From: Hahella sp. HN01
GTDB taxonomy: Bacteria > Pseudomonadota > Gammaproteobacteria > Pseudomonadales > Oleiphilaceae
Direction: 5' to 3'
DNA length: 53,809 bases
Assembly (NCBI RefSeq): GCF_018986435.1
Contig: NZ_JAHMIN010000040.1
Span: 1 to 53,809, forward strand
The notes below the pieces were generated by a model. It saw nothing but the letters and a program-made list of their open reading frames with translations. It was not told the origin of the DNA and did not search any database. Made by a program: the position numbers and the translations under genes. Each line of letters starts with the position of its first letter. Within the stretch, counting starts at the first letter, position 1. Below, in pieces: positions 1 through 53,809 of this stretch.

Positions 1-206
1 CTGTTATAAGTGCGGATCAGGCTGGCGTCGCGCCCCGCGCCTAACAGCAGCTCATCGCGGCGCTGCAGCACCAGGTTGCCCGTGGCCGCATTGACGTAGA
101 CCCGCTCGCCGCCCTGGCCCACGCCCGCTTGCGATAATCCCGCGCCCGCGCCTGACAAGGCCGCGCCAAATAATCCCAGACCTTCCCCTGATACAACCGC
201 AACCAT
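1..206 (-). CDS. RHS/YD-repeat family protein, N-terminal fragment
   Basis: This is the first 68 codons of a gene that continues past the left edge. The ATG at 206 has a good ribosome site (TAGGAG about 8 bases upstream). The protein begins MVAVVSGEGLGLFGAALSGA and then has a stretch containing VYVNAATGNLVLQRRDE followed by LIRTYN. The pattern 'N-x-x-T-G-N-L-V-L-Q ... R-T-Y-N' is typical of the start of RHS/YD-repeat proteins, which are large secreted or surface proteins, often polymorphic toxins. The Gly/Ala-rich N-terminus is not a clear signal peptide. The toxin or C-terminal domain is outside the window, so its role cannot be stated. The family call is recognition from a short fragment. 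Confidence 0.6.
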   Translation of the reverse strand, partial: MVAVVSGEGLGLFGAALSGAGAGLSQAGVGQGGERVYVNAATGNLVLQRRDELLLGAGRDASLIRTYN

Positions 207-246
207 TTGATGACTCCTAAATACTTCCGACTGACTTTTTTAACGC

Positions 247-293
247 ATAAAAAAGCCGCTGACGGCAGACTTTGCGCCTGTCGTCAGCGGCCT
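247..293 (-). terminator. rho-independent terminator after the glycosyltransferase gene
   Basis: GCCGCTGACG (255-264) pairs with CGTCAGCGGC (282-291). Read on the minus strand, the hairpin is followed by a run of six T (complement of 249-254). It lies downstream of the gene at 447-1226 and just upstream of the RHS gene, so it should separate the two transcripts. Confidence 0.75.
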
Positions 294-446
294 ATCGCTT
301 TATATAAATGATGTAAACTGAGCTACGAGGATGAAATGCCCCTTCATAACAGTATCCTTACAGCAATTCACCCACAGCTCTCTCTAAAAGAAAATACAAT
401 GTCATTTAATCACCGCACACCATGACTGGCAACAATCTGACCTAAA

Positions 447-1226
447 CTAAGTTTCGAGCAAAAACCGTTCATAATCGCTCAAATATTCAACAACCGTACA
501 CCTTTCTGGCTCAAGCCAAGGAATATCTTTAGCCCGCTCTAATATATCTAAAGCCAACTGCTGTCTGAGTCCAATAAAACCAGGCTTCATATGCAATGCT
601 TTTTCAAGGCTACTGGAAGAATCACACTCTTCTAACACACCAAGATCATGACAAAAGGGTCTCTCTGCCGAACCAAAGCTTAAAAGGACATCTTCGAAAG
701 GACCTATTTTCCTAGCGTGATCCAAGCCCAAAATTTTTAATAACTTAAAGGAGTTTAAAACATGCTCCTTTGTACATGCGTATACTCGATTAAGTACATC
801 CACGCTTCTACTTTGACCTTGAACGCCATCAACCAGTTTGAGGCCTTTAGGTGTATTAACTATTCTTTGACCCCATACTCCATGAGGCACAACAGGTCTA
901 TCAAACAATCGTTCAAGTAACAGATCAATCTGCTCTACGGATAGGAAGATATCGTCATCGACAGAAAAAAAGTAGTTAGCGGGTTCATGTGCAGCAAATT
1001 CAAATCTTATCCATGGCGGATAATGAACAACCTGCTGGATTAATGTTAGCTTTGGATGCTGTTCAATATATACACAAAGATCGACATCAGGGTTGTTATT
1101 AGAAACAATTATCTTGTCAATATATTTGCTCTTTGCAAGTTGCCCAAAAATCCTTTGTATATTTTCAGGCCGTAAGTAGCTTAGCAATATTGCTGTAACT
1201 GAACACTCTTCATGAGCGACGCGCAC
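447..1226 (-). CDS. GT64-like glycosyltransferase
   Basis: A 259-residue protein with a GT-A glycosyltransferase look. It starts with a beta strand and nucleotide-sugar region (VTAILLSYLRPENI), then IIVSNNNPD, then an acidic metal-binding motif FFSVDDDIFLS (DXD type), and later GPFEDVLLSF. The order 'NNP / VDDD / ED' resembles the GT64 (exostosin-like) fold more than ordinary family 2 enzymes. No signal peptide or membrane segment is visible, so it probably acts in the cytoplasm. I chose the GTG at 1226 because GGTGGAG lies just upstream; an in-frame TTG at 1247 is possible but has no ribosome site. The gene is clearly more AT-rich than its neighbours, which suggests horizontal transfer. Acceptor and donor sugar are unknown. 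Confidence 0.55.
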   Translation of the reverse strand: MRVAHEECSVTAILLSYLRPENIQRIFGQLAKSKYIDKIIVSNNNPDVDLCVYIEQHPKLTLIQQVVHYPPWIRFEFAAHEPANYFFSVDDDIFLSVEQIDLLLERLFDRPVVPHGVWGQRIVNTPKGLKLVDGVQGQSRSVDVLNRVYACTKEHVLNSFKLLKILGLDHARKIGPFEDVLLSFGSAERPFCHDLGVLEECDSSSSLEKALHMKPGFIGLRQQLALDILERAKDIPWLEPERCTVVEYLSDYERFLLET

Positions 1227-1444
1227 TTTACTCCACCCTAATAACAACGCGAAACTAGTGACCTTATCACCTTTTAGCCGTCAAAAAATCATCCCCTTTT
1301 ACAGAATATCTACTCCCCCCTTCGTCCGAAGCAGCATCATTTTTGTCAAAAACCACCAACGGCTTAACCTGCCTCTGCGGGTAAACTGGGTTTATTGGCT
1401 GAGTATATTTGGCTGTTGGTGATTGATTAAGACGAGGTAGGCAT

Positions 1445-3244
1445 ATGTTGAACTACAAAGCTCCGCAGCGTGATGTGGCGTTTGTGATGGATGAACTGTT
1501 GGGTTTCTTCGAGCATTACGAAAAGCTGGGGTTCGCGGATGCGACGCCGGATATGGTGCAGGCGATCCTGCAGGAGGGCGGTAAGTTTGCGGAGAATATC
1601 CTGGCGCCGCTGAATGCGGTGGGCGATACAGAGGGCTGTTCCTGGAATGACGGCGTCGTGACAACGCCCACAGGCTTTAAAGAAGCTTATCAACAGTATG
1701 TCGAGGGCGGCTGGCCCGCCATGTCGCAGCCATTAGAGTACGATGGCCAAGGCTTACCCTATTCGCTGTCGAGCGTTCTGTCCGAGTGGTTCTCCGGCGC
1801 CAATCACGCCTGGGCCATGTACCCAGGACTGAGTCAGGGCTGTATTGAAACCATTCTCGCCCATGGTTCGGATTCACAGAGGCAGCGCTTTTTACCTCAC
1901 CTGATTGCAGGGCGCTGGACCGGCACCATGTGTCTGACTGAATCCCACTGCGGATCAGATTTGGGACTGCTGAAAACCAAAGCGGAGCCGCAACCTGACG
2001 GCGCTTACGCCATAACCGGGACCAAGATTTTCATCTCCGCCGGCGACCATGACCTGTCCGACAACATCGTTCATGTCGTCCTGGCCCGCCTGCCGGACGC
2101 CCCCGCGGGCACTAAAGGGATATCCCTGTTTATCGTACCCAAGTACAATGTGTCCGATAGCGGTGAAATCACAACGCCCAACACGTTATCCTGCGGCTCC
2201 CTTGAACATAAGATGGGCATCAAAGGCAGCGCCACCTGCGTCATGAATTTCGACGGCGCGCGCGGTTATCTGATCGGCGAACCCAATCGCGGTCTCAACT
2301 GCATGTTCACCTTTATGAACGCCGCTCGCGTCGGCGTGGGACTGGAAGGTCTGGCGGCCACCGAAGCGGCGTTTCAAGGCGCCATCAGCTACGCTCGCGA
2401 TCGCCTGCAAATGCGCTCTCTCAAAGGCCCCGTCAACAAGGACAAGCCCGCAGATCCGATCATCGTGCATCCCGACGTACGGCGCATGCTGCTGACGCAG
2501 AAAGCGATCCGCGAAGGCGGACGCGCCCTGGCGATGTACTGCACCCAGCAAATCGACCTGACGCTCTACAGCGAAGACGCTGACATCAAAGCCGCCGCGG
2601 AGGCGAAACTGGCGCTGCTGACGCCAATCGTCAAAGCCTTTTTGACGGAAACAGCGCAGGAGTGCACAAGCTACGGCATGCAGGTTTACGGCGGTCACGG
2701 CTTTATCAAGGAGTGGGGAATGGAGCAGCTGGCCAGGGATACCCGCATCTGCACCATGTATGAAGGCACCACCGGCATTCAGGCCATAGACTTGCTGGCT
2801 CGCAAGATCATCGGCAGCCAGGGAGAGCTGCTGCGTCAGTTCGTCAATGAGATACGCGCGTTTTGCGAAACTCAGAACGCCGCCCGCCGCTTCAGTGTCT
2901 GGACGGACGCGCTGATGCAGCACTTGGATGAGTGGCGGCAACTGGCTCAGGGCGTTGCAGAAAAAGCGCAGACCAACCCGGATGAAATCGGCGCGGCGTC
3001 AGTCGAATTTCTGATGTATTCCGGTTACGTTTGCCTGGCCTATTTCTGGTTGCGCATAGCGGTGACCGCCAAAGACAAACTGGAAGCGCAAAGCGGCGAC
3101 AGTGACTTCTATAAAGCCAAACTGCACACAGCGGAGTTCTACTTTGAGCGTCTATTGCCCCGCACTCGCTCACTCGCCGCCAGCGTCAAAGCCGGCGCGG
3201 CCAGCTTGATGGCGTTGCCAGAAGAGCTGTTCCACCTCGACTGA
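1445..3244 (+). CDS. acyl-CoA dehydrogenase, DmdC-like long form
   Basis: A 599-residue FAD-dependent acyl-CoA dehydrogenase that would oxidise an acyl-CoA to the 2-enoyl-CoA and pass electrons to electron-transfer flavoprotein. The FAD/substrate motif CLTESHCGSDLG is present. The catalytic base is expected at Glu440 in MYEGTTGIQAIDLL. The length of about 600 residues and the extra C-terminal domain match the subfamily that includes 3-methylmercaptopropionyl-CoA dehydrogenase (DmdC) and several long-chain homologues, so the exact substrate is open. The ATG at 1445 follows GAGGTAGG. The gene is alone, convergent with the membrane protein gene and closed by a terminator. Confidence 0.88.
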   Translation: MLNYKAPQRDVAFVMDELLGFFEHYEKLGFADATPDMVQAILQEGGKFAENILAPLNAVGDTEGCSWNDGVVTTPTGFKEAYQQYVEGGWPAMSQPLEYDGQGLPYSLSSVLSEWFSGANHAWAMYPGLSQGCIETILAHGSDSQRQRFLPHLIAGRWTGTMCLTESHCGSDLGLLKTKAEPQPDGAYAITGTKIFISAGDHDLSDNIVHVVLARLPDAPAGTKGISLFIVPKYNVSDSGEITTPNTLSCGSLEHKMGIKGSATCVMNFDGARGYLIGEPNRGLNCMFTFMNAARVGVGLEGLAATEAAFQGAISYARDRLQMRSLKGPVNKDKPADPIIVHPDVRRMLLTQKAIREGGRALAMYCTQQIDLTLYSEDADIKAAAEAKLALLTPIVKAFLTETAQECTSYGMQVYGGHGFIKEWGMEQLARDTRICTMYEGTTGIQAIDLLARKIIGSQGELLRQFVNEIRAFCETQNAARRFSVWTDALMQHLDEWRQLAQGVAEKAQTNPDEIGAASVEFLMYSGYVCLAYFWLRIAVTAKDKLEAQSGDSDFYKAKLHTAEFYFERLLPRTRSLAASVKAGAASLMALPEELFHLD

Positions 3245-3253
3245 TAAGCACAT

Positions 3254-3279
3254 CCGGGCGCAATACGCGCCCGGTTTTA
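3254..3279 (+). terminator. rho-independent terminator after acyl-CoA dehydrogenase
   Basis: CCGGGCGC (3254-3261), loop AATAC, GCGCCCGG (3267-3274), then TTTT. It lies in the 35-base gap between two convergent genes. Confidence 0.8.
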
Positions 3280-4365
3280 TCAGACCCCGGACGCCTCGTC
3301 TTCATCGACGAAGGTCTCTTCTTCGCCATTATTGAACTCTTCCATAAAGATCTGCCAGAACGCCAGGAACAACGCGGTCAATACTGGTCCCAACACGAAT
3401 CCATTCAAGCCGAATAACGATAAACCGCCCAAGGTCGACAATAGCACGAGATAGTCAGGCATTTTGGTGTCGCGTCCCACCAGGACCGGGCGTAACACGT
3501 TGTCCACCAACCCGATGACAAAGAAGCCGAACAGCACCAGCACAACGCCTTTGAAAACATCGCCGCTGAAAAACAGATATGCCGCCGCCGGGCCCCATAC
3601 CAGGGCGGACCCCACCGCCGGCAACAAAGACAGCACCACCATCACTACGCCCCACAACAGCGCGCCTTTGATGCCAAGCGCCCAAAAGATCAAACCTCCC
3701 AGAGAGCCCTGCACCATCGCCACGACCAGGTTCCCCTTCACCGTCGCCCGGGACACTTCCGCAAACTTTTGAAAGAGATGAATTTCCCGGGTGTCACCCA
3801 AAGGCAGAGCGCGAATCAACAGCTGTATCAAACTGCTGCCGTCTCTTAAAAAGAAAAAAGTCAGATAAAGCATCAACACAAAGCTGACGGTGAACTGCAG
3901 ATATTCCTGTCCAAAATTGAACGCCTGGGTGGCGAAAAACTTACTGCCCGTCAACGCCGCCTGCGACAGCATTTGCTTGACGTTGCCCAAGTCAATCTCG
4001 AAACGTTCAGCCAGTTCCTGAATCACCGGCATGGCGGCTCTGGCTTTGTCCACCAGCACCTGCAACTGTATCTCGCCGGAGCTTACCTGCTGATAGACTC
4101 TGGCCCCCTCCTTCGCCAACATCGTCATCATCACCGCCAGCGGAATCACCACGATCAATACGCTGGCCAGCAATGTCAGCAGCGCGCTGACGTTGTCCCT
4201 GCCGGGAAACCGGCGAATCAGCCAGCGGTGCAACGGCGCAAATAGAATGGCCAACATCGCCGCCCAGAAAATAGCGTAAAAGAACGGCAGGATCAGCAGT
4301 CCAAACCCAAAGGTTACAGCCAGCAACAGCAGCAAAAAGGATCGGTCTTCTAGATTTCGTTGCAT
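3280..4365 (-). CDS. AI-2E family (PerM/YdiK-type) membrane protein
   Basis: A 361-residue integral membrane protein. Hydrophobic segments cover roughly residues 10-55 (two), 62-85, 155-175, 210-240, 243-265, 270-290 and 305-340. The hydrophilic stretch around residues 85-150 (KEGARVYQQVSSGE onward) is typical of the family between the third and fourth segments. The C-terminus is acidic (EEFNNGEEETFVDEDEA). The family was named after an autoinducer-2 exporter, but most members have no proven substrate, and some act as cation/proton antiporters. It is transcribed alone and convergent with the acyl-CoA dehydrogenase gene. The specific substrate cannot be inferred. Confidence 0.85.
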   Translation of the reverse strand: MQRNLEDRSFLLLLLAVTFGFGLLILPFFYAIFWAAMLAILFAPLHRWLIRRFPGRDNVSALLTLLASVLIVVIPLAVMMTMLAKEGARVYQQVSSGEIQLQVLVDKARAAMPVIQELAERFEIDLGNVKQMLSQAALTGSKFFATQAFNFGQEYLQFTVSFVLMLYLTFFFLRDGSSLIQLLIRALPLGDTREIHLFQKFAEVSRATVKGNLVVAMVQGSLGGLIFWALGIKGALLWGVVMVVLSLLPAVGSALVWGPAAAYLFFSGDVFKGVVLVLFGFFVIGLVDNVLRPVLVGRDTKMPDYLVLLSTLGGLSLFGLNGFVLGPVLTALFLAFWQIFMEEFNNGEEETFVDEDEASGV

Positions 4366-4561
4366 CTAAGGGGATCTCTTACAGGGTATTTCGAAAGGTG
4401 GGCGGAGATAATCTCATGTTTTTATTGGCTACGCATCCAACGAAGCCATGAAGCGCACCGCCCTCCCAATAAAAATATGACATTTTTTTACTTTTTTGAC
4501 GGGAACCGCCGGAGAAGGTCGCTACTGAATGTAAGCAACAATAATTACGGGATACGACATC

Positions 4562-4753
4562 ATGTTCAGCAAACTTCTTAGAGCCCTTACCCAAAAAGAC
4601 GATTCCGTGACCACGCTGCCTTTCGACAGCCTGCGCAAAGTTGCGGCAGCCCAGGTAAAAGTTATCAGCGACCAACAAAAGCAAGCTCCTCTAAGCTTTT
4701 GCACCGTCAGCGCAGGCGAAGTTAAAGATCTCGCCAGCCTGCAAGGTTTCTAA
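4562..4753 (+). CDS. small hypothetical protein (63 aa)
   Basis: A possible small gene starting MFSKLLRALTQKDDS and ending DLASLQGF. No domain is recognisable. Codon choice resembles the neighbouring genes, and the upstream region contains TTGACG (4497-4502), which could serve as a -35 box. The ribosome site is weak (GGGA about 10 bases upstream). It has no signal peptide and looks soluble, with a short amphipathic N-terminus. It is converging with the MaoC gene, 43 bases away. It could be a true small protein or chance. Confidence 0.4.
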   Translation: MFSKLLRALTQKDDSVTTLPFDSLRKVAAAQVKVISDQQKQAPLSFCTVSAGEVKDLASLQGF

Positions 4754-4796
4754 ACCATCTCAAGATAGCGCTGAAGCCAACACTCCGCAGTACGCT

Positions 4797-5252
4797 CTAA
4801 GGCTTCAGCTCCGCACACAGCACCAATAATGCAGCCGCCAGGGCAGGCTTTTCGCGATGATTGATGCGCGCCGCGCAATTTATTCGATATAACGTTCCAC
4901 TCGTTTTTTGCTGAATACTCTCCAGCTTCGCCTCCAAGCGAATTTCATCGCCGCTCCGCACCGCCTCAAGAAAGCGCACTTGTTCCAGACCATAATTAAT
5001 CAGCGCATAACCGTCCTCTGGCGGAGAGATCAACTCATATAACAGCCCCGGCAGCAGCGACAACGCTAGAAAGCCATGAGCGATGGGCTGGCCATATGGG
5101 CTCTCCTTCCGGCAACGCTCAGCATCCACATGAATCCACTGCCTATCGCGAGTGCAATCGGCAAACTGATCAATCAGCGCCTGATCAACTCTCACCCATC
5201 GACTTTCGCCCAAATTTTCACCTACCTGAAGATCCCGCATCGATTTAGCCAT
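4797..5252 (-). CDS. MaoC-family (R)-specific hydratase
   Basis: A 151-residue single hot-dog domain protein of the MaoC type, which hydrates trans-2-enoyl-CoA to (R)-3-hydroxyacyl-CoA. The hydratase signature is visible: D-R-Q-W-I-H (the D-x4-H catalytic pair) followed by SPYGQPIAHGFLALS. The ATG at 5252 is preferred because AAAGGAG lies 8 bases upstream; an upstream ATG at 5270 would place that ribosome site inside the gene. It could supply (R)-3-hydroxyacyl-CoA for polyhydroxyalkanoate or feed beta-oxidation. No PHA gene is beside it. The substrate is not determined by sequence. Confidence 0.85.
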   Translation of the reverse strand: MAKSMRDLQVGENLGESRWVRVDQALIDQFADCTRDRQWIHVDAERCRKESPYGQPIAHGFLALSLLPGLLYELISPPEDGYALINYGLEQVRFLEAVRSGDEIRLEAKLESIQQKTSGTLYRINCAARINHREKPALAAALLVLCAELKP

Positions 5253-5397
5253 GGTCTGAACTCCTTTCATCTACGCATGAAAATGGTCATGTAGACATAG
5301 TCTAGCTGCGACGCCGGGATTGCATAGAAAAGTGAAAAACTTTCTTTTTCTCATTCTCAACACCTCACAGACGCCAACGGAAAGAGAGGTTTTTAAT

Positions 5398-5415
5398 TCA
5401 TAACGCCCGTTATGA
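5398..5415. promoter_or_regulatory. operator-like inverted repeat
   Basis: Perfect 7-base arms TCATAAC and GTTATGA separated by GCCC, about 60 bases upstream of the candidate -35 box of the dioxygenase/aminotransferase operon. The size fits a dimeric helix-turn-helix regulator. The regulator is unknown. Confidence 0.4.
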
Positions 5416-5474
5416 GCAATGCATTCCCAATGTTCCCAACCTTCGTCATTATTCGAAATTTCATCAAATTTTCG

Positions 5475-5504
5475 TTGACAGAGAATTAATGAGGCCAATA
5501 GAGT
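5475..5504 (+). promoter_or_regulatory. candidate sigma-70 promoter for the 5667-10765 operon
   Basis: Consensus -35 TTGACA (5475-5480), spacer 18, -10 TAGAGT (5499-5504). It would leave a leader of about 160 bases before the ATG at 5667. This is pattern matching only. Confidence 0.35.
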
Positions 5505-5666
5505 AAAAAATACGTACAAATTAGAAAATTTACGAAAATATTCAATCAGAGACGAATCTGAATATTTTCCGTTATGTCCGACTGCAGGAGCCCTTCGGAT
5601 ATCGTCACAGGGCGTACTCCTTCGCATTGAACGGACAGGGAAACCATCACACCAAAGGGAGCCAGC

Positions 5667-6788
5667 ATGGAGCCGGTTTGTATTGAGGATTGGGAAGAGC
5701 TTGCCAAACGCCGCTTAGCGCCGGAAATCTACGACTTTATCGCCGGCGGCGCGGGGCTTGAGCGGTCTTTGCAGGAAAACATCCGCGCCCTGGAGCGGGT
5801 AAAACTGATTTCCCGTGTGCTGCGCGGCGTTAGCGACGTCGATACGAGCGCGCCGCGTTTATCGCCACTCCAGAGCGCCCGCACGCCCGCCACCCCGATG
5901 ATTGTCGCTCCCAGCGCGCACCATCAACTCGCTCACCCTGACGGCGAGCGGGCGACCCTGGCGGCCGCCAACCAGTGTGGCGCGCCACTCATTGTCAGCA
6001 CCATGTCAGACACGCCCCTGGAGACCCTCTGCAAAAACTCCGCAGAGCCGGTCATGTTTCAGCTTTACCTGTACAAAGATCGCGGACGCAATCGAGACAT
6101 CATTCAGCAGGCGCAGGACGCCGGCTGCAGCGCCCTGGTGCTGACCGTTGATGTGCCACGTATGGGCGCGCGGCTGCGGGATCGTCGCAATAGCTTTGAC
6201 GTTAAGCGCTATCAAAAACGCACAGACCAGTTTGACGAGCCACTATCCAGTGAGCCCCCTGTACCCAGTCAGTCCGGCGGCGTCGCCGCCTTCGTCGCAG
6301 AACAGCTGGAGCCGGCTCTTTCCTGGGCCGATGTGGACTGGGTGAAAAACCAGACCCGCATGCCGTTGATATTGAAAGGCGTGCTGCATCCGCAGGATGC
6401 GGAAATCGCGCTGAAGCACGACGTCGACGCCTTGTATCTATCGAATCACGGCGGTCGCCAACTTGATCACCATGTTTCCGCCATCGACATGCTGCCCTAC
6501 ATACGTCAACGCGTAGGCGAGTCCATGCCGCTCATTGTGGATGGCGGCGTACGCAGCGGCGCAGACATTCTCAAAGCTCTGGCCCTGGGCGCCGACGCGG
6601 TGGGCGTTGGCCGCCCGGTCTTATGGGGACTCGCCGCCGCAGGCGCCCAAGGCGTCGCCGAGGTGTTAAGACAACTCATCGATGATCTGACGCTCAGCAT
6701 GCACCTTTGCGGTTGCGCGTCGCTTGCGGACATCAGCCAGGAAATTATTTGGACCAAACACCCCTCATATCAAGGAGAAACCCTATGA
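5667..6788 (+). CDS. FMN-dependent 2-hydroxyacid oxidase (4-hydroxymandelate oxidase-like)
   Basis: A 373-residue TIM-barrel flavoenzyme of the lactate/glycolate/mandelate family, which oxidises a 2-hydroxy acid to a 2-keto acid. The FMN and catalytic motif YLSNHGGRQLD is intact with the active-site His at residue 261. The downstream phosphate-binding part PLIVDGGVRSGADILKALAL and GADAVGVGRP is also intact. It has no membrane-targeting insertion, so it is soluble. It is the first gene of the operon, and its TGA overlaps the ATG of the next gene (ATGA). Beside an HPPD-like dioxygenase and an arylglycine-type aminotransferase, its best parallel is the hydroxymandelate oxidase step of 4-hydroxyphenylglycine synthesis. 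That role is inferred from context; a general lactate oxidase is the alternative. Confidence 0.85.
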   Translation: MEPVCIEDWEELAKRRLAPEIYDFIAGGAGLERSLQENIRALERVKLISRVLRGVSDVDTSAPRLSPLQSARTPATPMIVAPSAHHQLAHPDGERATLAAANQCGAPLIVSTMSDTPLETLCKNSAEPVMFQLYLYKDRGRNRDIIQQAQDAGCSALVLTVDVPRMGARLRDRRNSFDVKRYQKRTDQFDEPLSSEPPVPSQSGGVAAFVAEQLEPALSWADVDWVKNQTRMPLILKGVLHPQDAEIALKHDVDALYLSNHGGRQLDHHVSAIDMLPYIRQRVGESMPLIVDGGVRSGADILKALALGADAVGVGRPVLWGLAAAGAQGVAEVLRQLIDDLTLSMHLCGCASLADISQEIIWTKHPSYQGETL

Positions 6789-7297
6789 CGACAGGTTGGG
6801 AAAACATGTCTAAGTTAATGCTCAGGCATAAGGCGAAAAAAATTGATCACGTGGCGATCGCTGTGCTGGATCTGGAGCAGGCCATCGGCTATTTCAGCAT
6901 GATGGGATTCACCCTCTCCGATCGCATGACCACCACCGGTGCGCACAGCGCCATGCATTCCGCCGTCATGGAGGCGGGTCCAATCAAGTTCGTTTTATTG
7001 GAAGGCGTCAACGAAGCCTCTCAGATCACCCGCTTTATCAATGAATACGGCCCAGGGCCACAGCACATCGCCATAGAGGTGGACGACGTGGAAAGCCTGT
7101 GCAAAGAGCTGGAAAAACAAGGGCTGGACTTCAGCACCAAAACCATCAAAGGCCCGGACCTCATCCAGCGCTTCACTGTGCGCTGCCCTAATTCCGGCGT
7201 CATGATCGAGTTCATAGAAAGAAACGAGGAAGAAGGCTTTTCGGAGCAGAACGTGGAAGACCTGTTCCGCCAACTGGAAGCCAGCGACGCCTACTGA
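6785..7297 (+). CDS. single-domain HPPD/hydroxymandelate-synthase-like dioxygenase (VOC fold)
   Basis: A 170-residue vicinal-oxygen-chelate protein. Candidate iron ligands are His22 (KKIDHVAIAV), His94 (GPGPQHIAIEVDDV) and Glu142 (MIEFIERN). The C-terminus EGFSEQNVEDLFRQLE closely follows the end of 4-hydroxyphenylpyruvate dioxygenase (the pattern GF-x-x-x-N-x-x-x-LF-x-x-x-E). Known HPPD and hydroxymandelate synthase have two VOC domains in about 350 residues; this protein corresponds to the catalytic C-terminal half alone. Expected chemistry is oxidative decarboxylation of a 2-keto acid without a separate cosubstrate, but an epimerase or other VOC activity is possible. The ATG at 6785 has AAGGAG upstream and overlaps the previous stop, which indicates translational coupling. 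Confidence 0.75.
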   Translation: MTTGWENMSKLMLRHKAKKIDHVAIAVLDLEQAIGYFSMMGFTLSDRMTTTGAHSAMHSAVMEAGPIKFVLLEGVNEASQITRFINEYGPGPQHIAIEVDDVESLCKELEKQGLDFSTKTIKGPDLIQRFTVRCPNSGVMIEFIERNEEEGFSEQNVEDLFRQLEASDAY

Positions 7298-7356
7298 TAA
7301 ACGCCGGCCACCCCGCGGCGACTCTCTCCGACATCAAACATAGAAAGGAATACTAC

Positions 7357-8277
7357 GTGTATATAGCGGAATACCCACTGAGCGAGCAAGAACATGCTCT
7401 GTTGCCCAGCGATGAGGACGTGCGTTTTTACCAGGAGCACGGCTGGTTCATGACCGGCAAAGTGTTTACCGACGAGGAGCTGGACGCCTTCGCTCAGGAA
7501 AGTCGCGATTATTATGCAGGCAAGCGCGACAGACGCTTGCCGACCATGCCTTCCACATTAGCCTACTGGACCCCGGAAGATGGCGATGTCGCCCGCAACA
7601 ATGACTACGTGCATTATGAAAGCGATACGTTTCGGCGTCTGCTGACCAAGCCAATCATTGGCGCTATCGCCGCCCGGCTGGCGCAGACAGACGAAATACG
7701 CGTTTGGAACAGCGCGCTGATCACCAAGCCCGCCCGAGGCGACTTTGCGGCTGAAGGCATGTTTCGCCCCGTCGTCCCCTGGCATAAAGACGCCCATTAC
7801 TGGTCAACCTGCACGTCCAGCAAACTGCTGACCGCCTTTATCAACTTTTATGACTGCTTTGAAGGCATGGGAGCCCTGGAAATGATCGACGGCAGCCATC
7901 GCTGGCGGGAAATCGACGCCAACGACAGCGTCACCCGCCACTTCGGACGGCGCAGCATCGATGAGCTGCAAACCATGCTGGAGGAAACCGCCCAGCTTAA
8001 TGGCGACACCGTCAGAAAAATACCCATGACCAGCAAACGCGGCCATATCAGCTTTCATAACTGCCACACCTTTCATGGCAGCTCCCCCAACTACAGCCAA
8101 GTGGACCGCGTCTCGATTTCTCTTCACCTGCAGGACGGCGGCAACACCTACAAGCGCCACACGATGGCGGACGGTTCCGCGTTGAAATACAACAACGACT
8201 ATTTCTGCCGCCAAAACGGCAACGGCGACCCGGACTACACCGATCCGGATTTCTGCCCGCAAATCTGGAAGGAGTAA
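7357..8277 (+). CDS. phytanoyl-CoA dioxygenase (PhyH) family oxygenase
   Basis: A 306-residue Fe(II)/2-oxoglutarate oxygenase. The iron triad is visible: His143 and Asp145 in PWHKDAHYW, and a distal His at about 240 in TFHGSSPN. Arg251 in DRVSISLHL is the likely 2-oxoglutarate carboxylate anchor. The start is GTG at 7357 with AAAGGAA upstream. The stop is three bases before the next ATG, and that gene's ribosome site lies inside this gene's end, so the two are translated together. PhyH enzymes in biosynthetic operons commonly hydroxylate amino acids or small acids. Here it may tailor the product of the neighbouring enzymes. The substrate is unknown. Confidence 0.85.
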   Translation: MYIAEYPLSEQEHALLPSDEDVRFYQEHGWFMTGKVFTDEELDAFAQESRDYYAGKRDRRLPTMPSTLAYWTPEDGDVARNNDYVHYESDTFRRLLTKPIIGAIAARLAQTDEIRVWNSALITKPARGDFAAEGMFRPVVPWHKDAHYWSTCTSSKLLTAFINFYDCFEGMGALEMIDGSHRWREIDANDSVTRHFGRRSIDELQTMLEETAQLNGDTVRKIPMTSKRGHISFHNCHTFHGSSPNYSQVDRVSISLHLQDGGNTYKRHTMADGSALKYNNDYFCRQNGNGDPDYTDPDFCPQIWKE

Positions 8278-8280
8278 TTC

Positions 8281-9597
8281 ATGAACGCAATGCAACCTCA
8301 GGATGAACGCGAGGAGCTGCCGCTGCATACATCCCTGGCGGACCCATGCCTTAACTCCATGACTTTTCTCAACGATATCGCCGGGCAATATCCCGACGCG
8401 ATATCGTTCGCGCCCGGACGCCCGATCGAAACGGACTTTCGAATCGATGATATCGGTCGTTATCTGCATCGCTATGTCGAGCATCTCACCCAGCAGAAAC
8501 GTCGGCCTGAAAGCGCCGTCATCACTCAGCTGTTTCAATACGGCCCGTCGGAAGGGCATATTCGCGGGCTCATCGCCGAGATGCTGGAGAAAACCGACGG
8601 CGTCATCTGTCGCCCCGAAGATATTGTGGTCACCTCCGGCACCCAGGAAGGAATGATTTTGACTCTGCGCGCTCTGTTCGCCGATCCTCGGGATGTCCTG
8701 CTGGTTCCACAGCCGGTGTACGTCGGCATTATCGGCGCCGCCAGACTGCTGGATATCCGGGTCGAAACCTTCGATGTCCACGATCAGGGCGTGGAAATCA
8801 GTGAAATCGAAAACAAAATCCAGACGCTGGAGGCGGCAGGCGACAAGGTCAAAGCGCTGTATATCAACGCCGACTTCTGCAACCCCACGGGCGTCTCGCT
8901 ACCTCTCAGCCAGCGCATGGATCTGGTCTGGCTCTCCCACACTTACAACTTCACTGTACTGGAGGACAACCCTTACGGTATTTTCGGCGCGGCGAGCGCC
9001 ATCAAGCCGACGCTGGCTTCTCTGGACAGAAACGGCCGCTCCGTGGCGTACCTGGGCTCGTTCTCCAAAACGCTGTTTCCAGGCGTACGCATGGGGTTTG
9101 TTGTATCCCGGCGACTGGCGGAAGCGCTTACCAAAATCAAAAGCATGCTGACGCTCAATACATCGCCGATCTGTCAGGCCGTGGTCGGCGGCGTGTTGCT
9201 GGAATGCAAGGGCGACCTGCGATTGCATTGCGAGAGCAGAATCCATTTCTATCAGAACAATCTGAAGCATTTGCTGCATCAGCTTGAGGTCGCCTTTCCC
9301 AAAGGCTCGCCCCTGCGTTCGCAAATCACCTGGAACAGACCAGATGGCGGCTTTTTTCTCGTGCTCACGCTGCCGTTCACTGTTAACCTGAAACAGCTTA
9401 AAGCCTCAGCGGAACAATACGGCGTACTTTGGACGCCGATGGAAATGTTCTATTCGCCGCCGCGGGAGTCCAATGAAATCCGGCTCTCGTTCAGCTACCT
9501 GACGCCGGAGCAGATCAGCGAAGGGGTTTCCCGCCTGCGCAACTTTATCAAGGAATGTGTGGCCGTACATGCGCCTGAGACGGCGGCCGCCAGCTAG
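8281..9597 (+). CDS. PLP aminotransferase, class I/II, (di)hydroxyphenylglycine transaminase-like
   Basis: A 438-residue fold-type I aminotransferase. The PLP lysine is Lys263 in YLGSFSKTLFPGVRMGF. The aspartate/asparagine region NADFCNPTGVSLP and the C-terminal NEIRLSFSYL arginine are present. The N-terminal segment SMTFLNDIAGQYPDAISFAPGRP is characteristic of transaminases of the hydroxyphenylglycine/dihydroxyphenylglycine type and related 2-aminoadipate-type enzymes. It has no DNA-binding domain, so it is not a MocR regulator. In the operon it would convert the keto acid made by the flavin oxidase to an amino acid, or provide the first keto acid. The ATG follows AAGGAG. The substrate assignment is inferred from family and neighbours. 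Confidence 0.8.
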   Translation: MNAMQPQDEREELPLHTSLADPCLNSMTFLNDIAGQYPDAISFAPGRPIETDFRIDDIGRYLHRYVEHLTQQKRRPESAVITQLFQYGPSEGHIRGLIAEMLEKTDGVICRPEDIVVTSGTQEGMILTLRALFADPRDVLLVPQPVYVGIIGAARLLDIRVETFDVHDQGVEISEIENKIQTLEAAGDKVKALYINADFCNPTGVSLPLSQRMDLVWLSHTYNFTVLEDNPYGIFGAASAIKPTLASLDRNGRSVAYLGSFSKTLFPGVRMGFVVSRRLAEALTKIKSMLTLNTSPICQAVVGGVLLECKGDLRLHCESRIHFYQNNLKHLLHQLEVAFPKGSPLRSQITWNRPDGGFFLVLTLPFTVNLKQLKASAEQYGVLWTPMEMFYSPPRESNEIRLSFSYLTPEQISEGVSRLRNFIKECVAVHAPETAAAS

Positions 9598-9618
9598 AGC
9601 AAAGGAGACAAGCTCGTT

Positions 9619-10521
9619 ATGACCGCTTTTTTATATATCGCCTGTATTCTGGTGTGGGGCACGTCATGGTTCGCGATCCACATGCAATTGGGCGAAGTTC
9701 CCATTCTGACGTCCATTTTCTATCGCTTCGCCATTGCCGCATTACTGCTGCTGCCCGCTCTGTTTTTGCTAAAAAAAATCCAGAAGACCCAGCCTGTCGA
9801 CCACCTGTGGTTCGCCGGGCAGGGACTGTGCTTTTTTTCCCTGAACTTTCTGTGCTTCTATCACGCCACCCAATACATCCCCAGCGGCATCGTCGCGATC
9901 ATTTTCTCCACCGTGCTGCTGTTCAACAGCGTCAATCGCTGGCTGTTCCTGCGTCAAAGCACTTCGCAAAGCGAGTTCATCGGCATCGCCTTCGGCATTG
10001 CCGGCATTGTGCTCCTGTTCTGGCGGGAACTGACGCAACAACACTTTGGCGCGGACTTTTTTACCGGAATGCTGTTCGCACTACTGGGCACACTCGTATT
10101 TTCACTGGGTAATATGATCTCTGTGCGTAATGGAGCCAAGGGCATCACGCCGCTCACCGGCAATGGCTATTCAATGGCTTACGGCGCCATGGTGCTGTTA
10201 ATCGCCGTCTTCGCCACCAACACGCCGCTCAAGTTCAGCTTCACTTCCCAATATATTTTCAGCCTGCTGTATCTGGCGATTTTCGCGTCAGTGCTCGGCT
10301 TTACGATCTACCTGACCCTGGTGAACAAGATCGGCATCAACAAAGCCGCGTACTGTATGGTGGCGTTCCCTATCGTCGCGATCCTGATCTCCACGCTGTT
10401 TGAAGACTATCGGTGGGACGCCACCACATTTTCAGGCGTTGGCGTCATCATCTTCGGTAATTTCTTGATGGTCTCCAAACTCTGGTGGCGACCCGCTTCG
10501 CTGGCCAGACAGCAAAGCTGA
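9619..10521 (+). CDS. EamA/DMT-superfamily exporter
   Basis: A 300-residue inner-membrane protein with about ten hydrophobic segments and two EamA repeats, roughly residues 3-130 and 145-285. It begins FLYIACILVWGTSWFAIHMQLGE, the usual first helix with the W-G-T/S-S-W motif. The ATG at 9619 has AAAGGAG upstream and lies 21 bases after the aminotransferase stop. DMT proteins usually export amino acids, metabolites or toxic compounds. Located at the end of an amino-acid-type biosynthetic operon, it is the likely exit route for the product. Export of that product is an inference. Confidence 0.85.
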   Translation: MTAFLYIACILVWGTSWFAIHMQLGEVPILTSIFYRFAIAALLLLPALFLLKKIQKTQPVDHLWFAGQGLCFFSLNFLCFYHATQYIPSGIVAIIFSTVLLFNSVNRWLFLRQSTSQSEFIGIAFGIAGIVLLFWRELTQQHFGADFFTGMLFALLGTLVFSLGNMISVRNGAKGITPLTGNGYSMAYGAMVLLIAVFATNTPLKFSFTSQYIFSLLYLAIFASVLGFTIYLTLVNKIGINKAAYCMVAFPIVAILISTLFEDYRWDATTFSGVGVIIFGNFLMVSKLWWRPASLARQQS

Positions 10522-10561
10522 TGCAGCTACCCTTCCATTCATATATTTGCAGGAGTCAATT

Positions 10562-10765
10562 ATGCCCGTCGTCACCATCGCGCAATCCCCCGGCCGAACC
10601 TTGGAGCAGAAACGGGATTTGGTGAAAAAAATTACCGACGCCTTTGTGACCAGCTACGGGGTAAAGCCGGAGTCGGTCACGATATTTTTACAGGACTATG
10701 ACGACAGCAACTGGGGAAAAGCCGGTTTGTTGCACGTTGACGCCAAAGCCGGCAAAGACGGGTAA
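10562..10765 (+). CDS. 4-oxalocrotonate tautomerase-like enzyme
   Basis: A 67-residue tautomerase. After removal of Met the protein starts with Pro (MPVVTIAQSPGR), the catalytic N-terminal proline of the family. It also has the conserved pattern R-x-x-E-Q-K-R-x-L-V-x-x-I-T and a late VTIFLQD strand. The ATG at 10562 has AGGAG 6 bases upstream; an upstream in-frame TTG at 10547 would hide the catalytic proline. It is 40 bases after the exporter and in the same direction, so probably the last gene of the operon. A tautomerase acting on an arylpyruvate-like keto/enol pair would fit, but this is inference. Confidence 0.8.
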   Translation: MPVVTIAQSPGRTLEQKRDLVKKITDAFVTSYGVKPESVTIFLQDYDDSNWGKAGLLHVDAKAGKDG

Positions 10766-11055
10766 AGGCTTCCCTGGCAAAAGCGCATAACCCTCTATTT
10801 TAGCGGCGATTTTCTTCCCCCGACCGGCCTATTGCCAATAACGGACAAAAAGGTTAAAAACTCACCAACTACTATAAAGAACTTCTGCATTACCGGGCCG
10901 GATTCATCGCTCCCCGCGGCGAATCCAGCCCACAAAAACTGACCGTGCGCCGGTCCAGCACGGGTGCGCTCGGCCACCGCTTGGCGAAGCCATTTTGGTG
11001 GTATGACAGTTGGCTGACCCAGGATTGTTAACCAACCACACGAGAGAAATGGACC

Positions 11056-13440
11056 ATGAAGAAGCTATTGGCCACGCTCTTAATTGGCGGCGCTTGGACC
11101 ATCGCAGCCAATAGCTACGCTTATGACTGCACAAGCGTAGCCCCCTTTGAAACCGGCGCTATCGGCGCCAACGCCATTCGTCAACATCACGACAACGCTT
11201 ATCGCTGCAACGTCAGCGGCTGGTGCGGATTGGGCGGAGCCTATGAACCCGGCGTAGGCTGGGCCTGGGAACAGGCCTGGAACGGGCTCGGCGCCTGCGA
11301 TGGCGATTCCCCTCCCGATGATGGCGGCCCCGGTGACGACCCCGGCGCCTGCGACGCTCCGCAGTATTCCGCCGGAACCAGCTACAGCGCGGGACAAATC
11401 GTGCAGAACGTTGGCAATGACTATCGCTGCGATGTCTCCGGCTGGTGCTCGTCCGCAGCCGCCCGGGCGTATGAGCCTGGCGTCGGCAGTAGTTGGAGTT
11501 CCGCCTGGACCTTAATTGGGCCTTGCGGCACAGACGACCCCGACAACCCTGATGATCCCGGTCCAGGGCCGGATACGCCATTCTGCGCCAGCGCCTGGAG
11601 CGCCAGCAAAGTCTATCGCACCGGAGCCGTGGCGGCTTATCAGGGCGGCGTTTACCAGGCCCAGGTGGATGTCTGGGGCATTCCCCCTAACGACCCTACT
11701 TATCCCGATCGCTGGAAACTGGTAGGCGTACCCGATGACAGCTTGTGCCCAGTCCCTATTCCCAACGACATCGACTACGGCGATCCGCAGCCTGTCGATG
11801 GCAACCCCAACGCCGGCGTCAGCTTTCCTGGCGGCGCCATCGGCGCGGCGCGCATCTCCAATACGCCATCCACCAGTACGCCGCGCTCTTCTGTTCCGTC
11901 CACCGATCCAGGCGGGGATCATCCCGGCTTCGACGCCGATAACGGAGCCCGAGTTTCCAAACTGCCTCCCGGAACCGTGCCGTTGCAGCACAATACTTAT
12001 TCACTGCGCGCAGGAACGGAAATAGTCACTTACATCGGCGACTGGGCGATCTACGGTCGGCGCTATGACTTCACCAAACTTCCCGTGAAGAACCTGCATC
12101 GCATCGTCTACGGTTTCTCCGGTATCTGTTATCCCGATGCGTCCAGCACTCAGGACCCTGGCTTCCCCACGTCCGCTCCCGCGGCGGTGAATCGCACCTG
12201 CAATCAGAGCAATCTGCCTGACGGCGCCATGGCCATCGCCGATTTTGAAGCGGCCTTCGTGCGCAATGTCGGCGTTCCCGGCAGCGTAACGGGAACGGAG
12301 AGCATGTATGAGCTGGAGCCAGCCAGTGTTGGCGGCGTATTCGGCGTGCTCTATAAACTGAGAAAAGAAAATCCGCACTTGAAACTGGATCTATCCGTCG
12401 GCGGCTGGACCCTGTCTGAAGGCTTTGGCTGGATGTCGCGGGATGACGCCAGACGCAAAGCCTTCGTCGACTCCTTGATCCATTTCTTACAACGCTTTGA
12501 CTTCGACGGTATCGACATCGACTGGGAGTACCCCGCCTCCGACGGTGCCGTTCCTGACGCGGACAGGCCGGAAGACGCCGCTAACTATGTGCGTCTGTTG
12601 AAAGAAATTCGTGCAGGTATGGACTGGTTGGGACAGAAGACCGGCAAGCATTATCGCCTGTCCTCCGCGATCCCCGCAGGAACCGGTCGTCTCGACCTGA
12701 TCGACTGGCCCGCCGTGCATCCATATATGGATCGCCTGTATGTGATGACCTATGACCTCACCGGCGCCTGGGAGCGCGAGCTAAGCAATCACACCCCCAT
12801 GCAGGTAAATCCGAGCGCGCAGGGTTCATCCGCCAATACTTCCGTCACTACGGCGATGTCTTATCTGCAGGGCAAGGGCGTCCCCAATAACAAACTGATG
12901 GTCGGCGTGGCGAACTACCATCGCGCCAAGCGCCTCAAAAGCTCAGCGGATATAACCGAGTACAGCAACGGAGTCGCTGGCGCGACCACCCACCAGCCCA
13001 ATCAGGCGCCGGGGACCACTGACTTTATACTCGCCATCGCCGGATACGGCAGCTGGGAAGCCGGTGTTCTGGAAGGCTATGAGATGTATCAAAGCTTCCT
13101 TGATCCATCCTTACGGCCTTACAACGGGTACAAGCTGTACACCGACAAAGCCTCCAATGCCGACTATCTCGTACAGCCCGCCATCGGCTCCTTCATCACC
13201 ATAGAATCGCCGCGAACCGCTGCGCTAAAAGCACAGTACGCCAAAGACAACGGCTTCGCCGGCGTCTTCTTCTGGATGGCGGAGCAGGACAACGGCTACA
13301 ACCTCAACGCCGTCAACCATGTTCTCGGCAATACCCTGGTGAACGACGTCGCCAACGGCAAACCGCAAAACCAAATCCCGGTGTGCGGTGAAAATATCAG
13401 CGCCAGTGAATGTGAAAACTTAATCAAAAGCCTACGCTGA
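11056..13440 (+). CDS. secreted GH18 chitinase with N-terminal chitin-binding modules
   Basis: A 794-residue secreted enzyme that hydrolyses chitin. Residues 1-22 form a Sec signal peptide (MKKLLATLLIGGAWTIAANSYA). Two related modules follow at about residues 24-76 and 97-157, each with YRC(N/D)VSGWC and a conserved YEPGVG...W motif, and a third CBM5/12-type module at about 176-235. Acidic Gly/Pro/Asp linkers separate them. The GH18 domain runs from about residue 328 to 770, with LDLSVGGWTLS and the DxxDxDxE motif in FDFDGIDIDWEYP, catalytic Glu491. The modules with paired Cys may be disulfide-bonded outside the cell. It is followed by a strong terminator. Ribosome site GAGAGAAATGG. Confidence 0.93.
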   Translation: MKKLLATLLIGGAWTIAANSYAYDCTSVAPFETGAIGANAIRQHHDNAYRCNVSGWCGLGGAYEPGVGWAWEQAWNGLGACDGDSPPDDGGPGDDPGACDAPQYSAGTSYSAGQIVQNVGNDYRCDVSGWCSSAAARAYEPGVGSSWSSAWTLIGPCGTDDPDNPDDPGPGPDTPFCASAWSASKVYRTGAVAAYQGGVYQAQVDVWGIPPNDPTYPDRWKLVGVPDDSLCPVPIPNDIDYGDPQPVDGNPNAGVSFPGGAIGAARISNTPSTSTPRSSVPSTDPGGDHPGFDADNGARVSKLPPGTVPLQHNTYSLRAGTEIVTYIGDWAIYGRRYDFTKLPVKNLHRIVYGFSGICYPDASSTQDPGFPTSAPAAVNRTCNQSNLPDGAMAIADFEAAFVRNVGVPGSVTGTESMYELEPASVGGVFGVLYKLRKENPHLKLDLSVGGWTLSEGFGWMSRDDARRKAFVDSLIHFLQRFDFDGIDIDWEYPASDGAVPDADRPEDAANYVRLLKEIRAGMDWLGQKTGKHYRLSSAIPAGTGRLDLIDWPAVHPYMDRLYVMTYDLTGAWERELSNHTPMQVNPSAQGSSANTSVTTAMSYLQGKGVPNNKLMVGVANYHRAKRLKSSADITEYSNGVAGATTHQPNQAPGTTDFILAIAGYGSWEAGVLEGYEMYQSFLDPSLRPYNGYKLYTDKASNADYLVQPAIGSFITIESPRTAALKAQYAKDNGFAGVFFWMAEQDNGYNLNAVNHVLGNTLVNDVANGKPQNQIPVCGENISASECENLIKSLR

Positions 13441-13460
13441 TTGCGCTGAGTAAAACGCAA

Positions 13461-13490
13461 AAGGCCCTCAGATGAGGGCCTCTTTCTTTA
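13461..13490 (+). terminator. rho-independent terminator after chitinase
   Basis: GGCCCTC (13463-13469), loop AGAT, GAGGGCC (13474-13480), then TCTTTCTTT. It could also serve the converging gene at 13521-14183. Confidence 0.8.
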
Positions 13491-13520
13491 TGCTTTGGGG
13501 ATGCTTGAAACGATACAGGT

Positions 13521-14183
13521 TTACTGAATACCGTCTTCTTTCGCTGCAACAGCGTAATGCAGCAACAACTTATCCATTTCCGAGGAGGCTTTCTTAACGC
13601 CTCGGTCAATATACTGCTGAATGATCTGCCTGGCTTTGGGGTAGTAAGGCGTCATATGACCCAGCCCATGTAACGCGCTTTCAATACACGCGGGGTTGCT
13701 CAATCCAAGCGCAAACTCCATTACTTCCGCCAGGGCGGAATATAGAGCCTCCTTATCGGGGTTGCCTTCACAATAAGATAGAGGCGTGACATCCCAAAGC
13801 ATATAACAGCAACAATTCAGCTCGCTCGCTGTCTCGGACTTATGTCCCAAAGCCGCTTCACATCGTATAGCAAAGCAATCTGAGTACATGTACTTTATCG
13901 ACTGGATAGCGGCAATTCGCGCATCCAACGGAGCAGGAGCGTCTCGTAAGTCAAACGCGAAATCAGAGAAGGAATTGTTATAGAGATACTCAATTCCAGT
14001 CCCCAATTGCCAATCGTCGTACCTGTTTAACAGCTCACTCCAGCGATGGTTCAATAGAACGATAAAATCCGGGGCCAAGGTGGGGTCGATATTTATGGGT
14101 TCGACCTCCCAACGCCAATCGCCCATTGCCGGGTCATGATCAAACAGAGACAGCAACCACTTTTCGAATAGTTCGTTCGCCAT
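13521..14183 (-). CDS. hypothetical protein (220 aa)
   Basis: A soluble protein with no signal peptide or membrane segment. It is rich in Trp, Asp and Cys, including a CCCYMLWD stretch at about residues 130-137. A SALHGLGHM segment near residue 170 resembles helical-repeat surfaces seen in many uncharacterised bacterial proteins. I do not recognise a family with a known function. The start is placed at the ATG in the MANELFEK context, with GGAA just upstream; an ATG three codons earlier is possible. It is upstream-adjacent to a small membrane protein gene on the same strand (103 bases), which may be co-transcribed. Confidence 0.7.
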   Translation of the reverse strand: MANELFEKWLLSLFDHDPAMGDWRWEVEPINIDPTLAPDFIVLLNHRWSELLNRYDDWQLGTGIEYLYNNSFSDFAFDLRDAPAPLDARIAAIQSIKYMYSDCFAIRCEAALGHKSETASELNCCCYMLWDVTPLSYCEGNPDKEALYSALAEVMEFALGLSNPACIESALHGLGHMTPYYPKARQIIQQYIDRGVKKASSEMDKLLLHYAVAAKEDGIQ

Positions 14184-14286
14184 AATTTCCATTAAAAAGA
14201 TAAAACCAGGGTAGAGTCAGCGCACAATTGGTTCATGTCTATCTTATCGCCCAGGCTGCACAGCAAGAACGCCACTCAAATCTCCC

Positions 14287-14670
14287 TTAAAACAGCATCC
14301 AAATAAACCGGATCACTCGGATCAGAATCGCGAGGGGAAGGATCAGCATCAATAGTTGGAGGTGGATCATGAATGCGATTCCGCCCTCGTTTACATGAGA
14401 AGTGCTGATAAAAAAGAGCGCCGTGTAGATCGCCATGAAGATCAGCCCCGGCTGCACAAAATCAGCGCCCCAGACGGCCATTACAGGTAGTAGGAATTGC
14501 AGTAACAGAAGCAGGACAAAGTTTGCAGTAGACAAATAATCATACGCCCTTGTCCGCCGCCAGAACATCTCAAACATCCCAAACATAACTGTGTAGACGC
14601 CACAGGCCAGCAGCGCCCAATCGGTCCAGTCCGTTAGCCAGGGCGCAAGATATTGTTCATAGAAGTTCAT
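14287..14670 (-). CDS. small membrane protein, function unknown (127 aa)
   Basis: A four-helix membrane protein. Hydrophobic stretches are at about residues 15-35, 50-70, 75-97 and 100-125, and the C-terminus is LAILIRVIRFIWMLF. No catalytic or transport motif was recognised. The ATG at 14670 has GGGATGAG 7 bases upstream; an earlier ATG at 14682 or 14733 is possible. Same direction as the hypothetical gene downstream. Confidence 0.6.
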   Translation of the reverse strand: MNFYEQYLAPWLTDWTDWALLACGVYTVMFGMFEMFWRRTRAYDYLSTANFVLLLLLQFLLPVMAVWGADFVQPGLIFMAIYTALFFISTSHVNEGGIAFMIHLQLLMLILPLAILIRVIRFIWMLF

Positions 14671-15035
14671 GGAGGCGCTCATCCCTAAGTAAAGGTAAAG
14701 ATAACGACAATGCTCATCTGATCCGCTCGCCATGTTAGCGATTGCGAGGGCCGGCCACTTTACTCGCTAGCGATCAGAACGTACATCCGCGCATTGGACT
14801 ATTCGATCCTCGCACTTCTTTCTCTCTTCTTCCTCACTCGTTTTCCTTTCTCGGACTCTTTCCGGCTCTCACAAACTGAGAGGAACCGCACACTTTGCAT
14901 ACAAAGTTCAAGATTTAGCCTGATTCGTCATTTTTTTGACGATTTACGTTAGCTACGTGTGACGTTTTACAGTCTTTTTCATTTATAGCCATCTACTATT
15001 GATCATAAGTTGACATATAACGAAGGAAGTGACCG
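14671..15035. promoter_or_regulatory. divergent regulatory region of the membrane protein and Ig-like lipoprotein genes
   Basis: About 365 bases between divergent genes. Visible elements: a pyrimidine-rich stretch (about 14814-14870), a perfect inverted repeat ACTTTG-CATA-CAAAGT (14892-14907), and TTTTTTGACG (14932-14941) followed after 21 bases by CGTTTTACA (14963-14971). The last pair recurs with the same spacing upstream of the paralogous gene at 37007. The ribosome site for 15036 is GAAGGAAG. No coding sequence seen. Confidence 0.5.
14892..14907. promoter_or_regulatory. inverted repeat ACTTTG-N4-CAAAGT
   Basis: Perfect 6-base arms with a CATA spacer. The same core and spacing sits inside the longer palindrome in front of asnO (31915-31936), which suggests the same or a related regulator. 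Confidence 0.4.
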
Positions 15036-15908
15036 ATGGCTGCTCAAACCACCCAAACCAGATTACTGTCCACCGCGATTTTAGCCGCGACGCTGGCGTT
15101 ACATGGCTGCGGCGGCGGAGCGGCGGGTGAAAGCTCCGACAACGGCTCTGTCTCCATTCAAGGGGCCACTTCTTCACAGGTGGAAAGCACAAGTTCAGCG
15201 TCTGAAGCCAACGCGCAAACCGCCACCCAGACGGAGACTTCCACGACTAATTCATCCACCACCAATGACACTGTTACGGACAGCAGCCAGACCAATTCAG
15301 GCTCTTCCACTCAAACCCAGCAGGACACACAGCAGGACCAAGTCCAGAACGACTCTCAGGATTCCAGCCAGGAAAGCGACGTCGCCCTGGATATCGTCAT
15401 CAGCCTGCAGCCCGCCTCGCAAAGCGCCGGCAAAGGGGAGTCAGTTACTCTGAACGTCAGCGCGTCAGGCAGCGGAGCTTTGAACTATCAGTGGCGTAAA
15501 AATGGCGTCGTCATCGCTGACGCCGTGCAGTCTTACCTGAGCCTGTCAAACCTGGACGACAGCGACGCAGGCGTTTATGACGTTATCATCAGCAACGCCA
15601 CCGGCTCCGTCACCAGCAGCGGCGCAACTTTGTCCCTGACGGTCAACCAAAGCGTGCGCCTGGTCTGGAACACACCGAATACTCGCGAAGACGGCAGCGC
15701 ATTGGCCCAACAGGAAATCTCAGCCTACCGCATCTATCACACCACTGAAGACGGCTCCTGGGGCGCCAGCGTGGAAACGCAGGCAGATGCGACAGACTAC
15801 ACCTTTGGCGGCCTGGGCAGCGGCGTTCACTACTTCGCCGTCACCGTGGTGGACACCTCAGGCATTGAAAGCGACTTCTCCAACATCATGAGCAAGCAGA
15901 TTTTCTAA
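15036..15908 (+). CDS. lipoprotein with Ig-like and fibronectin-like domains
   Basis: A 290-residue surface protein. The N-terminus is a lipoprotein signal ending LALHGC, so Cys25 should be lipidated. A Ser/Thr/Gln-rich low-complexity linker spans about residues 30-118. An Ig-like domain follows (about 120-205; LNYQWRKNGVVI and DAGVYDVIISNATGSV are typical). A fibronectin-III-like domain forms the end (about 206-290). It closes with ESDFSNIMSKQIF. The gene at 37007 encodes a clear paralogue with the same two C-terminal domains but a cleavable signal. The likely role is adhesion or polysaccharide/protein binding at the surface, inferred from domains only. Confidence 0.8.
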   Translation: MAAQTTQTRLLSTAILAATLALHGCGGGAAGESSDNGSVSIQGATSSQVESTSSASEANAQTATQTETSTTNSSTTNDTVTDSSQTNSGSSTQTQQDTQQDQVQNDSQDSSQESDVALDIVISLQPASQSAGKGESVTLNVSASGSGALNYQWRKNGVVIADAVQSYLSLSNLDDSDAGVYDVIISNATGSVTSSGATLSLTVNQSVRLVWNTPNTREDGSALAQQEISAYRIYHTTEDGSWGASVETQADATDYTFGGLGSGVHYFAVTVVDTSGIESDFSNIMSKQIF

Positions 15909-15952
15909 GCCCTTTCGGGCTCGTCTTACCGACTTTTCCCAACGATGTCATT

Positions 15953-15976
15953 CGGGGCCTTTGGCCCCATTTTTTG
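15953..15976 (+). terminator. rho-independent terminator after the Ig-like lipoprotein gene
   Basis: GGGGCC (15954-15959), loop TTT, GGCCCC (15963-15968), A, then TTTTTT. Confidence 0.8.
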
Positions 15977-16170
15977 TTCTCTCCCCTTCCGTAAAACCGT
16001 GTCCGTTTTTTACAAGTCAGCGTCTTCCCGCCGATTTATTCTAGCGCCACATAACTCCTCAACGCCTGAGCCAGTCTCGGCTCCGCGATGAGTTATTGCA
16101 TGGAAAGCGCCCGGAAACGCGATCCAGCTCTATGGCCAATCTCTTGTGATGTTTTCAAGGAATACGATTT

Positions 16171-16833
16171 ATGAAGAAGAATCTGATACTTATGGCTGCG
16201 GCCGCAACAATGCTTTCCACTCAGGTCAGCGCCGCCGAAACCCTGTTTGAGTATTACAGAAGCACGGCTCAGACCGGTGTTGGCGGCGAAACCCAGAGAG
16301 AATACGAGAGCAAGACACTGCACAGTGCAGAACCTGTGCGCCAACATTACGACCTCAGCGTCAATGGAAGCAGCGCGTCCGCCTCTCTGGATTACAATCT
16401 GGAAGTCTCCCACTTCGATAACGGAGCCACACTGAGCTACCGCATTGACGCAGATATCGTCCGCAGCGAGGGAGACCGGACCGGCGTTGCAGTCAGCCAC
16501 GGCGGCAACTTCCAGCACAGTATCCGCGCTACCGAAGACGGTGTATTGCGCATCAACTTCAGTGTTGAGCAAATGGACCGCAACTGCCCGGAAAAAGGCT
16601 CCTGCCTGCCCCTGAACAGCTATGTATCAGCAGGAGGAAATGGCTATAGAGGAAGCATCACTTATGATCCGAAAAACGGATTCAAAGATGGTGTGAGCTA
16701 TATCGAGATTCCCACTGAAAAAGGCCGCACATACAAAGTCGAGTTCAATTCAGGCGGCAGCCTATCCGGCAGCCCGCAATCACAAGGCGTCTCCGCTTCC
16801 TATTCCGTCACCTGGGAAATGGACCACCTCTGA
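16171..16833 (+). CDS. secreted beta-rich protein of unknown function
   Basis: A 220-residue protein with a Sec signal peptide (MKKNLILMAAAATMLSTQVSA, cleavage near residue 21). The mature part is rich in Ser, Gly and aromatic residues in alternating patterns, suggesting a beta-sandwich. A single pair of cysteines lies in RNCPEKGSCLP. No known domain was recognised. It has its own ribosome site (CAAGGAA) and terminator, so it is probably monocistronic. It lies among other exported proteins. Confidence 0.75.
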   Translation: MKKNLILMAAAATMLSTQVSAAETLFEYYRSTAQTGVGGETQREYESKTLHSAEPVRQHYDLSVNGSSASASLDYNLEVSHFDNGATLSYRIDADIVRSEGDRTGVAVSHGGNFQHSIRATEDGVLRINFSVEQMDRNCPEKGSCLPLNSYVSAGGNGYRGSITYDPKNGFKDGVSYIEIPTEKGRTYKVEFNSGGSLSGSPQSQGVSASYSVTWEMDHL

Positions 16834-17196
16834 CAGCCCTCTTCAGTAAGCTGGAAGTAAAACTTCCGGCTTACTTCCTCTCCCTCAGTCTGATCGCTCT
16901 TTCCTATTTTTGCGGGTCTAAGTGCTTGTCTTTGTGCTTGACCTTGTTCTTCATAAAGGCGCATTAAATTTCTGTAAAGAGCGCCCAAAACGACTGTGGG
17001 CAATCGCAATAAAGGCCTCTGAGAGCCTTTAAAGAGCGTCTGTAAACCCCTGCAAATCCTGGTTTTCATGACCAAATTGAAACTTGCTCACGATGGCTTT
17101 AAGCGGCTAAAAATAGCGTGACCTTAAACTGTCATTTTCTTCTATTAGTTTGTACTCTACTGATTGTGAATGAGAAATCTAATTAGGGATATAACG
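16834..17196. other. intergenic region before the glycerophosphodiesterase gene
   Basis: About 360 bases. It begins with the terminator at 16845-16875. A hairpin AAAGGC...GCCTTT at 17011-17030 lacks a T-run, so it is not a standard terminator. A minus-strand open frame (16800-17075) looks non-coding. No clear promoter recognised. Confidence 0.4.
16845..16875 (+). terminator. terminator-like hairpin after the secreted protein gene
   Basis: AGTAAGC-T-GGAAG (16845-16857) pairs with CTTCC-G-GCTTACT (16863-16875), loop TAAAA, followed by a pyrimidine-rich tract. It has a weak U-tract. Confidence 0.6.
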
Positions 17197-18525
17197 ATGA
17201 AACAGTATTTCACTTGGCCGAAGTGTCTCCCCTGGATCGCCGCGGCCGCGCTCAGCGCAGGAGTTACCGCAGCGCAGGCCAAGCAACCGGCGGTCGCCAC
17301 CGCAGCCGCCGACCACCCTATCGTCATCGGCCATCGGGGCGCTCCCGGATACCGTCCTGAGCACACGCTCGCCAGCTACTGGCTGGCCATTCGCCAGGGC
17401 GCGGATTTTATCGAACCCGACCTCGTGCCAACCAAAGACGGACACCTGATCGCCCGCCATGAAAACGAGCTGGGCGGCTCCACTGACGTAGCGGATCACC
17501 CAGAATTCGCCGACCGCAAAACCACCAAAATGATCGACGGCGTCGCCATGACCGGCTGGTTCAGTGAAGACTTCACCCTGGCGGAAATCAAAACCTTGCG
17601 CGCCAAAGAGCGCATTCCGGAGGTACGTCCTCGCAACACGCGCTTTGACGGCAAATTCGCCATTCCCACGCTGGAAGAAATTATCGGCATGGTGCGTCTG
17701 ATCGAACATAACACCGGCAAAAAAGTCGGCCTCTATCCAGAAACCAAGCACCCCACTTACTTCGCGAAAGAAGGCGAGTTTCTGGAAGGCGGCAAAATCA
17801 ATATGTCCATCGGCCGCAAGTTGATCGAAACCCTGGTCAGCGAAAACTTCACCGATCCCACACGGGTTTACATTCAATCCTTCGAGGTTGAAAACCTGAT
17901 GGAATTGCAGAAGGACATCATGCCCAGCAACAACGTAGATCTGCCGCTGGTGCAGTTGTATGGCGACTTTGACGATATCTACGTACAACCGGACAGCAAC
18001 TTCTCTCGCCCCTACGACATGTACTACAACGCGAAACACGGCGCGGACATGGCAATGATCTATGGCGAGTTGAATGACCTGATCGAGGGCGGCGTCACCG
18101 ATACAACCGGATACGGCAAACTGGTCAGCCCGGAAACCGTCAAGTTTATTGCGGACAACTACGCGGAAGGCGTCGGCCCCTGGAAAAACAGCTTCCTGCT
18201 GCGCGCCAGCCTTGACGAAAAGGAAGACACCAACGGCGACGGCAAAGCTGAAGTTGGCAGTAAGCTGACCGGCGGCGTGCACCCCTTCCTGCAGGAAGCC
18301 CTGGCTAACGGACTGGAGATTCACCCTTATACGTTACGTGTGGAAGAACAGTTCCTGACCCTGCATCCGAACAACGAACCACAGACGCTGACTGGCGAAG
18401 CCATTCAAATGCTTGGTCTTGGGGTAAGCGGATTCTTTACGGATAACCCTGACCTGGGCGTCAGAGCGCGAGACATGTTCCTGAAAATCAACGAAGAAAG
18501 ACCAAGACACAGGAACAAAAAGTAA
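17197..18525 (+). CDS. periplasmic glycerophosphodiester phosphodiesterase (GlpQ-like)
   Basis: A 442-residue GDPD TIM-barrel enzyme that splits glycerophosphodiesters into sn-glycerol 3-phosphate and an alcohol. A signal peptide covers about residues 1-29 (KQYFTWPKCLPWIAAAALSA core, ending AQA). The catalytic set is visible: VIGHRGAPGYRPEHTLASY, then FIEPDLVPTKDGHLIARHE. An extra segment near residue 344 (DTNGDGKAE) looks like an EF-hand calcium loop. The ATG at 17197 has AGGGA upstream; an ATG nine codons earlier would spoil the signal peptide. It may release phosphate or glycerol from lipids outside the cell. Confidence 0.9.
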   Translation: MKQYFTWPKCLPWIAAAALSAGVTAAQAKQPAVATAAADHPIVIGHRGAPGYRPEHTLASYWLAIRQGADFIEPDLVPTKDGHLIARHENELGGSTDVADHPEFADRKTTKMIDGVAMTGWFSEDFTLAEIKTLRAKERIPEVRPRNTRFDGKFAIPTLEEIIGMVRLIEHNTGKKVGLYPETKHPTYFAKEGEFLEGGKINMSIGRKLIETLVSENFTDPTRVYIQSFEVENLMELQKDIMPSNNVDLPLVQLYGDFDDIYVQPDSNFSRPYDMYYNAKHGADMAMIYGELNDLIEGGVTDTTGYGKLVSPETVKFIADNYAEGVGPWKNSFLLRASLDEKEDTNGDGKAEVGSKLTGGVHPFLQEALANGLEIHPYTLRVEEQFLTLHPNNEPQTLTGEAIQMLGLGVSGFFTDNPDLGVRARDMFLKINEERPRHRNKK

Positions 18526-18539
18526 GACTTAACATTTCA

Positions 18540-18565
18540 GGGGAGGACCCGCCTCCCCTTTCTTC
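18540..18565 (+). terminator. rho-independent terminator after the phosphodiesterase gene
   Basis: GGGGAGG (18540-18546), loop ACCCG, CCTCCCC (18552-18558), then TTTCTT. Confidence 0.75.
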
Positions 18566-18573
18566 ACAGCTGA

Positions 18574-19386
18574 CTAGTCCCTGAACTTGGGCTCACGCTT
18601 CTGCATCTGCGCCATCATGGCTTCCTGAATATCCTCGCTGATCAACATCGCCGCATTCCAGGTAGCGACGTAATTCAGACTGTCCGCGACGCTGTGGTCA
18701 CGGGTGTATTTGATCATCTCTTTCGTGCCGCGAATCGCTAAAGGCGACTTGCTGGCGATCACCTGAGCAGTTTCCATGACGCCCGCCATCAAGGCTTCCG
18801 GCGACTCATATACACGATTAACCAAACCAATGGCCCGCGCCTCTTCCGCGTCGACCTTACGGCCGATATACGCCAGCTCCCGCATGACGCCATCGCCAAT
18901 GATATGCGGCAGTCTTTGCAACGTGCCCACATCCGCCGTCATGCCGATATCGATTTCCTTGATCTGCAGATAGCCTTCCGCAGAGATGTAGCGCATATCG
19001 CAACTCGCCACCATATCCACGCCGCCGCCGATACAACCGCCATGCAAGGCGGCAAGCACGGGTTTACGGCAGTCTTCAATGGCGGAGAGACAGCCTTGCA
19101 GCTTGAGAATCAGACGGCGCAGCTCTTCACGACGACGACCGTCGCACTTTTCCTTGCCGGTCATGACAGAAGCGAAGTCCATCAGGTCGATACCTGAGCA
19201 GAAGTGCTTACCCGCGCCGCGCAGCACCACTACCCGCACTGTGCTTTCCTGATCCGCCCGACGAAACGCCAGACCGATTTCTTCCCACATCGCCATGTTC
19301 AGCGCATTGGCTTTGTCGGGACGATTCAATTCAATGACGGCGACGCCGCCTTCCTGTGTAACGCTAAGTGTTGAGTATTCTGACAT
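18574..19386 (-). CDS. delta3,5-delta2,4-dienoyl-CoA isomerase (crotonase family)
   Basis: A 270-residue crotonase-fold enzyme. Oxyanion-hole parts are HFCSGIDL and LHGGCIGGGVDM. Three acidic residues typical of dienoyl-CoA isomerase appear: Asp in GGVDMVASCDMRY, Glu in IKEIDIG, and Asp in TADVGTLQRLP. This distinguishes it from ordinary enoyl-CoA hydratase. The enzyme shifts double bonds in 3,5-dienoyl-CoA during oxidation of unsaturated fatty acids with odd-position double bonds. It is followed on the same strand by no close partner; upstream is the PPTase gene on the same strand, 23 bases away, so the two may be co-transcribed with the PPTase first. Confidence 0.85.
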   Translation of the reverse strand: MSEYSTLSVTQEGGVAVIELNRPDKANALNMAMWEEIGLAFRRADQESTVRVVVLRGAGKHFCSGIDLMDFASVMTGKEKCDGRRREELRRLILKLQGCLSAIEDCRKPVLAALHGGCIGGGVDMVASCDMRYISAEGYLQIKEIDIGMTADVGTLQRLPHIIGDGVMRELAYIGRKVDAEEARAIGLVNRVYESPEALMAGVMETAQVIASKSPLAIRGTKEMIKYTRDHSVADSLNYVATWNAAMLISEDIQEAMMAQMQKREPKFRD

Positions 19387-19409
19387 TATTAGTATCCACT
19401 CTCTTTCTA

Positions 19410-20159
19410 TTATTGATGTCGCCAGTTTTCCGAACCAGCCAGAAGACTTGGCGAAACCTGGACGTAGCCCTGTCCCGGCAAGCCTTCAAAAAAGCGCATC
19501 GGGCGCGGCTCGCTCAGGGCCACTCCCAACAACTGCTCTTCACGCCATTGAAACAGCCCATAGCCACAGGCCGCACCTTCAGCAAATTCCGCCACCGCCA
19601 AGTCGCCATGCAGACGAAACGGCGCCCCGGACAGCAGTTCCGACATGGCCGAACCACGCCGTTTCACCTCCGCCTCTTTCAGCGTCCAGATACGAAAGAA
19701 GCATTGCGCCTGACTTTCTTCAGGTTGCCCGCACACCCACTGATATTCCTGCTCCGTATAAAAGCGACGCGCCAACGCCTTGACGTTGCGCCGCTCCGCG
19801 CGCTCAAGATCGAGCCCTACAGGCGTCTTCGCGATCGCCACCGCTACCCAGGCGCCGGCATGGGCGATGCTGAAACACCAGGCCGCATCCCTATCGCTCA
19901 GAAAAGGCTTGCCCTTGTCGCTGATGGCAATCGCGACCTCCGCCGGCTCGCAGTGCAGCCTTTCCGCCAGTTGAGTCCGAGCCAATGCCCGCCCCAGCAA
20001 AAAACTTAAACGCCCCTCGGGAAAACGAAACGAGGAAAGCCGTTCGTCTTCTCCTGGACCCAGCATGGCGCAGTAACGGCCATCAAGGCCCGGGTCGATC
20101 TGGCGAATATCAGCAAGATAGATGGCGCATTCAGGATGCTCGGAGGTAGACACGTTCAC
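19410..20159 (-). CDS. Sfp-type 4'-phosphopantetheinyl transferase
   Basis: A 249-residue protein that transfers phosphopantetheine from CoA to carrier-protein serines. Family motifs are in order: GKPFL, FSIAHAGAWVAVAI, the Mg-binding VGLDLE, and the WTLKEA motif in FFRIWTLKEAEVKRRG. The length is that of the broad-range Sfp class used for NRPS, PKS or siderophore synthesis rather than AcpS. The start is a GTG with a weak ribosome site, so the N-terminus is uncertain. No carrier-protein enzyme is encoded in this window. Confidence 0.88.
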   Translation of the reverse strand: MNVSTSEHPECAIYLADIRQIDPGLDGRYCAMLGPGEDERLSSFRFPEGRLSFLLGRALARTQLAERLHCEPAEVAIAISDKGKPFLSDRDAAWCFSIAHAGAWVAVAIAKTPVGLDLERAERRNVKALARRFYTEQEYQWVCGQPEESQAQCFFRIWTLKEAEVKRRGSAMSELLSGAPFRLHGDLAVAEFAEGAACGYGLFQWREEQLLGVALSEPRPMRFFEGLPGQGYVQVSPSLLAGSENWRHQ

Positions 20160-20358
20160 TAATCCGGGAGAATAAAGGCCTGTTATATAACAGATTTAAA
20201 GGCAGGTGTAAGGGCTTGCGGGCAAACTTTCCAACATTTCACCCGCATCGCGCCAGAGTTTGCGGCGATAAGTCACAGAAGAAAGGCCCCTGCGTGTATA
20301 GGGGCCGCCGGCTTAATACCGGTCTTTGAGTATGATTGAGGTTGGTTTCAGAGGGGCT

Positions 20359-20386
20359 AAAAAAAACAGGGACCATCCAGGTCCCT
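20359..20386 (-). terminator. rho-independent terminator after the small ORF 20451-20615
   Basis: AGGGACC (20368-20374) and GGTCCCT (20380-20386) form a hairpin. Read on the minus strand it is followed by about eight T with one interruption (complement of 20359-20367). A second minus-strand hairpin GGCCCC...GGGGCC lies at about 20285-20306. The only gene upstream of it on this strand that ends nearby is the 54-codon ORF. Confidence 0.75.
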
Positions 20387-20450
20387 ATTCACACAAAAGA
20401 AAGCGTTCAGCTACATCTTTTGGCGTTATGTTGTTTTGTTCAGCGGGCTA

Positions 20451-20615
20451 TTACACCCGGCGAGTCACAGTAGAAACGCGCAGTGCTTCAAGTGCGCTCA
20501 TTTCAAATTCCACCGGAGGAGCTTTGACTTCCGCCTTTTTCTCCTCAACTTGCTTACTGGAACGCTTCTCGCCGACGATTCGTCCCATCAGTGTTTCACG
20601 AAGACTTTTCAACAT
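20451..20615 (-). CDS. small hypothetical protein (54 aa)
   Basis: A short reading frame beginning MLKSLRETLMGRIVGEKR, with a charged Lys/Glu middle and the end LRVSTVTRRV. It is followed within 65 bases by a good minus-strand terminator, which supports a real transcript end. The ribosome site is weak. No known domain. It could be the last cistron after the ABC1 kinase gene (168 bases upstream). It may be a small soluble helical protein. Confidence 0.45.
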   Translation of the reverse strand: MLKSLRETLMGRIVGEKRSSKQVEEKKAEVKAPPVEFEMSALEALRVSTVTRRV

Positions 20616-20783
20616 GGACTTACTAGCTCACTACCGTATCAATACAACAACGCTTAGCTTTTCGCGAACGTTTATATTGCCACTGAGTTAGCTCGTTTTC
20701 CGTGAGAGATACGGCGTTACAAACCCAAACTACGTCACACTTCCGCCCGAAAAGGGCAGAAAGTGACCATTTTGGGCGCCTTA

Positions 20784-22130
20784 TCAGGCTGCGGAGGAAA
20801 GATCGAGGTAATCTTCCAGCTCCTTACGGAAAGCCGCCTGCACCCCTAATCGCATCATCATCCAGTAGTGACCGGCGATCATCCTGTCGATAAACAGGCT
20901 CTCCACGGGCGGCTGGAAAAAGTCCATGTACTTGAAAACGGTGGTAGCCTTGGACGCCACCTGCTTATGCAGATTAGAGCTGGCGAAGTCGAATTCCTCA
21001 TCCTTGCTGCGGAACGGACGTATGAAGATATCCCGCCACATGGCGTAGTAGTCCTGCTCCACCGCCGGCTTTCCGCTTACCCTGACGCCCAGGTCCACCA
21101 GATAATTGTCCAGCGCGTCATAATCCGCATTGAGCCCCGCCGTCAAAGCCTGACTGTAGGCGTGCACTATCTCCGGCTTCAGGCGTTTTACGCAGCCGAA
21201 GTCATACATGATGATAGAGCCGTCAGGGCGAAACGCGAAGTTGCCCGCGTGAGGGTCGCCATGAATCGCGTGAAACTTGAATAGCTGATCCGCCATGATG
21301 CGGAACAGGCGTCGGCCGATCAGGTTAATGACGTCCTGCCCGTATGCCTCTGCGCTGACCGCGCTGATGTGATCCCCTTCCACGCACTCCATGGTCAACA
21401 CCCGCTTACTGGATAGCTGACGCACGACGCTGGGAATGATCAAACCTTCATCCTTGGCGTGAAAGCGCTGGAAATCCGCAATGTTGCGGGCTTCATTCTC
21501 ATAATCCAGCTCTTCATTAAGACGCTCGCGAATTTCCTCGAACAGCTGATCAACGCTTTCTTTTGGCAGCTTGAGCAATCCCCCCAGTTTCAGCGTCAAC
21601 TTAAGCTGCTTGAGGTCAGAGTCCACGGATCGATCCACGCCTGGATACTGCACTTTGACGATAACCTCTTTCCCATCCAGCGTCATCGCCTTGTGAACCT
21701 GGCCTATGGATGCCGCTGCGTAGGGCTCCTCGCTGAATTCTTTGAACAGTTCTTCCGGCGCCGCGCCCAGCTCTCTCTCGACCTGCTTGGCGATCACCTC
21801 ATAGTCCATGGGCGGCGCTTCTTTCTGCAAGCGCTGCAACGCCTGAGAAAACTCTTTAGGTAAAAAATCCTGGGTCTGGGAGGCGATCTGCCCCACTTTC
21901 ATCACCGCGCCTTTTAATTCGCCAAGGGTGTCGGCGATTTGATTGGCCATCTTGTCGTAGGCCTTGGCTTGACGCTCCTCCTTGTCCTCTTCATTGAAGG
22001 CGCGTCGCACCCGCTCCGCCGCATAACTGCCCGCCACGGACGCCGTCATGCCGGCCAGCTTCAGAAACCGCTTGGTCCTGGTAGCCGGCGCTGTTTTTTG
22101 CTTGCTGTCGTCCTTTGTCCGCTTAGCCAA
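20784..22130 (-). CDS. ABC1/AarF/ADCK-family atypical kinase
   Basis: A 448-residue protein of the UbiB-related kinase-like family. Motifs: the KxGQ segment in GAVMKVGQIASQTQDFLP, the Ala-rich loop in EEPYAAASIGQVHKA, the catalytic-loop-like HGDPHAGNF and the metal-binding YDFGC. The C-terminus lacks the paired membrane helices of E. coli UbiB, so it is nearer to the soluble ADCK3-like/ABC1 group. The start is a TTG at 22130, favoured by a strong GGAGG six bases upstream. A perfect GTTAACC-AG-GGTTAAC repeat lies about 55 bases upstream. Likely linked to isoprenoid-quinone or lipid metabolism, as known for the family; the exact role is open. Confidence 0.85.
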   Translation of the reverse strand: MAKRTKDDSKQKTAPATRTKRFLKLAGMTASVAGSYAAERVRRAFNEEDKEERQAKAYDKMANQIADTLGELKGAVMKVGQIASQTQDFLPKEFSQALQRLQKEAPPMDYEVIAKQVERELGAAPEELFKEFSEEPYAAASIGQVHKAMTLDGKEVIVKVQYPGVDRSVDSDLKQLKLTLKLGGLLKLPKESVDQLFEEIRERLNEELDYENEARNIADFQRFHAKDEGLIIPSVVRQLSSKRVLTMECVEGDHISAVSAEAYGQDVINLIGRRLFRIMADQLFKFHAIHGDPHAGNFAFRPDGSIIMYDFGCVKRLKPEIVHAYSQALTAGLNADYDALDNYLVDLGVRVSGKPAVEQDYYAMWRDIFIRPFRSKDEEFDFASSNLHKQVASKATTVFKYMDFFQPPVESLFIDRMIAGHYWMMMRLGVQAAFRKELEDYLDLSSAA

Positions 22131-22182
22131 AATTTACCTCCACGGCGATTAAACTCTCTGGCGGAACTAGCATACTCCATAC

Positions 22183-22198
22183 GTTAACCAGGGTTAAC
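22183..22198. promoter_or_regulatory. palindrome upstream of the ABC1 kinase gene
   Basis: GTTAACC (22183-22189), AG, GGTTAAC (22192-22198), perfect 7-base arms, in the 170-base gap between the kinase and PilZ genes. Operator candidate; regulator unknown. Confidence 0.4.
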
Positions 22199-22301
22199 AT
22201 GGTTTGCTTTACAAGTTTTTCAGACAACAGCGGAAGTCGCCAGTTTTGACGTGAGATTGCGTAAATATGATGGGGTCGCGCCAATGGGAGGAGAGAAAAG
22301 A

Positions 22302-22724
22302 TCAGCCGGGATTGTTGCTGGAAAGCGGGCCGTTACGGATTTTGTTGATCAGTGAGTCGTAGCGGGAAAGAAGGGATTCAATCTGTTTGAGGTCTTTGCG
22401 AATCCTGTCGCTCTGCAGCATGCTGCCGCCCAAATTGAATTCAACCTCGTAGTCAAAGCAGCTACACACCTTCTGGCGGTCTTTAACATTGATTTCGACT
22501 TTTTTGATGGCGATATCGCCAAAGTCCATGGGCAGCTTGAGAGAAATGACCGCTTTGCCCCCGACCTGAAGGTTTTCATCCGTGCGCAACAGCATGCCTT
22601 CCGCGGAAAATTGCAGAATCTGCACCTTTACCCACTCCCGCGACAACAGTCCTCGCTTGATTTTTAATTCAGCATGCAGGTGGGTAGCTGGATTTTTCAA
22701 CCGACTCCTTGGGGACGCCTTCAT
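22302..22724 (-). CDS. PilZ-like domain protein, degenerate c-di-GMP motif
   Basis: A 140-residue protein with the beta-barrel pattern of PilZ domains (about residues 12-95) and a helical C-terminus (about 100-140). The usual N-terminal RxxxR is replaced by a less regular Arg cluster (PRSRLKN). The (D/N)xSxxG motif appears as QFSAEG. c-di-GMP binding is therefore uncertain. It lies downstream of a diguanylate cyclase on the same strand (about 160 bases), which supports a role in c-di-GMP signalling. The ATG at 22724 is chosen; a TTG six codons earlier is possible. Confidence 0.65.
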   Translation of the reverse strand: MKASPRSRLKNPATHLHAELKIKRGLLSREWVKVQILQFSAEGMLLRTDENLQVGGKAVISLKLPMDFGDIAIKKVEINVKDRQKVCSCFDYEVEFNLGGSMLQSDRIRKDLKQIESLLSRYDSLINKIRNGPLSSNNPG

Positions 22725-22885
22725 TTCTGGTTCTCGCGACAAACGACCGCCGAAACTCTAACCAAACGACCGTTTAAAAGCAAAAAAATGTTGATAGCGC
22801 CCACTTTCCCCCTAGCGGTGACTTTTTATCACATCACAACTCCTTTCCAAGCCTTTGGGGACGCGCACTTCACTGAATTCGCTCG

Positions 22886-23845
22886 TTATTTTTCATAGGT
22901 CGTGGCGCGGTTGCGTCCGCCTTGTTTGGAAGCGTACAAGGCGTTGTCGGCGCGCTCGATCCATTCTTTATGATCTTTAATCTTTTTATCCAGTTCAGCC
23001 AGCCCCAGGCTGATCGTGAAACGGATATCTTGCCCCTCGTGAGTGACTTCCAGATTCTCAATGCGGGTGCGCAGGCGCTCAGCGAAGTTCATGGCGTTTT
23101 TGCAGTCGGTATTCACCAATATGACGCCGAATTCTTCACCGCCGTAGCGGCCGGCGATATCCGTACTGCGCATGGTTTCCCGCAACGTGGCGGCCACCAG
23201 GCGAATCACTTCATCCCCGGCGGGGTGACCATAGGTGTCGTTGACCTTCTTGAAGTGATCAATATCGAACATGATCAGCGTGCTCGCCTCATTGGTGCGC
23301 TTCAGCCGCTGATACTCTTTCACTAGCTGTTCTTCCCAATAACCGCGGTTGTTGAGCTGAGTCAGTCGGTCGATGCGGCTGAGCTTTTCCAGTTTGGAGT
23401 TGGCGGCCTCCAATTGGCGGCGGTTACTGGCGATGTCGGTGACGTCGTATATGATCAGGCAGATGTTCTGCACTTCGCCGTTAGGCGACACCAAAGGCGT
23501 AATGGTGATGTTCTGGTACATGAACTCTTCCGTCCCGGTGATAGGACGGTAATTTTTGAAGCGGAACAGAAATGGACGCTGCTCCCAGGTGGTGAAGGTG
23601 CGGTTCTTGAGCAGGAATACGGATTGGGTTTTGTGCTTGAACCACTCCTCAGGTATTTCCTTGAAGACATCGAACAGCACCTGATCTTTCACCACATGCG
23701 GCCTCAGCCCGCTATGGTTCTCCATGAAGCTGTTCCAGACGTTGATGCGGTATTCCGAGTCCAGCACCACCAGTCCGACATCGATGGTCTGGAGCATATC
23801 CATTACCCAGTGGAATTCAGTAATGTCGAAGTGATTCTCAGCCAT
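22886..23845 (-). CDS. PAS-GGDEF diguanylate cyclase
   Basis: A 319-residue protein. A PAS domain (about residues 12-130; IDVGLVVLDSEYRINVWNSFME) is followed by a short coiled coil and a GGDEF domain (about 150-315). The active motif is RYGGEEFGVIL, and an inhibitory I-site (RSTD, five residues before GGEEF) is intact. The enzyme should make c-di-GMP from two GTP and be product-inhibited. There is no membrane segment, so it senses a cytoplasmic signal or partner. It follows the response-regulator/CheC-like gene by about 55 bases on the same strand. Confidence 0.92.
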   Translation of the reverse strand: MAENHFDITEFHWVMDMLQTIDVGLVVLDSEYRINVWNSFMENHSGLRPHVVKDQVLFDVFKEIPEEWFKHKTQSVFLLKNRTFTTWEQRPFLFRFKNYRPITGTEEFMYQNITITPLVSPNGEVQNICLIIYDVTDIASNRRQLEAANSKLEKLSRIDRLTQLNNRGYWEEQLVKEYQRLKRTNEASTLIMFDIDHFKKVNDTYGHPAGDEVIRLVAATLRETMRSTDIAGRYGGEEFGVILVNTDCKNAMNFAERLRTRIENLEVTHEGQDIRFTISLGLAELDKKIKDHKEWIERADNALYASKQGGRNRATTYEK

Positions 23846-23900
23846 GGATTTATCGTTTTCCTTTTATTTTTTATTACATACGCCTGACATTACGTACGCC

Positions 23901-24917
23901 CTATATTAGATACGCCACTTTATCGCGAAATACCGGCAGCGAGTCTTCCGTAAAAAGCAGCAGCAGATCGCAATTGATGTTGTAGTTCTCAATGCTGTAG
24001 CAAATCTCGATGGCCAGGGTTTTAGTCCAGCGCCAGTTGTTGTTGCTCAACAGGTCGCCGACGTTCACATGCTGCCCCAGCACCACCGGATGCCCCTGGC
24101 TGAAGGCGATGTCCAACTGTTCGGCGATGCCTTTGATGCAGGCGCCGATCAGCACTGAGGACACATCCATCAGCAGCTCCAGTTCAACCAGCTCATTCAG
24201 TTTGCCGTCATAACGCATCAGCTTCGCCATGTCCTTGAAGCTGGAGTCATGGAACAGCAGGAAGGCTTCGCCGGCGATACCTGAGCCGATAAACCCCTGA
24301 CATACGCCAGAATACGTATCGTTGTCCTCTGTCGCCTGCAGCGCCATTTGCAGTTCGGATATTTCCAGCAGATTCACCCGCGGTATCGGCAGCAGCACAA
24401 ACACATCCAGTAAACGCGCCAGCAGGTCGGCCGCCTGCCCCATGGCGACGTTGGCCACCTCCTGGAAGGCGTCGAACATGGAAATAGCGCCCTGATGGCT
24501 GACGGTGCGGTCCACCGCCGGGGCGGACTTCTTGGCCGGCGCATCGGACTCGTTGTAAAGACCGGTCTTCTGCAGAATCGCCGTCAACTCGTCGCCGTTG
24601 ATCGGCTTTTTAATAAAATCGAAAGCGCCCAGCCCAATTACGCGTTTTCTGGCGTCGGGCTGAATATCGCCGGATACGACAATGACGATCGTCGGCAACT
24701 CTTCCTTGCTGATCACCTCAAGCGTCTGATAGCCGTCCATAACCGGCATATTGAGGTCGAGAAATAACACATCCCCCAGCCCCTGATGAATCAGGTCAAT
24801 CGCTTCCTGGCCGTTGGCGGCGAAACTGACCTCAACATCCCAGCCCGCAGGCAGCGACTTGGCCATCTGCTTGCGCGCCACGCCTGAGTCATCGCAAATA
24901 AGAATGGGAATGGTCAT
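23901..24917 (-). CDS. response regulator with C-terminal CheC/CheX-like domain
   Basis: A 338-residue protein. The receiver domain (about residues 1-120) has ILICDDSG, the phospho-Asp in DVLFLDLNMPVMDGYQ, and IKKPI. A linker (DAPAKKSAPAVDRT) leads to a CheC-type domain (about 145-338) with AMGQAADLLARLLDVFVLLPIPRV and a later MDVSSVLIGACIKGIAEQL. CheC/CheX proteins are response-regulator phosphatases, so this could dephosphorylate itself or partner regulators. It is first in a three-gene signalling group with the diguanylate cyclase and the PilZ-like gene. Confidence 0.82.
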   Translation of the reverse strand: MTIPILICDDSGVARKQMAKSLPAGWDVEVSFAANGQEAIDLIHQGLGDVLFLDLNMPVMDGYQTLEVISKEELPTIVIVVSGDIQPDARKRVIGLGAFDFIKKPINGDELTAILQKTGLYNESDAPAKKSAPAVDRTVSHQGAISMFDAFQEVANVAMGQAADLLARLLDVFVLLPIPRVNLLEISELQMALQATEDNDTYSGVCQGFIGSGIAGEAFLLFHDSSFKDMAKLMRYDGKLNELVELELLMDVSSVLIGACIKGIAEQLDIAFSQGHPVVLGQHVNVGDLLSNNNWRWTKTLAIEICYSIENYNINCDLLLLFTEDSLPVFRDKVAYLI

Positions 24918-25268
24918 GTATAAGTCCAGTTATAGTTGTCTGCATGTACGATAGCGGTTGTTTGAATATGACTACTGAATCAAGCGAACGGTCTCCACCT
25001 GAGTTTCGCCAGTAGCCAATTTGCAGGCGGTCAAAATCTCCCTCTGGTTGGCTTATGAAGTCGAAATTTTAGGCGCGCTCTTGCCGATATCCTGTAGATA
25101 AGTAAAGATCATCTTGCCCTTATTGGCAAAAAAGAGCCGTCCATGACTGCTTGGAAAATTTAGAAAAATTGCCCGATGGCGCTTATAATCCGCGCTTTGC
25201 TTGCGCCGCGCCAAGGTTCCCGCGCGCTCAGCCGGATTCATTCAGCATTAGTCCCGGATCAGACCGCC
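24918..25268. other. divergent intergenic region upstream of tcdA
   Basis: About 350 bases without a gene. It contains a good candidate promoter for tcdA at 25160-25189. No repeat or RNA gene was recognised. Confidence 0.45.
25160..25189 (+). promoter_or_regulatory. candidate sigma-70 promoter of tcdA
   Basis: TTAGAA at 25160-25165, an 18-base spacer, and the consensus -10 TATAAT at 25184-25189, about 80 bases upstream of the ATG. Confidence 0.5.
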
Positions 25269-26060
25269 ATGACAGATTCAGATTACAGTTTTCGCTTCGG
25301 GGGCATCGCCCGCCTGTACGGCCAACGCGCGCTGGAGCGCTTTCGCAACGCCCACGTCTGCGTGATCGGCATTGGCGGCGTCGGCTCCTGGGCGGCGGAA
25401 GCCCTGGCCCGCTCAGGAGTGGGGACCATCACCCTGATCGATATGGACGACATCTGCGTGTCCAACACCAACCGGCAGATTCACGCTCTGCAGAACACGG
25501 TTGGGCGCAATAAAATTGAAGTGATGGCGGAACGCATCAAGGCGATCAACCCGGAATGCGACGTGCGCACCGAGTTCAAATTCGTCACCGAGAAAAATGT
25601 GGCGGAATTATTGGATCGCGGCTATGACTTCATCATCGACGCTATCGACAGCGTACGTCATAAATGCGCCATCATCGCTTACTGCCGACGCAACAAGATC
25701 AAGATCGTCACCGTCGGCGGCGCTGGCGGCCAGACCGACCCTACTCGCATCGAAGCCTGCGACCTGAGCCGCACCTATCACGACCCGCTGCTGGCGAAAA
25801 CCCGCAAGCGCCTGCGTCAGGAATATAACTTTCCCGACAACCCGCAACGCCGTTTCAGCATTGAAGCGGTATTCTCTACTGAGCAGCAGGTTTACCCCGA
25901 TGCAGGGGGTGAAGTCTGCCAGAGCAAACCGGGCAATATGGAGAGTACGCGTCTGGACTGCGCTTCCGGCTTTGGCGCCGCCACGGCGGTCACCGCCACT
26001 TTCGGTTTTATCGCAGTGTCGCGGGTGCTGAAAAAGCTGCAGGAAAGCGCAGGCAAATAA
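25269..26060 (+). CDS. tcdA: tRNA threonylcarbamoyladenosine dehydratase TcdA
   Basis: A 263-residue E1-like/ThiF-fold enzyme that uses ATP to cyclise N6-threonylcarbamoyladenosine at position 37 of tRNAs to the ct6A form. The nucleotide-binding loop VIGIGGVGSWAAEALARSGVG is intact (written here in parts: GIGGVGSW). Further support comes from LIDMDDICVSNTNRQ and DAIDSVRHK, and from a late QSKPGNMESTRLDC segment typical of TcdA/CsdL. The length matches E. coli TcdA (268). I start at the ATG in the MTDSDYSFRFGG context; a long upstream extension lacks support. Monocistronic by appearance. Confidence 0.92.
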   Translation: MTDSDYSFRFGGIARLYGQRALERFRNAHVCVIGIGGVGSWAAEALARSGVGTITLIDMDDICVSNTNRQIHALQNTVGRNKIEVMAERIKAINPECDVRTEFKFVTEKNVAELLDRGYDFIIDAIDSVRHKCAIIAYCRRNKIKIVTVGGAGGQTDPTRIEACDLSRTYHDPLLAKTRKRLRQEYNFPDNPQRRFSIEAVFSTEQQVYPDAGGEVCQSKPGNMESTRLDCASGFGAATAVTATFGFIAVSRVLKKLQESAGK

Positions 26061-26246
26061 TCTCGCATTCGAGTCTGTTTAGCCAAAAAACAACCTTGTT
26101 CCATAGCGACGCCGAAACGTCGACAGTCCCTAGCGGTTTCCCGACGATGGCCTATGCTTAGACTATAGCGACCCTTCGACTTCCCGCAGCGGCCGGGCGC
26201 AGTCTTCCGAGTCGCGCCATAACCTCGGCGTACTGGGTTGAATGTT

Positions 26247-27014
26247 ATGAACAGACGTGTAACGACTTTTCTGGGCTGCATCATCATGACGCTCGCCGCG
26301 ACTTTCTGCAGTGCGGCGGAAACCATCACTATCAGCACCGGCGACTATTCACCCTGGACCGTCGAAAAGTCCAGCTATGGCGGCTACGTCAACCGTCTGG
26401 TGCGAGAAGCCTTCAAACGCAAAAACATTCAAGTGGAGTTTGTCTATCTACCCTGGAAACGGGCTTACGAGGAAGTGCGCAACTTGCGCGTCCACGCCAG
26501 CTCATTCTGGTTTTTCAATGAAGAGCGTAACGCGGAGTTTTATCAGGTGGGGCCGGTGTCCTGGCATAACGAGGTGTTCTTTCACCTCAAGTCCAATCCG
26601 ATCCCCAATTGGAACAAGCTCTCCGACCTGAAACCCTATCGCGTCGGCGCCACCATCGGCTACACCTACTCCGACGAGTTCTGGAACGCCGCGCGCAATA
26701 ATGTGTTTGGGCTGGAGGAGACTGCACGCGACGACATTAACTTCCGCAAGCTGCTGCGCCGTCGCATTGACCTCTTCCCCATTGACGAAATGACCGGCTG
26801 GCGCATTGTGCGGGAACAATTCGACGCAGGCATGGCGGACCTGCTGACCACCCTGGCCAAGCCGCTGACCACCACGCAGGGCTTCATTCTATTTTCCCGC
26901 GCCCACCCGGACAGCGAACGCCTTTCCTCCCTGCTGACGGCCAGCCTGGAGGAAATGGATAAAGACGGCGTCTTCGACGGCTACATGGACGATATGCTCA
27001 AAGGCAATTTTTAG
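26247..27014 (+). CDS. periplasmic solute-binding protein, family 3-like
   Basis: A 255-residue exported protein. The signal peptide is about residues 1-24 (VTTFLGCIIMTLAATFCSAA). The mature part has the type-II periplasmic fold of SBP_bac_3: ITISTGDYSPWT, GGYVNRLVREAF and PYRVGATIGYTYSDEF. No permease or ATPase genes are beside it, so it may be a sensor-type or orphan binding protein rather than part of an ABC importer. The ATG at 26247 is preferred to an upstream TTG. It converges with the M42 peptidase gene with only three bases between stops. Confidence 0.78.
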   Translation: MNRRVTTFLGCIIMTLAATFCSAAETITISTGDYSPWTVEKSSYGGYVNRLVREAFKRKNIQVEFVYLPWKRAYEEVRNLRVHASSFWFFNEERNAEFYQVGPVSWHNEVFFHLKSNPIPNWNKLSDLKPYRVGATIGYTYSDEFWNAARNNVFGLEETARDDINFRKLLRRRIDLFPIDEMTGWRIVREQFDAGMADLLTTLAKPLTTTQGFILFSRAHPDSERLSSLLTASLEEMDKDGVFDGYMDDMLKGNF

Positions 27015-27017
27015 CGC

Positions 27018-28235
27018 CTATTTCACGATCTGCTTTTTACTGCGGCCGCCTTTCTCGCGCTCGCCCAGTACTTCGTTCACCGTCGGCACGGCAGTGCCGC
27101 CAAACTGCATTTCGTCCCAGGTGATCTGATCCTGGAAATCCTCCTTGGGAATATTCGCCTGGGCGTCATGAGGACGCACCGGCTCACTTTGCGCGTAGCG
27201 CACCACCAGATCGGAAATCGCAGTCAGCGCGTCAATATGGGTGCGTTCGTAACCATGGGTGGCGTCAGTGCCGAAGGTCACCAGCGCATGGCGGATATCA
27301 TGGCCCGCCTGCACCGCCGACACCGCGTCGCTGTAGTAGTAGCGGAATACATCGCGCTGATGGGGAATATGATGATCCTGACACAGATGAATCAGGTGCC
27401 GGGTCAAATGCCAGTCGAATGGCCCCGAGGAGTCTTTCATCGCAATGGTGACGCCATGTTCTTTGGCGTTCTGGCCCTCCGCCACCGGGCCGATATCAAT
27501 ACCGACAAATTCAGTGACATCCGCCTCAATTGCATGCCCAACCCCTGATCCGATTTCTTCTGTCAGGGTAAATATCGGCAGACAATCCATGGCCAGCGGC
27601 AGATTGTGATCAACAATAGCTTTTAACCCTGTCAACAACGCGGCGGTTCCCGCTTTGTTGTCCAAATGACGTGAAACCACAAAGCCATTGGGCAGAAATT
27701 CCGGATTGGGATCAAAAGCCACAAAGTCGCCCACGCAGATACCGATTCTGAGGGCGTCTTCTTTGGTGTAAATGCATTCATCCACGCGGATTTCCACGTG
27801 ATCCCAGGTCACCGGAAGGCGATCCACCTCCTCGTTGTAACGGTGTCCCGCCGCATATAAAGGCAATACCGATCCTCTGAAACAGCCGCTGTCGCTGAAG
27901 ATAGTCACACGCGAGCCTTCCGCGAAGCGGCTCGACCAATGCCCCACCGGAGTCAGACACAAACGGCCGTTGGGCTTGATTTCACGCACCATCGCGCCGA
28001 TGGTGTCCAGGTGCGTCACCACCGCCCGCTGCGGCGCATTCAGTTTGCCCCGCAATCGCCCTTTGATGGTGCCGCGCCGGGTCAGCTCATAATCAATGCC
28101 CAGCTCGCTCAAACGCTCGCACACGTATACAACCGCCCCATCCGTAAAGCCGGTGGGACAAGGAATGGCCAGCAATTCGAGCAATACTTTGGTGAGGTAC
28201 TCAGAGTCCAGGGTATAGCCTTTCTCTTCTATCAT
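27018..28235 (-). CDS. M42-family metallopeptidase of the NAGGN osmoprotectant cluster
   Basis: A 405-residue M42-type aminopeptidase. Metal ligands are all visible: His and Asp in VVTHLDTIGAM, Asp in SRHLDNKAGTAALL, the Glu pair in LTEEIGSG, Asp in FVGIDIGPV and His in TFGTDATHGYERTH. The start at 28235 has AGAGGCGAAG upstream and lies 10 bases after the ngg stop, so translation is coupled. This peptidase is the third member of the conserved asnO/ngg/peptidase trio linked to N-acetylglutaminylglutamine amide, possibly for turnover of the dipeptide. The exact in vivo substrate is inferred from the cluster. Confidence 0.9.
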   Translation of the reverse strand: MIEEKGYTLDSEYLTKVLLELLAIPCPTGFTDGAVVYVCERLSELGIDYELTRRGTIKGRLRGKLNAPQRAVVTHLDTIGAMVREIKPNGRLCLTPVGHWSSRFAEGSRVTIFSDSGCFRGSVLPLYAAGHRYNEEVDRLPVTWDHVEIRVDECIYTKEDALRIGICVGDFVAFDPNPEFLPNGFVVSRHLDNKAGTAALLTGLKAIVDHNLPLAMDCLPIFTLTEEIGSGVGHAIEADVTEFVGIDIGPVAEGQNAKEHGVTIAMKDSSGPFDWHLTRHLIHLCQDHHIPHQRDVFRYYYSDAVSAVQAGHDIRHALVTFGTDATHGYERTHIDALTAISDLVVRYAQSEPVRPHDAQANIPKEDFQDQITWDEMQFGGTAVPTVNEVLGEREKGGRSKKQIVK

Positions 28236-28245
28236 AACTTCGCCT

Positions 28246-30006
28246 CTAAGATGCATGTCGTACGCTCCGCGTCAGCGGGAACAGCAAATCGATAAAACGT
28301 TGCGCCGTCGGCTGGGGCGCGTGATTCTCCAGCCCTGGGCGTTCATTGGCTTCAATAATGACGTAATCCGGCGAGGTGTGGTCCTTGACGATGAAGTCCA
28401 TGCCCACCACCGGAATTTGCAGCGCTCTGGCGGCCTCTTCCGCCGCCGCGCGCAGTTCGGGATGCAGATCGTCGGTGACGTCAATCAGCGTACCGCCGGT
28501 ATGTAGATTAGCGGTGCGCCGCACAAACAGGTGTGCTTCCACGGGCAACACGCTGTCCCAGTCATAGCCCGCCTCGCGAATACAGCGTTCGGTTTCCGCA
28601 TCTATGGGGATCTGGCTCTCTCCCCCCGTCGCCGCGGCGCGACGACGGCTTTGTTTTTCCACCAGCGTGCGAATGGAATCGCGTCCGTTGCCGTAGATCT
28701 CCGCCGGGCGACGAATCGCCGCCGCCACCGTGTCGAAGTCGATCACCACCACCCGCAGATCGAATCCGGGATGATAAGTCTCCAGCAATACCGATGAGGA
28801 AACGCTTTCTGCTTTGCTGATCGCGGCATGCAGGTCGTCCACATTGCGGATATCCACGGAGATGCCTTTACCCTGCTCACTATCCAGTGGCTTCACCACC
28901 ACCGCTCCGTGATCGGCGAGAAACTCTTCCGCCTGCTCCCGCGAGTGATACAGTTGATAAATCGGCGTGCGCAGACCAGCGCGGGCGCAGGTGCGATGCG
29001 TCAGCATCTTGTTCTGGCACAGGGACATGGTCAGCGCCGTCGTCATGTCGGTGAGAGACTCATGGCAACGTATGCGACGACCGCCGAAGCTCAAGGTGAA
29101 CAGGTTGTTGACCTCATCATCAATCACCACCTCAATGCCTCTGCGCATGGCCTCGTTAACGATGATTTTCGCGTAAGGATTCAGCTTCGCGGACGGCTCC
29201 GGTCCAACAAACAACTTCTCATTGATGGCGTTTTTCTTTTTGAGCGCAAAGGTGCGTATCGCCTGAAACCCGAGCTTTTCGTATAGCGCCTTGGCTTCAT
29301 AATTGTCATGCAGCACGCTAAGGTCCATGTACTGGCATTCCCGCGTCTGAAAGTATTCCGCCAGATAGCGCACCAGCGCTTCGCCGACGCCCGGCGTCTT
29401 ACTGTCCGGAGACACCGCCAGACACCACAGACTGGAGCCCTTGCTGGGGTCGCCAAAGGCCTTGATGTGGTTCACGCCCATTACGGTGCCGATGATCTTG
29501 CCGCTGCCCAACGCCTCCGCCACCAGATAGACGACATCTTTGGAATGACGATGCGCGAGCACATGATCCACAGGTGCGCAGACCATTTTTCTCTGGGTGA
29601 AAATCGCATTCAGCGCTTCCACGTCCGCCGTGCTGCTGGCTCGTCTGACCGTGACGCCCGGCAGAGCGCGAGTGCGTGGACGATACTGACTCATCCACAA
29701 GCGCATGGTGTCGGAGGGGTCCAGAAACAGCGACTGCGGCGCATGACTCAGCACCACATGCGGGTCCGCGACGTAGAGCGCGATATCGCGATCGCCGGAG
29801 GACTCTTCCGCCAGACTCTTCGCCAGTTCTTTCGGGCTTTCGAATGTATTCGCCAGCAGCAGTCGCCCCCAGCCGCAGTGAACGCTCACATTCCTGGGAG
29901 CGTCCACGTCCGCGTCGGCGCGTATATGTTCCGCCTGCATGGATTCGTATGACGGCATTTGTTTGCGCAACATCCTTTCATGATGATGGCGGGGTGTAAT
30001 AGCCAT
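28246..30006 (-). CDS. ngg: N-acetylglutaminylglutamine synthetase (GNAT plus ATP-grasp)
   Basis: A 586-residue two-domain enzyme. The N-terminal GNAT acetyltransferase region covers about residues 110-265, with a CoA-loop-like CLAVSPDSKTPGVGEALVRY and VLHDNYEAKALYEKLGF. The C-terminal ATP-grasp ligase spans about 300-586, with VVVKPLDSEQGKGISV, a DLRVVVIDFD strand and the catalytic end GMDFIV...IIEANERPG. It would acetylate and join two glutamines. The ATG at 30006 has AAAAGG upstream; a longer upstream frame is not supported. It lies between asnO and the M42 peptidase in one operon. The family is well known as part of the NAGGN pathway. Confidence 0.92.
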   Translation of the reverse strand: MAITPRHHHERMLRKQMPSYESMQAEHIRADADVDAPRNVSVHCGWGRLLLANTFESPKELAKSLAEESSGDRDIALYVADPHVVLSHAPQSLFLDPSDTMRLWMSQYRPRTRALPGVTVRRASSTADVEALNAIFTQRKMVCAPVDHVLAHRHSKDVVYLVAEALGSGKIIGTVMGVNHIKAFGDPSKGSSLWCLAVSPDSKTPGVGEALVRYLAEYFQTRECQYMDLSVLHDNYEAKALYEKLGFQAIRTFALKKKNAINEKLFVGPEPSAKLNPYAKIIVNEAMRRGIEVVIDDEVNNLFTLSFGGRRIRCHESLTDMTTALTMSLCQNKMLTHRTCARAGLRTPIYQLYHSREQAEEFLADHGAVVVKPLDSEQGKGISVDIRNVDDLHAAISKAESVSSSVLLETYHPGFDLRVVVIDFDTVAAAIRRPAEIYGNGRDSIRTLVEKQSRRRAAATGGESQIPIDAETERCIREAGYDWDSVLPVEAHLFVRRTANLHTGGTLIDVTDDLHPELRAAAEEAARALQIPVVGMDFIVKDHTSPDYVIIEANERPGLENHAPQPTAQRFIDLLFPLTRSVRHAS

Positions 30007-30091
30007 ATTGATGTAACCTTTTCGTGCCTGAGGTTGCTTAACGCAGCGCCGGTGAGACGCTGCGGGCTTCACGGCTGAATAATGCTTACCG

Positions 30092-31864
30092 TTATAAATT
30101 GTGGCGCTGCAGCCAAAGCTCCAGCAGGCCAAGCTGCCAGAGTTTGGAGCCGCGCAACGGCGTAATGTGCATATCGGGCGACAACAACAGGTTGTCCACA
30201 TACGCCTGATCAAACAGGCCGCGCTCCCGTGCGCTTTGCGTGGACAGGGCTTCCTTCACCCACTCCAGAATGGTCCCACGCAGATACTTCAGCGCAGGCA
30301 CCGGAAAATAGCCTTTGGGGCGGTCGATCACTTGAGAAGGAATAACGCGGCGCGCGGCTTCCTTCAAAATCCATTTGCCTTCATCTCTCACCTTCAATGG
30401 CGATGGAATACGCGCGGCCAGCTCCACCAGCTCGTGATCAAGGAACGGCACCCGCGCCTCCAAGCCGGCGGACATTGTCATGTTATCCACCCGCTTCACC
30501 GGGTCGTCCACCAACATGACGCTCATATCCAGACGCAACGCCTTGTCCACCGGGTCATTGGCGCCGGGACGCAGGAAGTGCTGCTTGACGAACTCGCCAG
30601 CGTAATCCGGCGCTATCCAGCGAGGCTGCACTGTCTGCTTGTATTCCTCGTAACTGCGGTCAAAAAACGCTTCGCGATAACAGGCGTAGGGATCTTGCGC
30701 GCCCACCAGCGGCGGATACCAGTGATAGCCGCCGAACACCTCGTCGGCGCCCTGCCCGCTCTGCACCACGCGACAGTACTTGCTGACTTCCTGGGACAAC
30801 AGATAAAACGCCACGCAGTCGTGGCTGACCATCGGTTCCGACATCGCGTCGATCGCTTTCGGCAAGGCCGAAAACATGCGGTCCGAGGCGATCTGAATTT
30901 TGTGATGACGAGTGCCGAAATGATTGGCGATGATATCGGAATAGTGGAACTCGTCCCCTTCTTCCCCGCCAACCGCTTCAAAGCCGATGGAGAAAGTCTG
31001 AAATCCGTCCGGAACCACTTCCGCCAGCAATCCGACCAGCAGACTGCTGTCGACGCCGCCGGAGAGCAGCACGCCGACCTCAACCGCCGCGTTATTGCGA
31101 CGGCGCACGGACGCGAACAAGGCTTCCAGTAGACGATCGCGCCAATCATCCGCGGTCAGCGCCTCGTCGCCAGGCTGCATGCCGAAAGCAAGACTCCAGT
31201 AGCTGCCCGTGTTGATGTTTCCGGTTTTATCTAGCTCCATCCAGGTTCCCGGCTGCACTTTGTAGATACCTTCAAAAATCGTATCAGGCGCCGGTATGAC
31301 GGAGTGGAAGTTGAGATACATATTCAACGCTTTGGGGTTGATCCGCGCGTTGAAGTCCGACGCTTTAGCCAGCGCCGGCATAAATGAGGAGAAACGCAGC
31401 GCTTTGGCGTCATGTTGAAAATACAGCGGCTTGATGCCAAGACGGTCGCGGGCCAGCATCGTTTTACCGCTGTCGCGCTCCCAGACAGCCAGCGCAAACA
31501 TGCCGTTGAACCGGGTCAGGCAATCCTTGCCCCATGCATGATAGGCCTTCAACACCACTTCCGTATCGCCGTCAGAATAAAATGTATAACCCCGACCTTC
31601 CAATTCAGCGCGCAATTCCCGGTGATTGTAGATAGCGCCATTGAACACCAGCGCCAACCCTAACGCAGGGTCGTACAGCGGCTGCTGAGACGCATCGGAA
31701 AGGTCCATGATTTTCAGGCGCCGGTGGCCGAATGCGATATTGTTCTGGACGAAGACGCCTTCGGCGTCCGGGCCGCGGGGGGTTTGAATGTCGTTGGCGT
31801 GACGGATGAAATTTAAATCGGGCGAGTGGTTGTCGAAGCGGATCTCTCCGCATATGCCACACAT
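30092..31864 (-). CDS. asnO: asparagine-synthase-like glutaminylglutamine amidotransferase
   Basis: A 590-residue class II glutamine amidotransferase. The mature protein starts with nucleophile Cys2 (MCGICGEIRFD). The glutaminase domain is residues 2-210, and the synthetase domain has the PP-loop GVLLSGGVDSSLLVGL at about residue 275. In NAGGN clusters this enzyme amidates the C-terminus of the acetylated dipeptide rather than making asparagine. The ATG has AAGGAG five bases upstream. It is first in the operon with ngg (85-base gap) and the peptidase. A perfect palindrome overlaps its -35 region, so a repressor, probably the divergent MarR protein, may control it. Confidence 0.92.
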   Translation of the reverse strand: MCGICGEIRFDNHSPDLNFIRHANDIQTPRGPDAEGVFVQNNIAFGHRRLKIMDLSDASQQPLYDPALGLALVFNGAIYNHRELRAELEGRGYTFYSDGDTEVVLKAYHAWGKDCLTRFNGMFALAVWERDSGKTMLARDRLGIKPLYFQHDAKALRFSSFMPALAKASDFNARINPKALNMYLNFHSVIPAPDTIFEGIYKVQPGTWMELDKTGNINTGSYWSLAFGMQPGDEALTADDWRDRLLEALFASVRRRNNAAVEVGVLLSGGVDSSLLVGLLAEVVPDGFQTFSIGFEAVGGEEGDEFHYSDIIANHFGTRHHKIQIASDRMFSALPKAIDAMSEPMVSHDCVAFYLLSQEVSKYCRVVQSGQGADEVFGGYHWYPPLVGAQDPYACYREAFFDRSYEEYKQTVQPRWIAPDYAGEFVKQHFLRPGANDPVDKALRLDMSVMLVDDPVKRVDNMTMSAGLEARVPFLDHELVELAARIPSPLKVRDEGKWILKEAARRVIPSQVIDRPKGYFPVPALKYLRGTILEWVKEALSTQSARERGLFDQAYVDNLLLSPDMHITPLRGSKLWQLGLLELWLQRHNL

Positions 31865-31898
31865 AAGAACTCCTTGGTTTGTTCATACATATAGCTGA

Positions 31899-31927
31899 TC
31901 AATATTAGCACACATTTACTTTGACAA
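31899..31927 (-). promoter_or_regulatory. candidate promoter of the asnO-ngg-peptidase operon
   Basis: On the minus strand: TTGTCA (31922-31927) as -35, a 17-base spacer, and TATTGA (31899-31904) as -10. The -35 lies within the palindrome at 31915-31936. Confidence 0.45.
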
Positions 31928-31936
31928 CAAAGTAAA
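31915..31936. promoter_or_regulatory. operator-like palindrome between asnO and marR
   Basis: Perfect inverted repeat TTTACTTTG-ACAA-CAAAGTAAA with 9-base arms. Its size and symmetry suit a MarR dimer, and it covers the -35 box of asnO. It is in the divergent region of the regulator and the operon, the common place for autoregulation. Confidence 0.6.
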
Positions 31937-32078
31937 AAAATGACACGAAACCTCCTACACATCTGTTTTTAGGCTATTTTAAAATTTTGTCATGTAATAT
32001 TTATGTCACAAATTAAAAGGTGGATAGCCCAACAAGTATGAAGGATAATATGAGTTTTTCCATTGATGTAATTTACCC

Positions 32079-32546
32079 ATGACTCGACACGATGAAGTAT
32101 TGGTCCTGATACGAAGGATTATTCGTGCAGCGGACCTCCGCTCCAAGCAATTGGGCAAAGAAACCGGACTCACCGCGCCGCAGTTACTAATTCTTCGCTC
32201 TATCGGCGACTCACGAAACACAACGATGAGCCAGGTCGCGCAGAACATCAGTCTGAGCCAGGCGACGGTCACCAGTATCGTTGACCGCCTGGAAAAGAAA
32301 AATCTGGTGGCGCGTATTCGCGACTCGGTAGACAAGCGTCGCATTTATCTGGTGCTGACGGATGAAGGCAAAGAAGTACTGGCGGGCGCGCCTCGGCCGC
32401 TGCAGGAGCTGTTCACCTCCCGCTTCGACAACCTGCCGGAGTGGGAGCAATATCTGATCCTGGCCAGCCTCGCCAAAGTCGCGGACATGATGGACGCCAC
32501 CGATATCGACGCATCGCCGTTGCTGGCGGTGGGCTCCGTCACCTAA
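32079..32546 (+). CDS. MarR-family transcriptional regulator
   Basis: A 155-residue winged-helix regulator. The recognition region is MSQVAQNISLSQATVTSIVDRL, and the wing is RDSVDKRRIYLVLTDEGKEVL. The DNA-binding fold spans about residues 28-110. It is divergent from the NAGGN operon and separated by about 215 bases with a perfect palindrome, so it probably controls that operon and itself, perhaps in response to osmotic or related signals. MarR-type regulators are known beside this trio in other bacteria. It is closed by a bidirectional terminator. Confidence 0.88.
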   Translation: MTRHDEVLVLIRRIIRAADLRSKQLGKETGLTAPQLLILRSIGDSRNTTMSQVAQNISLSQATVTSIVDRLEKKNLVARIRDSVDKRRIYLVLTDEGKEVLAGAPRPLQELFTSRFDNLPEWEQYLILASLAKVADMMDATDIDASPLLAVGSVT

Positions 32547-32591
32547 GGCTGGTCGCAAGAGGCGCTTAGCCGGCCTCTTGGCCTGAAAACG

Positions 32592-32620
32592 AAAACGCCC
32601 GGCTTCAGGCCGGGCGTTTT
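32592..32620. terminator. bidirectional terminator between marR and glcB
   Basis: AAAACGCCCGGC (32592-32603), loop TTCAG, GCCGGGCGTTTT (32609-32620). T-runs occur on both strands, so it can end both converging genes. Confidence 0.88.
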
Positions 32621-32638
32621 GCGTTCAGCGTTACGGGA

Positions 32639-34813
32639 TCAACCGCCGAATTTGGCTTTCGCCTTGCGACGATAGGCATGCAGCAACGGCTCGGTGTAAC
32701 CGTTGGGCTGCTCGCATCCTTTCAGCACCAGGTCGCAGGCGGCTTGAAACGCCACACTGTCGTCAAAGTTTGGCGCCATATTGCGGTAACTGGGGTCGCC
32801 TGCATTCTGACGGTCTACAATCGCCGCCATGCGCTGCATGGTTTCCAGCACCTGCTCTTTCGAGCAAACGCCATGACGCAGCCAGTTGGCGATATGCTGA
32901 CTGGAAATCCGCAACGTGGCGCGGTCTTCCATCAGCCCCACATCATTGATGTCAGGCACCTTCGAACATCCCACGCCCTGATCGACCCAGCGCACCACAT
33001 AGCCCAAAATGCCCTGCGCATTGTTATCCAGCTCCTGCTGAATATCCTGCGCGGACAAAGTCTGATCGCCCAGCAATGGAATGGTCAGGATATCGTCCAG
33101 AGACGCACGCGTACGGGAAGCAAGCTCCTCCTGACGCGCCGCCACGTTCACCTTATGGTAGTGCAGCGCATGCAAGGTCGCCGCCGTGGGTGACGGCACC
33201 CAGGCGCAATTGGCGCCCGCCTGCGGATGACCAATCTTGGCTTGAAGCATTTGCGCCATTTCATCGGGAATCGGCCACATGCCTTTGCCGATCTGCGCCT
33301 TACCTTTCAGACCTACCGCCAGACCAGTATCCACGTTCCAGTCTTCATAGGCGTTGATCCAGGGTTGCTGTTTCATCGCCGCCTTACGCACGACTGGACC
33401 GGCTTCCATACTGGTGTGAATTTCATCGCCCGTGCGATCCAGGAACCCAGTATTGATGAACACCACCCGGTCCGCCGCCGCTTTGATGCACGCCTTCAGA
33501 TTGATAGTGGTGCGGCGCTCTTCGTCCATGATGCCGACTTTCAGAGTGAAGCGCGGCAGTCCCAGCGCATCTTCGATGCGAGCGAACAGGTCGTTGGTGA
33601 ACGTCACTTCTTCCGGGCCATGCATCTTCGGTTTTACGATATAGACGCTGCCGGTCTTGCTGTTGCGTAAAGGACCTTCGCCTTTCAGATCGTGAATGGC
33701 GATCAGCGACGTCATCATTCCGTCCAGGATGCCTTCCGGAATTTCTTCGCCATTGCTGTCGAGCACGGCGTCGATCGTCATCAAGTGGCCGACGTTGCGC
33801 ACGAACAACAGGCTGCGTCCTGGCAGACTGAAACGCTCGCCATTCGGGGCGATGTATTCGCGGTCAGCGTGCAACGTACGAGTAACGGGTTTGCCGCCCT
33901 TGTCGAAGGTTTCCGCCAGGTCGCCTTTCATCAGACCCAGCCAGTTGCCGTACGCCACTACTTTGTCTTCCGCGTCCACCGCGGCCACAGAATCTTCACA
34001 GTCCTGAATAGTGGTTAACGCAGCTTCCATCAGGACATCTTTGACGCCAGCGGGATCGGTTTTGCCGATAGGGCTGCTTGCATCAATCTGTATCTCGAAG
34101 CGCAATCCATTGTTTTGCAGCAGAAGGCCTTTAGGCGCGGAGGGTTCGCCGACGTAGCCGGCCAACTTGCTTTCATCCAACAGGCCGACGCTGGAGCCGG
34201 ACTGCAGTTTCACCGCCAGACGTCCGTTCTCCACGCTGTAGCCGATGGCGTCTTTGTGACTGCCGGAGGCCAAAGGAGCGGCTTCGTCGAGAAACTTACG
34301 GGCGAACTCGATGACCATGGCGCCGCGCACCGGATTATAGCCTTTGCCCTTTTCCGCGCCGTTTTCCTCAGAGATGACATCGGTGCCGTACAACGCATCG
34401 TACAGGCTGCCCCAGCGGGCATTAGCGGCATTCAGAGCGAAGCGGGCGTTCATCACCGGCACAACCAACTGCGGACCGGCCATGGTGGCGATTTCCGGGT
34501 CCACATTGGCGGTGGCGATCTGGAAGTCTTCCGCTTCCGGCGCCAGATAACCGATGTCTTGTAGAAATGTTTTATAGGCCGACAGATCGACCTTACCTGG
34601 GTTCTCGCGGTGCCAGGCGTCGATCTGCGCCTGCAGCTCATCGCGTTTTTTCAATAACGCCTTGTTTCTGGGAGCCATTTCATTGATGACGGCTTCCAGC
34701 TCGGACCAGAACTTATCCGCAGAAACGCCAGTTCCGGGGATCGCTTTTTCATTCACGAAGTCGTACAGAACCTTAGCGACCTGTAAGCCGCCTACTTGTA
34801 CTCTATCTGTCAT
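32639..34813 (-). CDS. glcB: malate synthase G
   Basis: A 724-residue enzyme that condenses glyoxylate and acetyl-CoA to malate in the glyoxylate route. Sequence hallmarks include [20 protein letters not shown] at the start and the TIM-barrel pieces [27 protein letters not shown]-type ([10 protein letters not shown]) and [22 protein letters not shown]. The late [21 protein letters not shown] is also typical. The length matches E. coli GlcB (723). The ATG at 34813 follows GAGG; an upstream in-frame start is not needed. No isocitrate lyase gene is present in the window. Confidence 0.95.
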
Positions 34814-35213
34814 AGTAAGCCTCAACACACTCTCTTGTGGTTTCCTGAATCCCTTCGCGCATCGACAGACCTGTGCGACATGATGCCGCAAAAGCCGCCG
34901 CAGACGCTTCATTACGGGTCCCCATCCGTTCCGAAGCAGGCGAAGAGCGCGTCATTTTACGTGAAAATACGTAGATAATCATGTGCAAAAGATTACTAGC
35001 AAAATTACGGCCCAGGTAATCGGGCGTAAGGATTAAACTGCCGCCGCAGAAAGGTCCAGTGCAAATCTGCGTATCACCGATGTAAACCTATATAGCTATA
35101 TAAATAGAAGGAGGCATGGCTGTGAATCGAGATAGAGAGCGGGAGGAGAAAGCCGCGGAAGGAGCCAACGCCCCCGCCGCGCAGGTCTGGATAAGGCCAG
35201 TGTCGCAGGACGC
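34814..35213. other. intergenic region upstream of glcB
   Basis: About 400 bases. It contains the perfect palindrome TATATAGCTATATA (35089-35102), a strong AAGGAGG (35108-35114) and a short plus-strand reading frame (35122-35217). No other feature recognised. Confidence 0.4.
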
Positions 35214-35217
35214 TTAA
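35122..35217 (+). CDS. possible mini-protein (31 aa)
   Basis: A very short frame starting at GTG 35122, seven bases after a near-perfect Shine-Dalgarno AAGGAGG. It reads MNRDREREEKAAEGANAP at the start and ends VSQDA. An ATG at 35116 is only one base from the ribosome site, so the GTG is the better start. An AT-rich palindrome just upstream could hold promoter elements. The stop overlaps the end of the converging AhpD-like gene. The peptide is highly charged and has no known family. Confidence 0.3.
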   Translation: MNRDREREEKAAEGANAPAAQVWIRPVSQDA

Positions 35218-35675
35218 GAGTACTGCCCTACCTGATAATCACCGGGAGTATATGCAAAAGACTTCGCCAGGCGGTTCCAACTGTTGATCTGCGCGATAGC
35301 CAGAGCAAGGTTCGCCGCCTGCGCATGCCCAAACAGGCCGATCACTTTTTCCATCAAGGCGTCCTCCACTTTCTGCTCCGCCACCAGAGTCAATGTCTCT
35401 GTCAGCGCCAGCGCCGCCCGCTCCTTGTCATCAAAGCAAGCCATTTCCCGCCACACTGCGACAGCGTTCAACTTCAAAGGGTCGACGCCAGCCGCCACCG
35501 CATCCTTATAGTGCATGTCGACACAGTAAGCGCAGCCGTTAATCTGCGACGCCCGCAGGCGCACCAGTTCCAGCAACTCTTCTGCGAGACCGGTTCCGCG
35601 TACGTAGCTTTCCACCGCCATCATCGCGGCGTACAGGGGTTTGGGGATTTCAGCCAGGGCGATACGAGTGCTCAT
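35214..35675 (-). CDS. AhpD-like carboxymuconolactone decarboxylase family protein
   Basis: A 153-residue all-helical protein with the redox-active pair in NGCAYCVDMHYKDA (Cys-x-x-Cys with a nearby His). This motif marks alkylhydroperoxidase AhpD-like proteins, which reduce peroxides or act in related thiol chemistry. Three consecutive ATG codons (35681, 35678, 35675) follow AGAAGGAA; the third has the best spacing. It is divergent from the LysR regulator, which probably controls it. Confidence 0.87.
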   Translation of the reverse strand: MSTRIALAEIPKPLYAAMMAVESYVRGTGLAEELLELVRLRASQINGCAYCVDMHYKDAVAAGVDPLKLNAVAVWREMACFDDKERAALALTETLTLVAEQKVEDALMEKVIGLFGHAQAANLALAIAQINSWNRLAKSFAYTPGDYQVGQYS

Positions 35676-35773
35676 CATCATGTTCCTTCTATTAGTTAAC
35701 GATATCGGCTTTAGCCATGGGCATTATCAATCTATGCAAAAAACTTAGGAATAAGACCTATAATCAAATCTGT

Positions 35774-35790
35774 TTTGCATAAATTGCAAA
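35774..35790. promoter_or_regulatory. LysR-type operator candidate
   Basis: TTTGCA-TAAAT-TGCAAA, a perfect inverted repeat of the T-N11-A kind, about 35 bases upstream of the lysR start and about 100 upstream of the AhpD-like gene. Confidence 0.5.
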
Positions 35791-35824
35791 GCCGACCATT
35801 TTCCGTCAACGGTAAAATACACCT

Positions 35825-36718
35825 ATGCTCGACGAACTCAAAACCTTCATCAAATGCTGTGAATGCGGCAGCTTCTCCGCCGCCGGCAAGGCGCTGGTGT
35901 TATCTCCCTCATCCGTCTCCCGGCAAATCGACAATCTGGAGGCCAAGCTGCAGACCAAGCTTTTCCAGCGCACGACGAGACAGCTTATTCTCAGTGATGA
36001 AGGCCACTTTTTCCTCAAGCGTGCGGAAGACATTCTCGCGCTGGTCGACGACACCATTGCATCCTTACGCCAACAGCACAGCGAACCAGAGGGCCGCTTG
36101 CGCATTTCAGTGTTCGATAGCTACGGCAGATTACGCATCGCTCCCCTGCTGCCGCAATTCCTCGCGCTTTATCCCAAAGTCAGCATCGACATTGAGCTGG
36201 AAAATCAGATGGTGGATCTGTATCGGGACGCCGTGGACATCGCCATACGCATCGGCCCGCCGGAAGACTCACGGCTTAAAGCCAAGAAATTGACCGACGG
36301 CCGCACACTGTTATGCGCCAGCCCGGAGTACGTGCAAAGGTTTGGCTCACCACAAACACCCGACGAACTGGCGCAACATAACTGTCTACTGATCAGTCGC
36401 GGACGCCGTCAGGCCTGGTGGCACTTTCGCAAGGGCCAGGAGTATCGTCGCGTGCAGGTGCAAGGCTCCATCCGCTCCGCCGGCGGCACGCCGCTACTGG
36501 AATGCGCGCTACAAGGCGCGGGGGTCACGCTGCTCACACAATGGTCGATGCAGCCCTATATAGATGAAGGACGTTTACTGCAGTTGCTGCCGCAATGGGA
36601 CGCCTCGCTCTATGCGGAAAAAAGCGCCGAGATTTATGCGGTCTACATTGATAACCACTACATGCGGCCGGCTATTCGGGCTTTTTTGGACTTTCTTGGC
36701 GCTCAAATCCCCCAATAG
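35825..36718 (+). CDS. LysR-family transcriptional regulator
   Basis: A 297-residue regulator. The N-terminal winged helix (about residues 1-60) has GSFSAAGKALVLSPSSVSRQID and NLEAKLQTKLFQRTTRQ. The effector-binding region spans about 90-290. It is divergent from the AhpD-like gene with a palindromic site in between, the classic LysR arrangement. The effector is unknown; an oxidative or electrophile signal would fit the neighbour. Confidence 0.92.
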   Translation: MLDELKTFIKCCECGSFSAAGKALVLSPSSVSRQIDNLEAKLQTKLFQRTTRQLILSDEGHFFLKRAEDILALVDDTIASLRQQHSEPEGRLRISVFDSYGRLRIAPLLPQFLALYPKVSIDIELENQMVDLYRDAVDIAIRIGPPEDSRLKAKKLTDGRTLLCASPEYVQRFGSPQTPDELAQHNCLLISRGRRQAWWHFRKGQEYRRVQVQGSIRSAGGTPLLECALQGAGVTLLTQWSMQPYIDEGRLLQLLPQWDASLYAEKSAEIYAVYIDNHYMRPAIRAFLDFLGAQIPQ

Positions 36719-36816
36719 GGCCCTTCACCGAAAGATAAAAAAACGCCGGCAAGCGACTTTCATCGAATAATACCCTCAATTTTTTCCGTTCCTTCCTCTT
36801 CGCGTTCTTTGTCCCC

Positions 36817-36852
36817 GTGAACTAATCGGCGCCTTTGTCCCAATTAGTTCAC
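36817..36852. repeat. 10-base inverted repeat upstream of the second Ig-like gene
   Basis: GTGAACTAAT (36817-36826) and ATTAGTTCAC (36843-36852), perfect, 16 bases apart. It could be a regulator site or a hairpin. It lies in the 288-base gap after lysR. Confidence 0.5.
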
Positions 36853-36893
36853 ATATCCCAAATGGACTATTTCTCAGTTCAAAAAATAGCCAA

Positions 36894-36933
36894 TTTTTTG
36901 ACGCATTTTTGTACATTTTATGTGCGTTTTACA
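36894..36933 (+). promoter_or_regulatory. upstream element shared with gene 15036
   Basis: TTTTTTGACG (36894-36903), 21 bases, then CGTTTTACA (36925-36933). The same two blocks with identical spacing occur at 14932-14971 in front of the paralogous gene. Confidence 0.5.
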
Positions 36934-37006
36934 ACTTTTGACTAAAAATTAATCCGTAGAATGGCCCCATCAGTTACGAATCACCATTCATCTGGGGAAT
37001 AACAAC

Positions 37007-37849
37007 ATGACTACTACTACCAAATTTACAGCAAAAGTTTTCAGCGTCATTCTGGCTAGCGGCCTGTTGGCCCAACTGGCTCCCATGGCGGAAGCCGCTT
37101 CCTGGAAGCGCTCTAACGACACACAAGTCAGCACTAAGGGTTCCTGGAAAAAGACCACAGACGTCACGACTACTGACACCTCTACTACAAGTAGCTCTAC
37201 TACTGACACGTCTACGACTAGCACTTCCAGCACTGACAGCTCTACTGCTACGGACACTTCCACAACCACCACTGTTGCGGATACCTCCACCAGCAGCGCG
37301 GCCACCACGGAACAACAAACCGTAGCGGTAGACATCAACATTACTTTCCAACCGATGTCTCAGTACGTGTCAGTCAACAACCTGACCACGTTGAACGTCT
37401 CCGCCACTGGCAGCGGAACTCTGGCTTACCAATGGCGTAAGAACGGCGTGGCTATCCCAGACGCGGTTAAGTCTTACTACGATATCAGCGCCGCCACCAT
37501 GGACGACCAGGGGATCTATGATGTCATCGTCTCCAACAGCACAGGCTCCGTGGTCAGCAACAGTGCGCAAGTCACTGTGTTCGTAGACAGAACCGCCAAC
37601 ATGTTCTGGCAGCCGCCCACTACTCGCGAAGACGGCAGCGCGCTAGCTCTGGAAGACATCTCAGGCTACCGCATCTACGTCACTAACGACGCTGGCTCCC
37701 TGGAAGCGACTTATAACGTGCCCGCCGGCCAGTACTATCACTACTTCGATAACCTGGAAACCGGCACGCACTACTTCACCATTACCGCCATCGACACCAG
37801 CGGTACGGAAAGCGACTTCTCTAATCTGATGAGCAAAACGATCTTCTAA
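37007..37849 (+). CDS. secreted protein with Ig-like and fibronectin-like domains
   Basis: A 280-residue paralogue of the lipoprotein at 15036. The signal peptide ends near APMAEA (about residue 31) and has no lipobox, so this copy should be released or remain in the periplasm. A Ser/Thr-rich linker of repeated T-D-T-S-type units covers about residues 50-108. The Ig-like domain (LAYQWRKNGVAI ... GIYDVIVSNSTGSV) and the fibronectin-like end match the other copy. It also ends ESDFSNLMSKTIF. Upstream elements are shared too. The function is unknown; a matrix or surface role is likely. Confidence 0.8.
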   Translation: MTTTTKFTAKVFSVILASGLLAQLAPMAEAASWKRSNDTQVSTKGSWKKTTDVTTTDTSTTSSSTTDTSTTSTSSTDSSTATDTSTTTTVADTSTSSAATTEQQTVAVDINITFQPMSQYVSVNNLTTLNVSATGSGTLAYQWRKNGVAIPDAVKSYYDISAATMDDQGIYDVIVSNSTGSVVSNSAQVTVFVDRTANMFWQPPTTREDGSALALEDISGYRIYVTNDAGSLEATYNVPAGQYYHYFDNLETGTHYFTITAIDTSGTESDFSNLMSKTIF

Positions 37850-37875
37850 GCCAACGCTTAACAAGATCAGCAAAC

Positions 37876-37912
37876 AAAAAAGCGCAGGCGGATTATCCGC
37901 CTGCGCTTTTTT
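37876..37912. terminator. strong bidirectional terminator
   Basis: AAAAAAGCGCAGGCGGA (37876-37892), loop TTA, TCCGCCTGCGCTTTTTT (37896-37912). Perfect 17-base arms with T-runs on both strands; serves the Ig-like gene and the converging chemoreceptor gene. Confidence 0.92.
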
Positions 37913-37936
37913 CTGTCGAGCTGTCGAGTTGTCGAG
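37913..37936. repeat. three tandem 8-base units
   Basis: CTGTCGAG, CTGTCGAG, TTGTCGAG in direct succession, right after the terminator and before the chemoreceptor stop. Possibly slippage; no function evident. Confidence 0.6.
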
Positions 37937-37944
37937 CCGAAGAT

Positions 37945-39690
37945 TTAAAACTTGAAGAGTCCAACCGCCGTGCGGATATCGCTACTGACCTCGTTTAACC
38001 TTGATGACATATCCGTGGTGGCTTCCGCCAATCCGTTGATCTCATTGGTTTGACCGCTCAGGTTATCAATGCTGCGGTCAATGCTCTGCACCGCTTCGCA
38101 CTGCTCCGCCGTCGCCTGGGCCACTTGATGATTCAGCTCATGCATACGCGCCACCGCGTCGGAGATGGCCTCCAGGGCTTTGCGACAGTCATCGATCTTC
38201 GCCACGCTGAGCTTGCTCTCGTTCAGGCTGACGCCGATTTCACCTACCGCGCTCTCCGCATCCCGTTGAAGGTTTTGCACCACTTCCTGTATTTCCGTGG
38301 TCGATTCATTGGTGCGCTTGGCCAGACTCCGCACCTCATCCGCCACCACCGCGAAACCACGCCCCAACTCGCCGGCCCGAGCCGCTTCAATCGCCGCGTT
38401 CAACGCCAGCAAGTTGGTTTGCTCGGAAATGCCGCGAATCACATCCAGCACGCCGCCAATGGACTCGGTGCGCTGCGCCAGTTTGCCAATGACTTCGCTG
38501 GCGCTCTGAATGCGGTTGGCAAGGTCTTCGATTGAGCGCACCGACGCCGCCATCGCACTGCGTCCCGCTTCTGTGAGGTCGGTCACCTCTTCCGCAATAT
38601 GCGCGGCGCTGTCCGTCGTCTCCTGAATGCCTTTTGCCGTCGCGGTCATCTCGTTGGTCGCCGCCGCCACCATGGAGGTTTCCGCCTGTTGCTGATTGAC
38701 TTGGTCCGCCAGTTTCAAACTGCCGTCAGCCCCTTCCGCCGCCACGCCCTGCAACACTTCGGTCGCCTTGCCGACATCGCTGATCAGGCTGCGGAATTTG
38801 AGCAGCATACGGTCAAGGGCCTCAGTGATATCCTGCAATTCATCTGAGTTGTCATAATCGATGGTGCGGGTCAGATCATTCTGCGCTTCGATGTCGGAAA
38901 TCACCCGAGTCACTTTGCGCACCGGGCGCACGACCGACCAGATGAAGAAAGCGCCCAATAACAGACAGGAGATCACCATAAAACCAAGCCCGACCAGACT
39001 CGCCCGACGCGCATCTTCTACGGCGCCGCCAATCGACAAGGCGCCCTCCTGCACCAGACTGCCCTGATGCGCGACCTTATCGGCCGCCGACGCCACGCCT
39101 TCCGCCGAGGTTTTCTGCGCCATCTCGTACTCGCCGCGAATCTGGTTCAGCATAGTGATGAATTTAATGGCCTCGCCCCGCGCCCGTTCGCTCATGGACT
39201 TACCCATGCTCATGGAGCGCTCCTCGTAGAACCCGAACATTCTCACTGCGAAGCCCTGATACCGGTCCAACGCATCCTGAATCTTTTTGAAACGCTCCTC
39301 TCGCTCGGGATCATTCGCAGCCAGATCCGCCAGCATTTTTTTAACCCGACCGTAGGTGGTTTCGCCCAGGCTCAATGAATTGCGGTCCGCCGCCAGAGAG
39401 GCGTGGAAAAACCAGTACTGCAACTCGCTCAACAACAACTGCGCCTGGGTAATCGCCGCCACCCTGTCATAGATTTTCTGCTGCTCCCCCATCAACTGGT
39501 TCTGCTCACGCACCAACTCGTTCTGCGCGTCAATGCTTTGCAACTGCACAGAGACCGTGTCGGATATTTCGCTGATGCGGAGATTCAAAAAATAGGATGA
39601 CGTCGCCGAGATAAGAATAAAGACCAGGAACAACAGGATAACGCGCGCCTTAATGGTCATTAACAAGCGCAATGACGTAGGTAACTTCAT
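37945..39690 (-). CDS. methyl-accepting chemotaxis protein
   Basis: A 581-residue transmembrane chemoreceptor. The first membrane helix is about residues 16-36 ([20 protein letters not shown]). A periplasmic helical bundle spans about 37-232, and the second helix about 233-255 ([20 protein letters not shown]). The HAMP domain is at about 257-310. The signalling domain contains the conserved hairpin tip [20 protein letters not shown] and [17 protein letters not shown]. There is no C-terminal CheR-binding pentapeptide. The ATG at 39690 has GAGGTTGG upstream. The ligand is unknown. Confidence 0.93.
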
Positions 39691-39870
39691 GACCAACCTC
39701 TACAAATTTATTTTTTTGGTGCGTAACCAACTAAGTATAGACGGCGCATGAAGGCTTAACCGGCGCAACTGTAATATGTTGTTGCAGGCGCGGCGACACT
39801 GTGAGCGGAGTCAAGCTGCGCCGGGGTTCTGGCGTAAAAGAGGAATCGGTTTACGGAGAGCGAAGAGAAC

Positions 39871-39900
39871 AGGAAAAGGAACGGGCGCAGCGCGCCCTTT
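39871..39900 (-). terminator. terminator after the FAH-family hydrolase
   Basis: GGGCGC (39883-39888), AGC, GCGCCC (39892-39897). On the minus strand it is followed by a T/C-rich run with TTTT. It is just past the stop at 39905. Confidence 0.5.
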
Positions 39901-39904
39901 CCTA

Positions 39905-40558
39905 TCAAGCGACGGTAGTGGCGACATCCAGACCAAGGGACAAAGACAGCTCCACGCGGTCGCCGGATTGCAGACGACCGACGCCGGCCGGCGTGCCGGT
40001 AAGCGCCACATCGCCAGGCATCAGTGTGAAATGCGAGGACATATAGGCCAGGAGAGGCGCTATTGCGGTGATCATGTCCGACGCTTTGCCATCCTGACGC
40101 AGCTCGCCGTTCAGATACATGCTGAAATTCAGGTCGGCGAGGTCGTCCTCCGCCGTCACGGAAACGAAATCCGACAACGGGCAGGCGCCGTCAAAGCTCT
40201 TGGCGATTTCCCAGGGGAGGCCTTTTTCCTTCAGAGCGGATTGCAGGTCGCGTCGGGTCAGATCCAGAGCCAGGCCAACGCCGATGACGGCGCTGCGCGC
40301 CTCCTGTGGGGTCGCGTTTTTCAACGGTTTGCCGATAAGCAGGGCGATTTCCGTTTCATAGTGCACATCCCCCTCCGGAATAACCAGGGGACCCCGCATC
40401 TCCACCACCGCAGTACTCGGCTTGATGAACAGAATGGGCGTGGTCGGCACCGGGTTGTTTAACTCCCGGGCGTGCTCGGCGTAATTACGTCCTACGCACA
40501 CCACTTTACCGATCTGACTCTCAAAATCGCCGCCGCCAATAAAACGCGCCTTGACCAT
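39905..40558 (-). CDS. fumarylacetoacetate hydrolase (FAH) family protein
   Basis: A 217-residue enzyme of the FAH fold (YcgM/FAHD1-like), acting on acylpyruvates or oxaloacetate. Motifs are VVCVGRNYAEHARELNN, the metal-ligand region VHYETEIALLIGK, GLALDLTRRDLQ and MPGDVALTGTPAGVG. It is the second gene after D-2-hydroxyglutarate dehydrogenase (22-base gap, same strand). The pair may link dicarboxylate or keto-acid clean-up. The ribosome site is CGGAG nine bases from the ATG. The precise substrate is uncertain. Confidence 0.88.
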   Translation of the reverse strand: MVKARFIGGGDFESQIGKVVCVGRNYAEHARELNNPVPTTPILFIKPSTAVVEMRGPLVIPEGDVHYETEIALLIGKPLKNATPQEARSAVIGVGLALDLTRRDLQSALKEKGLPWEIAKSFDGACPLSDFVSVTAEDDLADLNFSMYLNGELRQDGKASDMITAIAPLLAYMSSHFTLMPGDVALTGTPAGVGRLQSGDRVELSLSLGLDVATTVA

Positions 40559-40580
40559 AGCAAACGCTCCGTTTTCCCGT

Positions 40581-41984
40581 TTAGATATCCAGCACTTTGC
40601 CGGGGTTCATCACATTGTTGGGATCAAACGCCACCTTGATCGCCTTCAGGTAAGCGATTTCTTCCGGAGCGCGGGTGTATTGCAGATAGTCCTTTTTCAG
40701 CAAGCCCACGCCATGCTCGGCGGAAACGCTGCCTTGATGGCGCTGCACCGTTTCAAACACCTGGGTGTTCACTTCTTCACACTTCGCGAAGAACTCTTCT
40801 TTAGCCAGACCTTCCGGCTTCAGAATATTCAAGTGCAGGTTGCCGTCGCCGATGTGGCCGAACCAGATGATCTCGAAATCCGGGTAACGACTGGCGACGA
40901 TGTCGTCGATTTCAGTCAGGAATTCAGGCACCTTGCTGGGAACGACAGAAATATCGTTCTTGTAAGGCGTGAACTTGGAAATGGTTTCGGAAATATCTTC
41001 ACGCAGACGCCACAGATTCTTAGCCTGGGTTTCGCTCTGGCTGATGACGCCATCCACCACCCAGCCGTTTTCCATGCACTCTTCGAAAACGCCCATGGCT
41101 TCTTCCAGGGTTTCTTCCGTCAGCGATTCAAACTCCAGCAATGCGTAAAACGGCGCTTCCCCTTCGAAAGGAGCCGTCACATCACCGTTAGCCAGCACAT
41201 GGCGCAACGCTTTGTCGGAGAAAAATTCGAATGCGGTCAGGTCGATGCGGCGGGAGAACGCCTGCAATACATCCATCACGTGATTGAAGTGGCTCAGGCC
41301 GAGCACCAGCACCGTGAGGTTTTTAGGCTGACGGGTCAGCTTCATGGTGGCTTCGGTGATAAAGCCCAAAGTGCCTTCGGCGCCAATAAACAGATGGCGC
41401 AGATCATAGCCGGTGTTGTTCTTGGCCAGACCTTTGTTGAGTTCGAGAATATCGCCCTTGCCGGTGACCACTTTCAGGCCGGCCACCCAATCGCGGCTCA
41501 TGCCCCAGCGGATCACCTTGATGCCGCCGGCGTTGGTGGACAGGTTGCCGCCGATCTGGCTGGAGCCGGCGGAGGCGAAATCCACCGGGTAAAACAGTCC
41601 CTGCTCCTCGGCGAAGCTCTGCAGTTGCTCGGTAATGACTCCGGCCTGACAGACGACAGTACGGTCGGCGGGATTGAAGTCGCTGACCTTGTTCATGGCG
41701 TCGAACGCCACCACCACCTCACCGGAGGCCGCCACCGCGCCGGCGCTCAGCCCCGTGCGGCCGCCTGACGGCACCAGGGCGAAGCCCATTTCATTGGCCG
41801 CCAGCACTATCGCCTGCACTTCTTCCGTGGTTTTGGGCAACACGACAGCCACGGGATCGGGCTCGTATTTTTTGGTCCAGTCCTTGCCGTACGCCTGCAA
41901 GGAATCCGCGTCCGTCAACACTTTGCCGGAGACGACAATGGCCTTAAGCCTCTCAACGATCTGTTCCGCCGCAACCTTACTCAT
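40581..41984 (-). CDS. FAD-linked D-2-hydroxyglutarate dehydrogenase
   Basis: A 467-residue flavoprotein of the D-lactate/D-2-hydroxyglutarate dehydrogenase family. The FAD-binding half has VPSGGRTGLSAGAV and PVDFASAGSSQIGGNLSTNAGG. The C-terminal half has the metal/substrate motif GHIGDGNLHLN and AEHGVGLLKKDYL. It is divergent from serA. In Pseudomonas, a D-2-hydroxyglutarate dehydrogenase removes the D-2-hydroxyglutarate that SerA forms while regenerating NAD, and this pairing is the main reason for the call. The start is the ATG at 41984 (MSKVAAEQ). D-lactate dehydrogenase is the alternative. Confidence 0.85.
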   Translation of the reverse strand: MSKVAAEQIVERLKAIVVSGKVLTDADSLQAYGKDWTKKYEPDPVAVVLPKTTEEVQAIVLAANEMGFALVPSGGRTGLSAGAVAASGEVVVAFDAMNKVSDFNPADRTVVCQAGVITEQLQSFAEEQGLFYPVDFASAGSSQIGGNLSTNAGGIKVIRWGMSRDWVAGLKVVTGKGDILELNKGLAKNNTGYDLRHLFIGAEGTLGFITEATMKLTRQPKNLTVLVLGLSHFNHVMDVLQAFSRRIDLTAFEFFSDKALRHVLANGDVTAPFEGEAPFYALLEFESLTEETLEEAMGVFEECMENGWVVDGVISQSETQAKNLWRLREDISETISKFTPYKNDISVVPSKVPEFLTEIDDIVASRYPDFEIIWFGHIGDGNLHLNILKPEGLAKEEFFAKCEEVNTQVFETVQRHQGSVSAEHGVGLLKKDYLQYTRAPEEIAYLKAIKVAFDPNNVMNPGKVLDI

Positions 41985-42352
41985 AGGATTTCTCAACAAC
42001 ACCTTGTAATCAGCGTCCGGAAAACCGCGCCGCCACTGCGCGCGCAGCCTTTTCCCACATGCCGTGGAGAGACATCGGTCAACCGGCGATTTATATGAAT
42101 ATGCGAGTTCAAAAAGCGGCGATTATGGTATCATACGCGCCCTGCGCTGTAGATCCCTGATGCGATTTATGTCTGAATCCGGGGTTTGGTCACCAACAGC
42201 AGAGCCCAAAATGCTAAGCGCCAGTGGCGGAGTTTGTCGGCGCCGTTCCCAGCCTGAAAAATAGAATAACGATGGAGGCGGCCCGGGAAGCCTTTCTGTT
42301 TAAGAACTTAGCGGCGGAAATAAGTGCGATTACACAAAAGGTCCGAACCGAT
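41985..42352. promoter_or_regulatory. divergent region between D-2-hydroxyglutarate dehydrogenase and serA
   Basis: About 370 bases. A candidate serA promoter is GTTCAA (42107-42112), 16 bases, TATCAT (42129-42134), which leaves a leader of more than 200 bases. An in-frame extension of serA through the leader is open but unlike SerA. I saw no known riboswitch. Confidence 0.45.
42107..42134 (+). promoter_or_regulatory. candidate sigma-70 promoter of serA
   Basis: -35 GTTCAA and -10 TATCAT with a 16-base spacer in the AT-rich part of the divergent region. Confidence 0.4.
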
Positions 42353-43582
42353 ATGACACAGACGTCCTTAGACAAGAGCAAGATCAAGTTCCTTCTTCTC
42401 GAAGGTGTGCACCAGTCTGCGATAGACACCCTGCAAGCGGCTGGCTACACCAATATCGAGTATCACAAGGGCTCCCTGCCCGAACAGGAACTGAAAGAAC
42501 GCATCGCTGACGCTCACTTCATCGGAATACGCTCCCGCACCCAGCTCACTGAAAGCGTGCTGGAAGAAGCGAAAAAGCTGATTGCGATCGGCTGTTTCTG
42601 TATCGGAACCAATCAGGTCGACCTTGACGCAGCGCTGGCGAAAGGCGTCGCCGTCTTCAACGCCCCCTACTCCAATACCCGCTCTGTCGCCGAACTGGTG
42701 CTGGCGGAAGCCATTCTGCTGCTGCGCGGCATTCCTGAGAAAAACGCGTCGGCGCACCGCGGCGGCTGGTTGAAACACGCGAAGGACAGCTATGAAATTC
42801 GCGGCAAAAACCTGGGCATTGTCGGTTACGGCAGCATCGGCGCGCAGTTGAGCATCATGGCGGAAGCCATGGGGATGAAAGTCTACTTCTACGACGTTTC
42901 CACCAAACTGCCCCTGGGCAACGCCACACAAGTGGACAGCCTGAAAGAGTTGCTGGCCATCAGCGACATCGTCACGCTGCACGTGCCGGAAACTCACAGC
43001 ACCAAAGACATGATGGGCGCAGCGGAATTCGAGGCGATGAAGGACAAGAGCATCTTCATCAACGCTTCCCGCGGCACTGTGGTGGATATCGACGCCCTGG
43101 CGGACGCGTTGCGCGCCAAGAAGCTGCTCGGCGCCGCGATCGACGTATTCCCGGTGGAGCCTCGCTCCAATGACGAAGAGTTCGTCTCTCCCCTGCGCGA
43201 GTTCGACAACGTCATTCTGACGCCTCATGTCGGCGGCAGCACCATGGAAGCCCAGGAAAACATCGGTCGCGAAGTCGGCGAGAAGCTGGCCAAGTACAGC
43301 GACACCGGCGCCACCGTAACATCCGTCAACTTCCCGGAAGTGTCTCTGCCTTCGCATCCGCAGAACCATCGCTTGCTGCACATCCACGAAAACGTGCCGG
43401 GCGTGCTGTCCGAGATCAACAGCGTGTTCTCCGACAACGGCATCAACATCTGCGGTCAGTACCTGCAGACCAACGATAAAGTCGGTTATGTGGTCGTGGA
43501 CGTGAACAAGGATTACAGCGATCTGGCGCTGCAAAAACTCAAGTCCGTCAAAGGCACCATTCGCTGCCGCGTGTTGTTCTAA
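42353..43582 (+). CDS. serA: D-3-phosphoglycerate dehydrogenase
   Basis: A 409-residue enzyme for the first step of serine synthesis (3-phosphoglycerate to 3-phosphohydroxypyruvate, NAD). The Rossmann motif is LGIVGYGSIGAQLSIMAE. Catalytic residues lie in INASRGTVVDI (Arg), VEPRSNDEEF (Glu) and LTPHVGGSTMEAQ (His). A C-terminal ACT domain (about residues 338-409) should bind serine for feedback control. The length matches E. coli SerA (410), which fixes the start at 42353 (MTQTSLDKSKIKFLLLEG). It is divergent from D-2-hydroxyglutarate dehydrogenase. Confidence 0.95.
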   Translation: MTQTSLDKSKIKFLLLEGVHQSAIDTLQAAGYTNIEYHKGSLPEQELKERIADAHFIGIRSRTQLTESVLEEAKKLIAIGCFCIGTNQVDLDAALAKGVAVFNAPYSNTRSVAELVLAEAILLLRGIPEKNASAHRGGWLKHAKDSYEIRGKNLGIVGYGSIGAQLSIMAEAMGMKVYFYDVSTKLPLGNATQVDSLKELLAISDIVTLHVPETHSTKDMMGAAEFEAMKDKSIFINASRGTVVDIDALADALRAKKLLGAAIDVFPVEPRSNDEEFVSPLREFDNVILTPHVGGSTMEAQENIGREVGEKLAKYSDTGATVTSVNFPEVSLPSHPQNHRLLHIHENVPGVLSEINSVFSDNGINICGQYLQTNDKVGYVVVDVNKDYSDLALQKLKSVKGTIRCRVLF

Positions 43583-43645
43583 GCATCCCGTACAGCGAAA
43601 CTCGACGCCGCTCGCACTGATCATGTGATCGAAACGGGGGCGTCA

Positions 43646-43680
43646 AAAAAACGGGCGCGGTGGATAACCATCGCGCCCTA
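43646..43680. terminator. terminator-like hairpin after serA
   Basis: GGGCGCG (43653-43659) pairs with CGCGCCC (43672-43678). The downstream T content on the plus strand is weak, while six A (43645-43650) flank the other side, so it is at best a weak serA terminator. Confidence 0.45.
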
Positions 43681-43781
43681 GCTTCTTCTCAGAGAGATGA
43701 CTGTCAGTCCCCACCCGTCGTATCTCCTGTCTCAGCTTCAGTTATACGCCTCCCACTCCCCTCCGACTATCCACAGTCCCG

Positions 43782-43799
43782 CCTAAACCAAAGTTTAGG
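43782..43799. promoter_or_regulatory. operator-like repeat TAAAC-N4-GTTTAGG, copy 1
   Basis: Perfect CCTAAAC-CAAA-GTTTAGG, 7-base arms. The core TAAAC-N4-GTTTAGG recurs at 46554-46569 between the kinase and fusion genes. Likely bound by the LuxR-type regulator or another common regulator. Confidence 0.5.
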
Positions 43800-43890
43800 G
43801 CCAAAGAAATGTCGATTTTATTGTTGCGCTGGGCCAGCATTACTACACTGGAAATCAAGGCGTATACGCGATTTTGCCAAGGGGAAAAAC

Positions 43891-44562
43891 ATGGAAAGCA
43901 CTCATTGCGCTGACGTTCGCGCCCTTCTGGTCGATGACCACCCGATAGTGATTGACGCACTCTCCACTTCGTTGCTGGCGTTGAAGCTGTGTAACTGGAT
44001 CGACAAGGCCAACACATTGGCGGAAGCCAAGGAAAAACTGGCTAACAATGTGGAATTCAGCCTGGTGTTGCTTGATCTGCACTTGTCCGACGCCGAGGGC
44101 ATACACGCCATGATGACCTTGCGGGAAACCTATCCCGACGTTCCCATCATCATCTTCTCCGGCGATGACTCCACCGACACCATCGCCAAGGCGTTTGAGT
44201 ATGGCGTACGCGGCTACGTGCCAAAGAACTCGCCTGTGGAAGTGGTGGTGAGCGCAGTCAAAGTCGTACTCGCCGGCAGTTGCTACATCCCGCCCCACGC
44301 GATCCGCATGTTGGGTTTTGAACCAGCGGCGGGAACCGTGGCCATCGGCAATACCGCCGTCGAGTCCCGCCCCTATTTCTCCCCCCGCCAGGAGCAGGTG
44401 TTTCACTATTTGCTGGAAGGCATGCCCAACAAGGTGATCGCCGCGCGTCTGGATATGGCGGAAGGCACGGTGAAAACCCATATGAACACCATATTCAGAG
44501 CGTTGGGGGTGCGTAATCGGGCGCAGGCGATTCTGAAGGCGAGGCAGCTGGGCGTCATCTAA
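43891..44562 (+). CDS. NarL/LuxR-type response regulator
   Basis: A 223-residue two-domain regulator. The receiver (about residues 8-125) has LLVDDHPIV, phospho-Asp in VLLDLHLSDAEG, IIFSGDD and GYVPKNSP. The LuxR-type helix-turn-helix (about 160-220) has FSPRQEQVFHYLLEGMPNKVIAARLDMAEGTVKTH (in parts: NKVIAARLDMAEGTVKTH). The ATG at 43891 has AAGGGGAAA upstream; a longer frame from 43660 is not supported. It is convergent with a hybrid histidine kinase, 51 bases apart, probably its partner. Confidence 0.92.
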   Translation: MESTHCADVRALLVDDHPIVIDALSTSLLALKLCNWIDKANTLAEAKEKLANNVEFSLVLLDLHLSDAEGIHAMMTLRETYPDVPIIIFSGDDSTDTIAKAFEYGVRGYVPKNSPVEVVVSAVKVVLAGSCYIPPHAIRMLGFEPAAGTVAIGNTAVESRPYFSPRQEQVFHYLLEGMPNKVIAARLDMAEGTVKTHMNTIFRALGVRNRAQAILKARQLGVI

Positions 44563-44581
44563 AGCGCTCAGTCGCCCTTGA

Positions 44582-44629
44582 TGGGGCGCCCAGTGGGGCG
44601 CCTAGTGGGATGCCTAGTGGGGCGCGACG
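44582..44629. repeat. 12-base tandem repeat, about four units
   Basis: Units TGGGGCGCCCAG, TGGGGCGCCTAG, TGGGATGCCTAG and a diverged TGGGGCGCGACG lie in a row. The array spans the stop codon of the histidine kinase gene (44614-44616), so the last residues of the kinase are encoded by a repeat unit. Confidence 0.75.
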
Positions 44630-46413
44630 GACTCTATCCAGGTTTGCAATTGATGTGAAGAGATGGGTTTGGTGAGAAAGCTGAACCCACTTTCCTGTAG
44701 TTCTCTTACTCGCTCAGGCTGCACATTGCCGGACACCAGCAGCATCTTTTCCTTCGGCATCTGCAGGGACAGACTATCGGCGATATCCAGCCCATCCTCG
44801 CCTTTGTCCAGCATGTCGTCGAGTATCAGCGCGTCCGGCCAGCCCTGGCTGCGATGGCGCAGCGCCAGCAGTTCGTCCTTGTTGGCGACGATTTCGTAGC
44901 GGCATCCCCAGGCGTCGAATTGAAAAGAGAGCGCCGACCTCACCAATGGATCGTCCTCCACCAGCCAGACATTAAGATCAATGAAGGCATTGTCCGGGGC
45001 CTCTATGTCGCGAAGGCTGGGCGCGATACAGGCATATTCCGCCAGGGGCGCGTAAAAGGAAAAGCGCGAGCCCTTGCCCGGCGAAGACTGCACAGTCAAC
45101 CCCGCATCAAGAATTTCATTGATGCGGCGTACGATGGCCAACCCCATACCGATGCCCTTGTCCCGATTGCGGCTGGGATTATTGAGCTGCACAAAGTCTT
45201 CAAAGATGCGCACCTGGTCGTCACGCTCAATTCCCGGTCCCGTGTCGCTGATAGTGAACGTCACTCGACGTCCATCCACCGCCGCATCCACGCTGACTTC
45301 GCCTTTGTGGGTGTAACGGATGGCGTTGGAAATCAGGTTATTGAGCAGTCGGCTCAGCAGCTCCAGATCGGAATAGAGACTGACCCGCGTATAACTGCAG
45401 CGCCAGGCCAGACCTTTAGCCTGACACAATGGCTGAAATTCCGCCTCCAGAGGCCGCATGACTTCCTCCAGCGACAGCGCCTTCATATTGGGTTGAAACT
45501 TGCCGGCTTCGAAGCGCGACAGGTCCAGCAGGTTGTTGAACAGCGTGCGCAGCACTTCAATCGCCTGCCGCTGTTTGCTGACGATTTCCTGCGCCGTCTC
45601 CCCCAAAGGCTGATACGACAGCGTGTCCGTCAACAGTGACACCGCGTATAAGGGCTGGCGCAGATCGTGACTGGCCGCCGCCATGAAATAGGTTTTGGCT
45701 TTATTCGCTTCCTGCGCCGCCGCCAACGCCTCTTCGGCTTTTTTGCGCTCCGCCTCGACTTTGTTCAGCAACGCGCTCTTTTCAAAACGCATGGCGACGC
45801 TTTCCGCAAAAGTGCGGCTGCTGCGGCGCACCGAACTGATCATTAACAGCGTCAGGGTCGCCAAAGGCGCGGCGATGCGCAGTTCGTCCACCCCCTGCAG
45901 GGACCAGTACAGAATCGGCTGCCCCATCAACAGGGGAATGGACAACAGGAAGGAGCGGTAATCGGACGCCAGATTCACCATGGCCCCCACTCCGTACAGG
46001 CTGATGGCCAGGGTCATGAAAAACGCGACATTGTCCGTCTCCACCGCGCCAACGGTCCAAATGCCCGTGCCGACCAGCGCCTGATTGAAAAGGCTGCTGC
46101 GCAACAAGCGTCTGTCGCTGTGCAGCATCTCCTGAAAGGTCATGCTGTCCAGCTGGCGCATAATCTGACGACTGATCTGCAGGCGCAGAACTTGCGCCGC
46201 CGCGACAGGGCCCACCCACAGCAATATGCGCGACAGGGGCGCCTGATCCCATAACATGAATAGAAAGATCGCCATGATAAGAAACACGCCCTGCACTGCA
46301 GGAAGCGTCTGCTGGCATCGGATTTTGACGGATTCGATCAGATGGGCGCGCTCAAACTCCTCCGGCGCCGTCCCTAAGCGACTGGAATCCTTAGCTTTAT
46401 GCTCTTGTCTCAC
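44614..46413 (-). CDS. membrane hybrid histidine kinase
   Basis: A 599-residue sensor. The N-terminal part (about residues 38-215) has about six membrane helices and no large periplasmic domain. A coiled coil (ERKKAEEALAAAQEANKAK) leads to the H-box ASHDLRQPLYAVSL. The ATPase domain has LLNNLISNAIRYTHKG, ISDTGPGIERDD and KGIGMGLAIVRR. A C-terminal receiver (about 480-597) has VWLVEDDPLVRSALS, phospho-Asp in ALILDDMLDKGEDG and FLTKPIS. It likely detects a membrane or hydrophobic signal. It is convergent with the response regulator at 43891 and divergent from the fusion enzyme at 46887. Confidence 0.92.
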   Translation of the reverse strand: MRQEHKAKDSSRLGTAPEEFERAHLIESVKIRCQQTLPAVQGVFLIMAIFLFMLWDQAPLSRILLWVGPVAAAQVLRLQISRQIMRQLDSMTFQEMLHSDRRLLRSSLFNQALVGTGIWTVGAVETDNVAFFMTLAISLYGVGAMVNLASDYRSFLLSIPLLMGQPILYWSLQGVDELRIAAPLATLTLLMISSVRRSSRTFAESVAMRFEKSALLNKVEAERKKAEEALAAAQEANKAKTYFMAAASHDLRQPLYAVSLLTDTLSYQPLGETAQEIVSKQRQAIEVLRTLFNNLLDLSRFEAGKFQPNMKALSLEEVMRPLEAEFQPLCQAKGLAWRCSYTRVSLYSDLELLSRLLNNLISNAIRYTHKGEVSVDAAVDGRRVTFTISDTGPGIERDDQVRIFEDFVQLNNPSRNRDKGIGMGLAIVRRINEILDAGLTVQSSPGKGSRFSFYAPLAEYACIAPSLRDIEAPDNAFIDLNVWLVEDDPLVRSALSFQFDAWGCRYEIVANKDELLALRHRSQGWPDALILDDMLDKGEDGLDIADSLSLQMPKEKMLLVSGNVQPERVRELQESGFSFLTKPISSHQLQTWIESVAPH

Positions 46414-46886
46414 CTTGCTCTCCGGGCTGGGTTGAGAACGCTTCTCATCGGTGGATGAGCGTCACGCCACGCTCTCTTTTAATCTTAGATGAGTTTGATT
46501 ACCGCGCGGCGATTCAATTTCAGTTTAACAGCAGAATTTTCGACGCTTGCAAGTAAACCTAGGTTTAGGCCCCTCGTTTATTCCTTTCTGTGTATTCAAC
46601 CTGTATTTTGTTCAAAAAATAACCAAACCGAATTTTCATTGCTATTCTGATTCAAGCAGTCCTCTAACAATAACGACCCGATCGACAGACAAGCCGAACG
46701 CCATCCCCTTGTCGGTCAACATGTTGTCGGTCAATACAATGCGTGCAACGCATTGGCGTAGCCCATCACCCTGGAACCAGAGCGGCGCAGTCCGACGCTC
46801 CCTTGCGCCCGGACATCGCAGTCAAAACGCCGCCGAACGGACATCAACCTCATAACAAGTCCTTTGCTAGGGAAGGAGTTCCGGCC
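46414..46886. promoter_or_regulatory. divergent region between the histidine kinase and the fusion enzyme
   Basis: About 470 bases, AT-rich in its middle. It holds the palindrome TAAACCTAGGTTTA (46554-46567) followed by GG, a second copy of the TAAAC-N4-GTTTAGG motif. An open frame runs in from 46743 in phase with the fusion gene but has no ribosome site. Confidence 0.5.
46554..46569. promoter_or_regulatory. operator-like repeat TAAAC-N4-GTTTAGG, copy 2
   Basis: TAAAC-CTAG-GTTTAGG, with perfect symmetry over 14 bases. Same arm sequence and spacing as the site at 43782-43799. It lies about 140 bases upstream of the kinase start and 320 upstream of the fusion gene. Confidence 0.5.
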
Positions 46887-49800
46887 ATGCACTTTCATCT
46901 TTCCGAACCATTCGAAAGCCTGATAAAAGATGCGCTCCCAGAAACGCGGGTCCACGATACCGATGTATTGATTATCGGCTCCGGCTATGGCGGCTCCATC
47001 GCCGCCATGCAACTGGCGGGGGGCAAGTCTTCCGGAGACAATGCCGGTGGCGCGACAGTGACAGTGTTGGAACGGGGCAAGGAATACCGTCCTGGGGATT
47101 TCCCGGAAGCCTTGGGGGATATTCCCGGCCATATGCAATTACTCAAATCCGGCTCCACCCGCCCGATTGGCTATGCCGACGCGCTCTATGATTTCCGCAT
47201 TGGTAAAGAGGTGGATGTGCTGGTGGGCTGCGGGCTCGGCGGCGGGTCGCTGATCAACGCCAACGTGGCCCTGGAGCCAGAGGCGGATACATTGGCGCAG
47301 GCCGCCTGGCCGCGTGAGTTTCGGGAGCACCCTGGACTGCTGCAAGCGCACTTTAAAAGAGTGCGTCACTTGCTGGGAGTCCGCGATCAGGATCAAACCG
47401 CCCGCGACAGGCTATGCCGTCTCCCCAAGTTTCAGGCGCTGACCAGACTCGCCAACGCAATTGACGCGTCAGTGGAAACAGCGCCATTGACCATCAGCAT
47501 GCGTCCTGGCGCCAACGCCGTCGGTGTTGAGCAGCCGGGCTGCAATCTCTGCGGCAACTGTGTTTCCGGATGCAATCAGGGCGCAAAGAATACCCTGGCC
47601 ATGAACCTCATTCCGTTGGCTAAAGCCCGTGGGGCCAGATTTTACACTGGCGCCACCGTGCTCACTCTGGAGCCTATTGTCTCTTCTGCTACGGATAATA
47701 CGACCGGGCCAAACGGGCGTCGTTGGCGGGTGCGGGTACGACGCACCGCTACGGAAAAGAACAGTCTGTCCGACGAGGTATTCTGGGTTGAAGCCGCCAC
47801 CGTCATCCTGGCGGCGGGGGCGCTGGGAAGCACGGAAATTCTGTTACGGTCGCAGAATTCCGGCCGTTTGCAGCTCTCCGACAGGCTGGGCAAGCGCTTT
47901 TCCACCAACGGCGACGGTTTCGCCATGAGCTATGGACAGGCGAACCCGGTCATGGCGATCGGCAAGCCTGACGAATCTCTGCAAGCCGGCGAGGAGTCCT
48001 GCGTCGGCCCAACCATTACCGGCGTATCCCGCCCGCTGGCTCGCCATCCCGAAACCGGCGCAGAAGTACGTTTGACCTTGGAGGACGGCTCTGCGCCCTA
48101 TGGCGTGGCGCGCCTTTTCGGCGAAATCGCCACCACCGGCGCGCAACTGAACCGTCTCACCGACATGACCTTGCCCGCCTGGTTTCTCAACGCGAGTAAA
48201 AACGGCATATTCAAAGATCCTCTGGCGCACCACAACGACGCCATGGACCGATCGCAAATCCTCCTGATCATGGGAGATGACGGCGCCGCCGGCGGCCTTT
48301 CCCTGCGCGCCAGCGATAACCCCGCACAACAGGCTGACACAGACTACTCCCGCATTCGCGTCGATTGGCCCAAGGCGGCGGAGAACCCCTGCCTGACCGC
48401 GGCTGACGCCCTGCTGCGCAGCCAGGACAGAAAAGAAGGCTTCGACGGCGGCCAGTACGTCCCTAACCCTCTTTGGAAAACCCTGCCGGATGACGCCTCT
48501 ACCGTTATGAGCGGCAAGCTTCCCGGCGGTCGCGTCATCACTGTGCACCCGCTGGGTGGCTGCGCCATGGGCGACGGTCCCGACACCGGGGTCGTCAACC
48601 ATTACGGCCAGGTCTTCAAAGCCGATCCAAGCGCCAGGAATACGGACGCACCCGCTTTGCATGAGGGGCTATATGTGCTGGATGGCTCCATCCTGCCGAC
48701 CGCTCTGGGGGTCAATCCGTTCCTGACCATATCCGCGTTGTCTCTTCGGGCCGCAGAGGCGATTCAGGAACAACATGACTGGCTTGCGCCAACGCAGGAA
48801 CAGGTCAGTCCTGAGCTGGCGCAAGCCATCTCTCCAGTAAAACAGTCCGCGTCTACCACGGCGGCCAAGCCCAGCCCCACAGTGACGCTGAGCATCAGCG
48901 AGCAGATGTTCGGCCGTTTGCAGGCGCAGGAAGTCAACGCTCGTCTGCCCGACTGGATAGAAAGCTGGATCAAACAGTGGGCCGAAGCGCTCCCCACTGA
49001 GGCCCAACCCGCCAGTGGCGTCGCTGCGCGTCTTACCGGTGATCAGGGCCTGATCTTCAAGGTGGAAACACAGATAGAAGATCTGCATGACTGGTTGCAG
49101 AAACCCGGAGAGGAGCTGAAAGCGACGGCGAAGCTGTACCTGAATCCGCTCAGCGCGGAGCAAACCGCCAAAATGCACACTTACGGTCTGCCTCCGGAGC
49201 TGTTGCAAGGCGCGATTCCCATCGCTGTCGGCGAAGGCGTAGTGCGCCTGCTGCACTGCGATGAACCCGGTCCGCTGACCACCGCCTGGCGCGGCGCGCA
49301 GGCCCTCAACGCTTATCGCACCCGCCGCCAATCTTTGTCCGGCTTCGCCTTGCGTCAGCTCAAACAGCGCCTGAGTCGCTGGGATTCAGACGCTTCGCTG
49401 AAGGAGCCGGCGCCAGGGCTGTTCAAACAAATCAAAGGCTTCTGGACCGTCGCCAAGCATCATGCGCAATATCGTCGCATGAGTTACAACTTCCAGTTCA
49501 CCCCTAATACCAACGGCTCGCGCACGCCTCATTTCAAAAACATGCCTGGGGAGATCATTCACCTGCGCGGAGAAAAGCTGCTGGCCTGGAAGAACGGCGT
49601 TCCCAGGCTCTGGCGCGCCCTGACCAATCTTCCCATCGAGCTGTCCCACCAGCGCTATGGCGACGCTGTGTCGGGCTCCCTGTACGTGGACATGGAGTAC
49701 ATGTCGGAAAGGGGGCTGGCTCAGGTGGTCAAATCGCCCAATCTGCCGGAGTCCGCCATGGCGGCGGCGGGCCTGGGCATGCTGTTTCTGCGCTGCTTGC

Positions 49801-52781
49801 TGCAAACCCAGTTCTGGGATTTTGGCTCGCCCCATTATCCTGACAAGCCCATCGCTTCCAATCCGCATCCCCGGGCGTTACGCGTATCGGATAACCGGGT
49901 GATCAGCCCGCAGCGCGCGGAACTCAGCGTCCCCTTGAATGACGCCTCCTCGGTGCAGATCGGTATTGTTCTGACCCGCTATCCGCAAACCAACACACAG
50001 CGGCCGGGACAACCGGTGCTGCTCATTCATGGGCTCGCCCAGGGCAGTCTGATTTATTGCTCTGAGGCCATCCCCGAGAACATGGCGGTTTATCTATGGC
50101 GGGCCGGCTTCGATGTGTGGCTGCTGGATTATCGACTCAGCAACGCCCTTCCCACGCCGGCGCCCCTGCAGGGCTGGAGTATTGAAGAAATCGCCCGCTA
50201 CGATATACCCGCCGCGGTGCGCCATATTCACCGGGTCAATCCGGGTAAGATCAACCTGTTCGCCCATTGCGTCGGCGCCACCGCCACCACCATGGCCATA
50301 CTCAAAGGCTGGCTGGACGATCCCGCCGATTCCTTTATCGGACGGGTGGCCTTCAATGCAATCCATCCCTGGATCATCCCTTCCCCGGTCAATCGCAGCC
50401 GCGCCAAGCTAGGCAGTTTCCTGCGCGACTCGGTGAATGACGCTCAGCTCAACCCCATCCCACAACCTGACCCCAGCGCCTTCGACTCCATGTTCGATCG
50501 TCTGGCGTTCTCTTTCGCACGCCTGGGCGAGCTGCAGGAGGCGGAAGAAGGCAGAGCGCGCAACGGCGGCGAGCTGCATACACACAGCGACCATGCGCCC
50601 GATGGCGGCGTGGAAATATCCCAGGGCATCTGCGACAAAATGAGCTTTCTGTACGGCCGCATGTGGCGACACGATCAGATTTCTCCCGCCACCCACAAAG
50701 CTTTTCAGGACATGCTGGGGCAAGCTCCCGGCGCCGTCTATCGGCATCTGTATTACTTCGCCCAGCAACAGCGGGTGACCTCCCGGGACGGCGAAAACAC
50801 CTTTCTCACCCCCTCTGCGGTGCGCAAACACTGGGGTTATCCCACCCTGTTCATCCATGGCGAGCAAAGCAAGGTATTCAATCCGCAATCCGCCACCCGT
50901 TCCGCCATCCGGCTCAGTGAAATGCTGAAAGGCAGTCCATCCGCGCCGCCTGTGCTGTTGAAGCGGGTACCACATTTCGGCCACATGGATGTCATCCTGG
51001 CGCAGAACGCTTACAAGGACGCTTTTCCCAGTCTGCGCGCCTTTTTCAGCGAAGATGTAGGGTGTCTGCGCCACTCCGCCGGGGACCGCATTGAATTTCA
51101 CCATCAACTGTTCGACAGCTATCGCCCCGCGGATGACTTGCATGCGGTAAGCGCCAACCTGTTCAGCGCCGGACCGATCATCCGCGGCGCCTGGCTGGAT
51201 AGCGCTGGGATTGGCCGCCCGCGCATGGTGCTGCGTTTGTGGGCGGAGCTTTCCGATCTGGCGGATCTGGCCGACGCCCAGGCGACGCCGACACGACGTC
51301 TGGCGCTGGAAGGCGCGGAGTTGATTCAATGTCAGTTCTGCTCCGCCAATGATCCGCATCACTTGTTGCTGGATGTGGCGGTGAAAGTCGATCCGGGACA
51401 GGAACGTGAGGTGCGCATCCGCTTCAGCCTGACCCAGCGCCAGTTTGATCCAGAAACCCAGCTGGCACTGTCGCAGACATTGCATATCCCCGCCTCCGCT
51501 GGCTGGCTGCGGCGTTTGCGCGAGCTTTGCCTGCATCGCGGCGTCAGCCCCGCCATGCGCTTTCTGGTTGGCTCCTGCCGCTATCCGGGCGCGGTGCTGG
51601 AACGGGATCTCGCCGATCAGGCGTTCGTCGGTATGGGACGTCAGGTCAGAGGCGACGCCCAACTGCCTGGCGCAGATTCCGTCTTTTTTATCGGAGATCA
51701 GATATACGCAGACGCCACCGCCGAGGCGTTCGATAACACCGCCCTGAAAGAGCGCTACATCACGCGCTACCGGGAGGCGTTCAACTCGCCCAATATGCGC
51801 AAACTGCTGCAACTGGCGCCCGTTCACTTCACGGTGGATGACCATGAGTTCAGCGACGATTGCTCTGGGCGCCCTCCCCAATTGGACGCTCACCTGAAGG
51901 AGCGCGAACGCTTTGACTTCGCCCTGCGCGCCGCCCGCAGTTTTCAATGCAGCGGACGCCAGCCGGACGCCGCGCTCTGGTATCCCCAGGGCGTTAGCGC
52001 GGCTCGGGAATTCGACTGTCCGATCTTCGTCATGGACACCCGCACCGAACGGCGACTACGCAGCGCTGGCGCCGTCGGCGCGCAAGCGGAAATGATCGAC
52101 GCGCCCCAATTCGCCGCCCTGTCCAATTGGCTGTCCGAGGCGCAACGGCTGACGCCGGAACGACCTAAATTTATCTTTTCCGGCAGCGTGATTGCGCCAG
52201 TGGAAAAACGCCTCACACAGTACCCTGACCTGTGGCGCAACCACGACAGCTGGTGCGGCTATCCTCATACCCTGGCGGCGGTAATGGGGCTAATCTACGA
52301 GCGGCAGATCGCTAACGTCATTTTCGTCGGCGGCGACCAGCATTTATGCGCCCTGGCGCGCATGACTCTGGCCAACCCAGCGGATCAGGCGGTATCGAAC
52401 CGCAAGCCCGTGACGGTATGGCAGATCGTGTCGTCCGGTCTGTACGCGCCACTGCCCTTCGCCAACGCCAATCCCCGGGATTTCGAGTGGGAAAAACCCA
52501 GCATCGTGCCCATGCACGGCTCGCAGTTACAACTGCAGGCGGAAGCGCGCTTGTTGCGGGCGGATAAATCCCAGTTCGTGCGCGTGGACGCCATCCCTGC
52601 GGGAGAGTGCTGGACACTGGAAGTCCGCGTATGCGATCCCGAAGGTTTCGTAGCGCCAGTGGCGCAACCAACGGCGCTGAAAGATGGCGAACTGGCGGAC
52701 GACGACAAAACCTGGCGCATCCGGCTGACGGCCAATGTCGAGGCGGAACCGGGCAAACCCGTGCGTCCAGAACCTGCGTAA
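46887..52781 (+). CDS. giant fusion: GMC oxidoreductase, alpha/beta hydrolase and PhoD-like phosphatase
   Basis: A 1964-residue protein without a signal peptide. Residues about 20-625 form a cholesterol-oxidase-type GMC flavoenzyme: FAD loop GSGYGG (31-36), GCGLGGGSLINAN, a Cys cluster CNLCGNCVSGCNQGAKNT near 217-232, and the active end with HPLGGCAMG and GVNPFLT. A linker region (about 640-1030) has no clear domain. An alpha/beta hydrolase spans about 1040-1390, starting VLLIHG; its nucleophile elbow reads AHCVGA, giving Cys1128 in place of Ser, and His1363/1366 lie in PHFGHM. A PhoD-like metallophosphatase ends the protein (about 1555-1900) with GSCRYPG, GDQIYAD, DDHEFSDD and GGDQH. The ATG follows AAGGAG. 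Sterol- or lipid-like substrates are inferred. Confidence 0.85.
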   Translation: MHFHLSEPFESLIKDALPETRVHDTDVLIIGSGYGGSIAAMQLAGGKSSGDNAGGATVTVLERGKEYRPGDFPEALGDIPGHMQLLKSGSTRPIGYADALYDFRIGKEVDVLVGCGLGGGSLINANVALEPEADTLAQAAWPREFREHPGLLQAHFKRVRHLLGVRDQDQTARDRLCRLPKFQALTRLANAIDASVETAPLTISMRPGANAVGVEQPGCNLCGNCVSGCNQGAKNTLAMNLIPLAKARGARFYTGATVLTLEPIVSSATDNTTGPNGRRWRVRVRRTATEKNSLSDEVFWVEAATVILAAGALGSTEILLRSQNSGRLQLSDRLGKRFSTNGDGFAMSYGQANPVMAIGKPDESLQAGEESCVGPTITGVSRPLARHPETGAEVRLTLEDGSAPYGVARLFGEIATTGAQLNRLTDMTLPAWFLNASKNGIFKDPLAHHNDAMDRSQILLIMGDDGAAGGLSLRASDNPAQQADTDYSRIRVDWPKAAENPCLTAADALLRSQDRKEGFDGGQYVPNPLWKTLPDDASTVMSGKLPGGRVITVHPLGGCAMGDGPDTGVVNHYGQVFKADPSARNTDAPALHEGLYVLDGSILPTALGVNPFLTISALSLRAAEAIQEQHDWLAPTQEQVSPELAQAISPVKQSASTTAAKPSPTVTLSISEQMFGRLQAQEVNARLPDWIESWIKQWAEALPTEAQPASGVAARLTGDQGLIFKVETQIEDLHDWLQKPGEELKATAKLYLNPLSAEQTAKMHTYGLPPELLQGAIPIAVGEGVVRLLHCDEPGPLTTAWRGAQALNAYRTRRQSLSGFALRQLKQRLSRWDSDASLKEPAPGLFKQIKGFWTVAKHHAQYRRMSYNFQFTPNTNGSRTPHFKNMPGEIIHLRGEKLLAWKNGVPRLWRALTNLPIELSHQRYGDAVSGSLYVDMEYMSERGLAQVVKSPNLPESAMAAAGLGMLFLRCLLQTQFWDFGSPHYPDKPIASNPHPRALRVSDNRVISPQRAELSVPLNDASSVQIGIVLTRYPQTNTQRPGQPVLLIHGLAQGSLIYCSEAIPENMAVYLWRAGFDVWLLDYRLSNALPTPAPLQGWSIEEIARYDIPAAVRHIHRVNPGKINLFAHCVGATATTMAILKGWLDDPADSFIGRVAFNAIHPWIIPSPVNRSRAKLGSFLRDSVNDAQLNPIPQPDPSAFDSMFDRLAFSFARLGELQEAEEGRARNGGELHTHSDHAPDGGVEISQGICDKMSFLYGRMWRHDQISPATHKAFQDMLGQAPGAVYRHLYYFAQQQRVTSRDGENTFLTPSAVRKHWGYPTLFIHGEQSKVFNPQSATRSAIRLSEMLKGSPSAPPVLLKRVPHFGHMDVILAQNAYKDAFPSLRAFFSEDVGCLRHSAGDRIEFHHQLFDSYRPADDLHAVSANLFSAGPIIRGAWLDSAGIGRPRMVLRLWAELSDLADLADAQATPTRRLALEGAELIQCQFCSANDPHHLLLDVAVKVDPGQEREVRIRFSLTQRQFDPETQLALSQTLHIPASAGWLRRLRELCLHRGVSPAMRFLVGSCRYPGAVLERDLADQAFVGMGRQVRGDAQLPGADSVFFIGDQIYADATAEAFDNTALKERYITRYREAFNSPNMRKLLQLAPVHFTVDDHEFSDDCSGRPPQLDAHLKERERFDFALRAARSFQCSGRQPDAALWYPQGVSAAREFDCPIFVMDTRTERRLRSAGAVGAQAEMIDAPQFAALSNWLSEAQRLTPERPKFIFSGSVIAPVEKRLTQYPDLWRNHDSWCGYPHTLAAVMGLIYERQIANVIFVGGDQHLCALARMTLANPADQAVSNRKPVTVWQIVSSGLYAPLPFANANPRDFEWEKPSIVPMHGSQLQLQAEARLLRADKSQFVRVDAIPAGECWTLEVRVCDPEGFVAPVAQPTALKDGELADDDKTWRIRLTANVEAEPGKPVRPEPA

Positions 52782-53081
52782 TCAGGACACTCAATCAGCG
52801 ACAAGGAATGTAAATAAATGCAGACGTGAAGGGATAGAGAGGTGAAAAAATAAGGGCAAAGGGAAATAGGAAAAGAGAAAGAGAAAGAGAAAGAAAAGAG
52901 TAAAGAAAGGCTGCGACGGCAAAAATCGGGGGCCGCGCAGCCAAGGCAATGGAAACTATGACTTTAACAGGAGGAGAGCGGGCATAGTTTCCACACCGAG
53001 GAAAAAGGGTCTTTCGACCCGAAAATGGGACCAAGACTTACAATCAAATCTCAGTTGCGCGCCCGTCCCTGGACGCAAGGG
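52782..53081. other. intergenic region with purine-rich tract
   Basis: About 300 bases. From about 52828 to 52910 the plus strand is almost all purine and includes three tandem GAGAAA units (52875-52892). A terminator for the tctA gene lies at 53001-53021. No gene seen. Confidence 0.5.
53001..53021 (-). terminator. rho-independent terminator after tctA
   Basis: On the minus strand GGGTC, loop GAAA, GACCC, then TTTTT (plus coordinates 53007-53011 and 53016-53020, A-run 53002-53006). About 60 bases past the stop codon. Confidence 0.7.
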
Positions 53082-53809
53082 TCAATCGGCGGTCACCGCC
53101 TCGTCCACTTCGTGATCGACGCCTTTCATGCGCTTGCGCAGAATCGGCCCGATAACGTAGGGAGCGATTAGACCCACTCCAGCGACAATCCAAAGCGTGA
53201 TGGACAGACCGCTGCTCCAAAGGATGCTCCAGTCGCCGTCCGACAACGTCATGGCGTGACGCAGGTTTTTCTCCATCTCCGGCCCCAGCAAAGTTCCAAG
53301 AATGACAGGAACCAGTGGGATCTCGACCTTGCGTAGAACATAGCCGAGCACGCCGAAGAAAATCATAAAGTACAGATCAAACACGCTGTGACTGATTGAA
53401 TAGACGCCTACAAAAGCGACCATGGTGACAATCGGCAACAGGTATTTAGGCGGCACCGACAGCAGTTTCACAAACACGCCGACCAGCGGAATGTTGAGCA
53501 ACAGCAGCATCAGGTTACCGATCAACAGCGCGGCGATAACGCCCCAGACAATGTCGCCATGCTGCTGGAACATCAGCGGGCCTGGGGTGATGTTCATGGA
53601 AATCAGCATCGCCAGTAGAACCGCGGTGGTGCCGCTGCCGGGTACGCCCAGGGTCAGCATGGGCACCAGCGCGCCATTGGCGGCGGCGTTGTTGCCCGCT
53701 TCCGGCGCAGCCACGCCGCGAGGGTCGCCTTCGCCGAACTTGGCCTTCTTGCCCAGAATGCGTTTTTCCAGGGTATAGCTGACGAAGCTGCCCAAAGAGG
53801 CGCCGGCGC
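53082..53809 (-). CDS. tctA: TctA-type tripartite tricarboxylate transporter permease, C-terminal part
   Basis: The last 242 residues of a large membrane permease; the start is beyond the right edge. Typical TctA segments are present: GEGDPRGVAAPEAGNNAAANG, then LTLGVPGSGTTAVLLAML with a Gly/Pro-rich pore-like sequence, and about six hydrophobic helices. TctA works with TctB and a periplasmic binding protein (TctC) to import tricarboxylates or other organic acids with sodium. It is probably the last gene of a tctCBA operon. Confidence 0.9.
   Translation of the reverse strand, partial: AGASLGSFVSYTLEKRILGKKAKFGEGDPRGVAAPEAGNNAAANGALVPMLTLGVPGSGTTAVLLAMLISMNITPGPLMFQQHGDIVWGVIAALLIGNLMLLLLNIPLVGVFVKLLSVPPKYLLPIVTMVAFVGVYSISHSVFDLYFMIFFGVLGYVLRKVEIPLVPVILGTLLGPEMEKNLRHAMTLSDGDWSILWSSGLSITLWIVAGVGLIAPYVIGPILRKRMKGVDHEVDEAVTAD

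Follow-up and report, generated by a model that had tools for sequence, protein, structure and literature searches.

HPPD, a target of drugs and herbicides, and hydroxymandelate synthase (HMS) are textbook examples of VOC dioxygenases; among the PDB matches listed in this work, all HPPD/HMS chains have at least 357 residues. The closest described system is the route to 4-hydroxyphenylglycine through HmaS, Hmo and HpgT, known from the clusters for glycopeptide antibiotics and CDA, and comprises three reaction types that we also propose, in the same order, for the operon described here. The operon differs from it in its putative one-domain HMS, in the lack of an adjoining NRPS, in having its own EamA transporter and in its additional PhyH and tautomerase genes. 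The L-phenylglycine operon pglA-E of pristinamycin producers is likewise small and ends in a transamination that yields an arylglycine, although its route, as given in the excerpted text of PMC7089894, runs via phenylacetyl-CoA and employs a thioesterase and subunits resembling those of pyruvate dehydrogenase, for none of which our operon has a gene.

Organization of the operon and proposed pathway

The window, a stretch of 53,809 nt from Hahella sp. HN01, contains between positions 5667 and 10765 six open reading frames, all on the + strand, of the FMN_dh, VOC/HPPD-like, PhyH, aminotransferase, EamA and 4-OT-type tautomerase families. Both the ORF calls and the Pfam matches bear out the genes and families of the original prediction:

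5475-5504, + strand: possible promoter, TTGACA-18-TAGAGT, in the gap 5′ of the first gene
5667-6788, + strand: FMN-dependent oxidase of 2-hydroxyacids, putatively an Hmo-like 4-hydroxymandelate oxidase; Pfam FMN_dh, 398 bits
6785-7297, + strand: VOC protein of HMS/HPPD type with a single domain (170 aa), putative hydroxymandelate synthase; H22, H94, E142, Q80, Q128, N156, V157
7357-8277, + strand: PhyH-family Fe(II)/2-oxoglutarate dioxygenase; PhyH, 75 bits; GTG start
8281-9597, + strand: class I/II PLP aminotransferase, proposed arylglycine aminotransferase; Aminotran_1_2, 106 bits
9619-10521, + strand: EamA/DMT transporter, proposed exporter; EamA, 105 bits
10562-10765, + strand: protein of the 4-oxalocrotonate tautomerase type with Pro1, putative keto-enol tautomerase of arylpyruvates; Tautomerase, 52 bits

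By eye, a plausible ribosome binding site precedes each of the six starts. The proposal that these starts are coupled holds for the first two genes, which overlap in ATGA, and for the PhyH and aminotransferase genes, separated by 3 bases, but not across the remaining gaps of 59, 21 and 40 bases. The promoter is a weak candidate, because the number of such sites in the region (four) is not above that in shuffled sequences (mean 3.6). The identical order of all six genes was found in three further genomes of the genus, and the set is therefore not a chance array; with the actinobacterial sets described below, this substantiates the expectation that the genes would be found together elsewhere. 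Flanking the operon, an AI-2E-type gene is present in all seven genomes of the genus and a GH18 gene only in the four that carry the operon. The search of viral contigs found no relatives, and that of phages gave a single match, weak and partial.

We propose, with a probability of about 60 %, that the operon makes an arylglycine and exports it as the free amino acid, for which 4-hydroxyphenylglycine, as such or oxidised, is the most likely identity, the VOC protein being a one-domain HMS. This enzyme would use Fe(II) and O2 to decarboxylate 4-hydroxyphenylpyruvate and hydroxylate its benzylic carbon, giving 4-hydroxymandelate, which the FMN oxidase would convert to 4-hydroxyphenylglyoxylate and the PLP enzyme would then aminate to the phenylglycine, perhaps with tyrosine as the amino donor, which would give back hydroxyphenylpyruvate. 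The tautomerase may hold the pyruvate in its keto form, the PhyH protein would carry out one oxidation at some stage, and EamA would export the product. We infer each of these reactions, the product and its free export. The absence of a prephenate dehydrogenase gene from the six-gene operon counts against this scheme.

The tautomerase carries Pro directly after its initiator Met (MP start). The transporter scores 92 bits on the amino acid/amine transporter model TIGR00950, under the cut-off of 230. In its tree, the sequences of which include no characterised HpgT, the aminotransferase forms a deep branch without firm placement; a search with it returned 39 plasmid records, of which two were opened besides one already known, the second of them being without annotation.

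Oxidase, PhyH protein and actinobacterial counterparts

Against the PDB, the oxidase matches 4-hydroxymandelate oxidase (5zzp, 264 bits) and human hydroxyacid oxidase 1 (266 bits) about equally well, and the top entry, a tandem lactate oxidase chain, owes its 354 bits to the sum of two stretches of ca. 176. The seven ligand-site residues that the excerpted text of PMC6677016 gives for Hmo (Phe24, Ala79, Tyr128, Met160, Arg163, His252 and Arg255) are all kept by the window oxidase, as F24, A84, Y134, M166, R169, H261 and R264. Two of these places vary among 30 aligned oxidases, with Phe in only 8 and Met in 15.

The catalytic residues of the PhyH protein are also intact: the His-X-Asp motif (H143, D145), the distal His (H240) and the Arg (R251) are invariant in the 37 sequences aligned. 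Its predicted structure (pLDDT 86) matches SnoN, SnoK, proline hydroxylase H11, MysH, GriE and EctD. The protein occurs in 3 of 369 genomes of the class, its own included, and the other two have it in different contexts; more distant relatives (ca. 32-38 % identity) on Planktothrix, Burkholderia and Paraburkholderia plasmids also lie in different settings, which counts against the proposed pathway.

The same core is present on a plasmid of Streptomyces angustmyceticus, with an oxidase 40 % identical to that of the window, a PhyH protein (52 %), an aminotransferase (45 %) and a DMT transporter (45 %), accompanied by a prephenate dehydrogenase, a CHMI-type isomerase and a full-length HMS with HmaS of the 4-hydroxyphenylglycine pathway as its top PDB match (2r5v, 275 bits). 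We compared 47 PhyH loci, 46 from the PhyH search plus L021, and considered as close the 37 with at least 47 % PhyH identity. Of the 37 close loci, 36 have HMS no more than 3 kb from PhyH, as against none of the 10 more distant ones. Within the DNA fetched, the close loci include an oxidase (29/37), an aminotransferase (28/37), a prephenate dehydrogenase (19/37) and EamA (13/37); a tautomerase-superfamily gene of the 4-OT or CHMI type is present at 8 of 37. Since the same set recurs in actinobacteria with a full-length HMS, the reading of the operon as one for arylglycine synthesis is, at the level of sequence, well supported. The same evidence favors the order of chemistry suggested originally, which would lead from a 2-keto acid to a 2-hydroxy acid, to a keto acid one carbon shorter and to an amino acid, and the stand-alone arrangement with an exporter is repeated in the 13 loci with EamA.

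Fate of the product and the NRPS question

From this stand-alone layout, the source proteobacterium and several Streptomyces are predicted to make an aromatic amino acid in free form, which may be bioactive; for the operon here, a role as signal or antimetabolite, as originally suggested, is conceivable. It is possible, if unlikely, that the arylglycine is instead a substrate for an NRPS encoded at another place in the genome, similarly to the Vibrio and rhizobial relatives, and that EamA exports another compound or a by-product. Indeed, for one-domain relatives of ca. 40-44 % identity, NRPS genes adjoin in six of the seven plasmid regions opened, and a PLP aminotransferase in four, and the Hahella genome itself has 20 A-domain-like places outside the operon neighborhood. 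The statement that no NRPS accompanies the operon is thus true of the six genes and the neighboring genes scanned, but not of the genome, because NRPS-like genes occur elsewhere in it. Nevertheless, a rough script read a code at 13 of the 20 places (7 gave none), and the two best agree with the Hpg code at 4 of 9 positions and look like glycine codes. The 13 related loci with EamA also argue for a free product, their fetched DNA containing no A5 motif (YGPTE); a loose condensation-domain pattern matched once each in L029, L033 and L042.

For the one-domain family, the A-domain codes provide weak support. The Vibrio module reads D-I-V-H-L-G-L-V-L by eye, matching the Hpg code at 6 of 9 positions, and scores 5/9 by script, which misread one position; a likely glycine module in Rhizobium likewise scores 5/9. 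The rhizobial module of L090, L091 and L094 (D-I-L-H-L-G-C-T-F) agrees with the Hpg code at 5/9 by eye and 3/9 by script. The Streptomyces locus L082 (aminotransferase, HPPD-family gene, MbtH and NRPS), used as positive control, gave no Hpg-like code.

The one-domain VOC protein

The 170-aa protein is a single domain and not the two-domain, ca. 360-residue form of HMS. Compared with two-domain HPPD and HMS (339-398 residues in the sequences compared) it is without the N-terminal domain, and it lacks 30 loop residues of the nine aligned HMS sequences, which counts against an HMS. It shares with them the 2-His-1-Glu site, two Gln and a C-terminal helix with Asn. The metal triad (H22, H94, E142) is invariant in the 10 sequences of alignment A2 and in all 13 one-domain sequences, Q128 and N156 are also kept in all 13, and Q80 in 12, being Asn in S. 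meliloti. These last three residues correspond to the substrate-site Gln, Gln and Asn of HPPD/HMS, and the C-terminal helix of these enzymes is in place as well. By motif, Ile355 of S. coelicolor HMS (excerpted text of PMC3720870) marks the place in the pocket where HPPD has Phe. The residue there is Val157 in the 170-aa protein, as against Ile in all nine HMS sequences and Phe in the separate two-domain HPPD encoded by the same genome, whose presence favors an HMS role here. Val is found in 11 of the 13 one-domain sequences, both S. garamanticum sequences having a gap, and Met in a further one, from G1129.

A reading of the VOC protein as an epimerase or another glyoxalase-type enzyme, in an operon that modifies a different 2-hydroxy or 2-keto acid, appears quite improbable. 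Methylmalonyl-CoA epimerase is also a single VOC domain of similar length. Two results count for it and against an HMS: the core identity of 33-38 % with the six best epimerase-like proteins of related genomes, and the best single PDB stretches, which are to a glyoxalase (62 bits) and to methylmalonyl-CoA epimerase (58 bits). The top HPPD in the PDB aligned in catalytic-domain stretches of 39 and 17 bits; HPPD/HMS totals are higher (up to 99; HmaS 2r5v, 86), but sum several stretches. Neither family model reached its cut-off, with 63 bits against 115 on the epimerase model TIGR03081 and 80 bits, best over model positions 149-265 of 353, against the far higher 277 on the HPPD model TIGR01263, where the HMS of the Streptomyces set scores 325. 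The structure predicted for the protein alone was poor (pLDDT 52) and was therefore kept out of any fold search; it is a further point against the HMS reading. In contrast, the 170-aa protein has the Asn-Val C-terminal helix of HPPD/HMS, missing from 13 epimerase-like sequences, and no Gln at the place of the fourth metal ligand of the epimerase. In a tree that omitted L016 and the two-domain, HPPD-length L012 and L020, it falls with HPPD/HMS catalytic domains (support 98/95), apart from a separate clade of 12 of the 13 epimerase-like sequences. An HMS is also favored by profile-profile comparison, which matched the HMS catalytic domain over 154 columns (probability 98.9, E 2.8e-17), and HMS itself takes the corresponding place at all but one of the 37 close loci. 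Finally, two relatives are chorismate mutase fusions (CM_2, 73 and 72 bits), one in S. meliloti next to a prephenate dehydrogenase gene and the other in G1129 with chorismate-binding and GATase genes alongside. These comparisons support regarding the one-domain protein as HMS-like.

A catabolic operon, taking up and breaking down mandelate-like compounds, was set aside as very improbable: FMN hydroxyacid oxidases and tautomerases are frequent in aromatic breakdown, but the six genes and the neighbors scanned, a part of the window, include no benzoylformate decarboxylase or ring-cleavage gene, and the aminotransferase, the HMS link and the NRPS, ketosynthase or ligase genes near relatives indicate synthesis.

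With about even odds, the one-domain HMS proteins may form a proteobacterial family that branches close to the root of the HPPD/HMS catalytic domains and performs the decarboxylating benzylic hydroxylation with a protein of half the normal size. Its members would serve peptide arylglycines (probably 4-hydroxyphenylglycine, and 4-aminophenylglycine where pabAB and chorismate mutase are present), whereas the product of this operon would be an amino acid further oxidised by PhyH and exported free. A working one-domain HMS would reveal functions for which the N-terminal domain is dispensable, and could serve as a model for the origin of HPPD and as a small enzyme for mandelate and phenylglycine production. 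Our literature searches found no paper on HMS or hydroxyphenylglycine together with phytanoyl-CoA (dioxygenase), and among the papers listed for a single-domain form none contains the term "single-domain". Two occurrences count against the family's proposed role: no pathway genes were seen around a distant relative in G817, which adjoins a TPR-sulfotransferase gene, and neither of the two degenerate copies in S. garamanticum is accompanied by pathway genes. With the genome of origin or the one at the centre of the search included in each count, 3 of 398 genomes of the phylum, 1 of 369 of the class (with profile A2) and 2 of 295 of the family of G656 have the one-domain protein.

Structure and distribution of the operon

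ORF and family searches confirmed the six plus-strand genes of the original prediction and the families named for them, in the order FMN_dh oxidase, VOC/HPPD-like protein, PhyH, aminotransferase, EamA and 4-OT-type tautomerase.

5667-10765, + strand: six-gene operon
6785-7297, + strand: 170-aa VOC protein, the proposed one-domain hydroxymandelate synthase (HMS)

The first two genes overlap and the following ones are spaced by 59, 3, 21 and 40 bases; a ribosome binding site, judged by eye, is plausible at every start, and a sigma-70-like site at 5475-5504 does not exceed shuffle expectation. The same gene order occurs in three more genomes of the genus (G001, G002 and G005), with 82-99% identity to the window proteins. 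The VOC gene, the sole operon gene sought, was not found in genomes G003, G004 and G006, apart from an epimerase-like match in G003. The AI-2E-type gene upstream of the operon is present in all seven genus genomes; the downstream GH18 gene is limited to the four with the operon.

From this gene content and the residues described below, the reactions and product are inferred as follows: the VOC protein would convert 4-hydroxyphenylpyruvate to 4-hydroxymandelate, which would be oxidized to 4-hydroxyphenylglyoxylate and then aminated to a phenylglycine; PhyH would add an oxidation somewhere along the route, and EamA would export the product. This arylglycine could possibly feed an NRPS of the same genome, which contains NRPS-like A domains at 20 places; the 13 A-domain codes that could be read, roughly, are not Hpg-like, and the other seven places gave no code.

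The window oxidase is identical to 4-hydroxymandelate oxidase (Hmo) at all seven ligand residues named in PMC6677016; among 30 aligned oxidases, eight have Phe at the first of these positions and 15 have Met at the fourth. The His-X-Asp, distal His and Arg of PhyH are conserved in 37/37 rows, and its predicted model (pLDDT 86) matches PhyH-fold enzymes including SnoN/SnoK as well as proline hydroxylase H11 and GriE, which hydroxylate free amino acids; these matches do not indicate the substrate.

Descent and relatives of the one-domain protein

The 170-aa protein scored 80 bits with the HPPD model and 63 with that of methylmalonyl-CoA epimerase, and profile-profile comparison with the HMS catalytic domain gave a probability of 98.9 (E 2.8e-17). 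In a PDB profile search, HPPD/HMS entries came first when several stretches were summed (totals of up to 99 bits); by single stretch, glyoxalase (62) and epimerase (58) were ahead. A 44-row tree, with long branches flagged by the program and excluding the two S. garamanticum copies and loci L012, L016 and L020, united the 10 HPPD/HMS catalytic domains and all but one of the 11 one-domain rows in a clade (support 98/95) that excludes 12 of the 13 epimerase-like rows as well as the N-terminal domains of HMS/HPPD; the exceptions were the row from genome G817, outside the clade, and an odd epimerase-like row (locus L017) inside it. This tree speaks for placing the one-domain protein on the HPPD side.

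We also aligned 13 one-domain rows with nine HMS catalytic domains and the separate HPPD of the Hahella genome. All 13 one-domain rows keep both His, the Glu, the 'LxQxF' Gln and the last-helix Asn, whereas the Gln of 'SQ(I/V)' is kept in 12, S. meliloti having Asn. The residue after the last-helix Asn is Phe in the Hahella HPPD, Ile in 9/9 HMS rows and Val in 11/13 one-domain rows; there is a gap here in both S. garamanticum rows, and the further protein from G1129 has Met. Ile355 of S. coelicolor HMS, listed among pocket residues in PMC3720870, which states that such conserved residues distinguish HMS from HPPD, appears to lie in the same FGSxNI motif as this aligned position. A 204-residue open frame on a 3.6 kb contig (L016:1450-2061, - strand, genome G062), 33% identical over residues 16-163, has an HPPD-like tail ending in Asn-Ile and is perhaps another one-domain lineage.

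A plasmid search yielded 15 records of relatives, 10 covering at least 80% of the query, and seven of the 15 were opened. The Vibrio europaeus plasmid has NRPS, TauD, PhyH, VOC and aminotransferase genes, with an Ldh-family oxidoreductase (Ldh_2, 296 bits) in place of the FMN oxidase of the window. VOC, aminotransferase and NRPS occur together in Rhizobium T136 and S. chiapasense, and VOC and NRPS in Paraburkholderia sabiae; Bradyrhizobium 187 has VOC, an aminotransferase apparently split in two and NRPS, with pabA/pabB and chorismate mutase kilobases away. S. meliloti T073 encodes a chorismate mutase-VOC fusion, prephenate dehydrogenase, class IV aminotransferase, pabB and NRPS, and S. garamanticum two degenerate VOC copies without such pathway genes. 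Among genomes, the VOC gene accompanies an Aminotran_1_2 ORF in G656 and adjoins a TPR-sulfotransferase ORF in G817; in G1129, a second chorismate mutase-VOC fusion adjoins ORFs with chorismate-binding and GATase domains of the kind found in pabB/pabA. That VOC is fused to chorismate mutase suggests a chorismate-derived substrate and thus an arylpyruvate.

A pabB-type gene and chorismate mutase accompany the one-domain VOC in L078/L092 (S. meliloti T073 plasmid), L091 (Bradyrhizobium 187) and L124 (G1129:C85), with a pabA-type gene also in L091 and L124 and the mutase fused to VOC in L078 and L124. This content suggests 4-aminophenylpyruvate, hence 4-aminophenylglycine as a peptide building block. 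After the NRPS/VOC/aminotransferase cluster of V. europaeus pVEu, on the opposite strand, is a penicillin-binding protein 2 gene (mrdA; L089:34351-36213), a copy that could serve self-protection.

Association of PhyH with HMS in other genomes

The window PhyH, searched against plasmids, has a 51.5% match in Streptomyces angustmyceticus (locus L021), where the genes follow the order IclR, DhaL, HPPD-family gene, 2-hydroxyacid oxidase, PhyH, aminotransferase, DMT transporter, prephenate dehydrogenase and 'isomerase'. The best PDB match of the HPPD-family protein is HmaS 2r5v (275 bits), the 119-aa 'isomerase' matches the CHMI family at 39 bits, and four other proteins of the set are 40-52% identical to their window counterparts. 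The other plasmid matches inspected, in two Planktothrix, Burkholderia and Paraburkholderia (ca. 32-38%), have different gene settings.

Scanning genome contigs with two PhyH sequences gave 46 loci, 47 with L021, 37 of which have a PhyH at least 47% identical to that of the window. HMS lies within 3 kb of PhyH in 36 of these 37, the exception being L071, a 13-kb contig carrying an A-domain motif, and in none of the 10 more distant PhyH loci. The fetched DNA of the 37 includes an oxidase at 29 (23 within 3 kb) and an aminotransferase at 28 (25 within 3 kb), as well as EamA (13), prephenate dehydrogenase (19), a tautomerase-superfamily gene (8) and DhaL (8). Locus L031 (Longimycelium) has the gene set of the window, including PhyH, oxidase, aminotransferase, EamA and 4-OT-type tautomerase, with HMS replacing the one-domain protein. 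For L037, L040 and L059 the first fetch gave only HMS and PhyH, and oxidase-aminotransferase neighbours lie ca. 15-20 kb off on presumably the same contigs. L045, L054, L057 and L058 have the oxidase without an aminotransferase in the fetched DNA; the sole aminotransferase match of each genome is on a different contig, where, for the first three, it adjoins the other HMS-PhyH cluster of the genome. Because PhyH accompanies HMS even when the aminotransferase is farther off or missing, our guess is that PhyH may act before amination.

Literature searches for HMS or hydroxyphenylglycine with phytanoyl-CoA (dioxygenase) and for an aminophenylglycine biosynthesis gene cluster found no paper, and none of the eight papers listed for single-domain HPPD/hydroxymandelate contains the term 'single-domain'; most subscription journals lay outside the search, so an earlier description of such systems is possible.

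Gene settings of related loci and other window genes

HMS-PhyH clusters occur in two distinct versions in each of five genomes (L027+L039, L030+L055, L034+L045, L035+L054 and L041+L057; paired by record titles, with three pairs confirmed by a common genome handle). HMS-PhyH pairs lie within ketosynthase and AMP-ligase clusters in Actinokineospora and others (L034, L035, L037, L040, L041, L045, L046, L054, L057-L059), with families checked in L034 and L037 and the remaining loci assigned by clustering; L037 also has an E1 dehydrogenase subunit and a DUF3050 gene. In L049 (Streptomyces djakartensis) and L050 (S. monashensis), an HMS-PhyH-prephenate dehydrogenase-aminotransferase-oxidase set adjoins ATP-grasp genes, of L-amino acid ligase type as checked in L049, which carries EPSP synthase too; these sets resemble a pathway to a small peptide. 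In L084:5948-12455 (genome G451), two inverted same-start ORF copies, perhaps an IS-like element, flank an MFS gene and a relative of PhyH (46% to the Streptomyces PhyH).

Elsewhere in the window, 27021-31864 contains consecutive genes for an M42 peptidase, a GNAT/RimK ATP-grasp protein and an asparagine-synthase-like protein, a set that looks like one for N-acetylglutaminylglutamine amide synthesis. A 2,011-aa ORF at 46743-52778 is an unusual fusion, a single frame that matches GMC oxidoreductase, alpha/beta hydrolase and PhoD-like phosphatase.
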